Shown piece after piece: positions 1 through 64,000 of a stretch of 64,000 bases of DNA; position 1 is the stretch's first letter; the number at the start of each line of letters is the position of its first letter. The DNA lies in the NCBI GenBank assembly GCA_020186115.1, contig WSYJ01000146.1, forward strand, positions 186,001-250,000, read 5' to 3'. The notes under the pieces were generated by a model, which saw nothing but the letters and a program-made list of their open reading frames with translations, was not told where the DNA came from and did not search any database. The position numbers and the translations under genes are program-made. The stretch is from Histomonas meleagridis (taxonomy: Eukaryota; Parabasalia; Tritrichomonadida; Dientamoebidae).

Positions 1-207
1 GCAAGATATAATAACTTAGATGATGAATCATATGATAACTCAAAATTAGGAAAAGTATGTTGTAATGGTAAAGTTATAAAGACAAATATGAAATGTGATG
101 CTAAGAAAGCAAATACATTCGTGTTTTTGAATCAATAAAATAAAATGTAAATTGATAAAGCTCATAGAATGTTTTGTGAAGTTTGTCGTAAAGTACTGAA
201 ATTATAA
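1..207 (+). pseudogene. Tail of an unrecognised, decaying protein
   Basis: Frame 1 is open from the window edge to a TAA at 136-138. After a second TAA at 148-150 the same frame is open again to about 204, where a segment with a C-x2-C pair occurs (CEVCRK). A Cys-Cys pair followed by Asn-Gly-Lys-Val is visible near residues 19-24. The short Cys pairs recall zinc-binding ends of mobile-element proteins such as Helitrons, but this is too little to name a family. The two TAA stops in an otherwise coding-like frame suggest a decayed gene entering from the left edge. Confidence 0.25.
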
Positions 208-209
208 GG

Positions 210-410
210 ATGAAACCTGCAAAGATTGGAAATTCAACATATGCAGTTCCAGCAGATCCAATGCTTTACTTTTATTACGCACTTGGCGCGCAAAAAATTA
301 ATAGGATAATACAATCACAAGAGATTGAAGCAGAAGATAGAAATAATCAACAATTTAATGAAGACCAACAACAAAATATACAGCATGAAATCCTTTTTGC
401 TCACGAGTAG
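210..410 (+). CDS. Short hypothetical protein, 66 aa
   Basis: An ATG-initiated 66-codon frame, not recognised. The C-terminal half is rich in Gln, Asn and Glu and has no membrane segment. It begins just after the decaying fragment at the window start and in another frame, so it may be the continuation of that gene after a frameshift rather than an independent protein. No initiator motif is obvious before it. Low confidence that it is expressed. Confidence 0.2.
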   Translation: MKPAKIGNSTYAVPADPMLYFYYALGAQKINRIIQSQEIEAEDRNNQQFNEDQQQNIQHEILFAHE

Positions 411-781
411 ATTTTTTTAATCTTTCTCATCAATGGAATGTTCAAAGAAAAATTACGTTTCAATAAGATAACATTTTTTTTATCTTTTGAAATCTGGATT
501 GTTGTAGAACCTAATAAAATATAATGATGACATTATTTAGTACTTATTTTTTTTTATTTCCTTTTCTCCCCAATACATAAATAAACAATTCTTAAAAATT
601 TATTTTATAATTTACTCATTATATTTCAACACTTAGTTTTAAATTTGGTGTTAATGTCTAAACTAAAATATTTTGGTCAATTTTATTTTTACATAAACAA
701 ATGATAATTATTAGTAATTCATCTTTAAAAAAAGGCAATGAAAAATAAAGGTATGTAACAGCATAAGCAATGATAACAATA
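411..781. other. Intergenic, AT-rich, no gene seen
   Basis: About 370 bases with poly-T and poly-A runs and no frame of useful length on either strand. It contains GTATGT at about 751, the usual trichomonad 5' splice motif, but I see no matching ACTAAC-type 3' signal, so I do not call an intron. Confidence 0.5.
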
Positions 782-787
782 TCACAT
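782..787 (+). promoter_or_regulatory. Initiator-like TCACAT before the 800 gene
   Basis: TCACAT fits the trichomonad initiator pattern TCA+1YWW (family knowledge). It lies 12 bases upstream of the ATG at 800, the usual distance for the very short leaders of these organisms. It supports the ATG at 800 over the in-frame ATG at 875. Confidence 0.45.
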
Positions 788-799
788 CTATGATAAAAA

Positions 800-2197
800 A
801 TGAATCTCAAAGTGGAAATCTGGAGCGTATTTCAATTGTTTACTGAATTCTATCGTCTTTCCAAATGGTTCTCTATGAATTTGACTTACAAGCAAAGAAA
901 AAAACATAAAATCCGATCAATAGAAGAACATCAAAGCGACGATTCTGATTTAGTTGATAATTCTGTTGAAATATGTAATCCTCAAATTGAGCAAATCGGA
1001 ATACAAAAAATGATAAATGGAATTTTTCCAAATGAATTGTTTCAACAATACAACTCATGTCCTCTGTTTAGTCCAAATTTTATAAAAGTTTTTATAGAAT
1101 ATTGCTACAATTTTTGGGGAGATGAAACTCAAAAATTATTAATGTCTATCTCTAATGGCCCTTGTGAAAATTCATCCCGTATGGTTCATCACGGTATTTT
1201 AAATTTTTTAATATCTACAATTCCAGATAATTTGGAACTTATTGAAAATATTTTATTAAACTCAGGTATCACAGGTAAAAAGAACTTTGTTGAAATTGGT
1301 GGATATTATGTTTTATGTTGTTTAGCTGAATCTTCAATTCTTCCAACATCAATTTTCCATATATTTTCACTTATATCGGCCATTGAGTTTGATTACTTTG
1401 ATGTTATTCAGCCGCCAACATTTTATTTTCCAATAACATGTAATTATGATATTACAAAAACATATAAATTTGAAGATTTGTTCTCAACCCTTATACTTAC
1501 AGAACAACCTGAGTGTATCCAATGCTTACTTGAAGGGATCAAGAATATCTTTTTAAGCTCGGAAAAATGTGTTTCCAAATTCAGTAGTTTATTTATTGAA
1601 AATTTCTATCGTTTTATTCAATTTGAAGAATATCAAAATATTTCATTTGATATCTTACTTATATGTATTCGTACTCAAGATAATTTTGATGTTAATACGT
1701 TATATGATTTAATTCGTATGTTTTTGTTCACTGATAATGATGAAGATATACATAAAGGACTTTTATTGTTTGAACAAATTTCTCAAGAAATTGAAATTTC
1801 ATTACTTCCAAACGATATAATTTCGATAATTTTTAACATTTCACAAGATTCTAAATTTGATAACAAAAAAATAGCGATGAAAATAATATTTAATTTAATA
1901 GATAATTCGCCGTTATCAATGTATAATAAGTTTTTGGAATTTAATGTTTTGGAAATATTTTTTGATTTCTTTAACACTGAGCAAAATGAAGATTTCGAAT
2001 TTGCATTTAATGTGTTTATTGATTTTGTTTTGGAGTGTTTGTGTAATGTTGAGAATGAGGAAGAAGTCGAAATGTTTAATGATTCAATTGGAATTATTGA
2101 TGAAATAAGAAAATCTTCCGATGAAAACATTGCAATGAAAGCTGATGAAGCATATGAAGTAATTATGCAATTGTTATGTGAGGAAGAGGTAATGTAA
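800..2197 (+). CDS. Armadillo/HEAT-like helical repeat protein
   Basis: A 465-residue acidic protein made almost entirely of short amphipathic helices, with an N-terminal basic segment (about residues 26-40) and an acidic linker. The helical pattern and the C-terminal ending (a helix about whether 'AMKADEAYEVIMQLL' is intact) resemble ARM/HEAT-type trichomonad proteins, and the gene at 32113 has the same build. No catalytic motif is visible. Such repeats normally form protein-binding scaffolds. The initiator-like TCACAT supports the first ATG; residue 26 is an alternative start. The stop lies in TAAA, the trichomonad poly(A) context. Fold assignment is inference from pattern; function unknown. 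Confidence 0.6.
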   Translation: MNLKVEIWSVFQLFTEFYRLSKWFSMNLTYKQRKKHKIRSIEEHQSDDSDLVDNSVEICNPQIEQIGIQKMINGIFPNELFQQYNSCPLFSPNFIKVFIEYCYNFWGDETQKLLMSISNGPCENSSRMVHHGILNFLISTIPDNLELIENILLNSGITGKKNFVEIGGYYVLCCLAESSILPTSIFHIFSLISAIEFDYFDVIQPPTFYFPITCNYDITKTYKFEDLFSTLILTEQPECIQCLLEGIKNIFLSSEKCVSKFSSLFIENFYRFIQFEEYQNISFDILLICIRTQDNFDVNTLYDLIRMFLFTDNDEDIHKGLLLFEQISQEIEISLLPNDIISIIFNISQDSKFDNKKIAMKIIFNLIDNSPLSMYNKFLEFNVLEIFFDFFNTEQNEDFEFAFNVFIDFVLECLCNVENEEEVEMFNDSIGIIDEIRKSSDENIAMKADEAYEVIMQLLCEEEVM

Positions 2198-2420
2198 ATA
2201 TCAATTTTTATAAGTAAAAATTGTTTGTAATTAATTTTTCAAAATTTTAATAATAAGATTTAATATTAAAAACGTAATAATTCTTTTGTTTGTTTTTAAA
2301 AAAATTCAAAAATTCTTAAAAGAATATAATTTTTTTTAGAAAAAAAAAATTCTTGATTAAAATATTTGAATACTCGAAATCATTTCATATGATGAAGTTC
2401 ATCTGGTCTTTAATACATAT

Positions 2421-2426
2421 TCATAT
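2421..2426 (+). promoter_or_regulatory. Initiator-like TCATAT
   Basis: Matches TCA+1YWW. The first ATG after it (2436) opens only a short frame. The next gene on this strand starts at 2539 or 2626, so either its leader is unusually long or its 5' end has changed. Confidence 0.25.
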
Positions 2427-2538
2427 TGAACAAAAATGAAGCAATGCAAAGGTGTTTCATTTGTTTATCATTTTTATTACATAAAAATATTGATATGTTA
2501 TATGAAATCTTTAGTTTTTTTATGAGCTGCAAAAATCT

Positions 2539-3351
2539 ATGGAACTTCAACAGCACCAACATGGAGCTGTTAAATCTCCTCGACACAAAGCATATTCAAA
2601 TGCTTGTAGATCAATTTATAAAGCAATGAGTGATTATTATTCACAGCAAACATTTGAACCAAAGAAAACTCCGGAGGAACTTAGGGTTGCGGTCATTGAA
2701 ATTGTAAAAGACTTTGACAGGAGAATCACAAGTCAGCTTGCACCTGTTAGCGAAGCTGAATTTGTGGAATATATGAATAATTGGACAAACAATTATTTAT
2801 CGAATTTTCAAGAAATTATGATGATAAAAGAAATGACATCATCACTTTCACAGTTACAACAATTTCGAGATCAAACAGATTTTATGGGCGAAAATGATTT
2901 AAATTTACTTCAACAACTAATCAAATTTGTTGAAAAGATTCCAACAGCTAATATTTCATATCCTCATCTTCAACCTGAGTTTGTGAAACACGTTCGACTG
3001 TATCATGATCGCCTTTTTATACCAATAAAAAAGACAATTATACGACAAGAAATGGTTAATGCACAGGCTCAAGGAATAATGCAACCAAAAAGAATGCATA
3101 CACAAATGCATCCAAATGAGTACTCTCCAAGTTTTACTTTAAATCAAATGAATGATAGAGGATCTCAAAAAAATTTAAAAAGAGGAAATTCTTCAAGATC
3201 TCCATCTCCATCAGGGAGAAGAAATTGTCCGAATCGATCAAATGAAAATACATCCCAACCAACCCCAGAAGCATTTCTAAAAAGATTGTTTGGTTATGTA
3301 AGAACTGATTGTGCTGTTTTTTATTCAACTCCACATCCACCACACTTCTAA
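2539..3351 (+). CDS. Hypothetical protein with helical body and Ser/Arg-rich tail
   Basis: A 270-residue frame, not recognised. From the second Met (2626, residue 30) the protein is regular: an acidic and helical region to about residue 170, then a Lys/Arg/Ser/Pro-rich stretch (about 190-235) with SRSPSPSGRR, then a conserved-looking C-terminus with Cys and two His-Pro pairs. Residues 1-29 overlap another open frame (about 2436-2629) and look less protein-like, so the true start may be 2626. The SR/SP-rich part suggests a phosphorylated or RNA/cytoskeleton-linked protein, but this is speculation. Stop in TAAA. Confidence 0.5.
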   Translation: MELQQHQHGAVKSPRHKAYSNACRSIYKAMSDYYSQQTFEPKKTPEELRVAVIEIVKDFDRRITSQLAPVSEAEFVEYMNNWTNNYLSNFQEIMMIKEMTSSLSQLQQFRDQTDFMGENDLNLLQQLIKFVEKIPTANISYPHLQPEFVKHVRLYHDRLFIPIKKTIIRQEMVNAQAQGIMQPKRMHTQMHPNEYSPSFTLNQMNDRGSQKNLKRGNSSRSPSPSGRRNCPNRSNENTSQPTPEAFLKRLFGYVRTDCAVFYSTPHPPHF

Positions 3352-4267
3352 ATTAAGAAAAAAATATTACAGTAGTTTTCAAATTAATAAAATAAAAATG
3401 TTAATTAACTTTTTTTTAAAAAAAAATTTTACTAAAAGGTTTTAACAAGTTTAAAACAATAAAAAATTTTCGCCTTATTTTTCATCAATGAATGCATGCG
3501 AATATTTGAAAAGAATTAAAGCGAAAAAAATATTCGCAAAGTTTACGAAATCAAAAAACTTAAGAATACAAAGATATGCATGTAAATTGGAAAAATTGGT
3601 ATAACTGCGGTTTGATAGATCAATTAAATATAAATGTAATGTTTGAATTAAATATTTTTTAATATTAGCACATCTTGTTTCAAAGATCGAACCAAGTGAA
3701 GTTGTTAGAACAATATTATTACTCTTCGAGTTTTCATGTTTTAACATATAGAAAGTCCTAATTTATTTCTTCTTTTTAATTTTATTATAAAATTTTTGTT
3801 TAAGAATATTATTAAAAAAACATATTTATTTTATGAATAATATGTTTTTAAATTGTTTTTACATTATATAAACATTACACCTGCCAATTTAAGTCAATTC
3901 CTGTATATGAAATTAGTTATAAATACTCATGGCAATAGTAACTTTATGAAATGGCATCATGTACATCTTTAAAGAAATACAATTTAATTGATGAAACTTA
4001 AATTGATATAACAAATATTAATAACACAGTGATATTTCCCAATATAAAGAATTACTTTATTCTTCCTAAACAAAAATATTTATTGAAGTGGTTAATTACA
4101 AGGAAGAAAGGATATATTGTTTGTACTTCATAAGTAATTCTATGCAATGTTTTCTATGAACTATTGGGGGTAAATCATTGCTTTTCGACATGGTGAGGAA
4201 ACATCATTTAATATCAAATTTACCACATATAAAAAAAGAAGAAGTTCGAAGAAAAACATAAATTTAT
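3352..4267. other. Intergenic with two decayed coding fragments
   Basis: No intact gene. On the minus strand 3475-3747 is a 90-codon frame, hydrophobic and not recognised. On the plus strand an ATG at 3951 opens a frame broken by TAA at about 3999-4001 and again at 4131, coding-like between the stops. Both look like fossils. The rest is poly-A/poly-T rich. Confidence 0.4.
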
Positions 4268-7200
4268 TTATATAAGAGTTAATTTCATTTCACTTTCATT
4301 CTCTCTATCGCTATCTTTATCTTTATTATTTTTCCTTGAGAAAATTCTCTTTATACACGAGCACCTTTCCTTATTTCTATTCATTTTATGTAATTGTTGA
4401 ATTTCCACAAAGTTAATACCATTAAAACAATTATCGATCACATTCTTTCTTACGTCGTACGGCACATAAGGCCAAACCTTAATGAACTCTCCTGCCAATA
4501 TATCCTTTAATTTCTTTTCGCTCAAGTTAAACTTTGGGTCTTCGACTTCTTTTCTCATATATTTTTGTATTTCTTCGATGATATTATCAGTAATTTCATT
4601 ATCATTTTTCTTCTTTTTGTATTTATCTTTATATTCTTCGATAATATTATTAAATATCGCAGTTACTCTTTTTGTTATTGTATATCAAACCATTCCTTAA
4701 TAAATGATAATGCCATTCCAATTACACCACTTCCTGCGATTACTGTGAACACTGCGATTATGATTTCTAATGCATTATTAAGTTCACAACTTTCTGCTAA
4801 CAATGTACTACTTCTTTGCATAGAAGTAAATCCAGTTGAATCATAACATCGATTATCATATGTCGAATTACCTTGACAAGTCTTCGGTACATTTGATAAA
4901 CATTTAATTGCTAAGTTACCAAATGCTTTATCACCAATTACAATCGATTCATTTTTAGATGTTTCTTTATCAAAATGAATTTCAGTGAATCCTTTACATT
5001 GGAGAAATGCATTCCGACCAATATATGTCAAGTTTTTAGGTAATTGTAAGATTTGTGTAAAGCCAATACAATAAGCAAATGCTGAATCTCCAATATATAC
5101 TAATGATTCAGGTAATGTTAATTGATTTTCTAATCCTTGGCAACTAAAGAATGCAAAATCACCAATATAAGTTAAAGTGTTTGGTAAGTTTAATGTACCT
5201 TTTAATGAAGTACAACTAAAGAATGCATTATTACCAATTTCTTTAAGGATTTTGGTATGGATTTCAAGTTGCCCATTAAATCCTTTACATTCAGAGAATG
5301 CATAAGCGCCAATATATTCAACATTATCACCAATAATTAATGATCCTGTAAATGATGAACATAAAGAAAATGCATATTGATTAATTGTCTTTACATTATT
5401 GGGGATAATTAATGGACCTGCAAATTTACAATTACAAAATGCATATGCGCCAATTTCAATAAGTGAATTAGGTAATACTAATGATCCACTTAATGAAGTA
5501 CAACCTAAAAATGCATATGATGAAATCGTTTGTAATTTCTTACATGCAGAGAAATCTAAAATCCCATTTAAGTAATCACAATTAGAAAATGCACTTGACC
5601 CAATTGAAATAATATTCGATGGAATAAATAATGAACCTGTAATACCTTTACAACCTGAAAATGATTCTCGTCCAATACTAATTAATCTTTCAGGTAATCT
5701 TGAAGCTAAATCAAATGTATCTAATTTCCAAAATGCTTCATCATCAATTGTTAAATTATATGTATTAGAATTAATATCAAGAAATTCTAATGACAAAAAG
5801 TTTGGACATTGTTCTATGAAATGTGAACAAATCCTTGTAACTGTTGAAGCAATTTTTACATATTTTAATGAACTTGAACTTGTGATTGAATATGAAGGTA
5901 TTATTGATTCAGTAAATGTAAATTGTTGTGAACATGACTCTTGAAATGCATAAGATTCAATCGATAATACATTAGTACAAGCAAAATCTAATAAAGGACA
6001 TTTGTAAAATGCAAATGATTCAATTTTAGTAATAAATGAATTCTCATCAAGTATAATATCCTTTAAAATTGGACAATTATTAAATGAATAATGTTTAAAT
6101 GTTATATTTGAATTAAGAAAAGTAACTGATTTAAGTGAATTAAAATCAATAAATGAATTTTCAAATATAAATGTCGCATTATTTAATATAACTTCTGATA
6201 TTTTTATACATTCGCCAATTAAGAAATGTATTTCATTCTTTGTACCAACAATATTAAGTGTTTCTAAGTTATTACAATTTGAAACAAAATTATTTTCAAT
6301 TGTTAAACAATTTAAAATTGTTAAAGTCTGAAGATTATCACATGAACAAAATGCTTCATTACTAATTGTTCCATTGTTTTCATTTGAAATTATTTTAATT
6401 TCCATTAATGATGAACAACCATAAAATGCTTGATATTAATTCATTTCCATATATTGTAATATTCTTTAAATTAGTACAACCAGAAAACACTTCTTCATTT
6501 ATTATGATTCCTTTCATATAAGGAGCAGGAAAACTAAGGTTCTTACATTGATAAAAACATTTTGACCCAAGAGTTACTCCTTCACCTTCATAAAACCAAA
6601 TCTTTCCAATGTTTGTATTTGCAAAACATTTTTCACCAATAGTTTTCAGAGCAGGTTGGAATACTATATCACAACATAATGCAGAATCCTCAAAAACAGA
6701 ATCTCCAAAAGTAATTAATGAATTAGCAAAAGAAATTGAAGTAATATTTAAACCCATGAAACAGCGATTACCAATAGATTCAAGATTCGATGGGAAAATT
6801 ATTTCACCTTTTAATGCCGTTTCAAGAAATGCTTCTTCGTCAATAGTTTTTAAAGTTGATTCATCCGGAAATTCGAGAGAAGTTATTAGTGTTCCTTTAA
6901 AAGCAGAAGATGAAATTGTTTCAAGTGAAGCAGGAAGCCTTAAAACACTGGAAATTGTTGAATATTCAAAAGCACATGACATAATTTGTTTGATTTTGGA
7001 ATCTTCGGGAAAAGTAATGGAAGAAATTTTGACCTTTTGAAATGCATAACGACCAATACTCGTTAATGAAGAAGGAAAACTAATAGTATTAATTAGACCT
7101 GAATTACAAAATGCATTATCATCAATGGTTTGTAATTGAGAATCAGTTGGAAATATTATTGATCGAATATTGGAATTCTCAAATGAGCCATGTTGTAATG

Positions 7201-8029
7201 CTTGTAATGTTGAAGGAAACTCAATTTCATATTCACCAATAAAAACAGACCCCGAAAATGCTCCATTAATAATTTGAAGTTTAGAATTTGGTTCAAACTT
7301 TATTGAATAAATTCTTGCTCCCATAAAACTAGCTGTGAGAATTTTTTCGACTGACGCAGGAATAGTAATTCCAGATGTGAAATTAACATATGCAAATGCA
7401 AAATCTGGAATATTAGAAAGACTTGAATGTGGAAATTCTATGAAAGGAATACTTGAATTTATGAAACACAAATCTCCAATTTCTTGTAAAGATGATGGAA
7501 ACTTAATGGGCAAAGACAAATGAATGTACGAAAATGCTGAATAACCAATTGTTTCGAGCTTTGAATTTTCTGGAAATGTTATAGATGTAATGTTTGTGTT
7601 GGTAAAACATTTGGAACCAATTTGATGCAAAGAAGTTGGAAATGTGATATCTCCGGTAAGTAATTGACAATTAGAAAAACACTCATCAGAAAGAATAGTT
7701 AAGTTGCTTCCTAGTTGAAGAGATGTGATACTTTGCCCTTGAAAATATCGATTTCCAATAAAAATCACTGAATCTGGGATTGTAAGAGAACCTTTTAGTA
7801 CTCCAGTATGGGACTCATGAAGCTCAAGATAAGTGACGCTACAGTTCTTGCCTTCGTGTTCAATTGTTGAAGGAATAATTAAATTTTCTGAATCTTTAAG
7901 AATTTTTGTAATATTAATGTAACATGGAGATGTGTGGAATGTGTATTCGAATAGATCTTGTGAAACAAAGTATTCAGGAACTTCGAATGATATAACGAAA
8001 AAAAGGAACAAAACCATAACGTGGGACAT
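4268..8029 (-). pseudogene. BspA-like leucine-rich-repeat surface protein, broken by frameshifts
   Basis: Three frames form one ancestral protein. Bases 8029-6395 give a signal peptide (MVLFLFFVISF) and many BspA-type (TpLRR, LRR_5) repeats of about 23 residues with the pattern L.IP.SL..IG..AF. Bases 6405-4675 continue the repeats in another frame and end with one transmembrane helix (about 26 hydrophobic residues ending near FIKEW). The Lys-rich tail then runs on in two further frames (4675-4560, then 4558-4268). The junction near 6425 falls inside one repeat (AFYGCSSL only reads in the second frame). BspA-like proteins are abundant trichomonad surface proteins linked to adhesion. Lesions suggest a recent pseudogene, though assembly error is possible. 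Start taken at ATG 8029; ATG 8017 also fits. Confidence 0.8.
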
Positions 8030-8539
8030 AACCACCCACTTTTCTTATGGGGCCGTTAGCCCATCACAATTATTGAATAAAAACGGCGTTAACTCGTTCA
8101 AATCCGAAGCTCTTTTTCCATTAGATTATTGAATAGATTGAATTACTGATCGTGGAAACCAGTAAAATGGTGTACCTAATGCTCCTTGAAATAAAATCAT
8201 CGTTAATATTAATTCAATTCTTTGCGTAGAAAAAGTTGATAAAAATCATTTTGTGCAAAAGTGCAATAATTATTGCTAAGCAAAAATTCTACTGTGAATG
8301 GGTTTTGGCGGAATTTAAAAAAAAATCGAAATTGATAACGAAGCATAATTATAACATACAAAGGACATAGAAAGATAGATTAGAGAAAACTCGAGCTTTG
8401 CTGAATAGGATAAGTTTTTATCTAACAAGGATAAAGCTGCACACAAAAATTATTCCCTTAACGTACAGATTTCGAGAGATAGAGAAGCTAATTGAAGAAA
8501 ATTTGGTTGATAAAAATGTAACTAAAAAATATTAATTCA
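8030..8539. other. Intergenic, no gene seen
   Basis: About 500 bases with no supported gene. It holds the likely promoter of the minus-strand BspA-like gene (a GC-richer block at 8056-8075) and then AT-rich sequence leading into the decayed ankyrin gene. Confidence 0.4.
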
Positions 8540-9530
8540 AAATATTTTGTTCATTGTAAAGCAAAAGAATAAGCCAAAAACAAACCCACAAGGCAACTGG
8601 GTATGATAGAAATGATCCAATAGAAAAATACTTTTTGGATCATTATGAAGAACTTTCGAAGAATGTTTGGGAGCTTCATAAGAAATATGTTAAAGAAGGA
8701 CATTATCCAAATGAAATTGCAAGGGTAATACGAAATGATGAAACAGAAAAACTTCAAGAAATATCATCACAAACAAATTTTGATTTTAATCAAACAATTG
8801 AACCATCACTTTATGAAAGATGTTCATTTATTAATAAAGAAAATGTTACATTAATTGATTATGCAGCATTTTTTTCAGCAGTTAAATGTGTTTAAATATT
8901 TACTTGTGAATGGTGCAAATGTAGAAAACACAGGTAAATATGCAGTTGCAGGTGGAAATGAAGAAATCATTCATCATTTGAAGATTAATATGAAATAACA
9001 ATTAGATTCCATCGAAATGATATCTTTAAATATATTTATGAAAATGAATCAGAAAAAATACAATCAACGCCAAAAATGTCTGAAGATAAAACTAAAGATT
9101 TGGTAATTTTTTGTATTAAAAAAGATAATTATGAAATTTTAGCATTTTTGGAAGAAAAAGGAATTAATGTTAATGCTGAATCAGCAAGAAATGGGAATTT
9201 ATATCTCGTTTAATATTGCCTTCAAAATAATCAAATTCCAAAAAAATATTTTGCCCTTTGCTTCAGAATCAGGAAATACTGAACTTGTGAAATATATTTT
9301 AGAACAAAAAGGAATTGATGTTAATGAAAAACGAATTCATTTTAATGATTTGAAATATGTTTTAATCATTTGAAACAGCACTTCATATAGCAGTTAGAAA
9401 TAATAATATAGAAATCGTAAAATTACTTTTAGATAAAGGAATTGATGTTAATGCAAAAAATATTCATTTGAATAATTTGAAATATGTTTTAATAATTTGC
9501 AAAGAATTGAATCTAATTAGTTTGCAGATA
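8540..9530 (+). pseudogene. Decayed DUF3447/ankyrin gene
   Basis: The frame at about 8600-8895 contains the family core (NPNEIARVIRND, EKLQEISSQTNFDFNQTI, LIDYAAFF) found in the loci at 22.1, 30.5, 48.1 and 54.2 kb. Lesions: one extra G near 8889 (VKC then shift), a deletion near 8970 where the others read HLCEQNHSSFE, a TAA at 9211-9213 where the 30.5 kb paralogue has a Gln codon, and one extra A near 9240. The 5' part of the family protein is missing. One complete ankyrin unit follows at about 9376-9465 (TALHIAVRN...VNAKN) after a stop-containing spacer. Confidence 0.85.
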
Positions 9531-9706
9531 TTGAATTGATCTCAAGTTCTTATAAGCATTTTGATATATTATTCAAACAAATATTTGTTTTTGTTTTTTA
9601 TCATCATAATTAAATTATAATTTTATACAAAACCAAAATTTTTTTTAAGTAAAAAACAAAACTTCAAAAATAATAAAAGTGTTTAGATCAATTTTATTAC
9701 AACAAT

Positions 9707-12523
9707 TTAATCTTTAGCTAATACTATTGCTATTGTTGAACTCCCCTTTTCATCCCAAAATCCAATTGCTATTTTATTAAAATCACCCAAGAACAATGTC
9801 TCATCATCTTTATTCATCATGGTTATTATATCCTTAATCTTTTCCATGTCATCTTCTTTAACAGTAACGAAGTTTGCCTTTACATTTTTATAATAATTTG
9901 GAACTAATTCCATAATATGTTTTTGGATAATATCTTTTTTATTACCAATATGTTCTTTAGCTAAAAGTTTTGCATGATTAATCAAAACATTTGATTTTTC
10001 TCCATTTAAAGGGAACGAAAGTTCGGAAAGTTTTAATATATTACGTAACATATTAATTTCATTTAGATAATTCTTTGATCTATTTTTCTTGAAATCTTTT
10101 GAAATGTTTTTAATTTTTTCATATATTAAAATCGCAACAGAATAATTTCCATTATTTTCATAATAACCAATTCCTATGTTATTATAATTATTTAAAACAA
10201 AATTCGATTTTTCATTATTTTGATAATCATTTTTAATTCTTTCGAATAAATTATTTAATGACTTTTCATCAAATTTTCGTATCCAAGGATTAGAATATAT
10301 ACAATTTTGATTATAATTCTTTCGTAAATCAATATTTCCTTTGTTTTCTTCAAGTAAATGTTGAATTTCTAATGATAATTTTTGATTTTCAATTAATTTA
10401 GTATTATTTTTTCGTATGTTATTTAATATATTTAAAATTTGTTCTTCAACTTTTACTTTTTCTTTTGGTGTTTCGAAACTTATTTCTTGTTGTTGTAATG
10501 TTTTTGTTGGTGTTAAATAAACATTATCATTATAATTTTGTTTTGGTGCATTTGTATTAGTTAAAGGTTTTGATGAATTTTTAGGTGTTTCGAAATTAAT
10601 ATTTTGATTTTCTTCTTCATCAGTATCTGAAAAGTTAAAATCATCTGGTAAAGGTTTAGCTGAATTAGAAAATTTATGTGTTGGCGTATTATTTTTTTGA
10701 TGTTTATTACTAAATGCACCAACGTCATCTTTATATCTAAACTTTTCCAAATCAGTTTGTAAAGGTTGGAATTCATTTGGATTATTAATAATTAATTGTT
10801 CATTTGAATCTTTATTATCATCTGATGAAAATATATTCACGTTATCATTTTGGAAACGTTTTAACATTTCCAAATTTTGTATTTTATTTTGTTGATCTAA
10901 TTCCCTAAATTCGAATTCTTCTTCTTCTTCATTAGTATTATCATCCGAAAATGAGAAATCATCAGCTAAAGGTTTACTATTACCTGCATGGAATAAAACA
11001 GGTTTATTATTATCATCGAAAGTTTTTTCATTTGCTTCTTTATATCTAAACTTTTCTAAGTTATTCATCATTATAGGCTTAAAGCTTTGTTTATTACTAG
11101 CTATAGTTTCTTCAAGTTTCTCATCTTCATCAGAAGCAAAATTATCATCACCATCATCTTGGAATTGATTTAATGACATAACTTTCGGCTCATTTGAAGG
11201 CCTAAAACTAAAATCGAAATCTTCATCATATTCATCATCAGAATCCGAAAAACTAAAGTTATCATCAAGTGGCTTAGCACCACCATGAGTATTTAATATC
11301 GAAATTGGTTTATTTTGTGTATGATCAGATGTTTCTTTATATCGATATTTTTCAATATTAGACATATTTATAGGCTTGAAAAATTGTGGATTTATTACCA
11401 ATTTATTCCCATCTGATGAAAATTCAGATTGATTATGTGATGATGAATTCCGCATTGATAATTGTAATACGGGTTGAACGCCTTCACCTTGATTAGGTGA
11501 ATATGTATCTTTTAGATAATCACCATCTGATGATGATGAAAAATCAATTGGAAGTGGCCGTGAACGATGTGCTAAAAGTGGGTTTTTATTACGTTTTGTA
11601 GATGAATCAGATGATTCATAAATTGTTTTAAGTCGTAATTTTACGTCATTTTCATTTTGCGGTTTTTCACTCGGTGGTTTCTCAGGAATTAATGGATATG
11701 AAACAACAAAATTGGATGTACTACCTTCAGAAACTAGAATTATTATAATAACAAAATCTTCGAATTTTTGAATATAAAAATTGATTTCGGTTAAAAATGA
11801 AAAACAAATATCTACAAAACCTTTAGATTCAAACAATGATTTAACCAAATTGTTATTATTAAGTATTGTAATAGGTACATATTTTCCGACAAAATTTTTA
11901 ATTAATGGTGGAAAATTTCGAGTTTTAGTATTTCGTAATAAATATAATATTTCTGCTTTTTCAAGCAACGATTGATTTAATGAAAAAGGTGTCAGATTAT
12001 AATATTTTCGAAATTGATTCATTATTTGAAGAATTTTCTCACTTGTAATTTCTTTTCCATCCAATCCTTTACAAAAAATCTGAGTTTTTTCTTGTAAAGA
12101 TTTATGGTCAATATTTGAAAGAATAATTGAAACAATTAAATGTCTTGATTTATAAAGTAAAACACCAATTCCTACATCTGTAATAATTTCTTTCATTGTG
12201 TTAAGATATTCTTGATCCAAAAGTAATGTTTGATGAATTGATTCCGCAATTCTATTGGTTTCATTTAATGGGATAATTAAAGGAATTTCCATACTAAACA
12301 AGAACTCTTTATAAAAAGTATTTTCTGGGAACATATTTTGCCTTACTTTTGATTTTGTCGCGATTTCTTTTGCAGGATATTTTGGAAATTGATTCGTTAA
12401 AAATTGTGCAAGTTCTGTCATTTGTTTGTTAAATCTAATTGTATTATTTCTAATTTCTTGTATAATCGAAAAAAGTTTTCTTTCATATTTATTGATATAA
12501 AGAGGATTATTAGCGTTTTTCAT
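9707..12523 (-). CDS. CAP/SCP-like protein with three acidic repeats
   Basis: 938 residues, ATG start. Three segments end in the beta-strand pattern seen in CAP (SCP/PR1) domains: about residues 120-145 (VGIGVLLYKSR), 780-800 (IGIGYYENNGN) and 920-938 (IAIGFWDEKG). Each is preceded by helices with N..R....L.PL-like spacing. Between about 370 and 650 is a repeat of roughly 95-110 residues, three times: a basic part (FKPINMSNIEKYRYKE, FKPIMMNNLEKFRYKE, FQPLQTDLEKFRYKD) and an acidic part (KPLDDNFSFSDSDDEYDEDF and variants). No signal peptide is visible, so it is probably intracellular. CAP assignment is inference; the repeats are plain. Stop in TAAA. An ACGTTA element lies about 30 bases upstream of the ATG. 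Confidence 0.5.
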   Translation of the reverse strand: MKNANNPLYINKYERKLFSIIQEIRNNTIRFNKQMTELAQFLTNQFPKYPAKEIATKSKVRQNMFPENTFYKEFLFSMEIPLIIPLNETNRIAESIHQTLLLDQEYLNTMKEIITDVGIGVLLYKSRHLIVSIILSNIDHKSLQEKTQIFCKGLDGKEITSEKILQIMNQFRKYYNLTPFSLNQSLLEKAEILYLLRNTKTRNFPPLIKNFVGKYVPITILNNNNLVKSLFESKGFVDICFSFLTEINFYIQKFEDFVIIIILVSEGSTSNFVVSYPLIPEKPPSEKPQNENDVKLRLKTIYESSDSSTKRNKNPLLAHRSRPLPIDFSSSSDGDYLKDTYSPNQGEGVQPVLQLSMRNSSSHNQSEFSSDGNKLVINPQFFKPINMSNIEKYRYKETSDHTQNKPISILNTHGGAKPLDDNFSFSDSDDEYDEDFDFSFRPSNEPKVMSLNQFQDDGDDNFASDEDEKLEETIASNKQSFKPIMMNNLEKFRYKEANEKTFDDNNKPVLFHAGNSKPLADDFSFSDDNTNEEEEEFEFRELDQQNKIQNLEMLKRFQNDNVNIFSSDDNKDSNEQLIINNPNEFQPLQTDLEKFRYKDDVGAFSNKHQKNNTPTHKFSNSAKPLPDDFNFSDTDEEENQNINFETPKNSSKPLTNTNAPKQNYNDNVYLTPTKTLQQQEISFETPKEKVKVEEQILNILNNIRKNNTKLIENQKLSLEIQHLLEENKGNIDLRKNYNQNCIYSNPWIRKFDEKSLNNLFERIKNDYQNNEKSNFVLNNYNNIGIGYYENNGNYSVAILIYEKIKNISKDFKKNRSKNYLNEINMLRNILKLSELSFPLNGEKSNVLINHAKLLAKEHIGNKKDIIQKHIMELVPNYYKNVKANFVTVKEDDMEKIKDIITMMNKDDETLFLGDFNKIAIGFWDEKGSSTIAIVLAKD

Positions 12524-12651
12524 TATAAAAAAAAAGTCCGAAATTTAACGTCTTTTTGGGTCCGTTATCAAAATAAACCTTGTCAAAACTTCCCGAACCA
12601 ATTTCAGACAGTCAAATTTGATAAGGTTTGTCTGGACTGACATTCTCTAAG

Positions 12652-15600
12652 ATGGAAAGCCGAAATGAAGAAACTGCACTCATCAGTTCCATTTCTTTTG
12701 GGCTTTTTGATCCAATAGAGCTTGAAAACTCCTCCGTATGTGAAGTTACACGGCCAATTGAATTCGAAAATGGTCAACCAGTCGTTAATGGATTGTCAGA
12801 TGCTCGAATGGGAACCGTCTCACGTGATTACCTATGCGATACATGTAACCAAGACAGCGATTCATGTCCTGGACACTTTGGACATATCAAATTAGCATAT
12901 CCTTTATTTCATTTTGGATATCAGGACGTCGTCTATAAGATATTAAATTGCGTATGCCACAAATGTGGTCGGCTCTTATTATCTTATGGTGACCCGGAAG
13001 TCCAAAGAGTAGTTTTACATTATCGAGGAAAACGTAGATTTGAACGTATTTTAGAATTATGTAAAACTCGAAAATGTGAACACAAAAAAGTGGGTGACGG
13101 TGACAAAGAGAATGCAGACGTAGTTAAAGATCCAGCATTTTGGAATGAATTAGGAATCGTTCCAGAAGATGGAGATTATTCAAAAGACCTTCGACAAATT
13201 GAACCATGTCAACAAACGCAAGTTGAAGTTGCACGAGAAGCAGATGGTACCTTATATACAAAAGGATCACTTACACGACAAGACATTACAGCTGCGTCAG
13301 TATTAGACATATTTTCACAAATGAAGGATTGTGATGTCCGTGTCTTAGGATTAGATCCAGAACGATCTCATCCGAAATGGATGATCTTAACAATTCTACC
13401 AGTACCACCACCACATGTTCGACCACCAGTTCGAGTTGAAGGTCTTAATCCATCACCAGATGATGTTACACATCATTTAGGAAATTTAGTTCGATGTAAC
13501 AATGCGTTACTTCGAATGAAAGAATCGAATCAACAACAAACAGCGGTCAAAGAACAATTAGCGTTATTACAATGGACTGTTACCACATATTTCATCAACG
13601 ACAAACCGTCGATCCAACGAGCGGTTACTCGGAACAATAAAGTTATCAAATCCATATCGCAGCGGTTAAAGGGGAAAGAAGGGCATATTCGAGGACATTT
13701 AAGTGGTAAACGTGTTGATTTCAGTGCACGATCAGTGATTTCACCTGATCCATCAATTCGTATCGATCAAGTTGGGGTACCCAAACATATTGCAAAGATA
13801 TTAACGTTCCCCGAAGTTGTTACACAACGTAATCGAGAAGAATTAGCGCAATTAGTCCAAAATGGTCCAGATAAATTAGAAGGAGCTAATTATGTCATTA
13901 ATCCTCAAGGTGTCAAATTTTCATTATCACGAACTACTGAACGTAGTACTATGCATTTAGATGATAATAGTATTGTTGAAAGGCATTTAAAGGATAATGA
14001 TATAGTTATCTTTAATCGACAACCTTCATTACATAAAATGTCAATGATGGGACATCATGCAGTTATAATGCGTGGTAGTACATTCCGATTAAATTTATCT
14101 GTTACTACTCCATATAATGCCGATTTTGATGGCGATGAAATGAATTTACATGTACCACAAAGTCAACAAGCACGAGCAGAAGTTAAACATATTATGTTAG
14201 TTCCAAATCAAATTATATCACCACAAAAGAATGGTCCTATTATTGGTTTGGTACAAGATTCATTATTAGGATGTCGTTTGCTTACTTTAAAGAACACTTT
14301 TTTAAATCGTAATGAAATGATGAACTTAATGATGTGTATTATCCATACAAAGAAGAACATCGTATTATCACCTCCATGTATTATCATACCACAAAAGAAT
14401 ATCTATTTATGGTCTGGGAAACAAGTCTTTTCCTTATTTTTACCATATATTAATTATGATTTTCAAGCAGATACATGTGATAAAGAATGGGAATGGATGC
14501 CACCTAAAGATACACGTGTAATTATTCGTGATGGTAATTTATTAGCTGGGATTTTAGATAAGAAAACTGTAGGTCAAAGTGAGAAATCATTAGCTCATGT
14601 AGTTATTAATTCTTGGGATAAAGATATGGCACGAGATTTCTTAAGTCAAACTCAATTAGTAGTTAATAGTTGGTTAGAATCTCGTGGATTTAGTATCGGA
14701 TTAATTGATGCAGTAGCTAAACATTCGACAATGCAAGAAGTCGAACAACGATTAAAATTATTACGTAAAGATGTTCAAGCAATTATTGATAATGCATTAC
14801 AAGGTAAACAAGAAATTATGCCCGGATTAACATTAATGGAATCATTTGAACAAGTTGTTAATACTCGATCAAATGATATCATTAATCAATGTGGTGCATT
14901 AGTTAAAAAGAATTCTCGATTTTGGAATTCTTTAATGCAAATGGTTGCAGCAGGTAGTAAAGGAGGAGATATTAATATCTCTCAAATCATTGCTACTGTA
15001 GGACAACAAAATATTGAAGGTAAACGTATTAAATATGGATTTAAGAAACGAACATTACCACATTATATTAAGGATGACTTAGGTTTGGAACAACATGGAT
15101 TTTGTTATCATAGTTTCATTGAAGGTTTAACACCACCAGAATTCTTCTTTCATACTATGGCAGGTAGAGAAGGTATTATTGATACAGCTTGTAAAACTTC
15201 TGATACTGGTTATATTCAACGTCGTCTAATTAAATCGATGGAATCACATTCAGTTAAATATGATGGTACTGTTCGTAATTCATTAAATCAAGTGATTCAA
15301 TTCTTATATGGAAATGATGGATTAGATCCAGTAGGACTTGAAACACAAAAAATTCATTTGATTCGGTATTCTGATGAAGATTTCGATCGAATGTTTAAAT
15401 TAGATCCAACTCAACCTACTTTTGGTCAAGGAGTATTACAACCAGAAGTTATTGAAGAATTAAGAAGTCAACAAGGTCGAGCAGAAGAAATATTTAATCG
15501 AGAATATAATCGACTTAAAGAATTCCGAGAAATATTACGTTATGAAATCTTTCCAGAATTAAATGATGTTGGTTGGTTCCCAGTAAATATACAAAGATTA

Positions 15601-17835
15601 ATAGAAACTTCACAACAAAGTTATCATATTAATCCTCATTCAGATCGATCAGATTTAAATCCAGTTGATGTTATCGAATCAGTAGAAAAATTAGTGACTA
15701 AATTAATTGTAGTTAAAGGTGATGATCAAATCTCCAGAATAGCACAAGATAATGCTACTTTATTATTACGGATATTTATATTTAGTAATCTTTCATCTAA
15801 ACAAATTATATTTACCCAACGTTTAAATAGAGGTGCATTAGATTGGGTATTAGATGAAATTGAAATTAAATTTAATCAATCAATAGTTGCACCTGGTGAA
15901 ATGGTAGGTGCTATAGCAGGACAATCTATAGGTGAACCTACAACACAAATGACTTTAAATACTTTTCATTTTGCTGGTGTTTCTGCGAAAAATGTAACTT
16001 TAGGTGTTCCACGTTTAAATGAAATTATGAATTTAGCTAAAACTATGAGAACTCCTCAAGTTACTATATTCTTAGATCCTGAAGAACGATCTGATAAAAA
16101 TATTGCTGAATTATTAAAGGCCGAAATTGAACATACTTCATTAAAGAAGTTAGTTCAACAATCAGAAATTTATTTCGATCCTTCTGATAATGATAGTTTA
16201 ATTGAAGAAGATAGAGAATGGTTACAAGATACTATTTTTGATGAGAAATCTTCTACTGATACTTATCCATTTGTATTACGTTTTATTTTAGATTCTAAAG
16301 CTTTAACTGCTGCTAATCTTAAAATAGAAGATATAGCAAATAAAATTACAGAAGGTTATAAAGGTCAATTAACAGTAACTTATAATAATACTGATATAGA
16401 TCGACCTATACTACGTATCCGTAATATAAAGAAAGAAGGTGGTATGGATGATAATGATGGTTCAATATTACGACAAATTGAACAACATATTTATGATAAA
16501 TTAACATTAGGTGGTATACCAGGTATTACACGTATAGCTATTGATGATGATGCTAAAATTGAAGTTATTAATCCAGATACTAATGGTATTGATCGTATAC
16601 AAGAATTTGTATTATATACTGAAGGTTCTTCTTTGTTAAATATATTAACTAATCCTCATGTAGATTTCCAACGTACGTTTTCGAATAATATCATGGAAAC
16701 TAAAGATATATTAGGTATAGAAGCTTCAAGAGAATTAATCATTCATGAATTGAACAAAGTGTTTGGTTCTTCTTATATTAATTATCATCATTTACAACTT
16801 TTGGCTGATACTATGACTCATTATGGTGAAATTAGAGCTGTATCTAGACATGGTATTAATAAGGCTCCAACAGGACCTTTAATGCGTGCTTCTTATGAAC
16901 AAACTGTTGATATCTTCTTCCAAGCAGCTGCTTTTGGTGAAGTTGATTATATGAGAGATACTTCTTCTCGTATATTAGTTGGCGCACCTGCTAATATTGG
17001 TACTGGTATTGTAGATATATTAACTGATAATTCCAACTTACCTGATTCAACTTATCATGCTAAAGCTGAAGAACATCAACTTTTGGGAGTTGATTCTCCT
17101 CAACAAATTTCTCCTGTTGCAAGAATTGCTGGTGATTATTATGATGAATATGATTCTTCTCCATTACAAGCGACTTCTCCAATTAGAAATGATGATACTG
17201 GTGATAATGAAATTGCTCCAAACTCGCCTTCAATTTATTCACCATCATATGATCAAATGTCTCCTGTAGGTGATATAATGTCCCCTTATATAGCAAATGG
17301 ACATAATCAAATGGTGGTATCGCCAAGTCCTTTATACCCATCTTATCCATCGCCTTATCAAAACACTGCTAGTCCAATGCCAAGTTCACCTTATGTTGGA
17401 GGACTTTATGATAGAAGTAGAAATGCTACTTCTCCTTCGTATAACGCAACTTCTCCTTCTTATAACCCAACTTCTCCTTCATATTCTCCGACTTCTCCTT
17501 CTTACTCTCCTACATCTCCATCTTATTCGCCAACATCTCCTTCGTATTCACCAACTTCTCCATCATATTCTCCGACTTCTCCTTCATATTCTCCTACATC
17601 ACCATCTTACTCACCAACATCTCCTTCATACTCACCAACTTCTCCTTCATATTCTCCTACATCTCCTTCGTATTCTCCTACATCACCATCTTATTCTCCG
17701 ACATCTCCTTCATATTCACCAACTTCACCATCGTATTCCCCAACTTCTCCTTCATATTCTCCGACTTCTCCTTCTTACTCTCCTACATCGCCTTCGTATT
17801 CGCCTACATCCCCATCTTACTCTCCAACGAGGTAA
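12652..17835 (+). CDS. RPB1: RNA polymerase II largest subunit RPB1
   Basis: 1727 residues, uninterrupted. The N-terminal zinc-binding segment (CNQDSDSCPGHFGHI) is present; the catalytic Mg-binding loop NADFDGDEMN is at about residue 488; the bridge-helix/funnel region has GLTPPEFFFHTMAGREG; the trigger-loop region has GEPTTQMTLNTFHFAG. These are diagnostic of Pol II RPB1. The C-terminal domain has 18 complete heptads, 16 of them exactly YSPTSPS, ending in YSPTR. The protein makes mRNA in the nucleus, and the CTD couples transcription to RNA processing. The ATG at 12652 matches the conserved N-terminus; extending to the TTG at 12628 is not justified. Divergently arranged with the CAP-like gene; about 128 bases separate the starts. 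Stop in TAAA. Confidence 0.98.
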   Translation: MESRNEETALISSISFGLFDPIELENSSVCEVTRPIEFENGQPVVNGLSDARMGTVSRDYLCDTCNQDSDSCPGHFGHIKLAYPLFHFGYQDVVYKILNCVCHKCGRLLLSYGDPEVQRVVLHYRGKRRFERILELCKTRKCEHKKVGDGDKENADVVKDPAFWNELGIVPEDGDYSKDLRQIEPCQQTQVEVAREADGTLYTKGSLTRQDITAASVLDIFSQMKDCDVRVLGLDPERSHPKWMILTILPVPPPHVRPPVRVEGLNPSPDDVTHHLGNLVRCNNALLRMKESNQQQTAVKEQLALLQWTVTTYFINDKPSIQRAVTRNNKVIKSISQRLKGKEGHIRGHLSGKRVDFSARSVISPDPSIRIDQVGVPKHIAKILTFPEVVTQRNREELAQLVQNGPDKLEGANYVINPQGVKFSLSRTTERSTMHLDDNSIVERHLKDNDIVIFNRQPSLHKMSMMGHHAVIMRGSTFRLNLSVTTPYNADFDGDEMNLHVPQSQQARAEVKHIMLVPNQIISPQKNGPIIGLVQDSLLGCRLLTLKNTFLNRNEMMNLMMCIIHTKKNIVLSPPCIIIPQKNIYLWSGKQVFSLFLPYINYDFQADTCDKEWEWMPPKDTRVIIRDGNLLAGILDKKTVGQSEKSLAHVVINSWDKDMARDFLSQTQLVVNSWLESRGFSIGLIDAVAKHSTMQEVEQRLKLLRKDVQAIIDNALQGKQEIMPGLTLMESFEQVVNTRSNDIINQCGALVKKNSRFWNSLMQMVAAGSKGGDINISQIIATVGQQNIEGKRIKYGFKKRTLPHYIKDDLGLEQHGFCYHSFIEGLTPPEFFFHTMAGREGIIDTACKTSDTGYIQRRLIKSMESHSVKYDGTVRNSLNQVIQFLYGNDGLDPVGLETQKIHLIRYSDEDFDRMFKLDPTQPTFGQGVLQPEVIEELRSQQGRAEEIFNREYNRLKEFREILRYEIFPELNDVGWFPVNIQRLIETSQQSYHINPHSDRSDLNPVDVIESVEKLVTKLIVVKGDDQISRIAQDNATLLLRIFIFSNLSSKQIIFTQRLNRGALDWVLDEIEIKFNQSIVAPGEMVGAIAGQSIGEPTTQMTLNTFHFAGVSAKNVTLGVPRLNEIMNLAKTMRTPQVTIFLDPEERSDKNIAELLKAEIEHTSLKKLVQQSEIYFDPSDNDSLIEEDREWLQDTIFDEKSSTDTYPFVLRFILDSKALTAANLKIEDIANKITEGYKGQLTVTYNNTDIDRPILRIRNIKKEGGMDDNDGSILRQIEQHIYDKLTLGGIPGITRIAIDDDAKIEVINPDTNGIDRIQEFVLYTEGSSLLNILTNPHVDFQRTFSNNIMETKDILGIEASRELIIHELNKVFGSSYINYHHLQLLADTMTHYGEIRAVSRHGINKAPTGPLMRASYEQTVDIFFQAAAFGEVDYMRDTSSRILVGAPANIGTGIVDILTDNSNLPDSTYHAKAEEHQLLGVDSPQQISPVARIAGDYYDEYDSSPLQATSPIRNDDTGDNEIAPNSPSIYSPSYDQMSPVGDIMSPYIANGHNQMVVSPSPLYPSYPSPYQNTASPMPSSPYVGGLYDRSRNATSPSYNATSPSYNPTSPSYSPTSPSYSPTSPSYSPTSPSYSPTSPSYSPTSPSYSPTSPSYSPTSPSYSPTSPSYSPTSPSYSPTSPSYSPTSPSYSPTSPSYSPTSPSYSPTSPSYSPTSPSYSPTSPSYSPTR
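17440..17832 (+). repeat. CTD heptad repeats (18 full plus one partial)
   Basis: 21-base units starting at 17440 (YNATSPS), 17461 (YNPTSPS), then 16 YSPTSPS units, and a truncated last unit (YSPTR) at 17818. Protein repeats are almost identical while serine, proline and threonine codons vary from unit to unit, so the sequence is held by selection on protein and not by recent DNA duplication. Confidence 0.97.
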
Positions 17836-18135
17836 AAATAAAATTAAACTGTAAAACAAAAACAAAACAATAATAAACAAAGTATTTAATTAATTTGATT
17901 TTTAGTTTGATGTGATTTCATAAAGTAGTCAAAAAATTCATTTCTGAGTTTATTTGGCCGTATTTAATTTGCTTTTGTTGATACTTTAGAGAATGAACAG
18001 AAATTTATTCAAATGTTTTAGGAATGTTCTAAAGTTCTTTTCCGTAAATGATTTTTCCTTAACCTGAAAAAATAAAAAGAATTGGTCGATAAACGGTCTC
18101 CTTTCAAAATATGTGAAGTGACATTTATTAAAAAT

Positions 18136-18649
18136 ATGGCAAAAGAACTTCCATATACATGGGAACAGACTTTGGAAGATGTAACATTATCAATTATTGT
18201 TGAAGCAGGAATACCAGGTAAAATGGACAATTGTCAAATTCAGAAAAATCATTTGATCGATGGAATGGATCAAAGGAAAAACCCCAATAATCGATGGAGA
18301 TCTTTCAGAAGAGGTAAAGCCAGGAGATTCATCATGGACAATAGCCGATGTTAAAGATGGACGTGAAATTCAAGTGTTAAAAAGACTGGGATGCATTGGT
18401 GGAAATGTATATGTTGGTGACCCAGAAATAGATGTCTCGAAGATTGAGCCAGAGAATAGCAAACTTTCTGATCTCGATCCAGAAACTCGTCAAACTGTTG
18501 AAAAGATGATGTATGATCAACGCGCAAAAGCTGCAGGCCTTCCAACAACAGATGAAATCAATAATCGTGAAATGATTGAGAAACTCACACGTGAGCACCC
18601 AGAATTTGCACAGCAGCTTGCTCAATCACAATCTAACGGCGGCAAGTAA
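18136..18649 (+). CDS. NudC-like CS-domain protein, frameshifted
   Basis: NudC proteins are Hsp90-linked co-chaperones of dynein regulators. The first frame (18136 to about 18265) gives the CS-domain start (YTWEQTLEDVTLSI, then a QKNHLIDG strand). The second frame (to 18649) gives TPIIDGDLSEEV, SSWTIAD and the NudC C-terminus (ENSKLSDLDPETRQTVEKMM, then YDQRAKAAGLPTTDE). The switch is best explained by a 4-base TGGA duplication near 18262. A second oddity: the conserved His-Trp-Trp (HWW) motif reads only in another frame near 18395, implying two compensating indels about 40 bases apart. Either a recent pseudogene or assembly errors, although neighbouring RPB1 is clean over 5 kb. ATG 18136 is chosen; the TTG at 18082 is not a credible start. 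Confidence 0.8.
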
Positions 18650-18691
18650 ACTTTTGAATTTGTGTTAACGTTTTTTGTGAAAAGTGCTATA

Positions 18692-19789
18692 ATGATAAAT
18701 GAGTTAATTGACTCATTTTATCCTAAATTTTTGGTTATATTTAATGTAATGGATAATTTATTAAACCTAGGAGAAGCCACATATGAAAGCACAGTAGATT
18801 ATATTATTTTATCCAATTTAAAATCTGATCAAATTATTTCTTGTATTCTTACAACAGCAAAAATTAAACCAAATTTGATATATTATTTATCCAAAATAAT
18901 AAAAGAATATGAAAATCACTACCCAAACAAAATTGATTTTTATATTTTTATTAATTTACTTATGGAAAATAGAATTTATTTATTTGTTTTATATCTTTTG
19001 GATTTTGGTTTAATATCAATTCATATGATTCATAGGTTTTTCAAGAAGTCAAATATATTTTTATATTTTGGAAGTGAGATAATACAAAATGAACCTCAAC
19101 TTTATAAAAACATGAAAAACTCATTTATTTGTAACAATTTACTTCGCGAAAATGATTTCTTAAAATTTAATGATAATCAAAGATATTCCGGAAATTCCGA
19201 ATTAATTATTTTAACTTTTATAAGGAAAGATTTAATTGATGAATTTATATATAATTTTAATTTTTTTGAAATTGATCCTAATTATAGAATTGGTCAATCT
19301 TTATATGAAATGAATAATATCCTTAAGAATTGTACATTACTTGAATATGCTGCATATTTCAAAGCAGTGAAATGTTTTAAATTTTTATCGCTTCAAGGTG
19401 CAATAATTACAGATGATACAATAAAATATGCAATTTTTGGAGGAAACATAGAAATATTTGATATTTGTAAACAAGAAAAAAGTAATTTTGATTATATAAT
19501 GGATTATTCTATTCAATCACATAGATATAAATTAAGTAATTGGATTAATCAAACCAATGGAATTAAATATAACTTATTTTATAGCGTTGAATTTTTAAAT
19601 TTATATATATTTTGTAAATCAGATTTCGAAGATATTAATAAAAAATTCGGATTAATTCAAATGACACCATTAATAATAGCTGCAAAAAATGGTTTTTTAG
19701 ACATTGTTAACTTTTTATGTTCTTTTCCTAATATTGATTTATATAGAAGAGATAATATTTGTTCATTTAATTTAATGTTTGCTTTTTAG
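18692..19789 (+). CDS. DUF3447-type protein, N-terminal reading frame of an ankyrin locus
   Basis: About 365 residues from the first ATG (18692; the frame is open to 18662 without ATG). It has the family plan: an N-terminal helical region, a LLEYAAYFKAVKCFKFL motif (compare LIDYAAFFSAVKCFKYL in the others), an AIFGGNIEIFDICKQ segment and a first ankyrin unit (TPLIIAAKNGFLDIVNFL). It is the most divergent member here. The frame ends inside the first spacer (hydrophobic SFNLMFAF then stop), and ankyrin units continue downstream in other frames. Cytosolic ankyrin scaffold role is inferred. Confidence 0.65.
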   Translation: MINELIDSFYPKFLVIFNVMDNLLNLGEATYESTVDYIILSNLKSDQIISCILTTAKIKPNLIYYLSKIIKEYENHYPNKIDFYIFINLLMENRIYLFVLYLLDFGLISIHMIHRFFKKSNIFLYFGSEIIQNEPQLYKNMKNSFICNNLLRENDFLKFNDNQRYSGNSELIILTFIRKDLIDEFIYNFNFFEIDPNYRIGQSLYEMNNILKNCTLLEYAAYFKAVKCFKFLSLQGAIITDDTIKYAIFGGNIEIFDICKQEKSNFDYIMDYSIQSHRYKLSNWINQTNGIKYNLFYSVEFLNLYIFCKSDFEDINKKFGLIQMTPLIIAAKNGFLDIVNFLCSFPNIDLYRRDNICSFNLMFAF

Positions 19790-20716
19790 TTTTGGATTTT
19801 ATTTTTAAGGTTTCATACAGCTTTAATTGCTGCAGGAATAAATGGTCATTTTGATATTTTTGTTTTCTTACTCGAAAAAATGGAAAAAAATAAAATTAAA
19901 AAAAAGGATTTTGTGTTTTTTTATTAATTATGAAAATATTTTTTCATGCATCAAAAAAAGGATTTGTAAAAATTGTAAAATATTTAATTAAAAATAAGTT
20001 TATAAATGTTAATATAAGATCTAAAAATGAAGTTCTTTTTATGTTATCAAATTAACAGCTTTGCATTATGCAGCTTCATGTAACCAGAAAAATGTAATTA
20101 AATTCCTTTTATCACAATCGGAAATAGATATAAATTTTCATGATTCTGAATTTTCTTTTATCTATTTGGAAATTATTTTTATAATTTTATACAGCTTTAC
20201 ATCATGCTACTGATAAAAATAGTGTAAGAGCCGCTAAGATATTGTGTTCAGATGCTAATATTGACACAAATGAAGTAGATAATTAGTTTTTTTATTTATG
20301 ATTGGAATTTATTTAAATATTAAAAAACTGCTTTACATATTGCCGCTGAAAAAGGATATTTGGATATTATTAAAATAATTTGCTCTGTTAAAGAAACTGA
20401 TTTAAATGAATATGATAAAATTCATAAATTTAACTTTTAGTTTCAAAAAATATATTGGGATATGTTTACAAGTTTTAATATGCCAATACATACAGCTGCA
20501 ATATATGGGTCATTAGATGTATTTAAATATTTAGTTAAAAAAAATAAATCATTGTTATTTGCAAAAAATAAATATGTTTATTTTGCAAATTGAGTACTTA
20601 ATTTGATGTTTTGGAGTTTATTTATATATTATATTAATCCACTTGAGTTCGCCTTGAAAGAAAAACAAAACGAAATTGTTGATTTTATAAATTCAAAAGT
20701 GATAGTGATAGAGTAA
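19790..20716 (+). repeat. Ankyrin mini-exon array of the 18.7 kb locus (7 units)
   Basis: Units begin with their Thr-equivalent codon at 19817, 19933, 20055, 20191, 20327, 20480 and 20636. Each is an open ankyrin unit (TALIAAGINGHFDIF, TALHYAASCNQKNV, TALHHATDKNSV, TALHIAAEKGYLDII and so on). Intervals are 116, 122, 136, 136, 153 and 156, so spacers are about 32, 46, 63 and 66 nt with different remainders mod 3, and most contain stops. The last unit (NPLEFALKEKQNEIVDFI) runs to its own TAA at 20714-20716. Whether the units are joined in mRNA cannot be seen from DNA. Confidence 0.75.
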
Positions 20717-20890
20717 ATTAAAAATCTATTAAAATTTGTAAAGCATTTTGGACTTTATTTCGGTTGTTAATAAAATAAATATGTAAAAATCATGTCAAAT
20801 GACTTATCATTGAACATTCAGATTTGGAAAAAAATCGAAAGAAATTTATATTTTAATATCTAGTATAAAACAATCAAAAAAGAAATCAGA

Positions 20891-20972
20891 GGCACGATGG
20901 CCGAGTGGTTAAGGCGTGGGATTTGAGTCCCCATGGGTTTATCCCTCATCAGTTCGAATCTGGTTCGTGTCG
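20891..20972 (+). tRNA. tRNA-Ser (anticodon TGA)
   Basis: Acceptor GGCACGA pairs with TCGTGTC (one G-U). D-arm GCC...GGC, anticodon stem TGGGA/CCCCA with loop TTTGAGT (anticodon 20924-20926), long variable arm TGGG/TCCC, T-arm with TTCGAAT, discriminator G. The long variable arm and G73 fit serine; the anticodon reads UCA codons. One A-C mismatch closes the anticodon loop (31-39). Confidence 0.93.
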
Positions 20973-20979
20973 TTTTTTT
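20973..20979 (+). terminator. Oligo-T Pol III terminator
   Basis: Seven T residues immediately after the tRNA-Ser 3' end, the usual RNA polymerase III stop. Confidence 0.8.
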
Positions 20980-21285
20980 GTTTTTTACCTATATGAGCCC
21001 ATCATATTTTTTTTGCAGAATCTACAAATAACAAAGTACAAATTTAAAACCATTACAGAGCTCTTTTTTGATATGTAAATCTTGTGCGACAATCTCATTT
21101 CATTATTTAAAAAATCATTTGCATTTTCTGACAAATTAACTGATTATGACACGTTTAATGTGTTCTGGGTTACACGATCACAACATTCTTTAAGGTTATT
21201 AAAACAATTTTTTTAAGATTCATTAAAAAAATCTACTAAGTTCATCATTTTAAATTATTTCTTAAGACGTGAAGTTTTAACGTAA
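20980..21285. other. Intergenic, no gene seen
   Basis: AT-rich sequence between the tRNA-Ser and the 3' end of the minus-strand ankyrin array. Nothing recognisable on either strand. Confidence 0.5.
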
Positions 21286-22193
21286 TTATTTTTTGCATTT
21301 TTGTTTGATCATTTCTTCTATTTCTGGATCCTGGTTCCGCGGAAGTAAAAATGGATCAACTTCAATATTATCAACCTGTAAAAGTAATTTAGCGATTTCT
21401 CTATGCTGAGCATCATTTAAACCATAATAACATCCATACATTAGAGCATTCCAAAATCATATTAAGAAACATTAATTTAAAACAATAAACTTTAAATATA
21501 GCAAAGAGACATTCGTTTCTACATTTACATCAATTCCTTTTTGCTTAAGAAGCAATTTAACGATTTCAACATAACCCCCACGCGAAGCGGCACAAATCGC
21601 CGTCCAAAACAAATTCAAAAAATTCCATACAAGAAATATATACACCAAAAAAAACATGTAAATAGTAAGAGATATTAGTAAACAGATATTGTATTAACTT
21701 CTATTTCTTTTTGTACAAGAAGTAATTTAACAATTTCTGTGTAACCATTGAATGATGAATACATTAAAGCTGTACATAATAATTTCAAAAAATATTAAAA
21801 ATTATTTGTATACATCAATGCAATGATATAAATTTTGAACAAATTAAATAAATATCTTTGGCATTAATATCAATTTCTTTTTGTTTAATAAGTAATTTAA
21901 CTATTTCTGTATGACCATTTTCAGATGCTAAAATAAGTGCTGTTTTAAACAATTTAAAAAATGTCCAAATAATATTATCAAACACTTTATTATAAAAAGA
22001 AATATTAAATATAATAAATAAATATCTTTTGCATTAATATCAATTCCTTTTTGTTCAAGAAGGAATTGAACCATATCAATGTAATTATTTTCAGATGACA
22101 ATATAAGTGCTGTTCTAAAAAAATAAAATAAATATTAAATGAATAAAATATATATAAAATTATTAGAAGAAATATTAAGTAAAACAATTATAA
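21286..22193 (-). repeat. Ankyrin mini-exon array of the 22 kb locus (5 units)
   Basis: Four open 90-nt units (22024-22113, 21854-21943, 21684-21773, 21514-21603) and a longer terminal unit from 21450 to its TAA at 21286-21288. Spacers are 22114-22193, 21944-22023, 21774-21853 and 21604-21683, each exactly 80 nt, and 21451-21513 (63 nt). The terminal unit adds a charged tail (about 25 residues after the ankyrin helix, ending KQKCKK). Spacers start near ATTTATTT and carry in-frame stops. The first spacer also holds the stop of the upstream protein frame. Confidence 0.85.
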
Positions 22194-23310
22194 TATCTTT
22201 TGCATTAATATCAATTCCTTTTTGTTCAAGAAGTAATTTAACAGTTTCAATATTTCTTGATTTATAAGCGAACAAGATTATGTTTTTTGGAATATTATGC
22301 ACGTGAATGAAATCATTTATTAATAAAGTATTACCATTTTCTGAAACTTGTTGAATAATATTATCATTTATTTCCATTCCCTCTTTTTCTAAAAATGAAA
22401 ATATTTCATAATTATTATATTTAATACACTTAATTCCTAATTTTATTAAATCGTTGGTATCCATATTTGTCTTATTATATAAATATATAAATATATCATT
22501 TTGATGAAATTCAATTGCTGTTTCGTATGCATCTTCAAATGATGAATGATTTTGTTCACATAAATGAATAATTTCCTCATTTCCACCTGCAACTGCATAT
22601 TTACCTGTGTTTTCTACTTTTGCTCCATTCATAAGTAAATATTTAAAACATTTAACTGCTGAAAAAAATGCTGCATAATCAATTAATGTAACATTTTCTT
22701 TATTAACAAATGAACATCTTTCAGAAGGTGATGGTTCAATTGTTTGATTAAAATCAAAATTTGTTTGTGATGATATTTCTTGAAGTTTTTCTGTTTCATC
22801 ATTTCGAATTATTTTCGCAATTTCATTTGGATTATGTCCTTCTTCAATTAATTTCTTATGCAGTTCAAAATCATTTTCTTTAAGTTCTTCTATTTGCTTG
22901 TTAATGTTTTCTTTTTCTGGGAAATAATGCATAAAATATGTTTGGATAATTTTTGGTTCAATTATCTCGTCTTCAATCATTTTTTCTAAAAGATAATTTG
23001 ATTCTTGACTATCAGTTGATAATAATAATTGAGTGAAAATGTTGATGATATTATAACTTGACTTTGTTTCGATTGTTTGTAAATACTTGAAACATAATTT
23101 TTCATAGCCACGTGATACAAAATATGAATAAATAATTCTATAAATGATATGAAGAATAGAATATTGAAATTCTAAAGAAATGTAATTTAATGAAGATTCA
23201 ACTAATTGATCAATATTATTTTCATTTAAATCAAATATAATTTTTTCTAGATCTTGTAATATTTGGAGATTTCCTCTGTTAGTTGTTGCATGGCTTTGAC
23301 TTCCTCCCAT
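22135..23310 (-). CDS. DUF3447/ankyrin protein, N-terminal reading frame
   Basis: 391 residues from ATG 23310. N-terminal helical region about 1-190; core motifs GHNPNEIAKIIRND and KLQEISSQTNFDFNQTIEPS (about 190-225), LIDYAAFFSAVKCFKYL (about 240), YAVAGGNEEIIHLCEQ (about 268), then a first ankyrin unit ending GIDINAKD. This is the trichomonad DUF3447 plus ankyrin architecture. The frame leaves the ankyrin unit, reads about 20 hydrophobic residues of spacer (to YILFI) and stops. A TCATTTC initiator-like motif lies about 25 bases upstream. Most intact family member here together with those at 30.5 and 48.1 kb. Role unknown; ankyrins bind proteins. Confidence 0.75.
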   Translation of the reverse strand: MGGSQSHATTNRGNLQILQDLEKIIFDLNENNIDQLVESSLNYISLEFQYSILHIIYRIIYSYFVSRGYEKLCFKYLQTIETKSSYNIINIFTQLLLSTDSQESNYLLEKMIEDEIIEPKIIQTYFMHYFPEKENINKQIEELKENDFELHKKLIEEGHNPNEIAKIIRNDETEKLQEISSQTNFDFNQTIEPSPSERCSFVNKENVTLIDYAAFFSAVKCFKYLLMNGAKVENTGKYAVAGGNEEIIHLCEQNHSSFEDAYETAIEFHQNDIFIYLYNKTNMDTNDLIKLGIKCIKYNNYEIFSFLEKEGMEINDNIIQQVSENGNTLLINDFIHVHNIPKNIILFAYKSRNIETVKLLLEQKGIDINAKDIIIVLLNISSNNFIYILFI

Positions 23311-23332
23311 ACAGAAAAAAACTCCGAAACTT

Positions 23333-23339
23333 GAAATGA
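23333..23339 (-). promoter_or_regulatory. Initiator-like TCATTTC
   Basis: TCATTT on the minus strand about 25 bases before ATG 23310, fitting the trichomonad initiator TCA+1YWW. Confidence 0.4.
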
Positions 23340-23811
23340 TGTCTTTGGTTACCCATATTATGAAAAAGTTTGTAATTGAATTGCATTTAATCGTAATCAG
23401 TCGTTTTTACATCCAACCAATTATCTTCTCAATTTTAAAAGGTGATCAAAATGTGTTTGATTTTTTGTTAACGAATTTTAGCATATGTATTTAAATATAT
23501 TTTGAACAATTTTATTGATTTTAAGCAAAATTAGTATTCTCATTAAAACAAAACAATTTAATTTCATTAGCTAATTTAATTTATTCAAAAAATTATTTAA
23601 AACAAAAAAATAGTTCTGTATAATAATATCAAACTTTAAATCAGAAAATAATTTTTTTAACAAACAAGCAAACCATTGATTTATTTATTCAGATGCAATT
23701 ACAGTTATATGTTAAAACTCTATTCAGGATACAGTAAATCTCAAATTAGTTGAAGTGTTTCAACCTGATTTCACTCAGTTTTATTATGTTTTTCAAAATT
23801 ATTAAATTTAT
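23340..23811. other. Intergenic, no gene seen
   Basis: AT-rich spacer between the promoter of the ankyrin gene and the 3' end of the BspA-like gene. No frame worth reporting. Confidence 0.5.
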
Positions 23812-25476
23812 TTAGTTTAATTTTTCGTATTCGTTTGAAATACTCGATAAATTATTTTTACGATTCATTTTCTTTTTCCTAGCGATCAAAATCACTCCGA
23901 TGACAATTATAACTCCAATTGGAACGCAAACTCCAACAACAATTTTCCATTTATTATTATCTTCGACACCATAATTTGGATTGCATTCATCGATTAATTT
24001 TCCTTTAGCTACATCTAAAGCACCAAATTTGCTACTTTTATATGTTTCTGATGTCATTACAATTTTTGCTCGAACTTGATCAAACGCATTCTCAGCAACT
24101 GTTGGTTTATTTTTACCATAAAAATAAATACATTGTAGTTTGAAGCACTCAGAAAACGCTAATGATTGAATTTCTTCCACATTTTCCCCGATATATAGAG
24201 TTGTTAAATTATAACATTCATTAAAAGCTAATTCTTCAATTATTTTTATGGAATTTGGAATTGTTAAGTTTACCAAAAATTTGACTTTAGAAAAAGCACT
24301 TTTGCCAATGTTAATTAAAGTATTTGGTAAAATTAAATCAGAAATTTCTTTAAATAAAGGATATACAATTAATTTGGTAATATTTTTATCATAAACAACT
24401 CCATCATTTTCATAATTGGAATATTTTGGATTTGATTTCGATATGTTAATAATTCGAAGATTTTTACAAGAGCCGAAATAATTTTGTTGAATTAATGTAA
24501 CTGATTCAGGAATTGTAACAATTTTAATGTTATTACAGCCAGAAAATGATTCATTTCGAATTGTATCAACTGAATTTGGTATATTAAATATTTCGTTTTT
24601 TGTTTCCTTGTGGATATTGTATAAGATATGAAACATTTTTGTCGTATAAAAATTCCGTCGTTTTCATAATTGGAATATTTCGGTTTTTGTTCCGAAACTT
24701 TAATGTATTGAAGATGATTACATTCTTTAAATGCATTTTCGGATATTGAAGTAACAGAACTCGAAATTGTTATGTTCTCAATTACCGAATATGAAAATGC
24801 AGCTTCAATCGTTTTAACATTATCACCAATTGTAATTGACTTAAAACTTGATGACATAAATGCATTCGCTTCAATAATTAAGACATTATTTGGTATTATT
24901 AAATCTTGTGAATTTATACATTCAAAAAATGATAATTTGCCAATGGTTATGATTGTATCCGGAATTTGATATTCGGTTTTTTTGGCAGATGGGGAAAAAA
25001 ATAATTGTTGTGATGTCTTTATCATATATAACACCATCGTTATTAAAGTTGGAATAGTGTGCGTTGTCTTCAGATATTGCAATGTGATTAAGCTTATGAC
25101 ACCTCATAAATGAATCTGAGTTAATTGAAGAAACAGATTTTGGTATGCTAATGTTTGTTATTGGACACCCTGCAAATGCAGTGGCATTAATCGTAGTTAA
25201 ATTTTCACCCAAAATAATTGTTATCAAATTGATACACGACATAAATGCACTCGTTCCAATTAAAGTAACTGAATTACCGATATCCACAGAAAGTACACCT
25301 ATCCACAGTTCAAATGCATTTTTTGGAATTTCTTTGATTCCTTCTCCAATAATAATATGTAGAGTACTTAATTGGTAGTCATCATTAAATTCACTTGGAT
25401 TATTTATTGTAAGCGTTTTTGTTTTACTATCGTATGTCTGCAAAGAATGTGAAAAAAGAAGAAAAAAGAAAGTCAT
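23812..25476 (-). pseudogene. BspA-like surface protein with frameshifts in homopolymers
   Basis: Start at ATG 25476 (MTFFFLLFSHSLQ, a short signal peptide), with TCATAA one base upstream of the ATG. BspA-type LRRs follow in three overlapping frames, and the gene ends with one transmembrane helix (about 23 residues, KIVVGVCVPIGVIIVIGVIL) and a short basic tail with a Tyr motif. Breaks: near 25000 in a T7/C4 run, near 24640 after GGAATTTTT, and near 24600 in an A6 run. The recurring block YDK.I..L..YP links the pieces in all frames, so this was one gene of about 550 residues. Every break is in or beside a homopolymer. TAAA at the stop. Confidence 0.8.
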
Positions 25477-25477
25477 T

Positions 25478-25483
25478 TTATGA
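25478..25483 (-). promoter_or_regulatory. Initiator-like TCATAA
   Basis: TCATAA on the minus strand, one base before the ATG at 25476. It decides between this start and the upstream non-ATG extension to 25581. Confidence 0.35.
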
Positions 25484-25542
25484 ACAGGAAGTTCAAATTT
25501 GAAAGCGCTTATGTCGGCACCAGATAAGGACTTTACATAAAA

Positions 25543-26220
25543 GTGGTAAAAAAAGTGGAAAATTCGAATTTCAAAATTCAAGCAGTAGACTTTGGTTTCC
25601 TTGGTCCTTTAAAGTTTCAAGTTGAATGGGTTGTGAATGTGTTATCAAGTGAGTCAACTGCTAATGTAGTTAATCAATATTATCCACAATTCAATTGTCA
25701 AAAATTTTTGTATGATTTTTGTTTTTATTTAAGAGAATTAAAAGAGCTTATGTCAAGAGGAGAGCCCATGGGTCGATTTAATTTTCCAATAGAGAACTTT
25801 GAAAATCAATGTATTTTAAATTTCAAAGTTCAAAATATAATTTTTTTGTTAAACCAAATTTCAAATGGAATGACCATATTTGATAAAACGATTCAAGATA
25901 AGAAAACAAGAAATTACTTTAATAAGTCTCATAAATATTTTCAAAGTCTTTCTGCTATATGTACCAACTTAAGCCAAGAGATAGATCTACCAAAAGTTAC
26001 AGAAGCACTAAGATTATTCCATTGTTTTCTTCATTGTTCTCAAAGATTGAGAAAATTATCTGCTAATATCCCATTTTTATATTCTGAAAATCTAGAAAGA
26101 GAACTCATAAACATTCAATTCGCTCTTGTTTTTCGCGATCAATTTTTACAAATTATTTTTAATGTCAATAATTTAATTAAAAAAGGATTAAAACCCAACA
26201 ACCCAATGTCCTTATTTTGA
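25543..26220 (+). CDS. Hypothetical helical protein, start uncertain
   Basis: The frame is open from 25528 and has no ATG until residue 70 (MSRGEPMGRFN). The upstream residues (FGFLGPLKFQVEWVVNVLS) look real, so the start is probably upstream. An ATG at 25511 is in another frame and would need a one-base shift near the A-rich run at 25538-25553. The body is all-helical (about residues 55-225), with no motif I recognise and no membrane segment. It is divergent with the BspA-like gene, with only about 35 bases between ATG 25476 and ATG 25511. Function unknown. Confidence 0.5.
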   Translation: MVKKVENSNFKIQAVDFGFLGPLKFQVEWVVNVLSSESTANVVNQYYPQFNCQKFLYDFCFYLRELKELMSRGEPMGRFNFPIENFENQCILNFKVQNIIFLLNQISNGMTIFDKTIQDKKTRNYFNKSHKYFQSLSAICTNLSQEIDLPKVTEALRLFHCFLHCSQRLRKLSANIPFLYSENLERELINIQFALVFRDQFLQIIFNVNNLIKKGLKPNNPMSLF

Positions 26221-26352
26221 CCATTTTTGACATGTTTATAAGTATTTACTTAATAAAATGTGTTTTTGTAATAAATTTTTGATATCTCTAAAAAATATAT
26301 TTTATAAACAAAATATTTTTTATTATTATTTTTGAATAGTAACGACAAGAAT

Positions 26353-27324
26353 TTAAAATCCAATTAGCGAAAGTAAATCTTCATTGTTATTTTTCTTTTC
26401 TTGTTCCACATTTTCCTTCTTATCCACAGAATTATTATTACTTTTCAACTTATCTAACTCAGCAAAGAATTCTTCGACAGTTAAATCGTTTTTTTCTTTT
26501 TTCTTTTTCGTGATTTCTTTTTCTTTCGGCTCTTTTTTCTTTGATATTATCGCGTTCAGTTTGTTTTGCGCTTTCGTTGCTGCAGCAACAACATCGTTAG
26601 TGTTTACTTCTTTAGTTTTCTTATACGTGCCAAAAGTCTGCTGGCAAAAGTCGCAAAAGTCGTGCGTTATCCGAAGCGCATTTCGGAGATCGGGATCAAC
26701 AATCGTCGGTTCCAAATCGCATAACCGTCGCGCAATCTCACGAACATTTGGTATCATTTCTTTGAGAAGACCTTCTTCAGTTCCACCGTCTGCAAATGAA
26801 GCTATGATACATTGTGAAAACATGACTAGCAATTCCATGGACGCAGAAATGTTGTCATAAAACTTCTTCTTAATGCTACGTGTTAGCTTGGGAACAAAAT
26901 GAGTTGAAAATTGGCTTTGTTGCCATTTGGAAAATTTGGGATCAAGGCAATTTTGAGAAGTACATGAATTGATCCAGGAAGGTGTTGTCTTATAGAGGAA
27001 ATTCTGTAGGGCAGGATTTTCTGAAATACCTGGTTGGGAAAGGTGCTTCATTAAAACTGGGGATTGAAGTGATTGAAGTTGTTGTCGTTTGGAATTCTTG
27101 AATAGGGCATCAACTAATATTAACGAATTTTGTTTGGCAGCAAAGGTGCCTTTTGAAATATATTTGCAGATAATAGTAAGAAAAATTGGAACAGATCCTG
27201 GTTGGGAATCAAAAATACTGAGAATTTGTAGAATGCTACTCCAATCAGGTGTGCCTGGAGGACCAGTTATGGATTTTTTTACAAGATTTTCTACTTTATT
27301 TATGTATATAGTTTCCAAATCCAT
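26353..27324 (-). CDS. VHS-domain endosomal sorting protein (TOM1/GGA-like)
   Basis: 323 residues. The N-terminal 140 residues match the VHS pattern (...LVKKSITGPPGTPDWSSILQ, then ILVDALFKNS). A second helical region (about 145-235) could be a GAT-like ubiquitin-binding bundle. A Lys/Glu-rich linker follows, and the protein ends EDLLSLIGF, close to a clathrin-box motif (LLxL-acidic type). VHS-GAT proteins sort ubiquitinated cargo at endosomes with clathrin. VHS assignment is moderately firm, the rest inference. A GGGGCACC box lies about 33 bases upstream of the ATG. Stop in TAAA. Confidence 0.65.
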   Translation of the reverse strand: MDLETIYINKVENLVKKSITGPPGTPDWSSILQILSIFDSQPGSVPIFLTIICKYISKGTFAAKQNSLILVDALFKNSKRQQLQSLQSPVLMKHLSQPGISENPALQNFLYKTTPSWINSCTSQNCLDPKFSKWQQSQFSTHFVPKLTRSIKKKFYDNISASMELLVMFSQCIIASFADGGTEEGLLKEMIPNVREIARRLCDLEPTIVDPDLRNALRITHDFCDFCQQTFGTYKKTKEVNTNDVVAAATKAQNKLNAIISKKKEPKEKEITKKKKEKNDLTVEEFFAELDKLKSNNNSVDKKENVEQEKKNNNEDLLSLIGF

Positions 27325-27356
27325 ATGCTTAAAATAAGAAGTTTAACACAAAATAT

Positions 27357-27364
27357 GGGGCACC
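27357..27364 (-). promoter_or_regulatory. GGTGCCCC box upstream of the VHS gene
   Basis: GGTGCCCC read on the minus strand. The same GC-rich core recurs at 34918, 37091 and 40261, which is more than expected in such AT-rich DNA. Two of the four copies lie 30-50 bases upstream of start codons. A transcription-factor site is inferred only. Confidence 0.3.
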
Positions 27365-27601
27365 TCAACTTTTTTTAAGTTGCTTACAAAGTAATACCCT
27401 AAAAACCAAGCGTAGTAATGCTGTGTATCTAAAACTTTGCAACAATATTTTGAGCTCAAAACAATCTTATGTAAGTTTAGCGAAAAAACATTTTTCAAGT
27501 TGGAATGTTATTTAAATGTATTTGGTATAAAAATGAAAGAGTTTTTAATTAAAGAGTTTTTTTTAACAATTTCTTTTAGCATAAGTTTACACAAATCTAT
27601 T

Positions 27602-29287
27602 TCATTCTTGATTCGAGATCAATTGAATCACGCTTTCAAATCTTTTCTTTTCCATTTCTATATCATTACCAGACACAAGTGATTGAACTCCAACCACTTT
27701 TGCCAAATGTATCACGCCATTTGTATTACCGCATATAAAAACGGGTAATTTTGGTGACCAATCTAATGCAGTTAATTCCTTTTTATCAAATGGGATAAAT
27801 TTTGCCACCGGATCAACAGAATCCAATGAAATGTCCCAAATCCTGCATTCGCCGTCACTACAAGCAGCAGCAAAAACAGTTCCACTGATTGGTGACCATT
27901 CGATCACATTAAATGTTGATTTCCCTAAATAAAAAGCAGTCACTGGAGTTTGCCTACTTGTGTTCCAAATAGCAGCAGATCCATCGCAGCTCCCAGAAAT
28001 AAACCAATTGGGTACAATGGGTGAAAATCTTACAGAAAGTACAGCTCTGAAATGGAATAAAAGTTTTTGTATAAAGTCTTCATTATATTGCGCATCGCAA
28101 ACAAATATTGCGCCATCTTCACTTCCAACAACATATGTATTAGGTTGAGATTTGCTAAATGATACACAATGAAGATCTTCATATCGTAACATTTGCGCTT
28201 TACCCTCTTTGCTAAGGACCTTAAGCTTCTTTAAAACAACTAAATCTTTGTGTTCAAGCCCATTTGCAACTGTCCATTGAGTAACTCTTCCACCATAAGC
28301 AACAGAAACAACTGCTTCACTACGCACTCGTGTATCAGTTCTTTGTTGGAATGTTACTTCTCCAACAGATCCTTCATGAGATCCTTTATCAACAGATGAT
28401 TTAGCAATACATTCACATTTTTTAGGTCGAATATCATATATACCAATTGACCCATTGGAAAAACCAGAGGCTAAAAGATATGGTACGCCTTCACTAAATT
28501 TAATGGATGTGGGTACTTCTTCTGTTTCAATTACGCGTTCGGGGTACCCCGGATTCATAACGTTCCAAACGCAAATTAAGCCGCTATTTGGAGAATGTCC
28601 TTGCTGTGGCAAACCATAACTTGCAGCAAAGAAATTAGTAGCTTGTGAATTAAATGATATACTTGTAACTTTGCGAAGATATGTGAGGGGACATTGAAAT
28701 TGTATCAAAGGTTCAATTCCTGGTTTGTCAACTTTTTGGGTTAAAGACTTGTATGAAATAAATTTATCTAAGTATATATTTTGTTGAACCATTCGCTCAA
28801 TTGCAAATAATGATAAGTTAATATCTTTCATATTATGAAGTGTGGCATTACTTTCCTCTGTGTTTGGTCCAAAATCTACTTTTGCATTCGGGTCTTTGAG
28901 TGTTTCTTCAGATGTTTCAGTCCATAAGTATGATGATAATGGATGTAAACTTTCATGTAGAACAGTGATAGGACTAACTTGTTCTTCTTGATTTTTATTT
29001 TCATTTACATCATAAAAATCATGTAGATAAACATCGGTTGATTCATCAACTTTTGTAATTCTATTTGTTTGTGTTTCTTTGTCCTTAATGAATAAGTGGA
29101 AAGTGAGCGATTCCCTTGATACAAAATTTTCTGATGTAGCCATTGCTTCACAATATTGTGTATATCTTTTATTTTTTTCCTGAATTTCTTGCGCTCTATC
29201 AGTTGCAAAACTTTCTATAGAGCTTTGTTGTTGGAATAAAAAAATTGTTGGAGTTTCACTTATAACAATATTTACTTCTGTTTCCAT
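27602..29287 (-). CDS. Axonemal dynein intermediate chain (WD40)
   Basis: 561 residues. An N-terminal disordered part with a KETQTN motif (about residue 72) is followed by a WD40 propeller from about 205 to 520. The propeller has dynein-intermediate-chain features: GLICVWNVMNPGYPERV, then LLASGFSNGSIGIYDIR, then GSVGEVTFQQ, VSVAYGGRVTQWTV and VVGSEDGAIFVCDAQYNE. This blade order is that of DNAI1/DNAI2/DNAI4 (WDR78) chains, which anchor outer or inner arm dynein in flagella. Which paralogue cannot be settled by eye. Consistent with a flagellated cell. The gene is tandem with the WD40 gene upstream on the same strand. ACGTTA lies just before the ATG. Confidence 0.8.
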   Translation of the reverse strand: METEVNIVISETPTIFLFQQQSSIESFATDRAQEIQEKNKRYTQYCEAMATSENFVSRESLTFHLFIKDKETQTNRITKVDESTDVYLHDFYDVNENKNQEEQVSPITVLHESLHPLSSYLWTETSEETLKDPNAKVDFGPNTEESNATLHNMKDINLSLFAIERMVQQNIYLDKFISYKSLTQKVDKPGIEPLIQFQCPLTYLRKVTSISFNSQATNFFAASYGLPQQGHSPNSGLICVWNVMNPGYPERVIETEEVPTSIKFSEGVPYLLASGFSNGSIGIYDIRPKKCECIAKSSVDKGSHEGSVGEVTFQQRTDTRVRSEAVVSVAYGGRVTQWTVANGLEHKDLVVLKKLKVLSKEGKAQMLRYEDLHCVSFSKSQPNTYVVGSEDGAIFVCDAQYNEDFIQKLLFHFRAVLSVRFSPIVPNWFISGSCDGSAAIWNTSRQTPVTAFYLGKSTFNVIEWSPISGTVFAAACSDGECRIWDISLDSVDPVAKFIPFDKKELTALDWSPKLPVFICGNTNGVIHLAKVVGVQSLVSGNDIEMEKKRFESVIQLISNQE

Positions 29288-29468
29288 TTTTAATTAACGT
29301 GTTTTCCATTCAATTTTTTCCGTTTGACGGCACTTTTTAGCTTACGATTAAAACCAGTTCAAAAAAAATCATTTTTCCCAAAAAAATATTAATACAAGCA
29401 TAAAATATCTATTTAGAATCATATAACTGAAAGAAAATCCCATTTATGAGCATGCTTCATTAACATCT

Positions 29469-30413
29469 TCATAAAAATTGGACAATCTGTTTTCTAGGGA
29501 GTTCAAGTCTCCCAAGGTCCTTGACGGATTCTTCTTCTAATTGTGCTCGACTATATCTTGAAATGTGGTCATTCATCAAAACTATGATCTCATCTTTTGT
29601 TGCCGCAAAGAAAGGTTTACACGCACCAATTTCTGAAACTATGCATTCAAGTGCGCGCAACGTTAGAACTCCATCACTATCAACAGCAACATAGCTAATT
29701 AATCCTGTAGTATTATCAACTTTAAGCGGGCAAATACTTCGTATTGGTTTGGGGCGCCCCGAAAAAGTGAACTGAGCGATAACTTGTAATGCTGTCAAAA
29801 TACAAACAGACCCGTCATCAAGAGCAGCAATACAACAAGTTTCATTAGGAAGAGGTGCCATGCTGGTCGCATTAGATCGGATATCGAGTGGATAAGTCAT
29901 TGTGTTTGTAGAAAGATCTATAACTGATATTTTTGAATTAGTATCTGAAACCCAACAGTACTTGCTAGAGCAGCAAGCTACGTTGTAAGTACTTTTGCTT
30001 GTAAATGATTTAATATGTGTACCTGTTGAATCCCAAATATGTGCAACTTTGTCCGATCCAATTGAAAATAGATGACAGTTTTTTGAACTAGCTACACATA
30101 AAACATTTTCTGAATGTGCTTTAGTGGATCCAGGAAGTGAATATGTCATTAAAAGATTTAGATCAGAATCAAATTCGGATATACATCCGTTTTGAAAACC
30201 AATAATGTAGGTTTCTGATTCAATTGCACAAGCGCAAGATGGTGTCAAACTCAAAAATCTTGATGAAATAACCTCTGACTTTGATCTAACTTCAACATAA
30301 TTTTGTTTTGTATAAATCAAAACTTTCCCATTGAATGAAGTCATTCCAATTACTTCATTTGGTATTTGGGAGGAATCATCATCAACATGAGCAACAGATG
30401 TTCCTGTGCCCAT
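29469..30413 (-). CDS. WD40-like beta-propeller protein with myristoylation-type N-terminus
   Basis: 314 residues of beta-rich sequence forming about six or seven WD40-like blades (for example LFSIGSDKVAHIWDSTG, CIAALDDGSVCILTA). The N-terminus MGTGTSVA fits an N-myristoylation signal (Gly2, Ser6), suggesting membrane attachment. It lacks catalytic motifs and is probably a scaffold. The gene starts 31 bases after the stop of the preceding DUF3447/ankyrin locus on the same strand, so its promoter lies in that locus's last unit; AACGGTCGC is found about 25 bases upstream. Confidence 0.65.
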   Translation of the reverse strand: MGTGTSVAHVDDDSSQIPNEVIGMTSFNGKVLIYTKQNYVEVRSKSEVISSRFLSLTPSCACAIESETYIIGFQNGCISEFDSDLNLLMTYSLPGSTKAHSENVLCVASSKNCHLFSIGSDKVAHIWDSTGTHIKSFTSKSTYNVACCSSKYCWVSDTNSKISVIDLSTNTMTYPLDIRSNATSMAPLPNETCCIAALDDGSVCILTALQVIAQFTFSGRPKPIRSICPLKVDNTTGLISYVAVDSDGVLTLRALECIVSEIGACKPFFAATKDEIIVLMNDHISRYSRAQLEEESVKDLGRLELPRKQIVQFL

Positions 30414-30443
30414 TAAATTAGCACTTTTTCAATAAAGCGACCG

Positions 30444-31826
30444 TTATTTTTGTAATTGTACTATTTCTGCATAACCACTTGAACATGCTAAAATATATGC
30501 TGTCTCAAATAATTTGATTAATTTCCAAATATTTTTTTTAAAATATTAAATTATTAAAATAAAATCCAAATTAAACAAATAAATACTTTTAGCATTAATA
30601 TTAATTCCTTCTTGTTTCAAAATATATTTAACAAGCTCAAGATTACTTGAATTGGAAATATTTAATAAAATATCTTTTGGAATTTGATTGTTTTGGAAAA
30701 AGTATTGAACAAGAAATATGTTTCCGTTTCTTACTGATTCATTAATAACATTATCATTAATTTTCATTCCATCATCAATTAAATATATTAAAATTTCAAA
30801 GTTATAACATAAAACACATTTAACTCCTAATTCCCCCAAATTATTAATTTTTTCAATTTTATTTTCATATAAATAATGAAAGTTATCGTTTCGATGAAAT
30901 TTAACTGCTGTTTCATATGCATTTTCAAATAATGTATGATTTTGTTCACATAGATGAAGAATTTCTAAATTCCCACCTGCAATCGCATATTTACCTGTAC
31001 TTTCTAATTTTGCACCATTCACAAGTAAATATTTGAAACATTTAACAGATGAAAAAAATGCTGCATAATCAATTAATGTAACATTTTCTTCATTAACAAA
31101 TGAACATCTTTCATAAGGCGATGGTTTTATTATTTGATTAAAGTCAAAATTATGTTGTGATGATATTTCTTGAAGTTTTTCGATTTCATCATTCCGAATT
31201 ATTTTCGCAATTTCATTCGGATTATTTCCTTCTTTAATTAATTTATCATCAAGTTTATTATTATTTTTCATTTGGTTATTCGAATGCTTATCGTAATAGT
31301 CATAAAATATATTATAATATTGAGTGTTTCCTTTTGTATGAAATTGGTTAAATAATTTTGAAATATCTTCTTTAATTAAATTTCGTTCATTCATATGAAA
31401 AATTATATAAAAAGTTTCTTGTGATTTCATTTTACATATATGATTAATAAATATTTCAATGATTTTATAATTTTCATTTATTTCTTTTTCTTTATTTTCA
31501 AGTGCTTCTAAATAATTTAAATATAAATCAATGTCACTTTTTCGAGATACAAATGCAGAATAGATTAAAATACTTATAACAATATTAAATGAATATGGAT
31601 AATTTGTGTCTAAAACATTCATTGTTTGTTCAATTGAATGTTGAAGATTTTCATTTGATAAATTAAAAACCATTTCCTGAAGTGATACTAAGTATGGAAG
31701 ATAATCTATACTATTTACAGGATCTGTTTGTAGATTTAATGAATATTCTGTGGAATTTGAGGAAGAATTCACTTGTGTTTTATGTAATGTTATATACATA
31801 TTATGCGTTAAAAGCAGAAAATACAT
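30444..31826 (-). CDS. DUF3447/ankyrin protein (copy 1 of an inverted duplication)
   Basis: The main frame is 31826-30546 (426 residues). N-terminal helical domain about 1-200; NPNEIAKIIRNDEIEKLQEI; NFDFNQIIKPSPYERCSFVN; LIDYAAFFSSVKCFKYLL; AIAGGNLEILHLCEQNH; a first ankyrin unit ending GININAKS. It then reads 12 spacer residues (IYLFNLDFILII) and stops. After an 81-nt spacer (30504-30584) one short ankyrin unit (TAYILACSSGYAEIVQLQK) ends at TAA 30444-30446. About 290 residues are nearly identical to the plus-strand copy at 54.2 kb. Two ATGs in different frames (31830 and 31826) overlap at the start; only 31826 opens the protein. Confidence 0.75.
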
Positions 31827-32112
31827 ACATTTAAACCCTTAGCTAGATCAAATTTTACAAAGCATTTTTTTTTTTTGAAAATACTATTGTTGATTGACAG
31901 TGCAGAAATTTCTGTTTTCGTTAACTCAAAAAGACCTCAGAATTTAACAAGAATAAATGTAGGATTAGCATGGAAAAGTAATTTTAATGATATTTTTACA
32001 CAAGTCAGAAGACAAAGATTTCCGGAAATCACCCACTGCAAGTAAAAAGTGACAAGATGATTCAAATGCCAGCTTCTGTGGTTTACTTGTATCGTTAAAA
32101 TCGACCAAAGTC
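31827..32112. other. Intergenic, start of inverted duplication plus promoter
   Basis: 31827-31885 is still similar to 54108-54181 in inverted orientation (AT tract then TTTGTAAAATTTGA). The rest carries the promoter of the ARM protein, including AAGTGACA at about 32046. Confidence 0.45.
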
Positions 32113-33321
32113 ATGAGCAGGAACGATGTAAGAACAACAATTCAAAATGAAAATATTGAATCTTTCAACACTGACTTAGTTCTACAAGCTAATTTAAAGC
32201 TTCAGTCAGATGATGATAATATCCAATCAGAAGGGTTGATGGAATATATCAACTTATTGGAATCACCATTTGAAGATCAAGTCATGGCAAATGGTGGAAG
32301 AGAAGCACTTGCTTATTTCATGGGCTTATCCTGGAATGGATGTTCTGAACGCACTCAAAAACTTGCTATTATGTGTCTATCCAAAGTAATAAGTGATTCT
32401 TACTTTGATGTTGAAATGGTTATTCGTGCTGATTTTTTACACCATTTAATCAATAATCATCTTCAAGGTCCACCACAATTTGTTAATGCCACCACCAAAT
32501 TATTATCGATTGTATTTTCTGAGAGTAGTGTTGCTCGTGAGATTATATATAGCACTAACATTTTTGATCGCCTTCTTCAACTTCCACTTGAGTGCAATAC
32601 TGGTGAATTAATTTGCTTAGCAGTTGAACATTCAGATGAACCGGTACCACAAATCGCGCAACTAGCAGCTTTAATGTTACAACTATTAGAAACCGACAAT
32701 TTCATGAATGCATGTTATTCCTTACGATGTTTTTCGATATTAATATCACGAAATTGGAATATTTTTGACTTTGAAAAACTTCATCAAATTCTTCCACGTT
32801 ATCTTGATTGTGAAATTCTTGAAGTATCAACAGCAGCATTTTTAGTTCTTGAGCAAATCCCACCAAATCAAAACGACATTAATGCAGTCATTGATTGTAT
32901 GAAATATAGTAATAGTCATTCGCATCATGCATTAAAATATTTAAAGAAAAGCATTATGATTTGGAAAGATTCTCCGCCATCGAAACTTATTGAGGCACTT
33001 CAATTTCTTCTTGAACATTCTTCATTTAGAATTGCTCAAGAAGCTTTGATGTTAGTGATTCCGGCGTTGAATGGTAACTCTGCTAAAATAACACCTGATT
33101 TAATAAAACTAATTTGTAAGTTTTTATCGGATACGTTGACCGGTAAAAATGCAATTGCAACATTAAGAGTAATAATGAACTTCATGCAGACACCAGAAAA
33201 CGCTTCATTGTTCAAAACAATCATTTCTGAATTCGAGCCGGAAATTGAACAATTCATTTTAGATGAAGATAATGAAGTAGCAAATGTAGCTCAAGAATTA
33301 TTAGATTTTATGGAAATATAA
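32113..33321 (+). CDS. Armadillo-repeat-like protein
   Basis: 402 residues starting MSRNDVRTTIQNENIE. The body is successive helical hairpins (QKLAIMCLSKVISDS, VNATTKLLSIVF, PQIAQLAALMLQLLE), ending with the typical last helix (DNEVANVAQELLDFM). It has the same build as the protein at 800-2197. No enzymatic motif. Likely a binding scaffold; the ARM fold is inferred from pattern. TCATGA surrounds the start codon. Confidence 0.65.
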   Translation: MSRNDVRTTIQNENIESFNTDLVLQANLKLQSDDDNIQSEGLMEYINLLESPFEDQVMANGGREALAYFMGLSWNGCSERTQKLAIMCLSKVISDSYFDVEMVIRADFLHHLINNHLQGPPQFVNATTKLLSIVFSESSVAREIIYSTNIFDRLLQLPLECNTGELICLAVEHSDEPVPQIAQLAALMLQLLETDNFMNACYSLRCFSILISRNWNIFDFEKLHQILPRYLDCEILEVSTAAFLVLEQIPPNQNDINAVIDCMKYSNSHSHHALKYLKKSIMIWKDSPPSKLIEALQFLLEHSSFRIAQEALMLVIPALNGNSAKITPDLIKLICKFLSDTLTGKNAIATLRVIMNFMQTPENASLFKTIISEFEPEIEQFILDEDNEVANVAQELLDFMEI

Positions 33322-33403
33322 TTGTTAGAAATAAATAAAGAAAAAACGTTTATGCTTAAGGGTAATTTTTTTCCCTTTTTAATACGTTACTAAAAAATTT
33401 AAA

Positions 33404-34225
33404 ATGAGTGATACAGAATATTATACTGCAGAATATTACACAACAGAAAATGAATCAACAGCTACAATAGAAAAAGATGGAGAAACACATGAAGAATTGG
33501 GCCAAAATGATGATGAGGATAAAAAAGAAAATGAAGAAAAAAATGAAGAAGAAGAAAAGAAAGAACCTCCAGAACCTGAACAAGATCCATTAGAAGGTAT
33601 AACATATGAAGATGATCCTGATGCTGAGCTTCCACAATATGGTGAACAATCATATTGGGATGAGCGTTACACAAATGATTCAGAATGTTTTGAGTGGTAT
33701 CAAGAACCTGAAGCATTGTTACCAATATGTCAAGAGTTTATTGATCCAGAAAAAAATGTTCTTGTTATTGGAACAGGTACTTCAGAATTAACTCCATATT
33801 TATCACAAAACGGATTTGAAAATATCACCGCAATTGATTATTCAAAAATCGCAATTAAAAAGATGAAAAAACGAAATCAAGAAATTGAAAATATTACATG
33901 GAAGGTTATGGATATTCGAAAAATGTCTTTCTTTCCTAACTCTGATTTTCAATCAGTTATTGACAAAGGTACACTTGATTGTTTATTCCATGTTAGTGAG
34001 TCTGATGTTTTTTCTGCATTATCTGAAATTTCACGTGTTTTAAAACGACGTGGTGTATATATTTGTGTATCTTATGCACCTCCTGAAGAAAGGAAAGAAT
34101 TTTTTGAAAGACCAGCAGATCTTAATCTTGAGTTAGAAAAAGTTATAGAACTCAAAAAACCTGTTCCATCTGATGAGCCTCATTATGTTTACATCGTCCG
34201 TAAGTGTGGAAAACTTTTGACATAA
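33404..34225 (+). CDS. Class I SAM methyltransferase, EEF1AKMT4/METTL13-like
   Basis: 273 residues. An acidic, Glu-rich tail occupies residues 1-75. The catalytic domain then has SYWDERYTND (typical family entry motif), motif I VLVIGTGTSELTPYL (about 125), FENITAIDYSKIAI, WKVMDIRKMSFFPNSDF and the family signature VIDKGTLDCL, followed by ISRVLKRRGVYICVSYAPP. Relatives methylate lysines of translation elongation factor 1A; the substrate here is inferred. Motif I has IGTGTSE where most enzymes have GCG, so activity may differ. An ACGTTA element lies about 18 bases before the ATG. Converges with its paralogue, 7 bases between stops. Confidence 0.85.
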   Translation: MSDTEYYTAEYYTTENESTATIEKDGETHEELGQNDDEDKKENEEKNEEEEKKEPPEPEQDPLEGITYEDDPDAELPQYGEQSYWDERYTNDSECFEWYQEPEALLPICQEFIDPEKNVLVIGTGTSELTPYLSQNGFENITAIDYSKIAIKKMKKRNQEIENITWKVMDIRKMSFFPNSDFQSVIDKGTLDCLFHVSESDVFSALSEISRVLKRRGVYICVSYAPPEERKEFFERPADLNLELEKVIELKKPVPSDEPHYVYIVRKCGKLLT

Positions 34226-34232
34226 AAAGTAT

Positions 34233-34868
34233 TTATTCATTCTTTTTACATTCATAAACAAAAAAGTGGAACGATCGGGTTGGCGGGAGTGTGTGAACTT
34301 TAACGGTCCAATTGAACTCACTTTGTTCAAAAAGTCGTTTCCGAAAGTGCGGTTGGCCAAATGTGATTTGAATGAAAGTTCCTCCTGGCTTGAGGACTTT
34401 GTAAACTTGGCGGAAATATTTGGCTGCATCTTCATAGACATCCTCTCCTATTTCCCATTTATCTGATCTTTCTATAATTAATGCATCAAGTGTTCCTTTG
34501 TCAATTGCAAAATCAAAAGATCCTTCTGGATATGGAAAAGGTTTTGTAACATCAACTACATCCCACTTCATACCACGAGTGTCAGATTCTTTACAAAGTT
34601 CTATGCACTTTGGTGAAATATCAATATTTGTAATGTTATGAAATCCTTTATCGTATATAACTTCTTGTATTTTTGAAATTCCGCACCCCAAATTTATTAT
34701 TGAAGATTCTTTTGAAGGAATTAATGAATAAATTAATTGCATTAAATTATCATCATAAGCACCAGTAAACCATTCATATGCATCTTCTTTTTTACACTTG
34801 TGGTATTCATTATCCCACCATTCAGGTAGGGCGTAAAGAGAATTATCCTCACTTTCGAAGTCAGTCAT
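34233..34868 (-). CDS. Class I SAM methyltransferase, EEF1AKMT4-like paralogue
   Basis: 211 residues. It has PEWWDNEYHKC near the start, motif I IINLGCGISKIQEVIYDKGF, ITNIDISPKCIEL, MKWDVVDVTKPFPYPEGSFD, FAIDKGTLDALI, VYKVLKPGGTFIQITFGQPH, and the C-terminal FHFFVYE. This order and the GTLDAL signature match eEF1A lysine methyltransferase 4 closely. The canonical GCG loop is kept, unlike in the neighbour at 33404. Two diverged family members lie tail-to-tail. A TCACATG initiator-like sequence overlaps the start codon. Confidence 0.85.
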   Translation of the reverse strand: MTDFESEDNSLYALPEWWDNEYHKCKKEDAYEWFTGAYDDNLMQLIYSLIPSKESSIINLGCGISKIQEVIYDKGFHNITNIDISPKCIELCKESDTRGMKWDVVDVTKPFPYPEGSFDFAIDKGTLDALIIERSDKWEIGEDVYEDAAKYFRQVYKVLKPGGTFIQITFGQPHFRKRLFEQSEFNWTVKVHTLPPTRSFHFFVYECKKNE

Positions 34869-34917
34869 GTGAATGTCTTGCTGGTCAGGACATGTTATGT
34901 GAACAAAAAATTTATTT

Positions 34918-34926
34918 GGGGTGCCC
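34918..34926 (+). promoter_or_regulatory. GGGGTGCCC box in a divergent promoter
   Basis: GGGGTGCCC between the methyltransferase start (34868, minus) and the RRM gene start (34958, plus), about 35-50 bases from each. Same core as at 27357, 37091 and 40261. Confidence 0.3.
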
Positions 34927-34957
34927 TATTATGGGCATGCTTCCATAAAAATTTTGC

Positions 34958-37057
34958 ATGAATAGAAATCCACAAAATTTGTCAAATCAAAATGTACCTC
35001 GTTTTATAAATCAAAATCAATTCATAGAAACAGGCATTTTGATGGATCCGGTTTCAAACTCACAACATTCTGTGGGCATGAATGTTAATCAACAATTAGA
35101 TACGAATTCACAAATATTAGTACCAGATCAATCTATCCGATTTTTTAACTCAAATCCACAATCTTTAAATTCAAATCAAATAATTCAACCACAGTCACAA
35201 TTTGTTAATGCAAATCAGCAATTAAACCAATTCCAGCAATTAGAATCATACTCAGGAATAAACTCCGTTCAGCAATTAAATGCAAACCCTCAATTCTTGA
35301 ATCAAGCAAATTTAAATTTACAATATTTAAATCAACCTCAATTAATGAATATAAGCCAACAACTCATGCCTTCTAATCAAAAGGTTAATTTAATTCCTCA
35401 GCCTTCTAGTACAAATCAACAAATTATAAATCCAAATCAACAAATAAATCAAATGCAATTTCAAGGCACAAACCTTCAACTCATGGGTACCGATGGGTAT
35501 GGCGAAGAAGAATATATGGAACCTCAATTTACGATAAATCAAAATCAAAATTTGCAACCCACAAAGAAAAAACAACAGCTTAATCAAACCACCCACGTTA
35601 GCGTAAGTGTCAATATAAACACAAGTCCTTGTTTTGTTGACCAAAATCAATGTGTCAATGTAAAGCATAAAAATCCAAAAAGTGCAAAACCGAATCAATC
35701 AAAATCGAATTTACAAATCATAAAGCCTAGTCAACAACCGAAGGCAAGCATCCAATTCATAAGGCCAAACCAACAATTAAATCCAAACCTAAAAGGGAAT
35801 GTTAAAAATCAACAACAATTTAATATGAAGCCGCAGACTATTGTTTCACAACAATATATGAATAACCAACAGCAAATTCTAAATCAGCAATATGTAAATA
35901 CTAATCAACAATTTAATATGAACCCACAGATTATTATGCCGAATCAACAATTAAATCCAAATCAATTTATAAATAATAATCAGCAAATTCCAAATCAACA
36001 ATTCAACACGAGCCCACAGACTATGATGAAAGGTCAACAGTTTTTAATGCAGCAACAAATTCCAAATCAACAATTTGTAAATAACCAACAAATTCCAAAT
36101 CAGCAATATGTAAATAACCAACAAATTCCAAATCAGCAATATGTAAATAACCAACAAATTCCAAATCAGCAATATGTAAATAACCAACAAATTCCAAATC
36201 AACAACAATTTATGAATATTAATCAGCAACAAATTCCAAATCAGCAATATGTAAATAACCAACAAATTCCAAATCAGCAATATGTAAATAACCAACAAAT
36301 TCCAAATCAACAACAATTTATGAATATTAATCAGCAACAAATTCCAAACCAACAGTTCAACCTAAATCCATTCATATACAACAACCAGCCCATGCAAACA
36401 CTTCAATTTATTAATGTGAATCCACAATTCGCAAACGTAAACATGAATCAACAGATGAATCCAAATCATAATGGAACACAAAAGGTCAAAAACAAGCAAA
36501 ACAAAAATAATAACAATAATATCAACATACATGACGAAAACTTTTGTAAAGATCAAAACGTATACATCCGCTTATATAGCCATGTCTCCAGTCCGTCATT
36601 CATACGTAACAGACTGAAGAAAATGTTTTCGTCGTGTGGCGAAATCCAATCAATATATATCAAAATCGAGTCAAAAAAAGAATTAGCGATTGGGTTTATA
36701 TATTTCTCATCGATCGAAGGCGCAAAGCGGGCTATAGAAGAATCAATCTATAATATATATAAAGGGAAGCAAGTACACGCTTCAACTTATGTGCCGAAAG
36801 ATCAAGCAAAAAACAAAAATAAAAATAAGAAATTTGCTCAAAGTAATCATTTGGAGAGGAAAATACTAAACAAAATTTGGAATATGGGAATTGACGCAGA
36901 ATTATACGACTCAAGAATTGCTGATATGTCCGACGAACAAAGAGAAGTATTATTGAGGGGTGACGATATTTTGAATAAATGGATAGAAAACGCTAAAAGT
37001 CAGGCAGCAAGCTTAAATAGGAATATAATGGCAAAACAACAAAACGAAGATGTTTGA
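34958..37057 (+). CDS. Q/N-rich RNA-binding protein with C-terminal RRM
   Basis: 699 residues. Residues 1-520 are a Gln/Asn-rich, prion-like low-complexity region with a tandem 11-residue repeat (NNQQIPNQQYV). Residues about 530-610 form an RRM: RNP2-like VYIRLYS, RNP1-like LAIGFIYFSS, and the helix EGAKRAIEESIY. The last 80 residues (ERKILNKIWNMG, then ELYDSRIADM...LLRGDDILNKWIENAK) are helical and faintly like the MLLE/PABC domain of poly(A)-binding proteins, which is weak inference. Such proteins assemble RNP granules. GC content of the RRM part is higher than that of the repeats. No introns seen. Confidence 0.75.
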   Translation: MNRNPQNLSNQNVPRFINQNQFIETGILMDPVSNSQHSVGMNVNQQLDTNSQILVPDQSIRFFNSNPQSLNSNQIIQPQSQFVNANQQLNQFQQLESYSGINSVQQLNANPQFLNQANLNLQYLNQPQLMNISQQLMPSNQKVNLIPQPSSTNQQIINPNQQINQMQFQGTNLQLMGTDGYGEEEYMEPQFTINQNQNLQPTKKKQQLNQTTHVSVSVNINTSPCFVDQNQCVNVKHKNPKSAKPNQSKSNLQIIKPSQQPKASIQFIRPNQQLNPNLKGNVKNQQQFNMKPQTIVSQQYMNNQQQILNQQYVNTNQQFNMNPQIIMPNQQLNPNQFINNNQQIPNQQFNTSPQTMMKGQQFLMQQQIPNQQFVNNQQIPNQQYVNNQQIPNQQYVNNQQIPNQQYVNNQQIPNQQQFMNINQQQIPNQQYVNNQQIPNQQYVNNQQIPNQQQFMNINQQQIPNQQFNLNPFIYNNQPMQTLQFINVNPQFANVNMNQQMNPNHNGTQKVKNKQNKNNNNNINIHDENFCKDQNVYIRLYSHVSSPSFIRNRLKKMFSSCGEIQSIYIKIESKKELAIGFIYFSSIEGAKRAIEESIYNIYKGKQVHASTYVPKDQAKNKNKNKKFAQSNHLERKILNKIWNMGIDAELYDSRIADMSDEQREVLLRGDDILNKWIENAKSQAASLNRNIMAKQQNEDV
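36050..36352 (+). repeat. 33-bp coding minisatellite
   Basis: Tandem 33-base units encoding NNQQIPNQQYV, some units with a QFMNINQQ insertion that makes a longer higher-order repeat (two copies). Units are nearly identical in DNA, so copy number probably varies between strains by slippage or unequal exchange. Confidence 0.85.
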
Positions 37058-38367
37058 CCAGTTTACGGGAAAGTGTTCGGGACCCATTTCGGGTGCCCTG
37101 CAAAAGTGACAGCGTCTGTCGACCAAAAAAAAAATATACAGATGTTATTAAAATGTATTTGTAGTTATTTATTTTTTGAAAAGTATAACAAGTCGCGAGG
37201 CCCAAATCAGCTCAGGCATGCGGTTAACCGTGAATTGCATTCAAATTGATTGATTGTGTTAAGAATTTTGTGTGCATTAAAATCTTCGAACCGCCTGACA
37301 CATTTATTTGTTTTTGAAAAGTTTACGTAAAGAGCATTTTTGTTGAGGAGACAGAACAAAACAACCGAAACTAATGAAATTATTCGAATATTACTTGATG
37401 TAGAAAAAATTATTTTTGAATTAAAGGAAAGAAAACATGAATGAACCTGTGAAACATTCTTTAATATTATTATTGAAGATTACTTTTTTGGAATCAAGTT
37501 CTGATGATTCGAATAATTCAGCAAAAAAAAATCAAGCCAACAAAGTCAAAGGACATGTTTTCAAGTTCCTATAGACAAAAAATCTTCTATAAATGAAAAA
37601 GATAAATTGATAAACTTTATATATATTCAAATCGTAAACAAACAAATGAAATAAGTGATATTCATAGTTTTGGATTGCGAAGTTCAAAAATAACGGGGAG
37701 GAGACCAACTCCAATATTGGCTTGATCAAGTAACAATTTCCCAAAATCAAGTTTTAATACACTAATTTTTTGATGATTATAGTAGTTATTGATGTGAATA
37801 ATATAATTATGATATATTATTAAATTAAAATAAAGATAATTGATATGATATATATGTCAACAATTTTTATTGTAATACTTTATAATTGAAGTTCTAAAGA
37901 ATTAAGTTGGCATCATTTGATCATGTATATTGCTCTAGTTTTCTTTTTATAATAAATCTTCACAATGTGAGTTCAAATTGAATACCTTGAAATCAATAGA
38001 AAACTTTACATTTTTTTTGAATATATAAAAAACGATAAAACCTGAAAAATCATGATTTGACTTGTTTAACACAATTTTCAGTCTCACAAAAAAATTGCAA
38101 TCTAAAATTGAACTGTTGTAAATAACTTTTTCAAGTGTACATAACTGAAACCGTTTTGCTCTCACATTTTTCAAAAATCTTTTGAGCAAAGTAATGACCA
38201 AGGCCAATTCAAAAGCTCACTCGGTCAGATTATATTCAAAACAAGCTGCATGGTCCCTTATGTCAATTTCAGTTTTAGGCTCAAAATTTGTCGTCTGCTT
38301 TTGCGTTGTTTGCCACAAGGAACTTTTTCCAAATATTAACCTCAAGTATTAATCCTAGTAGTACATC
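37058..38367. other. Intergenic, fossil fragments only
   Basis: About 1.3 kb without an intact gene. It contains GGGTGCCC (37091-37098) directly followed by AAGTGACA (about 37102), a promoter-like pair with no gene behind it. A plus-strand frame at about 37437-37560 (MNEPVKHSL, SSSDDSNNSAKKNQ) soon runs into stops, and weak minus-strand frames lie at 37532-37750 and 37947-38207. A GGTTAACC palindrome lies near 37222. Probably the ruins of one or two genes. Confidence 0.4.
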
Positions 38368-40175
38368 ATGATTCTTCTGTTTCTAGCACGAGTACTGTCT
38401 CAATCATCTTATCAGAGATCTCAAATACAAAGTTTAACTGCAAGGTTTGATTTAAGTTGGTTACAATTTGCTAGCAATATCATCAAAACATCTAAACTCA
38501 CCAATTCATTTTTTAATTTAAATAATGAACACGAATATCATTTAAGAAAACCTCTTGCAACAGATAGTTCATGGGAAGCATATGACCAAATATATGTTAA
38601 ATTTATGAGTGATGGTATACCATGGCTTTACAACTTCATGGACAACTTCTTCTTCAAGTGGCTTGTTTAAACAAAGTATGTTTTCAGGCGGTGTTCAAAT
38701 ATCTGCATCATATTTTTATCTAATTTGTGTCTATCCGTATTCATTGATAACAGACACAAGAAAACAAAATGGCGAAGTAACAATGAAAGCTTTAGACTAC
38801 ATGTTTGGTCAATCAAGCACAATTCGATCCTCTACTGACACAGTAACTGTAACACTTTCTAGAAAAAATGGCTCGTTTGTATTTAACAATTCATTTTGGC
38901 ACAACACAAATTACATCACAGACACTTACAGATTATACTTTTTATATTAGTGGTATAAAACATGAAGGATATTACAATGATGCAAGCGCAGCTGTTAATT
39001 CAGATGTGGTTAATAATTGGGACATTACAAAAATTTGCACTGCTAATACAGCCTCTCAAACAATCGGATGTAAAATGATATTATATCCATAAACATTAAC
39101 AAATGGAATTACGTTATCTGTTGTTCGAAATGGACAATCTGTAGATGAAGTAATTCAAATTAATTTGTTATAATCAGGGTATATATATAATTGTGATATT
39201 ACTATGGATTTGATAACTTTAACTTTTACGAAGTCAAATACTTTTTCAAATACATTTACATCATCTAATACATTTTCGAATACTTTTACGCAATCAAATA
39301 CATTTACTCAGTCAAATACATTTTCAAACTCATATACATTTTCAAATTCAAATTCATTTTCGAATTCGAATACATTTTCGAATTCAAATTCATTTTCTCA
39401 GTCAAATACATTCACCGAATCGAATTCATTTTCTAACACATTTACTATGTCGAACACGTTCTCACAATCTAATACATTCTCAAACACATTTACTATGTCA
39501 AACACTTACTCACAATCGAATTCATTCTCAAATACATTTACATCATCAAATACATTTTCAAATTCAAATACATTTACTAAGTCAAATACATTTTCAAATT
39601 CAAATACATTTACTAAGTCAAATACATTTTCAAATTCAAACACATTTTCTAAGTCAAATACATTCACAGAATCATTAAAGTATAATGAACAATATACGTA
39701 TTCCATAACTATAACATATTCTATTGTATTTGAAGAGACTCATAGTATGACACAGGTTTTATCTGATACATTTACATTAATGAATTATAATTCTACTTAT
39801 TCATATACCAACACATTACTCATTGTTTATCAATATACAATTGTTAAATATCCAACGTATTATCCAATATATTCACAATTTTATATGATTATGCCAATAG
39901 ACAACAATATAAATGAAAATAATAATAATACAACTACAATAATAATCGTAGTCGTATGCATAGTTGTGGTTGTTGCGATCATATGTTTAGTTGTCGTTTT
40001 ATATATTCGTCATCAAAGAAATAATATACAGCAAACAGAAAAGGCTGAAAGTATTGACGCGGAATATGGAATAGAAACTGAAACTACAAATGATTACACT
40101 GCAACTAAAATAAATCATATTTTAGATGACCCATTTGCAGAAGATTTCGTGGAAGATAATCGTATAAACATTTGA
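38368..40175 (+). pseudogene. Surface stalk protein with SNTF repeats and one TM helix, decayed
   Basis: A signal peptide (MILLFLARVLSQ) starts an ectodomain of unknown fold, with two frameshifts (near 38640 and 38900). In the last frame two TAA codons lie at about 39090 and 39171. The frame then enters a Ser/Asn/Thr/Phe stalk of about 150 residues (SNTFSNS, SNTFTKS and variants, roughly 8-residue units), a TM helix (IIIVVVCIVVVVAIICLVVVL) and an acidic tail of about 60 residues with FAEDFVEDN. The plan (signal, ectodomain, stalk, TM, acidic tail) is that of a trichomonad surface protein. The repeats also occur in the chimeric gene at 41-44 kb. Both TAA could have come from Gln codons. Confidence 0.7.
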
Positions 40176-40529
40176 TTTCATACGAAATTAAATAGTTCTT
40201 TAGTAAACATCCATAGTTTGTATCTCGAATAAATTTTTGGGCTTAAGGAAAGTGGCGTTTGGGGTGCCCCACAACGATAGTTATGACGACCGTTTATTTC
40301 ACTTGAAAAATTATTAATTAAATCCTAAGGAATATTATTAAATTGAGTTCAATGTACAAATATATTTTCTTGCTATTAAGCATAAAATTAGATATGACAT
40401 ATGCCAAATCATGTATTCATTTTTGTTGATTTTTTATTTGTTTTTTGTTATATTTATTTGTTTGGCCTAAAATTTGTAGTAAAAATTTTAGATTTCATTC
40501 TAATATATTTTGTTTCTACAAAATATTTA
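40176..40529. other. Intergenic with GGGGTGCCCC box
   Basis: No gene. GGGGTGCCCC at 40261-40270 is followed by CGACCGTTTAT at about 40288, a combination resembling other promoter boxes in the window. The rest is AT-rich. Confidence 0.35.
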
Positions 40530-40680
40530 TAAATGCATCTCTAAATCGACACATAGAAATAGTAAGATTACTTGATATCAAGTAATCCAGAAAGATCCAT
40601 ATTTATTTATTCTTTAATTCAAAATGATATTTGGGAAATATTTATATTATTTCAAACAGCTGTTTATTTATTCGACTAAG
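40530..40680 (+). pseudogene. Ankyrin mini-exon fossil with spacer
   Basis: ASLNRHIEIVRLLDIK then stop, followed by a spacer with the family sequence (ATATTTATTT...ATTTCAAACAG) and a truncated next unit (TAVYLFD). A leftover of a DUF3447/ankyrin array. Confidence 0.6.
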
Positions 40681-40975
40681 TTTGACCATATATACATAAA
40701 GAAGGTTAAAATATAACAAGAATAAACTCATTTATATTATGGTAAGAAATCGGTAGAAAAATATATAAAATAATTGATTTTTTTCAGTAAATGATTTTTG
40801 AATTTGTTCTTAATGTTCTATTATCCGACAGATAAACATGAAGTCATTGGAAGATTTTCAATGTGGAAATTGTTTCTTCTCTTTTTGTCTTTTGTATAAT
40901 ATGATTTGAGTGCTTTACGTGTGTCAAAATATGATACCGACCGTTAATGATATTTTATTTTATGAAAGAATGATA

Positions 40976-41003
40976 AACCGTTTATGATATTATATAAACG
41001 GTT
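40976..41003. repeat. Perfect hairpin with 10-bp arms
   Basis: AACCGTTTAT, 8-base loop, ATAAACGGTT. Both arms carry a Myb-type core (AACCGTT/AACGGTT). It stands alone in a 450-base gene-free stretch upstream of the chimeric gene; function unknown. Confidence 0.6.
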
Positions 41004-42239
41004 ATTTTTCGGACAGAAATTACCGGCCGATGGATAGATTTTCGAAAATCCGGTACTATAATTATTCGTCGTTTTATATAATCATGCATATTATCAAAAA
41101 CAAAAGAATTTAAAATTTAATTTGATTTATTCATAAAAATATCTGAAAATGAAAAAGATAGTAATCAAAACATTCCGAACATTATTGATATTTTTAGCGA
41201 ATATCTTCTTCTCTTAAAATTTCAAGAATCAGATTATATCCTTGGAAAGTTGTTGGAACAAGATTTAATCGATTCAAATTTTGTTCAAAAGAGAAAAGAA
41301 ATATATTTTGCACATTATAATGATGATATTTATGATATACACCAAAATCCAACAAATGAATATTTTTTTTTGAAAATTATGAAGAACTTTCAAAGAATGA
41401 TTTTGAACTTCACATATGTATTAATATCAAAAGCATTGCAATTCCAAAATCAGTTACATCAATATCAACAAATTCATTTTTATATTGTTCAAAACTTCAA
41501 TTTATTATTTCCAAAGAAAATTTATATTATTCTAATTATGAAAATGATGGAATTTTATATGATAAAAATATTGAAAAATTAATTTGTTATCCAATAGGAA
41601 ATGTAATAAATGTATTTACAATACCAAATTCAGTTATATCAATATGTGAAAGAGCATTTGAATCATGTAATAATATCAAAACGATTATTTTTGAAGAAAA
41701 TGTTGAAACTATTGAAAGTTATGCATTTTATTCATGTTCTAATTTAGAAACACTTTTTATTGGCGAAAATGTTAAAACAATTGGAAATTATGCATTTTCT
41801 TTATGTACATCACTTAAATGTATTTATTTTAATGGTAATGAATCACCAACAATTGGAAATGGATTTTCTAGTATTACAGTTACATCTGTTATGGTGGCTT
41901 CGACATATAATGGTGACACATATGACAGCTTCAGTGTTTCCAAAGGAACAACAATTGACGAATGCATTCCATCAACACAAACATTTTCTCAATCAAATAC
42001 ATTCACATTATCAAATACATTTACTAAATCAAATACATTTTCTCAAAGCAATACATTTTCTAAATCTAATATATTCTCATTATCAAATACATTTTCTCAA
42101 TCGAACACATTTACGTTATCAAATACATTCACAAAATCAAATATATTTTCTCAATCAAATACATTTATATCATCAAATACATTTTCTCAAAGCAATGAAT
42201 TTACTAAATCGAATACATTTACGTTATCAAATGCATTTA

Positions 42240-42271
42240 TAGGGGGGACGGAAATGTTTTATTCTAAATAT
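42240..42271 (+). repeat. Mariner left terminal inverted repeat
   Basis: Matches the right end (43500-43531) in inverted orientation with two mismatches (an extra-G position and one T/C). Confidence 0.85.
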
Positions 42272-42430
42272 GATCCTTTTATTTTTTTTTAATAAAAATT
42301 ATATATATATAAATACAAAAGACTGTAATAATAATGATATAATTTTTGAAATCAGAAATATTTTATATATCAAGAAAATGTCATAAATGAACTTTCATAT
42401 TGTCATTCTTTTTAAACATTTTTCATTTGT

Positions 42431-43458
42431 ATGGAAGTCGAACAAAGAGCAGTCATATTTTTCCTGAAAAGAAAAGGCTTTAAACTCAGCCAAATTAAAC
42501 AAGAGTTAGATGATGTTTATCATTAAGATGCACTCGATATTAATACCATAAAATATCGGGTGCATCAATTTAAATTAGGGAGATCTGAAATAACAAACAT
42601 TCAAAGTCCAGGAAGACCAATACTTAATTTCATTGATTCAAAAATTTTGGCTGCACTCGAAATGGAACCATTTCATTCGACATATACATTAAGTGAAGGC
42701 CTTATCTATACCACGATCCACCATAAATGATCACCTCAATAAATTAGGCTTCCATTATTATAATTTAAGCGTGGTTCCATATGAACTGACATGTGAAATG
42801 AAAGAAGAAAGAGTGCGAAAAGCAACTGAGCTTATTGATATCTTAAAAGTTAGTAAGAGAACAGGTTTTCATAGAATCATAATCGGGGATGAATCATGGT
42901 TTTTCTTATCATATGATCACAAGCATATGTGGTCACAATCAAGAGATAATTTACCTGAAATTATCGATACAAAAATTGACACGATAAAATATATGGTAAC
43001 TATCTTTTGGAATATTGATCAATTTTTTATAGTTGATATTATGAAAGATGGTGAAAAATTTAACTCAAAGTATTTTATTAATAATATAATTAAACCCCTT
43101 GAAGCAAATTGTATACCCACAAAGAAAAAAGCCCAATGAAAACCCATATGTTTTACATTTCGATAATGCATCTCCCCATACCTCTAATGCTTCAACTAAA
43201 TTTTTGGTTGCTAATGATTTTAAAAGAGCTCCACAGCCACCATATTCACCAGATCTTGCTCCTTCAGATCTCTTTTTATTTGGTTTTTTAAAAAATCAAC
43301 TAGAAGGAGAAAAATTCGATGATTTTCAACAATTGCACGATAAAATAACTGAAATTTTGTGTGAAATTTTAAAGGATACTTTAGCAAAAGTTTTTGAAGA
43401 ATGGATTGAAAGATGTCAATGGGTGATAAATAACAAAGGTAACTACTATCATAAGTAA
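42431..43458 (+). pseudogene. Mariner transposase, broken
   Basis: Three frames together give a mariner-type transposase: an N-terminal helix-turn-helix region (VEQRAVIFFLKRKGFK onward) with a TAA at about 42524; a middle part (STINDHLNKLGFHYYN, then IIIGDESWFFLSY with the first catalytic Asp); and a C-terminal part (VLHFDNASPHTS with the second Asp, PPYSPDLAPSDLFLFGFL with the third). The signature is DD34D-like, as in mariner. Frameshifts near 42695 and 43130 and the stop make it inactive. Confidence 0.9.
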
Positions 43459-43499
43459 ACCTAAAGAAAATTATTAAAATCTTTTATTTCGATTCTATT

Positions 43500-43531
43500 A
43501 TATTTAGGATAAAACATTTCCGTTCCCCCTA
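43500..43531 (-). repeat. Mariner right terminal inverted repeat
   Basis: Reverse complement of the left end; ends CGTTCCCCCTA next to the TA duplication at 43532-43533. Confidence 0.85.
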
Positions 43532-44015
43532 TACTAAATCGAATACATTTACATTATCAAATACATTTACTAAATCGAATATATTTACATTATCAAATAC
43601 ATTTACAGATTCATTTCGTATCGATGATAATTTCACATATTTTATTGCATTAACATATTCATTAATATTTACACAAACGAATTCTATAAATACGATATAT
43701 TCGAAAAACACGATTTCACTTTCATTTCATAATTCTATTTCTTATTATATTTCGACATATATTATTTATTATGATTATATCATTGTTCAATATTCTATAT
43801 ATTTCAAATTTTATTCATATTTTTATACATTTTTTTCATTTTTAAACATATTATATATTTTTATTTTGATTGATCTGCAGATGCAGACTTCAATTGAAAA
43901 TGTGGTTAAGTATATGGTGCATACTGCTTTGCGACTATTTCAGCAAGAAACTCAAATGCATTTTGTACAATTTACATTCAATCGAACATCAATAACGCGC
44001 AAATTCTCGTTTTAA

Positions 44016-44629
44016 ATTTGATGGTTCAGATTATAAATAGGACGAAAAGACATTTCATCAACTTCAGCGTATGTGATGAAAAAAGATGAACCAAAATCAC
44101 CTGAAGTTGTTACAGGATAATTATGTCGGAAATGCTGAAATGTTATAACATCAGGTAACGAGTGACATGCAAAGACTGTCCTTGTGCGTGGTTCCTTCGA
44201 TTAGATTAAATTGGCAAGACTTATTGAATTGTTTGATTATTTGATATCAAAGCGAAATAATTTTTCATTTTTAGAATGAATATAATATATTAAACTATGT
44301 ATAGTTTTATTTTTTTCTGTTTTTTAAAAAAATTATGACTACAAATTTAAGATAAAAGTTTACACACCAGATTCTACTTGCTTTGTACTAAACAAATAAT
44401 TGATGAATTTATATATAAAAAATGGTAAATTCTGCTCGGGATTATGACTTTGGGGTGTGAATTGTTTTGGATTTCATATCATTAAAAACATGTAAGAAAA
44501 TATTCACATTTATTGAAACAGGATTTATGGTCTTTGCCTTTAATTTCCCATTTTGTCTTTTTACGATAGCTAATTCCAAAGTATCGCCATATTACCAACT
44601 TGGGAAGATATAATAAATTTCGGTGGTCG
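44016..44629. other. Intergenic, no gene seen
   Basis: About 600 AT-rich bases after the chimeric gene. No convincing frame on either strand. Confidence 0.45.
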
Positions 44630-45180
44630 AGAAATTAATGTTTTTTAAATTTCAATACACAATGAAATACTTCTCGGATTAGAATCAGCATCCTCAAAAC
44701 ATATTCAACAAAATTACTTAAGATCTTCAAGGTTAACATTTTATGCAAATTTGATAATTATACATTAAGTAAAACAGATGTAACTGAACAAAATCAAGGA
44801 GGGGAAAAAAAATTGAACGAACCAAAGAATCGAATGAAAGTCTTAAAGAATGTCTTAATGAAGTTAATAATACAATTGATAATACAAATATTTTGTTTTC
44901 AAAGTATGAACGAATTTTAATTCGTTATGCAAAGAAACAAAAAGAAAGTAAACTTGCTCCAAAAGGGGAAAAAAAATTAAATTCCTCAAACAAGAAAATG
45001 AACATTTATTAGAATAAGAAAACAAATTAAAACAGTAATTGGTTTTGATTGAAAAAGAAGCAGAAACAAAGAAGAAAGAACTTACCGAATTCTTTAACCA
45101 AATGGATAATTTAAATAAATAAATAATGAAATTAATTCAATTATTACAAATATTTTTTCAATATATATATTCTAATTATT
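44630..45180 (+). pseudogene. Decayed coiled-coil protein, possibly BTB-like at the start
   Basis: A frame starting NFGGREINVF, broken by a TAA, is followed by ISIHNEILLGLESASS, then a coiled-coil (ESLKECLNEVNNTIDNTNI; KFLKQENEHLLE, then KEAETKKKELTEFFNQMDN). There is a shift in the A-run near 44980 and three further TAA codons (about 45011, 45035 and 45119), each at a place where glutamine would suit the coiled coil. The beginning recalls the short BTB-like domains of trichomonad coiled-coil families; weak inference. Confidence 0.5.
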
Positions 45181-45209
45181 TAATGATTTATAAAAGTTTA
45201 GCAAAATGT

Positions 45210-48140
45210 TTAAAACGTTTCATCAGTTCCAATAAACAATGATAATAAATCCATATTTCCTTTTTCAACAGCGATCTGGAGTGCTGTTCGCAAGAATAAT
45301 AAGAAATTCCAAATAAAATTTTATAATTTTAATTCAAAAATTGAAATATTAAAGATAAAAATGAAATATCTTCGATATCTATATCGATATATACTTGATT
45401 AAGTAATAATTCAACAATTTCTGGTCGGTTCTTAAGTACAGAAATAATAAGTGCTGTTTTAAATCATTTAAATAATTTCCAAATATTATTTTGAAGTTTT
45501 AAATATTTATTTTTAATATTGTGCTCACCAAATAAATATTTTTAAAATTAATATCAATATCTTTTTGTTCAAGAAGTAATTTAACGATTTCTTTATTTCC
45601 TTTTTCAGTTGCATAAATAAGTGCTGTTTTAAATATTTTAAATAATTTCCAAATATTATTTTGAAATATCAAATTATTAAAATAAATATCAAATAAAACA
45701 AATAAATATCTTTAGCGTTAATATCAATTCCTTCTTGTTCAAGAAGTAATTTAATTATTTTTATATGACCTTTTTCCGATGCTTTAATAAGTGCTGTATA
45801 AAATAATTTAAATAATTTCCATATATTATTATGAAATATAAAATTATTAAAATAAATATCAAATAAAACAAATAAATATCTTTAGCGTTAATATCAATTC
45901 CTTCTTTTTCAAGAAGTAATTTAACTATTTCTGTATAACCTTTATAAGATGCTTCCATAAGTGCTGTTTCAAATAATTTAAATAATTCCCAAATATTATT
46001 TTGAAATATCAAATTATTAAAATAAATATTATCTTTAGCGTTAATATCAATTCCTTCTTGTTCAAGAAGTAATTTAACTATTTCTGTATTATTATTTTTA
46101 GATGCTAATACAAGTGCTGTTGCATATAGTTTAAACTAAAAATAATTTTCAAATATTTGTTTGAAAAATCATATAGATGAAATAAATATTTGCATTAATA
46201 TAAACACCATTATGCTCAAGAATTGATTTGACATTTTCAAGATTTCCATTTATGCATTCATTCAAAAATTCCACTTTAATATCCTATAATTAACATCAAT
46301 AAAAACTTTGAAACATAAAATCAACAAAAAAGATATTTTGAAAATATAAAATATGGATATCTTAGTGCATATTTCGATGTTTTCATGTTGAAGAAATGAT
46401 AAAACGAAATCAATAATTTGATTTTGAATAAATTCTATTGAAGGAGCTTTAATTGTTAAAAATTAAATTTGATAAATGGATATCTTTCTTATCATAATTA
46501 AAATCATGATCTTCATTAAGTAATTTTAGGATAAAATCATGGCCTTTTAGTGATTTTTTATTTGTTGATTTATATATTTATAAAAAAACATCAAATTTAG
46601 AGAATAAACATTATCATTATTATAAATATTTGTTTTCAGCAAAATTTTAACTGTATCAATGATATTACACATCGAGATTTGATTAAATAACTCATCAAAT
46701 ATATATAAATGAAATAAACAATTTCTTCATCAAAATTATGATACCCCTCTAATTCAAGTAAATTTTTTATAATTTCGTTAAATCCATTTGCTATAATATT
46801 TATAAATATTGCATAAAATAATGTTAAGAAATTTTATATGAAATTTAAAAATCAAAAACTTTAAATAAATATGTCATTGTCTAAATCATTTACTTCTTCT
46901 TCATTGTATAATTCAGTGGAATCAAAAATACCATTCAAAAACATTTCCATAATTCGTGATTTAAATCATTTGAAGAAACTTCATATATTATATTGAAATA
47001 AGAAACCAATATAAAAAACTGGTTATAAAAAAAATTAATTTTAGTATTATTCTTAATAATTCTTTCTTTTTCAGATATGAGTTGTACAATTTCATTATTA
47101 TTTATTTCTAATGAAAATTTAAGTGCTGTTTTACATAATTTAAATAATCTCCAAACATTATTGTAAAATATCAAATTATTATAATAAATTTTAAACAAAA
47201 CAAATAAATATTTTTAACATTAATATCAATTCCTTCTTTTTCAAGAAGTAATTTAACTATTTCGGTGTTCTCATTCTCAGATGCAATCATAAGTGCTGTT
47301 TCAAATAATTTAAATAATTTCCAAATATTATTTTGGAATTAAAGTATTAAACATAAATAAATATCTTTAGCATTAATATCAATTCCTTCTTTTTCAAGAA
47401 GTAATTTAACTATTTCTGTATTATCTCTCACACACGCTTTAATAAGTGCTGTTTGAAATAATTTAAATAATTTCCAAATATTATTTTGGAATTAAAATAT
47501 CAAACAAAATAAATAAATATCTTTAGCATTAATGTCAATTCCTTCTTTCTCAAGAAGTAATTTAACAATTTCGGTGTTCTCATTCTCAGATGCAATCATA
47601 AGTGCTGTATTAAATAGCTTAAATATTTTCCAAATATTATTTTAAAATATAATAAAATTTAAAGAAAATTTGAAAAAAAATTATAAATGTCTTTAGCATT
47701 GATATCGATTTTTTTATTTTTAAGAAGCAATTTAACCATTTTTAATTGATTATTTTTGATTGAGTATAATAAGGAAGTTTTAAATAATGGATATTATCTC
47801 TAAATTTTATTTAAAAATTTTGTAAATTCAAAAGAAACATATTTCAAATTAACATCAATTCCTTCTTTTTCAAGAAGCAATTTTACAATATCATAGTAAC
47901 CTTTTTTGATTGCCCAAATAAGAGGTGTTTTAAATAATTTAGAAAGATTCCATAAATAAAAAAGAAATTTGGAATATTTGGGAAATACTTCATGCAAAAC
48001 ATATAAATATCTTTAACATTTACATTAATTTCCTTATGTTCTAAAAGTGATTTAACAATATCAATTAAATAATTTTTTGTTGCATACAGAAGAGGATTTA
48101 TAATTATTTTAATTTAATTCCAGATTTAATTTTAAAACAT
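45210..48140 (-). repeat. Ankyrin mini-exon array of the 48 kb locus (about 15 units)
   Basis: Open ankyrin units alternate with stop-containing spacers. Thr-codon landmarks (GTGCTGT on the plus strand) lie at 45281, 45451, 45621, 45791 and 45961, exactly 170 bp apart, then 46114 (153). Upstream are 47123, 47293 (170), 47446 (153) and 47602 (156), and further units near 47770, 47920 and 48090. Examples: TALMEASYKGYTEIVKLLLE, TALMIASENENTEIVKLLLE. The last unit (TALQIAVEKGNMDLLSLF) ends at TAA 45210-45212. 46.2-46.95 kb holds diverged or partly decayed units. Several spacers contain a TTCCAAA...TTTGGAA inverted repeat. Confidence 0.85.
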
Positions 48141-48146
48141 TAAATA

Positions 48147-49388
48147 TTAATAATAAAAATAAGCAAAATCAATATATACATCATTTCTTTTAAGAATATA
48201 TTTAACAATTTCATTATTACATGATAAAACTGCATATAATAAAATATATTTCGGTATTTTATTTTCTTCAAGAAATTTTTGAATAATAAATATATTACCA
48301 ATTTTTGATGATTCATAAATAATATCATCTGTAATTGTTAATCCTTCTTTTTTCAAATATGAAAACATTTCATAATTACTTGATTGAATACATTTCTTAC
48401 CTAATTCTTCAAAATTATTAATTTCGACAATTTTATTTTCATAAAGATATTTAAAAATATCATTTTTATGGAATTGAATTGCTGTTTCATAAGCATATTG
48501 AAATGATGAATGATATTGTTCGCATAAATGAATGATTTCAATATTTCCACTTGCAATTGCATATTTAAATGTGTTATATGTATTTGCACCATTAAGAAGT
48601 AAATATTTAAAACATTTAATTGATCCAAAAAATGCCGCATAATCTATTAATGAAACATTTTTTTGATTAATAAATGTATGTATTTCATATAATGATGGTT
48701 TTATTATTTGATTAAAATCAAAATCTGTTTGTGATGATATTTCTTGGAGTTTTTTTATTTCGTCACTTCGAATTATTTTCGCAATTTCATTCGGATTAAT
48801 ACCTTTATTTATTGATTCAATGTGAGATCCATAATCATACAATATTTCATCATCAGATGGATCTTTATTATCTTTAATATGGAATTCAATTACACTGATA
48901 AATTCTTTATAAAATTGCTTTCTGGTTATTTTATCATAATTTCCATAATTTTGCTTTTTTAAAACATATGGATCATCATTTGTAATATGATGTGCAAAAT
49001 ATATATTATTTTTATTTTTCCCAATTTTTGGTGTGATCATTTCATTTGCAATCAGCATTTCAAGAAGATAATACGATTCTTGTGATTGTTCGAAAAAAAG
49101 AAATGTTGAAAAAATAGAAATTAGATTAGTTTTAAAATTATATAATTCTTTTTCTTTTTCTTCGAGTTCTTGCAAAAATTGAAAATAAATAAAGTAATCT
49201 CCGCCATGTGAAATAAATGATTCATATATCAAATGAATAATAACATTAGAAAATGAAACAGGATATTCAATATCAAAATAAGTAATTGCATTTTGAATAA
49301 TTTTTTCAAAATTATCATAATTCAAGTTCATTAAATCTTTTTGTAATATGGTAAGCCATTCAATATATGTTTTTTGACTTTCCTCCAT
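48147..49388 (-). CDS. DUF3447/ankyrin protein, N-terminal reading frame
   Basis: 413 residues from ATG 49388. N-terminal helical domain about 1-200; GINPNEIAKIIRSDEIKKLQ; TDFDFNQIIKPSLYE; LIDYAAFFGSIKCFKYLLLN; AIASGNIEIIHLCEQYHSSF; a first ankyrin unit (LLYAVLSCNNEIVKYILKRN). The frame then enters the first spacer (FAYFYY, stop). No membrane segment or signal peptide. Same architecture as the 22 kb and 30 kb loci, and it heads the longest array in the window. TCATTTCAC lies about 40 bases upstream and may be part of a shared family promoter (compare 23333-23339). Confidence 0.75.
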   Translation of the reverse strand: MEESQKTYIEWLTILQKDLMNLNYDNFEKIIQNAITYFDIEYPVSFSNVIIHLIYESFISHGGDYFIYFQFLQELEEKEKELYNFKTNLISIFSTFLFFEQSQESYYLLEMLIANEMITPKIGKNKNNIYFAHHITNDDPYVLKKQNYGNYDKITRKQFYKEFISVIEFHIKDNKDPSDDEILYDYGSHIESINKGINPNEIAKIIRSDEIKKLQEISSQTDFDFNQIIKPSLYEIHTFINQKNVSLIDYAAFFGSIKCFKYLLLNGANTYNTFKYAIASGNIEIIHLCEQYHSSFQYAYETAIQFHKNDIFKYLYENKIVEINNFEELGKKCIQSSNYEMFSYLKKEGLTITDDIIYESSKIGNIFIIQKFLEENKIPKYILLYAVLSCNNEIVKYILKRNDVYIDFAYFYY

Positions 49389-49639
49389 TTTATCAAATGT
49401 GTTGTTCTATTCTTGTAAACAAAAAGTGAAATGAAATTTGGTTGGACCTCAAGTCTAACGTATTTTCTTTTTTGACAAAGTGAGATTTCATTCAAAAAGT
49501 GACTAATAATATGAAAACATTATGATAAAAAATTGTTGATATCATTTGATTACAATATAAAATAATCACAATTTAAAGGTAATTGAAATTTATATTATCG
49601 ATTTTGAAATATTTTAATATATATCAATGTCTAGAGTGT
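49389..49639. other. Intergenic, promoter of the ankyrin gene
   Basis: AT-rich sequence with AAAAAGTGA copies at about 49424 and 49496. No gene. Confidence 0.4.
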
Positions 49640-49862
49640 CATTTATGAAATCGTTGATTATTTCAAAATTCAGCTACAGATTTGATTTTTATTTTTTAAA
49701 AATATTTGATAAACATTTTGAATCTAAACAACCTTGTGAAAACATGGTATCATCGAAATATCCGCTGAAATATATGTTTGGTGGTTCTTTAATAACAGAT
49801 AAATCACCATTTTTGCATCCAACATGTTTTTGAGTATTGCCACATTTATTTCTTATTAGTGG
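49640..49862 (-). pseudogene. Cys-containing protein fragment
   Basis: On the minus strand the text IRNKCGNTQKHVGCKNGDLS, then NIYFSGYFDDTMFSQGC, is clearly coding-like with four or five cysteines, then runs into TAA and TAG. It has no start and is not recognised. A fossil. Confidence 0.35.
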
Positions 49863-50048
49863 ATCAATTCCATAGCGTAAAATAGGTTTTTAAGGACAAT
49901 AATATCATGGATATCTGAACTGCTTTAATATTATACATATGTTTAAGATTTCTGGCGTCCAGTTTCTAGAAAAACGCAACTGAATTTTGTGTATTGAGTA
50001 TAAAAAAAAATTAATATCGAAATAAATTTTATTAATGTACAATTAATA

Positions 50049-51530
50049 TCAATTTTTCCAATGCGCTCTTTGCAATGTATCTTTAATACAAAACACAGTA
50101 GCGTTTGAAGCCATTGCGTTTATGAAATTATTTGTATTTTCTGCAATTTTGAAATTTCTTTTTATACAAATATCGGAAATATCAGCGAATTCTGGAAAAA
50201 TAATTTGTTCGAAAATTTGATATTTTTCATTTGATTTAGCAAATTTATTTTCAATTTTTGTTGCATCAGCATTATAAAAATAATTTTTTAAATTTTTCAA
50301 CAAATGAACTTCAAACGAAGGGATTTGTAATGGGTAAACATTTGGGAAATTATTTTCGAACAAAACTTTAGAAGATTCGGAATTAATAAATTTTGAGTTA
50401 TTCCGCATAATTTCTATATATAAAAAAGAATGTTCATCAACTTTCTCAGGATTAATTTTATCATTTCTAATTAACATAGAATCGATTTTATCTTTTTGAT
50501 TAGCTTTAAGATTAATACCAAGTGTTCCAATGAATTGATATAACCAAAGTTTTTGTGGCAGAATGAAATTTCATTTATAAGTTTCGAAGTTAATAATGTG
50601 AAAAACTTATACATATATTTCTTACATTGACTTCTATTTCATATACGGCTAAACTTAATGTTTCTTTTTTGGGAACAGGATATCGAACTCGGAAATTATT
50701 TAAAATTTGTTCAATCGAATTTGTAGGGAATATATCATGTGAAAAGTCAATGAAAAACAAAAACAAATCTTTTCGATTCTATATCATTCATTTCGACTGC
50801 TATCCAATTATCTTTACGTGTTAGAGCAAGTTGACTTAAATGTAAACGTGAAGGATAATATTAACATTACATTCGAATGTTTTATCTGATTGTAATGTTT
50901 TATGTCCATCTTTTTCGACTAAAAAATGTTGTTTTTGTGGATTTTGAAATATTAAATATGCAAAATCAGGATGATATTTAAGTATTTACCTTAAATCATT
51001 ATTTCGAGGCTCGAAGATTACATGTTTAGTATCAATCTTTAAAAGTTGTTCTGCTGCTACTGCAAATGAAGAGTTATCATATTTTCAACTTCTTTAGCAA
51101 ATATAAAACTTTGTTTACTTAATATTTGGGCTGCTAAACATGTTTCAGATGGACATAAAGTTAATGAACCTAATAAAGCGTTTAATATAATTTGATCTGT
51201 TTTTGTATCATTTTCTATTTTTAACTTAGATAATAACTTTAATGCTGCTTATAATGGTGGATAAGCATTCGAAAAACTAAACATTGGATTAGATATTAAA
51301 TCAGCATTAATAACTTTAAAGAAATATTTTGAATTACTAAACAAATTCTTTAATGTGTTTGTAGTTAAAAATGATGGAATCTCTTCATCAAATGATGATG
51401 TAACTACTGCTAATGACATATAAAATAATTCTTTATGTTGTTGAAGTCGATAAGGTGCCATTTGAGCAAAGAAGTTAAATGAAACTGAATTTATTAAATA
51501 TTGATAGCAAATCCCCTTCGAATGAATCAC
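50049..51530 (-). pseudogene. Decayed large helical protein
   Basis: Fragments on the minus strand in changing frames: MAPYRLQQHKELFYMSLAVV, then NTLKNLFSNSKYFFKVINAD and AYPPL (51530-51249), a TAA, AALKLLSKLKIENDTKTDQI onward, a shift near 51085, EPRNNDLR-stop-ILKYHPDFAYLIFQNP, and finally a 142-codon frame 50477-50049 (MLIRNDKINPEKVDEHSF onward). Helical, HEAT-like in style, possibly the C-terminal part of a large ubiquitin-hydrolase-type protein of trichomonads, but I cannot confirm this. At least two stops fall at Gln-like positions. Confidence 0.5.
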
Positions 51531-51564
51531 TAGTTAAGGAAGAACATTAATGTATATTATGCAT

Positions 51565-51632
51565 ACTATATATATAGTATATATATATAGTATATATATA
51601 GTATATATATAGTATATATATATATATATATA
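51565..51632. repeat. AT microsatellite (TATATAG / TA tracts)
   Basis: About 68 bases of TATATATA broken by regularly placed G (about every 10-12 bases). A simple repeat prone to slippage. Confidence 0.9.
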
Positions 51633-51790
51633 AAATTCTCACTGAATTAAGTGATATTGAAGATAAAGGATTTATTAAAAATAAATTTTTAACAAAAACA
51701 AACTATAAGTAATTACTTCATTTATGAATTAATATTTAATTCAATAAAAACTTTTAATAAACACGAAAGCAATTAATTTACAAAACATTT

Positions 51791-52185
51791 TTAATCCCAT
51801 GAACAAAAATTTCTTTTATCTGAGTGTGTCTTTGCATATGCTTCACCATAATTAACGAATTCTTTATCAACATCTTTAACTACATATTTATAAACATATT
51901 CACTTGCATAAAAATTATCACCTCGTTCTAAAAGGTATTTTACCATTAATAAATCATAAATCATTATTTAACAATGCAAATTCCATCGAATTTCTATTCT
52001 GTATCTAAATTTCAATTACTAAAAAATCCTTCTTCAGCAACCCACACATGTTCTCTATTAACAAAATTATAATTACCATATGTTCTTTATTTTAAATCAT
52101 CTGTTATAATTGATCCACGCGTTATTCCATAATCCAATTCTTTTTGTTCCGCAAATAGAAATGTATAAATATTTCCATTCGTTTA
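51791..52185 (-). pseudogene. Decayed fragment, possibly the same gene as 50.0-51.5 kb
   Basis: The minus strand reads NIYTFLFAEQKELDYGITRG, then a segment ending DDLK-stop-RTYGNYNFVNREHVWVAEEG, further stops (TGA, TAG, TAA), then WKYLLERGDNFYASEYVYKY onward to a TAA at 51791-51793. Coding-like but interrupted at least five times. It lies upstream of the other fragment on the same strand, so both may come from one gene split by the microsatellite region. Confidence 0.45.
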
Positions 52186-52243
52186 TATGCTAATGATTTC
52201 AAAGAATAGACTAACGAAAACAAAGTGAAAAACAATTTTAATT

Positions 52244-53923
52244 TTAATTGAAAAAAGAGTTAATATCAAATTCTTCTGCTGCCGCTTGATGCTTTTCTTG
52301 GTACAGACTCAAAACCTTTTCGATTGACTCTTCCATTTCTTTGTACAAAGGCGATACTTGTTGCTGCAATGTCTCTGTCGGTATCGAGTGCATTTCATTG
52401 TGGAGCATTTCCTTGAATTCTTCGATCTTTTGTTTTAATCTCAATGCTTTTTCTTTGTTTTCTTGTTTGACTCCAAAATAATTGTTCCAAAAATGATATA
52501 AAAGGATTTGTTGTTCCATTTTATGTGTTCGAAGTTTGTCGACTTCGTTTCGGATTCGCATATCTCGCAAATTTTCTTGGCTATATGCAAAGAAAGTATT
52601 TTGTTCAGGTGTAATCTCTTTTAATACGCATCTAGCATTGGCGAAATCAGCCACCACTGGAAGTGGAAGTGATAAAAAATTACTTTCATAGCATGACATC
52701 ATATCTGCAAATTCACCAGCACATTGAGCAAATTCGGATGCAGGTTCCAAGACTTCATTCTCTTGTTTCTTCTTTTCTTCGATTACAAGGTTCTTGACCG
52801 GAATTTCTTCTCTTGGAATAAGGTCTTCGAAATAGTTTGGAACATTTAACGGTCGCTCCGAGGGAATTTCACCGTTTTCTATCGTGTTCGGGACCACCCC
52901 GTTCTCAATCAAAGCAAGTTCAGAATGTGTGTTCATATTTGATATCTTTCGATCAGAAAGTGATGGAAGCGACTCCTTGTTAAAATTGCCCATTCCAGGT
53001 ATTTCTTCACCTATAGGACCTGAAATTGAAGCTGGCTCAAGTTGTTTATAACGTTTACTTTGGGCAATTTCATCAAATTTGAGCGTATCAATTTTAACAT
53101 TCTTAAATATATTATGTTCTTTGTCATTACGCTTTTGGCGCTTCATCTCTTTCTTCTTGAAATATTGGAACCAAAAATCACCATCATCATCGGTTTTGTT
53201 TTCCTCGAGAAATTTCTGATGCATTTTGGCTACAGTGGGCTTCTTAGCAAATATTTGGCGGACTATCTCAGGTGTCATGAAAAATGTAACATTATTTGAT
53301 CCTTCTGATGATTTTGCTGTAACTGAAGAAAGAAGGCGTCCTGAATAACCTGGTGACTGATAGGCTTCATGTACAGTGTATTCGGAACTTTCAACCTTAA
53401 AATTATTCCAGAATTCATCATTTGAAATTATACCGCTTTCAACAAGTTCTGTATACATGTTTTTGACGGCATCAAGCTGATATAGTTCATTATAGAGCCT
53501 ATTTTCAGGAGAAACTACAATAGCTTCTTTCTTTTCTTTTTCTTCTGGAGTTTGCATTTCTTCTTCTGGAATACTTTCTTCTTTTTCTTTTTCTTCTTTA
53601 GCTTTTTTCCAGAAAGAACGAATGAGTTCAACACTTTTTTTGAGGCTATTTGGAGATTCAATACCAGTGAATTTGACATCATGATTATTGCCATCAAAAT
53701 CAATAATTCTAAACCTTGTGCTTGTATTATTTGTTGGGTTTTCGATTGTTTTCTTTTGGTACTTGAAATTAGAAATTTGAAAATAGCTTATTTCAAAAAC
53801 AACTTCGGATTTAGAAATAATGACCACACGTTTATTTGTTACTATCAATCGGGCTGGTTTGTTTTCATATTTTGCTGTGTCATGATAGCTTTCTTTTTCT
53901 CCTTCTTCAAGAGCAAAGCTCAT
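52244..53923 (-). CDS. TFB1: TFIIH core subunit p62/TFB1
   Basis: 559 residues from ATG 53923. An N-terminal PH-like domain (about 1-105: ARLIVTNKRVVIISK) is followed by an acidic Lys/Glu linker, then two BSD-type regions (about 155-185, LDAVKNMYTELVESGII, DEFWNNF; about 220-265, FFMTPEIVRQIFAKKPTVAK, DFWFQYFKKKE) and C-terminal helices. This order is that of GTF2H1/Tfb1, a TFIIH scaffold needed for Pol II initiation and nucleotide excision repair. The frame extends to a GTG at 53941, but the ATG is the natural start; AAGTGACA lies directly upstream. AACGTTA is at 53950. Stop in TAAA. Confidence 0.85.
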   Translation of the reverse strand: MSFALEEGEKESYHDTAKYENKPARLIVTNKRVVIISKSEVVFEISYFQISNFKYQKKTIENPTNNTSTRFRIIDFDGNNHDVKFTGIESPNSLKKSVELIRSFWKKAKEEKEKEESIPEEEMQTPEEKEKKEAIVVSPENRLYNELYQLDAVKNMYTELVESGIISNDEFWNNFKVESSEYTVHEAYQSPGYSGRLLSSVTAKSSEGSNNVTFFMTPEIVRQIFAKKPTVAKMHQKFLEENKTDDDGDFWFQYFKKKEMKRQKRNDKEHNIFKNVKIDTLKFDEIAQSKRYKQLEPASISGPIGEEIPGMGNFNKESLPSLSDRKISNMNTHSELALIENGVVPNTIENGEIPSERPLNVPNYFEDLIPREEIPVKNLVIEEKKKQENEVLEPASEFAQCAGEFADMMSCYESNFLSLPLPVVADFANARCVLKEITPEQNTFFAYSQENLRDMRIRNEVDKLRTHKMEQQILLYHFWNNYFGVKQENKEKALRLKQKIEEFKEMLHNEMHSIPTETLQQQVSPLYKEMEESIEKVLSLYQEKHQAAAEEFDINSFFN

Positions 53924-54258
53924 CAATCTGTCACTTTTCACCCATGGCGAACGTTAACTTTATGATATCTTCGCCTTCTGACTTGAGTAAAAATTTCTTT
54001 AAAATTGCCTATTTTATGCTAATCCAGCGCTTAATCTTGTCAAGCTCTGAGGTATTTTTGTGTTAATTAAAACAGAAATCAATAAATTTTCTAATGATCA
54101 AGAATAGTATTTTCAAAATAAAAAAAAAAAAATTATTATTAAAAAAATGCTTTGTAAAATTTGACCTAGTTAAGGGTTTAAATGTATGATTTTTCTGCTT
54201 TTAATGCTTTCATGTTGATGATCTTCAAGCCAATTTTCAATTGTTTACATTTTCGGTT

Positions 54259-55566
54259 ATGACCCTATCGTTAAAATTTCATATAACATTACATAAAACA
54301 CAAGTGAATTCTTCCTCAAATTCCACAGAATATTCATTAAATCTACAAACAGATCCTGTAAATAGTATAGATTATCTTCCATACTTAGTATCACTTCAGG
54401 AAATGGTTTTTAATTTATCAAATGAAAATCTTCAACATTCAATTGAACAAACAATGAATGTTTTAGACACAAATTATCCATATTCATTTAATATTGTTAT
54501 AAGTATTTTAATCTATTCTGCATTTGTATCTCGAAAAAGTGACATTGATTTATATTTAAATTATTTAGAAGCACTTGAAAATAAAGAAAAAGAAATAAAT
54601 GAAAATTATAAAATCATTGAAATATTTATTAATCATATATGTAAAATGAAATCACAAGAAACTTTTTATATAATTTTTCATATGAATGAACGAAATTTAA
54701 TTAAAGAAGATATTTCAAAATTATTTAACCAATTTCATACAAAAGGAAACACTCAATATTATAATATATTTTATGACTATTACGATAAGCATTCGAATAA
54801 CCAAATGAAAAATAATAATAAACTTGATGATAAATTAATTAAAGAAGGAAATAATCCGAATGAAATTGCGAAAATAATTCGGAATGATGAAATCGAAAAA
54901 CTTCAAGAAATATCATCACAAACAAATTTTGACTTTAATCAAATAATAAAACCATCGCCTTATGCAAAATTAGAAAGTACAGGTAAATATGCGATTGCAG
55001 GTGGGAATTTAGAAATTCTTCATCTATGTGAACAAAATCATACATTATTTGAAAATGCATATGAAACAGCAGTTAAATTTCATCGAAACGATATCTTTCA
55101 TTATTTATATGAAAATAAAATGTGTAAAATTAATGAAGAAAAAGAACGACAATTGAGGCTCAATGGTTCACATGGAAATAATTGGGGATGTGGTGAGACA
55201 CATGAAATGATTCTCTTCAATCAAACGCTTAAAAAGTCGGTAAAAGTTTCAATTGATTATGGGAATTATTCAATTCTTTCATTTTTGGTCGAAAAAGGTA
55301 TAAAAGTAGATAGATCTAATGATCTTATCGAATCAGCAAATATTGGGAATGTATATCTTATAAAGCAATTTCTCCCAATTCCTCTACTTAAACTTGTTTT
55401 GCCCAATTCTGCAGAACCTGAAAATATGGAAACTTTAAAATATATTCTTGAAAATGATGGAGAAAATATCAATTATCTGGATGTTTATTTTTTTTGTTTT
55501 CTATTTATTTTTATGATTTTATACTATTTTAAAATAACATTTGGAATTTGTTCTATTTATTTTTAA
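54259..55566 (+). CDS. DUF3447/ankyrin protein (copy 2 of an inverted duplication)
   Basis: About 435 residues from ATG 54259. Residues about 10-300 repeat the protein at 30.4-31.8 kb almost exactly, with one in-frame 99-base deletion that removes the core motif block (PSPY joins AKLESTGKY, losing ERCSFVN through NG). The two diverge after FHYLYENK, where copy 2 has a different segment (QLRLNGSHGNNWGCGETHEM). It ends with one ankyrin-like unit (LKLVLPNSAEPENMETLKYI) and reads into the first spacer before stopping. Loss of the LIDYAAFF block may have made the protein non-functional, but the reading frame is kept. Confidence 0.7.
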   Translation: MTLSLKFHITLHKTQVNSSSNSTEYSLNLQTDPVNSIDYLPYLVSLQEMVFNLSNENLQHSIEQTMNVLDTNYPYSFNIVISILIYSAFVSRKSDIDLYLNYLEALENKEKEINENYKIIEIFINHICKMKSQETFYIIFHMNERNLIKEDISKLFNQFHTKGNTQYYNIFYDYYDKHSNNQMKNNNKLDDKLIKEGNNPNEIAKIIRNDEIEKLQEISSQTNFDFNQIIKPSPYAKLESTGKYAIAGGNLEILHLCEQNHTLFENAYETAVKFHRNDIFHYLYENKMCKINEEKERQLRLNGSHGNNWGCGETHEMILFNQTLKKSVKVSIDYGNYSILSFLVEKGIKVDRSNDLIESANIGNVYLIKQFLPIPLLKLVLPNSAEPENMETLKYILENDGENINYLDVYFFCFLFIFMILYYFKITFGICSIYF

Positions 55567-57404
55567 CGGCATTAATGAATGCATGTAAAAATGATCGAAT
55601 AGAAACTGTTAAATTCCTTCTTGATCAAGAAGGAATTAATGTAAATGTTATGGATATTTATTATTGTAGTTTGAAATATATTTCAATATCATTGGGTTTA
55701 GTGTTAGTATTTGGAGCTTGTTTAAATAACTTAGTATTTCAAATTAATATTTCGGAATTATTTAAAATATTTAATACTGCACTTATATGGGCATCTGCAA
55801 AATGTAACGTGGAAATAATTAAATTACTTCTTAAACAAGAAGGAATTGAAACTAATGTAAAAAATATTTAAAAATTTTTTATAAAATTTATTTAATTTAT
55901 ATAATATTTCAAAGTAATATTTGGAAATTATTTAAATTATTTGATTCAGCGCTTATTCTAGCAACTAAAAAAAATAATGAAGAAATCGTTCAATTATTAC
56001 TTGAACATGAAGGAATTGACACTAATATTTGTGATAATTTTTTATTTTATTTGGGATTTATTTAAATAATTTGATATTTTATAGTTATCTTTGGAAATTA
56101 TATAAGTTATTTAATATGCCTCTTCATATTGCAACTGAAAAATGTAACATAAAAATAGTTAAGTTATTACTAAACCAAAAAGGAACTAATGTTAATGCAG
56201 GCAATATATATATATTCGTTTTCGACTTTACTTTAATAATTTGATATTTTGAATGAATATTTGATATTTTGAATTAATATTTATTTCAGCACTCATGATA
56301 GCAGCTATAAAAGGTGATATAGAAATTGTTCAATTATTACTTGACCATAATGGAATTAATGTCAATGCTAACAATATTTATTTGTTTTGTCTAAAATTTA
56401 TTTTTATAAATTGAAGTTCCAAAATAATATATAGAAAATATATAAAATATTTTACACAGCACTTATGGCTGCAACTATAAAAAATAACATAGGAATAGTT
56501 AAATTGCTTCTTGAACAAAAAGGAATTAATGTTAATCAACAAGATGTTTAAATGTTTTATTTAAAATTTAATTTAATAATTTGATAATTGAATATAATAT
56601 TTGGAATTCAACCAATTTATTAATGACTGCACTTATGATGGCATGTGGAATAGGTAACATAGAAATAGTTAAATTGCTTCTTGAACAAAAAGGAATTGAT
56701 GTTAATATTAATGATATTACCTTGTTTTATTTTGGATTTATTTTAATAAATTGATATTTCAAATAAATAGATGGAAATTCTTCAAATTATTTAGAACAGC
56801 ACTTACATATGCATCTCCAAATTCGGAAATAGTTAAATTACTAGAAAAACATGGAGCTATTAAAACAAAAGGCGAAAATATTTCATTAATTTTATTAATA
56901 TTTATTTTAAATAGTTAAAATTTCAATATAATTTTTAAAAATCAAATGTCAAAAATATTTCCTCGAAATCAAGAAATAAATGATTTATTACCATTTAGTG
57001 ATAAAAACATATCTGATATAAAATCGAATGATATTTATTAGCAATATAAAATGTTTTTATAAATAATTTGGAAATTATTATAATTATTCGGTAAATCTCA
57101 TATAAATGCACCAAGAAGGCAAGCAAAAATTGATAATGTGTTCATGCAAAAAAGAAATAATGTTAACGAATCAACTAATTCAACACCTAATAACAGGAAC
57201 ACTCCAGTTAATGGTTCTCGAAGAATTTATCATGAGCACAAATTGGTAAAAATAATAGAGGAAAGTAATAATAAAGAAATCAAAAAAGACAAAATCGACA
57301 TAAGCACGCAAACAAATAATCGATTTGTTCACAAAAAAACATCACCAAAAATTATTTTATTTGAAAAAGAAGTATTAAATATAAAATTACCACCAAAATC
57401 CTAA
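55566..57404 (+). repeat. Ankyrin mini-exon array with terminal exon (54 kb locus)
   Basis: Seven units of exactly 90 nt start at 55566, 55776, 55946, 56116, 56286, 56456 and 56626, and an eighth of 84 nt at 56796. From 55776 every interval is exactly 170 bp, so six successive spacers are exactly 80 nt although their sequences differ widely. All units are open (TALMNACKNDRIETVKFL, PLHIATEKCNIKIVKLLL, ALMIAAIKGDIEIVQLLL and so on). After the eighth comes a non-ankyrin open piece (about 56946-57032, MSKIFPRNQEINDLLPFSD), a 60-nt spacer of the same type, and a final open piece from about 57084 to TAA 57402-57404 (GKSHINAPRRQAKIDNVF, ending KLPPKS). Confidence 0.88.
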
Positions 57405-57520
57405 AACTTTCAAATATTTTCTAGTTCAGAACATTTCATATATAAATAAAAAAAATTTTTAGATAAACATAAATTATTATTAATTATATTTTACAAAATA
57501 AAAGAAAAAAAATATAAATT

Positions 57521-58852
57521 TTATTCATCAAGTGTAAAGAAATCATCACGTTCCGCAGCAGAATATTCCCCAATTAACTTTTTAATTGCAAGAACAGACT
57601 CATTAAATTCTTCGTGAGTTCTTCCATTAAGAACCGAAGATTCATTATACAGATGAAGGTTTGCGCCAACTTTATACATCTTTTCGAATTCCTTTAAAAT
57701 TCCTTGGAACAAACTCCGTATGTTTGTATGATTCGCAAGCATTAAACCTGTTACTCTGTTCGGTGATTCTACGTATGGACTTCTTCTTGACAATGCCAAT
57801 TGTAATGAAGCTGGTCCCCATGGTATAAATCTTAATGCTTTATTTTCTCTAATTTGTCTTAATGCGCTATGAATTTCAGATGGATCAACTTCGCCTTGAA
57901 TAATGTTTAAAATAGAGATATACATGCCCTTATCAACAGATGCACTCATCATAATGTTCTTTGAATCAAGTAATCGACTCATTACATCAATAACAGATGT
58001 CTTACGTACTACTTGTCGGGTGGACGATAGGGAAATTGGGGTGTACCCAGTCATCAAAAAGTGACACGGAGGGGTCGGAATTAATGGAGCAAGAAGTGAA
58101 ACCATGTTATTGTTGGAGTATGATGGGAACCTAAGGGTAGTGGTTGTGGCTGCCATAACAACAGATACAAGGTCGTTCATTTGACTAAATGAAGGTTCTG
58201 TAAGATTGAGTTTGGATGAGGCAATTGATGATAATGCTGAATTATCTAAAACAACTACGGCATCTGCATTCTCTGCAAGACGTCGAAGTGTAAGAACAGA
58301 GTTGTATGGTTGAACTACAACATCTGGTGATTTAGTATCTGTAAATACAGAATATGTCATCGTGGTGGCTTTGCTATATTCATCATTGAGACGTTCAAGA
58401 AGAAGTGAACCAACACCTGAACCTGTACCACCTGCAATGGAATGACATAGAATAAAACCTTCAAGTGCATCAGCAACTTCAACTTCTCGACGAATCATTT
58501 CTGCAATCTCGGAATAGTTTTGTTCACCAAATGCATATCCTTTACCCCAGTTATTTCCAGCACCTCCACCTTCTGGTGTCATCATGTTTTCTGGATTATA
58601 AAAATTCTTATAATTGGATCTTTTAATGTTGCCAATAACGGCTGGTTCTAAATCAAACAAAATAGCGCGTGGAATGTATCTACCATCATCTGCAGGATAG
58701 AAAAAAATGTCTTTTCGATCTTCAATTGTATCATCTGGATGTTCAAGCACACCATCTGGAGCTATGCCATGTTCTTGGGCAAGTCTTTTCCAAAATTCAT
58801 AGCCAATTTGGTTACCGCATTGGCCAACTTGCATTGTAATCACTTTCCTCAT
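57521..58852 (-). CDS. Gamma-tubulin
   Basis: 443 residues from ATG 58852 ([20 protein letters not shown]). GTP-binding features: [10 protein letters not shown], the tubulin signature GGTGSGVGS, and gamma-specific [12 protein letters not shown] in place of the alpha/beta forms. The length is normal for gamma-tubulin. It nucleates microtubules at basal bodies and the spindle pole. The open frame extends 65 codons upstream to 59047, but that part overlaps the start of NSE1 and is not tubulin. The gene is divergent with NSE1 (146 bases between starts). Stop in TAAA. Confidence 0.97.
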
Positions 58853-58998
58853 TTTTTTTGGAAATAATAAACGTTCTGACTTACCAAACCGTTTCCACTT
58901 TTTATGAACAGTTGAATTTATAAACGTCTCTGATTTTATATCACATGTCCGGCCGATTTTACATGGTTTGTTCGGATTTTGGAGGTAGAAATTAACAA

Positions 58999-59673
58999 AT
59001 GGCATCAGTAAATGTTCGACAAACTCTAATGCAAAGCCTTTTAACAAAACCTTACTTCACACGAAAGCAATTAGAAGATATGGTAAGTCCATTTAATATT
59101 GAACTTCAACATTTTGTCTCTGATAGCAATGAACTTTTCCACGAAATTGGTCTTGAACTTAGATTTATTCAATCTGATTTTGACAATTGCGAATACTATG
59201 GAATATGCCAAACATTAGAAGATACTAATGCTTCTGAATCACTTGGATTGAAAGCTGAAGTTGTTCAATTTTTCTTTAGGTTTATTGATGCAGTTATTTC
59301 TCAAGCGAGAGAAAACAACAGTTGCAGCCTTACCAAAGAACAGATTTCAAGTATTGCCCCACCAGAATTACCTCAAGGTGCCATAAAGGACATGATTTCA
59401 GAACTTTCCAAACGTGGTTATATCGAAAAAATTCATGATAATTTTCGTATTGGTCCACGTGGACTTCTTGAATTTCGACCAACATTTACACAAATGGCAT
59501 CAAATGAAGAAATCCAAACATGCTCAATATGCCTTGATTTTGTCCTTTCTGGAATCAAGTGTTCGCGTTGTAATACATATATGCACAAGAGATGTCAACA
59601 ATCGCTTGGACAAGAAAAGTGGGTTTGTCCAACATGCAACTCGGATGAGCAACCTGTTGAATTTGGTATTTAA
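58999..59673 (+). CDS. NSE1: SMC5/6 complex subunit NSE1 (RING-like)
   Basis: 224 residues. Winged-helix regions occupy the N-terminal two thirds ([40 protein letters not shown]). A C-terminal variant RING follows, C-x2-C-x(8)-C-x2-C-x4-H-x2-C-x(12)-C-x2-C (CSICLDF...[13 protein letters not shown]...WVCPTC). This is the arrangement of NSE1/NSMCE1, which supports ubiquitin-ligase activity with the MAGE subunit NSE3 in DNA repair. Length matches the family. Confidence 0.88.
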
Positions 59674-59883
59674 TTCTTGAACATGTTAAATATGTTTTTA
59701 TAATGGATAAATAAATTTTTATATGTATAATTTTGTTGACCAATTTTATTCATAATATTCCAAATTATTTTATTCCATTTTGGAAAAATTCAGAAACAAT
59801 TTTTTCTATTTAAAATGTTATCACTTCGAAAATGGTTTGATTTATATAAGTAAATATATTATTTTCAAACTTATAATCAGTTC

Positions 59884-59955
59884 TCTCCCGTAGTGTAATG
59901 GTTAGCACATGGGACTTTGAATCCCGGGACGGAGGTTCGATTCCTCCCGGGAGAA
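59884..59955 (+). tRNA. tRNA-Gln (anticodon TTG)
   Basis: Acceptor TCTCCCG pairs fully with CGGGAGA. D-arm GTG...CAC, anticodon stem TGGGA/TCCCG (one G-U) with loop CTTTGAA (anticodon TTG), T-arm GGAGG/CCTCC with loop TTCGATT, discriminator A. 72 bases, short variable loop. It reads CAA. An A/T-rich run with TTTTT follows at about 59961. Confidence 0.95.
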
Positions 59956-60091
59956 CTACTTTTTAATTTTTTGTATCCAACTTCAAAAATGCATTTTATT
60001 TGTATGTAAAGCAACAAGTAAATTGTAATTCCTTAGTTTTTTTTAAGAATCATTTACAAATTATTAAAAACATTTTATATATGACTGAAAA

Positions 60092-61246
60092 TCAATGTGG
60101 AATCTCTCTTATTGATGGATCATCTGAACCAAAGAGGTCAGCAACAGCAAAACTACATCTAAACATATCTTTCTTTGGTGACACGTCTCTTACTCTATGT
60201 ACATTTAATTTTGGCAATTGCATTCCAAGTGCTTTTATAGCCTTTTCCTTCAATGATGCTTCATGGTTAACATCCTTATCATCAAATTGATGAAAGTACA
60301 CAATTGGAAGTCTTGCTGTTGTCCGATATTTCTTTGCTCCTTCAGCAACAGCATCCAAAAAAGTGACAGCAATTTTAGGCAAGTTCATTACAATGTAATC
60401 AGAGCCACCATTCTTGAAGATATTAACAATAAACTCTCTAGCATCAATGTTAGAACAAACAACTTTATCAGTGACATGATTAATTTTACAGTTTTCCATA
60501 AGCCATTTATATGAATCTGGATTCAAATCATTTGCATAAACAGTACAGTTCTTTCGCTTAGCTGCACGAATAGCAAATGGGCCAATCCCACACATGGCAT
60601 CTGCAACAATGGAACCTTCTTGAAAAAGATCAACAAGAGAATCATGTTCATGTTCAAGTCTAGAATTCCAGTACACTTTCGAAAAATCCATTCTAAAGGT
60701 AAGCCCAGTTTGTTTTACTTCTGTTATGAATGAATTTTCTCCAGCTATTACTTCAAGATTCATATTGCGATAAACATTATTTATAGCACCTGTTTTAATT
60801 GCAACTGTTTTGAGGGCTGTGTTTTTAAGTAAGATTGCTTGCCCAATAATGTGCTTGTATAGCAATTGTTCATCAAGAAGATTTAAATGTGCAATTTTTC
60901 CAATAGTTTCAAATGATGACGGAATGACAACACCTTCTGGTAAAAATTGTTTTAATAAGTCTTGCAATGAAAAATTATTGTAATCAAGAGTAAGTTCATA
61001 AGGAGTCAATTCAACATCACCAACAATATCTGTTACTTCTTTTGGAAGTTCGTTTACCCCTTCAGCGAGAAGAATTCGTTTTTCATTATTTTCTGTAATA
61101 ATGGCATGGAATTTTGGATATCTAGGAAGAAGATCATTATTTTTTAATATTTTCATAACACCAGATATCTTTTCTTTAGGGACAGGAAATGAGAAAACTT
61201 CTTTATGAATTTTATATGTAGAAAGATCAATGTTATTTGTTTCCAT
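60092..61246 (-). CDS. TRM5: tRNA (guanine37-N1)-methyltransferase TRM5
   Basis: 384 residues from ATG 61246. It has the Trm5 order: N-terminal region, LTLDYNNFSLQDLLKQFLPE, then IGKIAHLNLLDEQLLYKHII (D2-like), KTGAINNVYRNMNLEVIAGE, then RMDFSKVYWNSRLEHEHDSL, motif I VADAMCGIGPFAIRAAK, ANDLNPDSYKWL, and NLPKIAVTFLD (NPPY-like motif). Trm5 makes m1G37 in tRNAs to prevent frameshifting. An upstream ATG (61279) exists, but TCATAT and TCACAT initiator motifs lie between the two ATGs, so 61246 is the better start. Convergent with tRNA-Gln. Confidence 0.9.
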   Translation of the reverse strand: METNNIDLSTYKIHKEVFSFPVPKEKISGVMKILKNNDLLPRYPKFHAIITENNEKRILLAEGVNELPKEVTDIVGDVELTPYELTLDYNNFSLQDLLKQFLPEGVVIPSSFETIGKIAHLNLLDEQLLYKHIIGQAILLKNTALKTVAIKTGAINNVYRNMNLEVIAGENSFITEVKQTGLTFRMDFSKVYWNSRLEHEHDSLVDLFQEGSIVADAMCGIGPFAIRAAKRKNCTVYANDLNPDSYKWLMENCKINHVTDKVVCSNIDAREFIVNIFKNGGSDYIVMNLPKIAVTFLDAVAEGAKKYRTTARLPIVYFHQFDDKDVNHEASLKEKAIKALGMQLPKLNVHRVRDVSPKKDMFRCSFAVADLFGSDDPSIREIPH

Positions 61247-61262
61247 AATCCGGATTTTCGAA

Positions 61263-61268
61263 ATGTGA
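61263..61268 (-). promoter_or_regulatory. Initiator-like TCACAT deciding the TRM5 start
   Basis: TCACAT on the minus strand (with TCATAT at 61268-61273), 16 bases before ATG 61246. Transcription starting here would exclude the ATG at 61279. Confidence 0.45.
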
Positions 61269-61279
61269 TATGAAAACAT

Positions 61280-61823
61280 ACAGTAATCGCTGCAGAAAGT
61301 TTATACCAAGATGTAAACATCATCAAATATCTAAATTACCTATGTAATTTATACGATATCTCCAAGGGCATTCCATTGTACAGTGAAATGTTTTTGATTT
61401 TTTTCTTTTTTTTTTTTTTTTAATCTTTAATTAAAGATTCAAAACTTCATAAAAATTTCCACTAAGATCAAAAACCATATGGTTTCGTTTACAAATTTAA
61501 TTTAATAGTTTTTTTGTTTTGTTTTGTTTTTTGTATTAATTTGCTCACATCTCCATAAATTTTATGTTATATCAAACACTCATCTTTTTTTTATTCCCAA
61601 AATAAGTTCCTTTATAATTATGCAATAATATCTTTTAAAAGATAGAAATTTGCCACTTTTGTTTGACCAACAATTCAATAACTTCCATCACATGGATAAA
61701 AATGGCTTCCTGATCGTTTTCATTGAATTTTTAATGAAACTTTTTATCGTTTTTTCATTTTTGGTTTTCTGTTTGAAACTGTTCAAACCCCTCTTTACTT
61801 GAAAACCGTAACGGTTTGTGCAA
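61280..61823. other. Intergenic, divergent promoter region
   Basis: About 540 bases between TRM5 and the large gene at 61824. It contains long poly-T (about 61404-61421) and TTTTG runs. GTAACGGTT (Myb-like core) lies about 10 bases before the ATG at 61824. No gene. Confidence 0.45.
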
Positions 61824-64000
61824 ATGTCAAAGGAAGAATCGTTGAATAGTCTCTGCCAGCAATGGATTACAGCGGAGTTATTTTTGTTTGGTAAAGAAAA
61901 TATTGTAAGCGACCCAAAATTTGATGATACCATTACGAATTTATTAAAATCATCAGAAGAGTACCCATTTAAGAACGACGTTTTAAATACACTCCCAAAA
62001 TATGCTGAACTTAGCCTAGAAGAATGCAGGCTCTTTCTTAACACAATCAAAGGATTAATGATGGAACTTATTGATAAAAATTCATGTTTTGATGTTTTTG
62101 TCAAGTGCTTTAATAACCTCTATCATCTCTTCAAGATATTATGCTCACATCCTAAGGCACCACCCAAAAATCCGTCCAGGAAAATACAGTTAGATTTTTA
62201 TATTCCAGAGGATTTCTTTTCACATCTTGAATCTTCCTTAGAGTTTCTTTACAACATGATATCCAAATTTGAAGATGCTTCAATAGGCAAAGTTGACACA
62301 CAAATTGTACAAAATTTGATATCCATCATATCTAATTATACACCACCTGACATCCAACGATATGAAGGGAAAATTTTATGTCTTTTAACCAAACACAAGG
62401 AAATACTTGATGCCTTTAACGCCAAAATTGATTCCATGTTATCATCCAAAATGCACAAAGATGTCAAACATAAGCTAATTATCATCTTTGACACTGTCAA
62501 ATACATCCGCTATTCATTTAACACCAATCAAGAAGCTATAATGGCCTCACTTAGTGAACGAATTTCCAAAGATATCCTCAAACAAAAAAGTTTCTCATTA
62601 CAAGAAGCGCTTTTATTCTTTACCGCGCGTACGATGTGTCATATGCAGATCCGTAAAGATTATCCATATGATAAAAAGACATTAGAGAACTTAACCAAAT
62701 TATGTTCCGACTTAAATAAGAAACTTAACTCAAAGAACTTTAAGAAAGGACCAATGAAAGCAGCGATACGTATTGTATCGATATTACCTGAGAAACAATT
62801 TCAATCACAATGGAGTAAAATCTCGGGAATATTAAGTAAACATCAACAAGGCCAAGATGCAAAAAGCATGATCAAATACTTACGAATCATTGGCGAATTA
62901 TTTGTACCAAATCATTTTACACAAGAAGAATATATTCGTTTTTCATTTGAAACATTATTTGAGAAAAGTAAAGTACCAATTATTCGTTCCAATTATAAAG
63001 ATCATATTTCATTACTAAGTAATTTTTATTCGAACATAGCAAAAAATAATATGGAATCAGTATCTGATTTATTAAAGAACATTGCAAATTCAATATCACA
63101 ATTAAGAGAATATCCTGAAACTATAGTCTTTATGTTAGAAACTATTTCAAAGATTAGAGATTTATCTAATAATACTATAACATCATTAATTCCAGTATTA
63201 GAACCACATTTACAATCAATATTAAGTAGTTCTTCACCTATACCAGTAATCATTGGGGCATTACCATTATTAGAATTGTTCTGGAAAATAGCGCCAAGAA
63301 CTCATTTAACTATTCCTTCTATTATTCAACAACTTGCAGGGCATGGAGATCAAGAAGTAGTTAGTTCTACATGTGTATCATTTGTTAAGATGATGCAAAC
63401 AATGTCCAAACAAGATTTCCCTATCAATTTTGCGTTTTCTATTCCATATAATTTAATGGTACGAATGCATAATCAAACGCCAATTACAGTTATGTTAAAT
63501 TTGACTGATTTATTAGCTGATTTCTTAATATCATTAGTCCAAATGATGCAACAATTAGATCAATCAATATATATGGAAGATTGGAGAGGGTTAGTTAAGA
63601 CTATGGATTCAACATTATTTCCATTTTTATTTACTACCAATTATACATTAAAAGCTAACATTAGAAAAATCATAATGATCATTGCACCATTTTTAACATT
63701 TCCTTCATTATGTGGAGTAATTAGTGATACAAATTTATCAAATAATATAATATATCAGAAGTTATTAAAAGGTATAATCGATACGCCATTAATATTTATC
63801 GATGTCTTTATTCAAGCAACTGATTTTTGGATGAAAATGGACTTAAATAATGATCCAATATTTTCTAAGACATTATTAAAAGGTTTAAATTGTATTGCTA
63901 GAGCACAACGTAATAATACACCTATAACATGTTTACCAAATTATTGTAAATCAATGATTGAATATTTATTAAAATGTCCACAAAATGATGTCTTAGATAT
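61824..64000 (+). CDS. Very large helical-repeat protein, 5' part (runs off window)
   Basis: Open from ATG 61824 to the window end, more than 725 codons without stop (MSKEESLNSLCQQWITAELF). All-helical, with no signal peptide or catalytic motif. Leu-rich HEAT/ARM-style helices throughout (VIIGALPLLELFWKIAPRTH; VMLNLTDLLADFLISLVQMM). Size and style suggest a giant scaffold; the N-terminal part of a Furry/Tao3-like cell morphogenesis protein is one possibility (weak). Codon use is richer in C-ending codons at the start than later. Confidence 0.7.
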   Translation, partial: MSKEESLNSLCQQWITAELFLFGKENIVSDPKFDDTITNLLKSSEEYPFKNDVLNTLPKYAELSLEECRLFLNTIKGLMMELIDKNSCFDVFVKCFNNLYHLFKILCSHPKAPPKNPSRKIQLDFYIPEDFFSHLESSLEFLYNMISKFEDASIGKVDTQIVQNLISIISNYTPPDIQRYEGKILCLLTKHKEILDAFNAKIDSMLSSKMHKDVKHKLIIIFDTVKYIRYSFNTNQEAIMASLSERISKDILKQKSFSLQEALLFFTARTMCHMQIRKDYPYDKKTLENLTKLCSDLNKKLNSKNFKKGPMKAAIRIVSILPEKQFQSQWSKISGILSKHQQGQDAKSMIKYLRIIGELFVPNHFTQEEYIRFSFETLFEKSKVPIIRSNYKDHISLLSNFYSNIAKNNMESVSDLLKNIANSISQLREYPETIVFMLETISKIRDLSNNTITSLIPVLEPHLQSILSSSSPIPVIIGALPLLELFWKIAPRTHLTIPSIIQQLAGHGDQEVVSSTCVSFVKMMQTMSKQDFPINFAFSIPYNLMVRMHNQTPITVMLNLTDLLADFLISLVQMMQQLDQSIYMEDWRGLVKTMDSTLFPFLFTTNYTLKANIRKIIMIIAPFLTFPSLCGVISDTNLSNNIIYQKLLKGIIDTPLIFIDVFIQATDFWMKMDLNNDPIFSKTLLKGLNCIARAQRNNTPITCLPNYCKSMIEYLLKCPQNDVLD

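Follow-up and report, generated by a model that had tools for sequence, protein, structure and literature searches.

Repeat-protein genes can grow by tandem exon duplication, in which one repeat corresponds to one exon, the phase is symmetric and exon and intron are duplicated together. Parabasalids have short spliceosomal GT-AG introns within protein-coding genes, such as those of type B in Trichomonas vaginalis. According to the accessible part of one paper all T. vaginalis introns have GT/AG (PMC12316389), and the accessible part of the published Histomonas meleagridis annotation gives 573-638 introns for this species, at most one per gene (PMC8529796). Intron-like sequences without GT-AG ends are described, in the portions available of the respective papers, as the noncanonical introns of diplonemids (PMC12621601) and the nonconventional introns of euglenids (PMC4770533), both of which can form base pairs that unite their ends, and as a large set of tunicate introns that escape the GT/AG rule (PMC13326754).

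Here we analyze a 64,000-nt stretch of H. meleagridis DNA (the window), together with related loci of the same genome, in which single ankyrin repeats alternate with short AT-rich spacers. The spacers share with the parabasalid introns their small size and their position within protein-coding genes, and the genome encodes a 2,333-residue open frame with the PRP8 domain PROCN as well as candidate introns similar to the known type. They differ in that most have no in-frame GT-AG pair, none has the CTAAC motif and many occur in one gene. Like the diplonemid and euglenid introns they have no GT-AG ends, but they fold no better than shuffled sequence; unlike the tunicate introns, they have no recognisable end dinucleotides and are so far confined to one gene family. 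One repeat per exon and symmetric phase are also the marks of tandem exon duplication, although here the copies number thousands and the intron class, if it is one, would be unusual. We found no report of introns in such ankyrin arrays in the open-access literature, as far as its text was available, and the accessible part of a proteomics table has one ankyrin-named protein, uninformative for arrays (PMC10063853).

The gene at the centre of this analysis probably spans positions 54259-57404 of the plus strand and closes with two non-ankyrin exons (Table 1). Its seven regularly placed ankyrin units start exactly 170 bp apart and are all open (90 nt, the last 84 nt), as a first-pass annotation of this DNA had claimed and as we could confirm on rechecking. 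The coordinates likewise bear out its six spacers of 80 nt, and the stop codons reported in them are present, in two frames in all six and in the third frame as well in three. The spacers had also been called strongly diverged and free of indels. They are diverged, with a mean pairwise identity of 0.66 (0.57-0.74; shuffled spacers, 0.40), but not more so than the units (0.69), and while their length is fixed at 80 nt the absence of indels is not strict, as a gapped alignment is better in 4 of 15 pairs. The array itself is as described but its extent is not, since further spacers of 83 and 120 nt are found upstream and probable ones of 81 and 57 nt downstream. The GC content is 6-16% in the spacers of this gene against 28-30% in its exons (window, 27.8%; the genome assembly comprises 43.28 Mb in 121 contigs), and only skipping of the spacers brings the coding pieces back into one reading frame. 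Above the cut-off, PF00023 matches 5 of 5 single ankyrin exons, from profile position 3 or 4 to 30-32 of 33, and the DUF3447 profile matches 5 of 5 heads within the window. The search of the window for RNA families returned two tRNAs at gathering scores.

Table 1. Positions of the analyzed features within the window
Feature	Position	Strand	Support or remark
Probable first exon (DUF3447 and degenerate ankyrin), from ATG to the Asp codon preceding the first spacer	54259..55482	+	ORF 54259-55566; DUF3447 6.7e-08
Spacer, 83 nt	55483..55565	+	3' module score 19.2 at 55540; final 3 nt are the first codon of the next exon
Ankyrin unit	55566..55655	+	nhmmer unit; ORF
Spacer, 120 nt	55656..55775	+	an additional, weaker 3' module lies inside, at 55710
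Ankyrin unit 1 of the exact array	55776..55865	+	
Spacer, 80 nt	55866..55945	+	
Ankyrin unit 2	55946..56035	+	Ank PF00023 1.9e-06, including the preceding codon
Spacer, 80 nt	56036..56115	+	
Ankyrin unit 3	56116..56205	+	
Spacer, 80 nt	56206..56285	+	
Ankyrin unit 4	56286..56375	+	Ank 8.6e-08
Spacer, 80 nt	56376..56455	+	
Ankyrin unit 5	56456..56545	+	
Spacer, 80 nt	56546..56625	+	
Ankyrin unit 6	56626..56715	+	Ank 1e-08
Spacer, 80 nt	56716..56795	+	
Last ankyrin unit, 28 codons	56796..56879	+	
Probable spacer, 81 nt	56880..56960	+	usual TTTGG absent
Probable non-ankyrin exon, 24 codons (72 nt)	56961..57032	+	
Probable spacer, 57 nt	57033..57089	+	TTTGG at -23 from the following exon; 3' module score 21.7 at 57067
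Probable last exon, 104 codons and stop (315 nt)	57090..57404	+	
Diverged DUF3447 relative, ankyrin pieces in three frames	18692..20716	+	
Second array, 6 units	21361..22284	-	head ORF 22135-23310
Two units following head ORF 30546-31826	30414..30674	-	
Two arrays, 6 units each, spacers of 60-80 nt	45368..48098	-	

The 81-nt segment is less certain as a spacer because TTTGG is absent from its usual place. The last exon has itself as sole match in the whole genome, so that no paralogue was found, and a Pfam search with it gave nothing above the cut-off. Since these last exons are not ankyrin and the element found 23 nt before ankyrin exons (see below) precedes the final one, spacers of this type may also interrupt non-ankyrin sequence.

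Genome-wide, the family is large. We ran a unit profile on 21 sources, the window and 20 fetched loci, and it detected 346 units; a single fetched locus (L015) had none. Successive units lie 170 bp apart in 253 of 323 cases, followed by 171 (20), 153 (10), 173 (6) and 150 bp (4), and in the 170-bp consensus most spacer columns have one base in at least 85% of the units. A genome search with exact flanks returned 1,558 spacers of 67-97 nt, against 0 with the reversed pattern, and no pair of units separated by 0-30 nt; spacer-free copies as a source of the junction sequence were rejected on this count. The same flanks enclose 120 spacers of 81-97 nt and 265 of 49-79 nt, and subtracting the former and up to all of the latter from 1,558 leaves 1,173 to 1,438 of exactly 80 nt. 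Among the sampled spacers, exact flanks are present in 165 of 287 of 67-97 nt (L014 included) and in 7 of 18 short ones, from which we extrapolate that the genome may hold about 2,700 spacers of 67-97 nt and several hundred short ones. One array with an intact head (L024) has 24 units and hence more than 20 spacers, and 10 of 24 arrays end, as judged by eye, in an in-frame, cap-like last unit. For most counts below we left out the L014 array (40 units), which has homopolymer insertions and stops, and also L001-L008, which overlap other loci; L029-L043 are not in the counts. Collapsing identical copies left 214 distinct 170-bp units and 216 distinct spacers.

The units carry a clear coding signal. 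The 214 distinct units outside L014 contain no stop codon, where 99.2 are expected from column frequencies, and the codon that precedes the unit contains none where 20.4 are expected, so that units plus preceding codon have 0 against about 120; these expectations assume independent columns, and since arrays are not independent they serve as yardsticks and not as probabilities. Stop avoidance is strongest at the variable codons of these units (codon 5, 0 against 35.9 expected; codon 8, 0 against 37.1); a wider set of 260 units has a single stop at each of the two, TGA at codon 5 and TAA at codon 8. In this wider set the preceding codon is hypervariable (Asn, Glu, Lys, Arg, Trp, Asp, Tyr, Gln and others) and never a stop, and it matches the residue preceding Thr in the ankyrin loop. 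Relative to the rate derived from spacers, exon codons outside the variable positions show 0.59 missense and 1.44 synonymous changes, whereas the variable codons show about 1.9 missense (3.5 in recent arrays) against 1.6 synonymous (the values for variable codons obtained by subtraction). When units of any spacing outside L014 are considered, a stop is found in 4 of 270 (in L010, L021, L023 and L025), all in arrays with a broken head; L014 itself has 6 of 38 stop-bearing units, alongside its homopolymer insertions. No stop-bearing unit occurs among the 116 of fetched arrays with an intact head (L009, L012, L016, L017, the plus strand of L018, L022, L024 and L028) or among the 23 of the window, and units stay open in diverged arrays too. 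The exons, including the codon before the unit, are thus under coding selection.

No comparable signal is seen in the spacers. In recent arrays (spacer identity of at least 0.9) they hold 14 stops against 13.3 expected in the leaving frame and 26 against 28.9 in the arriving frame; in the whole set there is a mild deficit (32 against 45.8 and 85 against 121.7, respectively). Single changes in the whole set run at 0.93-1.04 for missense, 0.68-1.19 for synonymous and 0.80-0.91 for nonsense, where the 0.68 belongs to the 3' half read in the arriving frame and is the exception to a synonymous range of 0.9-1.2. Nonsense changes in the spacers of recent arrays are low (0.49-0.63) but alike in all three frames, which indicates no frame-specific constraint. 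Among the 63-nt spacers listed from the 265 short ones, 55 are distinct and in frame (repeats dropped by eye); they contain 21 stops (at codons 10, 14, 16 and 18) against 22.7 expected, with 38 of the 55 open throughout and no stop at the pre-Thr codon, and because the stops come at the expected rate these spacers are not read through either. A length of 81 nt looked frame-restoring, but just 16 of 28 such spacers are open over the part listed (L014 entries and three repeats of one C40 entry left out). The limits of the coding signal are sharp on either side of the spacer: it stops at the Asp codon or the one after it, and resumes at the pre-Thr codon or the one before it; in the target gene a TAA two codons past the Asp/Asn position in 2 of the 6 array spacers sets the same limit. 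The spacers are therefore under little or no coding constraint: they interrupt coding sequence and are themselves non-coding, as introns are.

The GT-AG and AT-AC end rules do not describe most spacer borders. The first-pass annotation had proposed an AT...AG boundary (G|ATATTT ... ACAG|CA), and, judged by letters, 203 of 270 spacers accommodate an in-frame AT-AG pair whose end is ACAG. It is contradicted by the coding signal of the codon before ACAGCA in the 214 distinct units. ACAGCA encodes Thr-Ala, and the exon has to begin upstream of it because the preceding codon is hypervariable and never a stop and because the AG at the place of ACAG is missing in 34 of 216 distinct spacers; a boundary at ACAG was rejected since it would leave a coding codon within the intron. 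Among the same 270 spacers, in-frame pairs of U2-type GT-AG near both edges occur in just 54, in-frame ends of U12-type AT-AC in just 66 and the CTAAC branch motif in none, and we rejected both kinds of boundary. A genome search for U12 snRNA gave no match, and its controls gave none either. The 3' motif of T. vaginalis introns, which the first-pass annotation had not recognised here, is indeed absent beyond chance (3 hits against 2 in the reversed control). A pattern search of the genome for short introns has 22 hits, not above a reversed control (30), and 10 of the 22 are intron candidates of 23-25 nt and the shape GTATGT...CTAAC...CAG; one further candidate of the GTATGT type splits a plausible gene in L016. 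An intron of the Euglenozoan noncanonical type was also rejected, as the spacers do not show the base pairing that would join the ends: the folds of 120 of the 182 distinct spacers have a mean z of +0.28 against single-base shuffles, which gives no sign of a stable fold, and in the fold of the consensus spacer the 5' end is unpaired.

What is constant lies at the 3' side. In 165 of 216 distinct spacers WWTGG stands exactly 23 nt upstream of the exon that follows, and in 1 it lies within 3 nt of that place; by class, it is at -23 in 147 of 182 spacers of 80 nt, 9 of 16 of 60-66 nt and 9 of 18 others. The 5' end has just one feature that diverged spacers keep well, a TTT at columns 92-94. The suggestion that unit geometry is itself selected thus holds in part: 80 nt dominates, but spacers of 57-66, 76-78, 81-83, 100 and 120 nt also occur, and the constant part of the geometry is this 3' module 23 nt before the exon.

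The far diverged gene at 18692-20716 gives a similar picture when it is cut at the same landmarks. Its spacers then measure 57, 20, 23, 43, 43, 57 and 60 nt, which covers all three classes modulo 3, and its exons 96, 99, 93, 93, 96 and 96 nt; the codon after Asp was taken as exonic at three places, so that these multiples of 3 are partly built in, while the frame changes are not. Reading by eye places WWTGG 23 nt upstream of the exon in 5 of the 7 spacers, and the two without it, of 20 and 23 nt, are the weakest of the seven. Ankyrin genes without spacers exist in the same genome, at L034 (open frame of 984 aa), L037 (600 aa) and L038 (1,578 aa), so interruption is no general need of ankyrin genes here. 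Another locus (L033), whose head belongs to the same family, keeps a period of 34 residues without interruption and is itself split by a frame change; compared with such uninterrupted relatives, the loop of a spliced product may be 1-3 residues shorter.

Because the units are under coding selection and the spacers are barely constrained, the spacers are, on this comparison of sequences, most likely removed from RNA. Of the two options of the first-pass annotation, removal from RNA or selected geometry, it is the former that fits how the spacers behave. We put a probability of about 0.73 on the reading that they are short AT-rich introns, not of the GT-AG type, whose removal from RNA would join the DUF3447 exon, ankyrin exons of approximately 93-102 nt and a closing exon into one protein, and that arrays grow by tandem duplication of an exon plus intron; since the exon is a multiple of 3, the frame would be kept at any copy number. 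From the limits of the coding signal we infer intron ends between the Asp codon (or the next) and the hypervariable pre-Thr codon (or the one before), which would give an intron of about 71-77 nt within the 80-nt class. The 3' element WWTGG...TTT, exactly 23 nt upstream of the exon, probably takes part in recognition, and removal could be the work of a modified spliceosome or another enzyme. Also in favour of excision are the low GC of the spacers, the fixed -23 element, the three-frame diverged gene, the cap-like last units, the confinement of stop-bearing units outside L014 to arrays with broken heads, and the lack of spacer-free unit pairs by exact flanks. Against it stand the scarcity of GT-AG pairs, the poor 5' signal, the lack of a stable fold, the mild stop deficit in the whole spacer set and the low nonsense rate in recent arrays, the shorter loop, the many broken heads and the few stop-bearing units. 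In addition, shortened spacers, in an eye reading of those listed among the 265, seem to favour multiples of 3, lengths that excision does not predict.

Other explanations account for part of these data. The arrays could be a silent reservoir or dead, with solely the DUF3447 head (and the first unit) translated and the downstream units kept similar by recombination, and there are near-identical copies among some arrays (L025, L014). Head matches were present in 18 fetched loci. The head ORF on its own reaches the first unit intact in 8 of them, and in 10 (L010, L013, L014, L019, L020, L021, L023, L025, L026 and L027) it is broken before or in that unit; L011 has no head match. Five broken heads were inspected, and the frame shifts at homopolymer runs in L010, L013, L014 and L019 and at a short duplication in L021. 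With 10 of 18 heads broken, many arrays may be dead or misassembled. As an account of the family, however, silence appears unlikely, as the variable codons are diverse yet never a stop in the 214 distinct units (35.9, 37.1 and 20.4 expected at codons 5, 8 and pre-Thr), diverged arrays still have open units, arrays with intact heads have no stop-bearing unit, and no uninterrupted recipient gene with close copies of the units is found among the matches listed, of 374. That the whole pattern is an assembly artefact is the least probable of the alternatives, even though the homopolymer frame changes in some heads and L014 resemble long-read errors: more than 1,000 units on many contigs have identical geometry, and the diverged gene has the same anatomy.

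If the spacers were translated, with ribosomes shifting frame by -1 in each of 80 nt and reading straight through the 60-66-nt class, the common lengths (80/83 and 60/63/66) would be explained. The consensus is open in both frames across the 5' part of the spacer, one shift could join 205 of the 239 spacers outside L014 whose length is 2 mod 3, recent arrays are joinable in 156 of 169 cases against 37.3 for shuffled spacers, and the open 81-nt spacers point the same way. This high joinability is, however, inherited from a shared consensus, and stops are only weakly avoided at the two most stop-exposed codons (18 against 19.9 and 28 against 36.5). Further, the in-frame 63-nt spacers hold stops at the expected rate, 6 of 9 spacers of L012 are unjoinable although no unit there has a stop, and two spacers of the diverged gene measure 43 nt (1 mod 3), so that we regard frameshifting as quite improbable. 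More improbable still is ribosome bypassing, in which the ribosome would hop over each spacer of an uncut RNA. The spacers behave as untranslated sequence and a fixed element lies 23 nt upstream of the landing side, which speaks for a bypass, but in known bypasses the peptidyl-tRNA re-pairs on a matching codon, and here TTT precedes the resume point in 231 of 260 cases while the take-off codon is mainly Asp/Asn. To our knowledge there is no precedent for thousands of bypass sites in nuclear genes.

As introns, the spacers of this single family would exceed several-fold the 573-638 published for the species, and a genome thought to be intron-poor would contain a large set of unusual ones, produced by massive intron multiplication via tandem exon duplication. 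They would also represent a new type of splice site in a lineage with strict splice motifs. More tentatively, at somewhat less than even odds, they may amount to some three thousand introns outside all known end rules, with a 3' element at a fixed 23 nt, dedicated to one expanding ankyrin family with diversifying binding-face codons and served by an altered spliceosome or a separate machine. In either case a gene finder would detect mainly the heads of such genes, and behind them an animal parasite of the bird gut would conceal a family of long ankyrin proteins whose surface codons are diversifying.

Among the matches listed across the genome, the lengths of the spacers between the 90-nt ankyrin units (probable introns) pile up at 60, 63 and 66 nt on the short side and at 81 and 83 nt on the long side; those of 1 mod 3 are apparently rare. 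An ordinary 23-nt intron is also likely, as predicted from sequence, at another locus of the same genome (L016), where GTATGTTTTATTTTTAACTCCAG is flanked on both sides by open pieces of one small protein.

Homopolymer runs are the sites of frame changes in the 40-unit array of L014, and the DUF3447 heads preceding the arrays of L010, L013, L014 and L019 also shift frame at such runs. These changes may reflect either assembly error or decay.

In the window itself, the RNA polymerase II largest subunit carries a long heptad tail, a notable contrast with that of T. vaginalis, which is not known to have regular heptads.

Coding features in the window and the candidate intron at L016
Feature	Location	Strand	Remarks
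RNA polymerase II largest subunit	window 12652-17835	+	ORF; YSPTSPS-like heptads
BspA-type leucine-rich repeat-like protein	window 4675-8029	-	judged by eye
BspA-type leucine-rich repeat-like protein	window 23812-24636	-	judged by eye
SNTFTxSNTF repeat stretches	window 39204-43607		period 18 nt
Candidate ordinary 23-nt intron, GTATGTTTTATTTTTAACTCCAG	L016, 8125-8147 (reverse-complement coordinates)	-	

In all arrays, strong variation is found at ankyrin surface codons (unit codons 4, 5, 8, 9, 11, 12 and 30, plus the codon before the opening Thr), and recent arrays (spacer identity of 0.9 or more) show a missense excess at these variable codons. Both patterns look as if the ankyrin binding face were diversifying.
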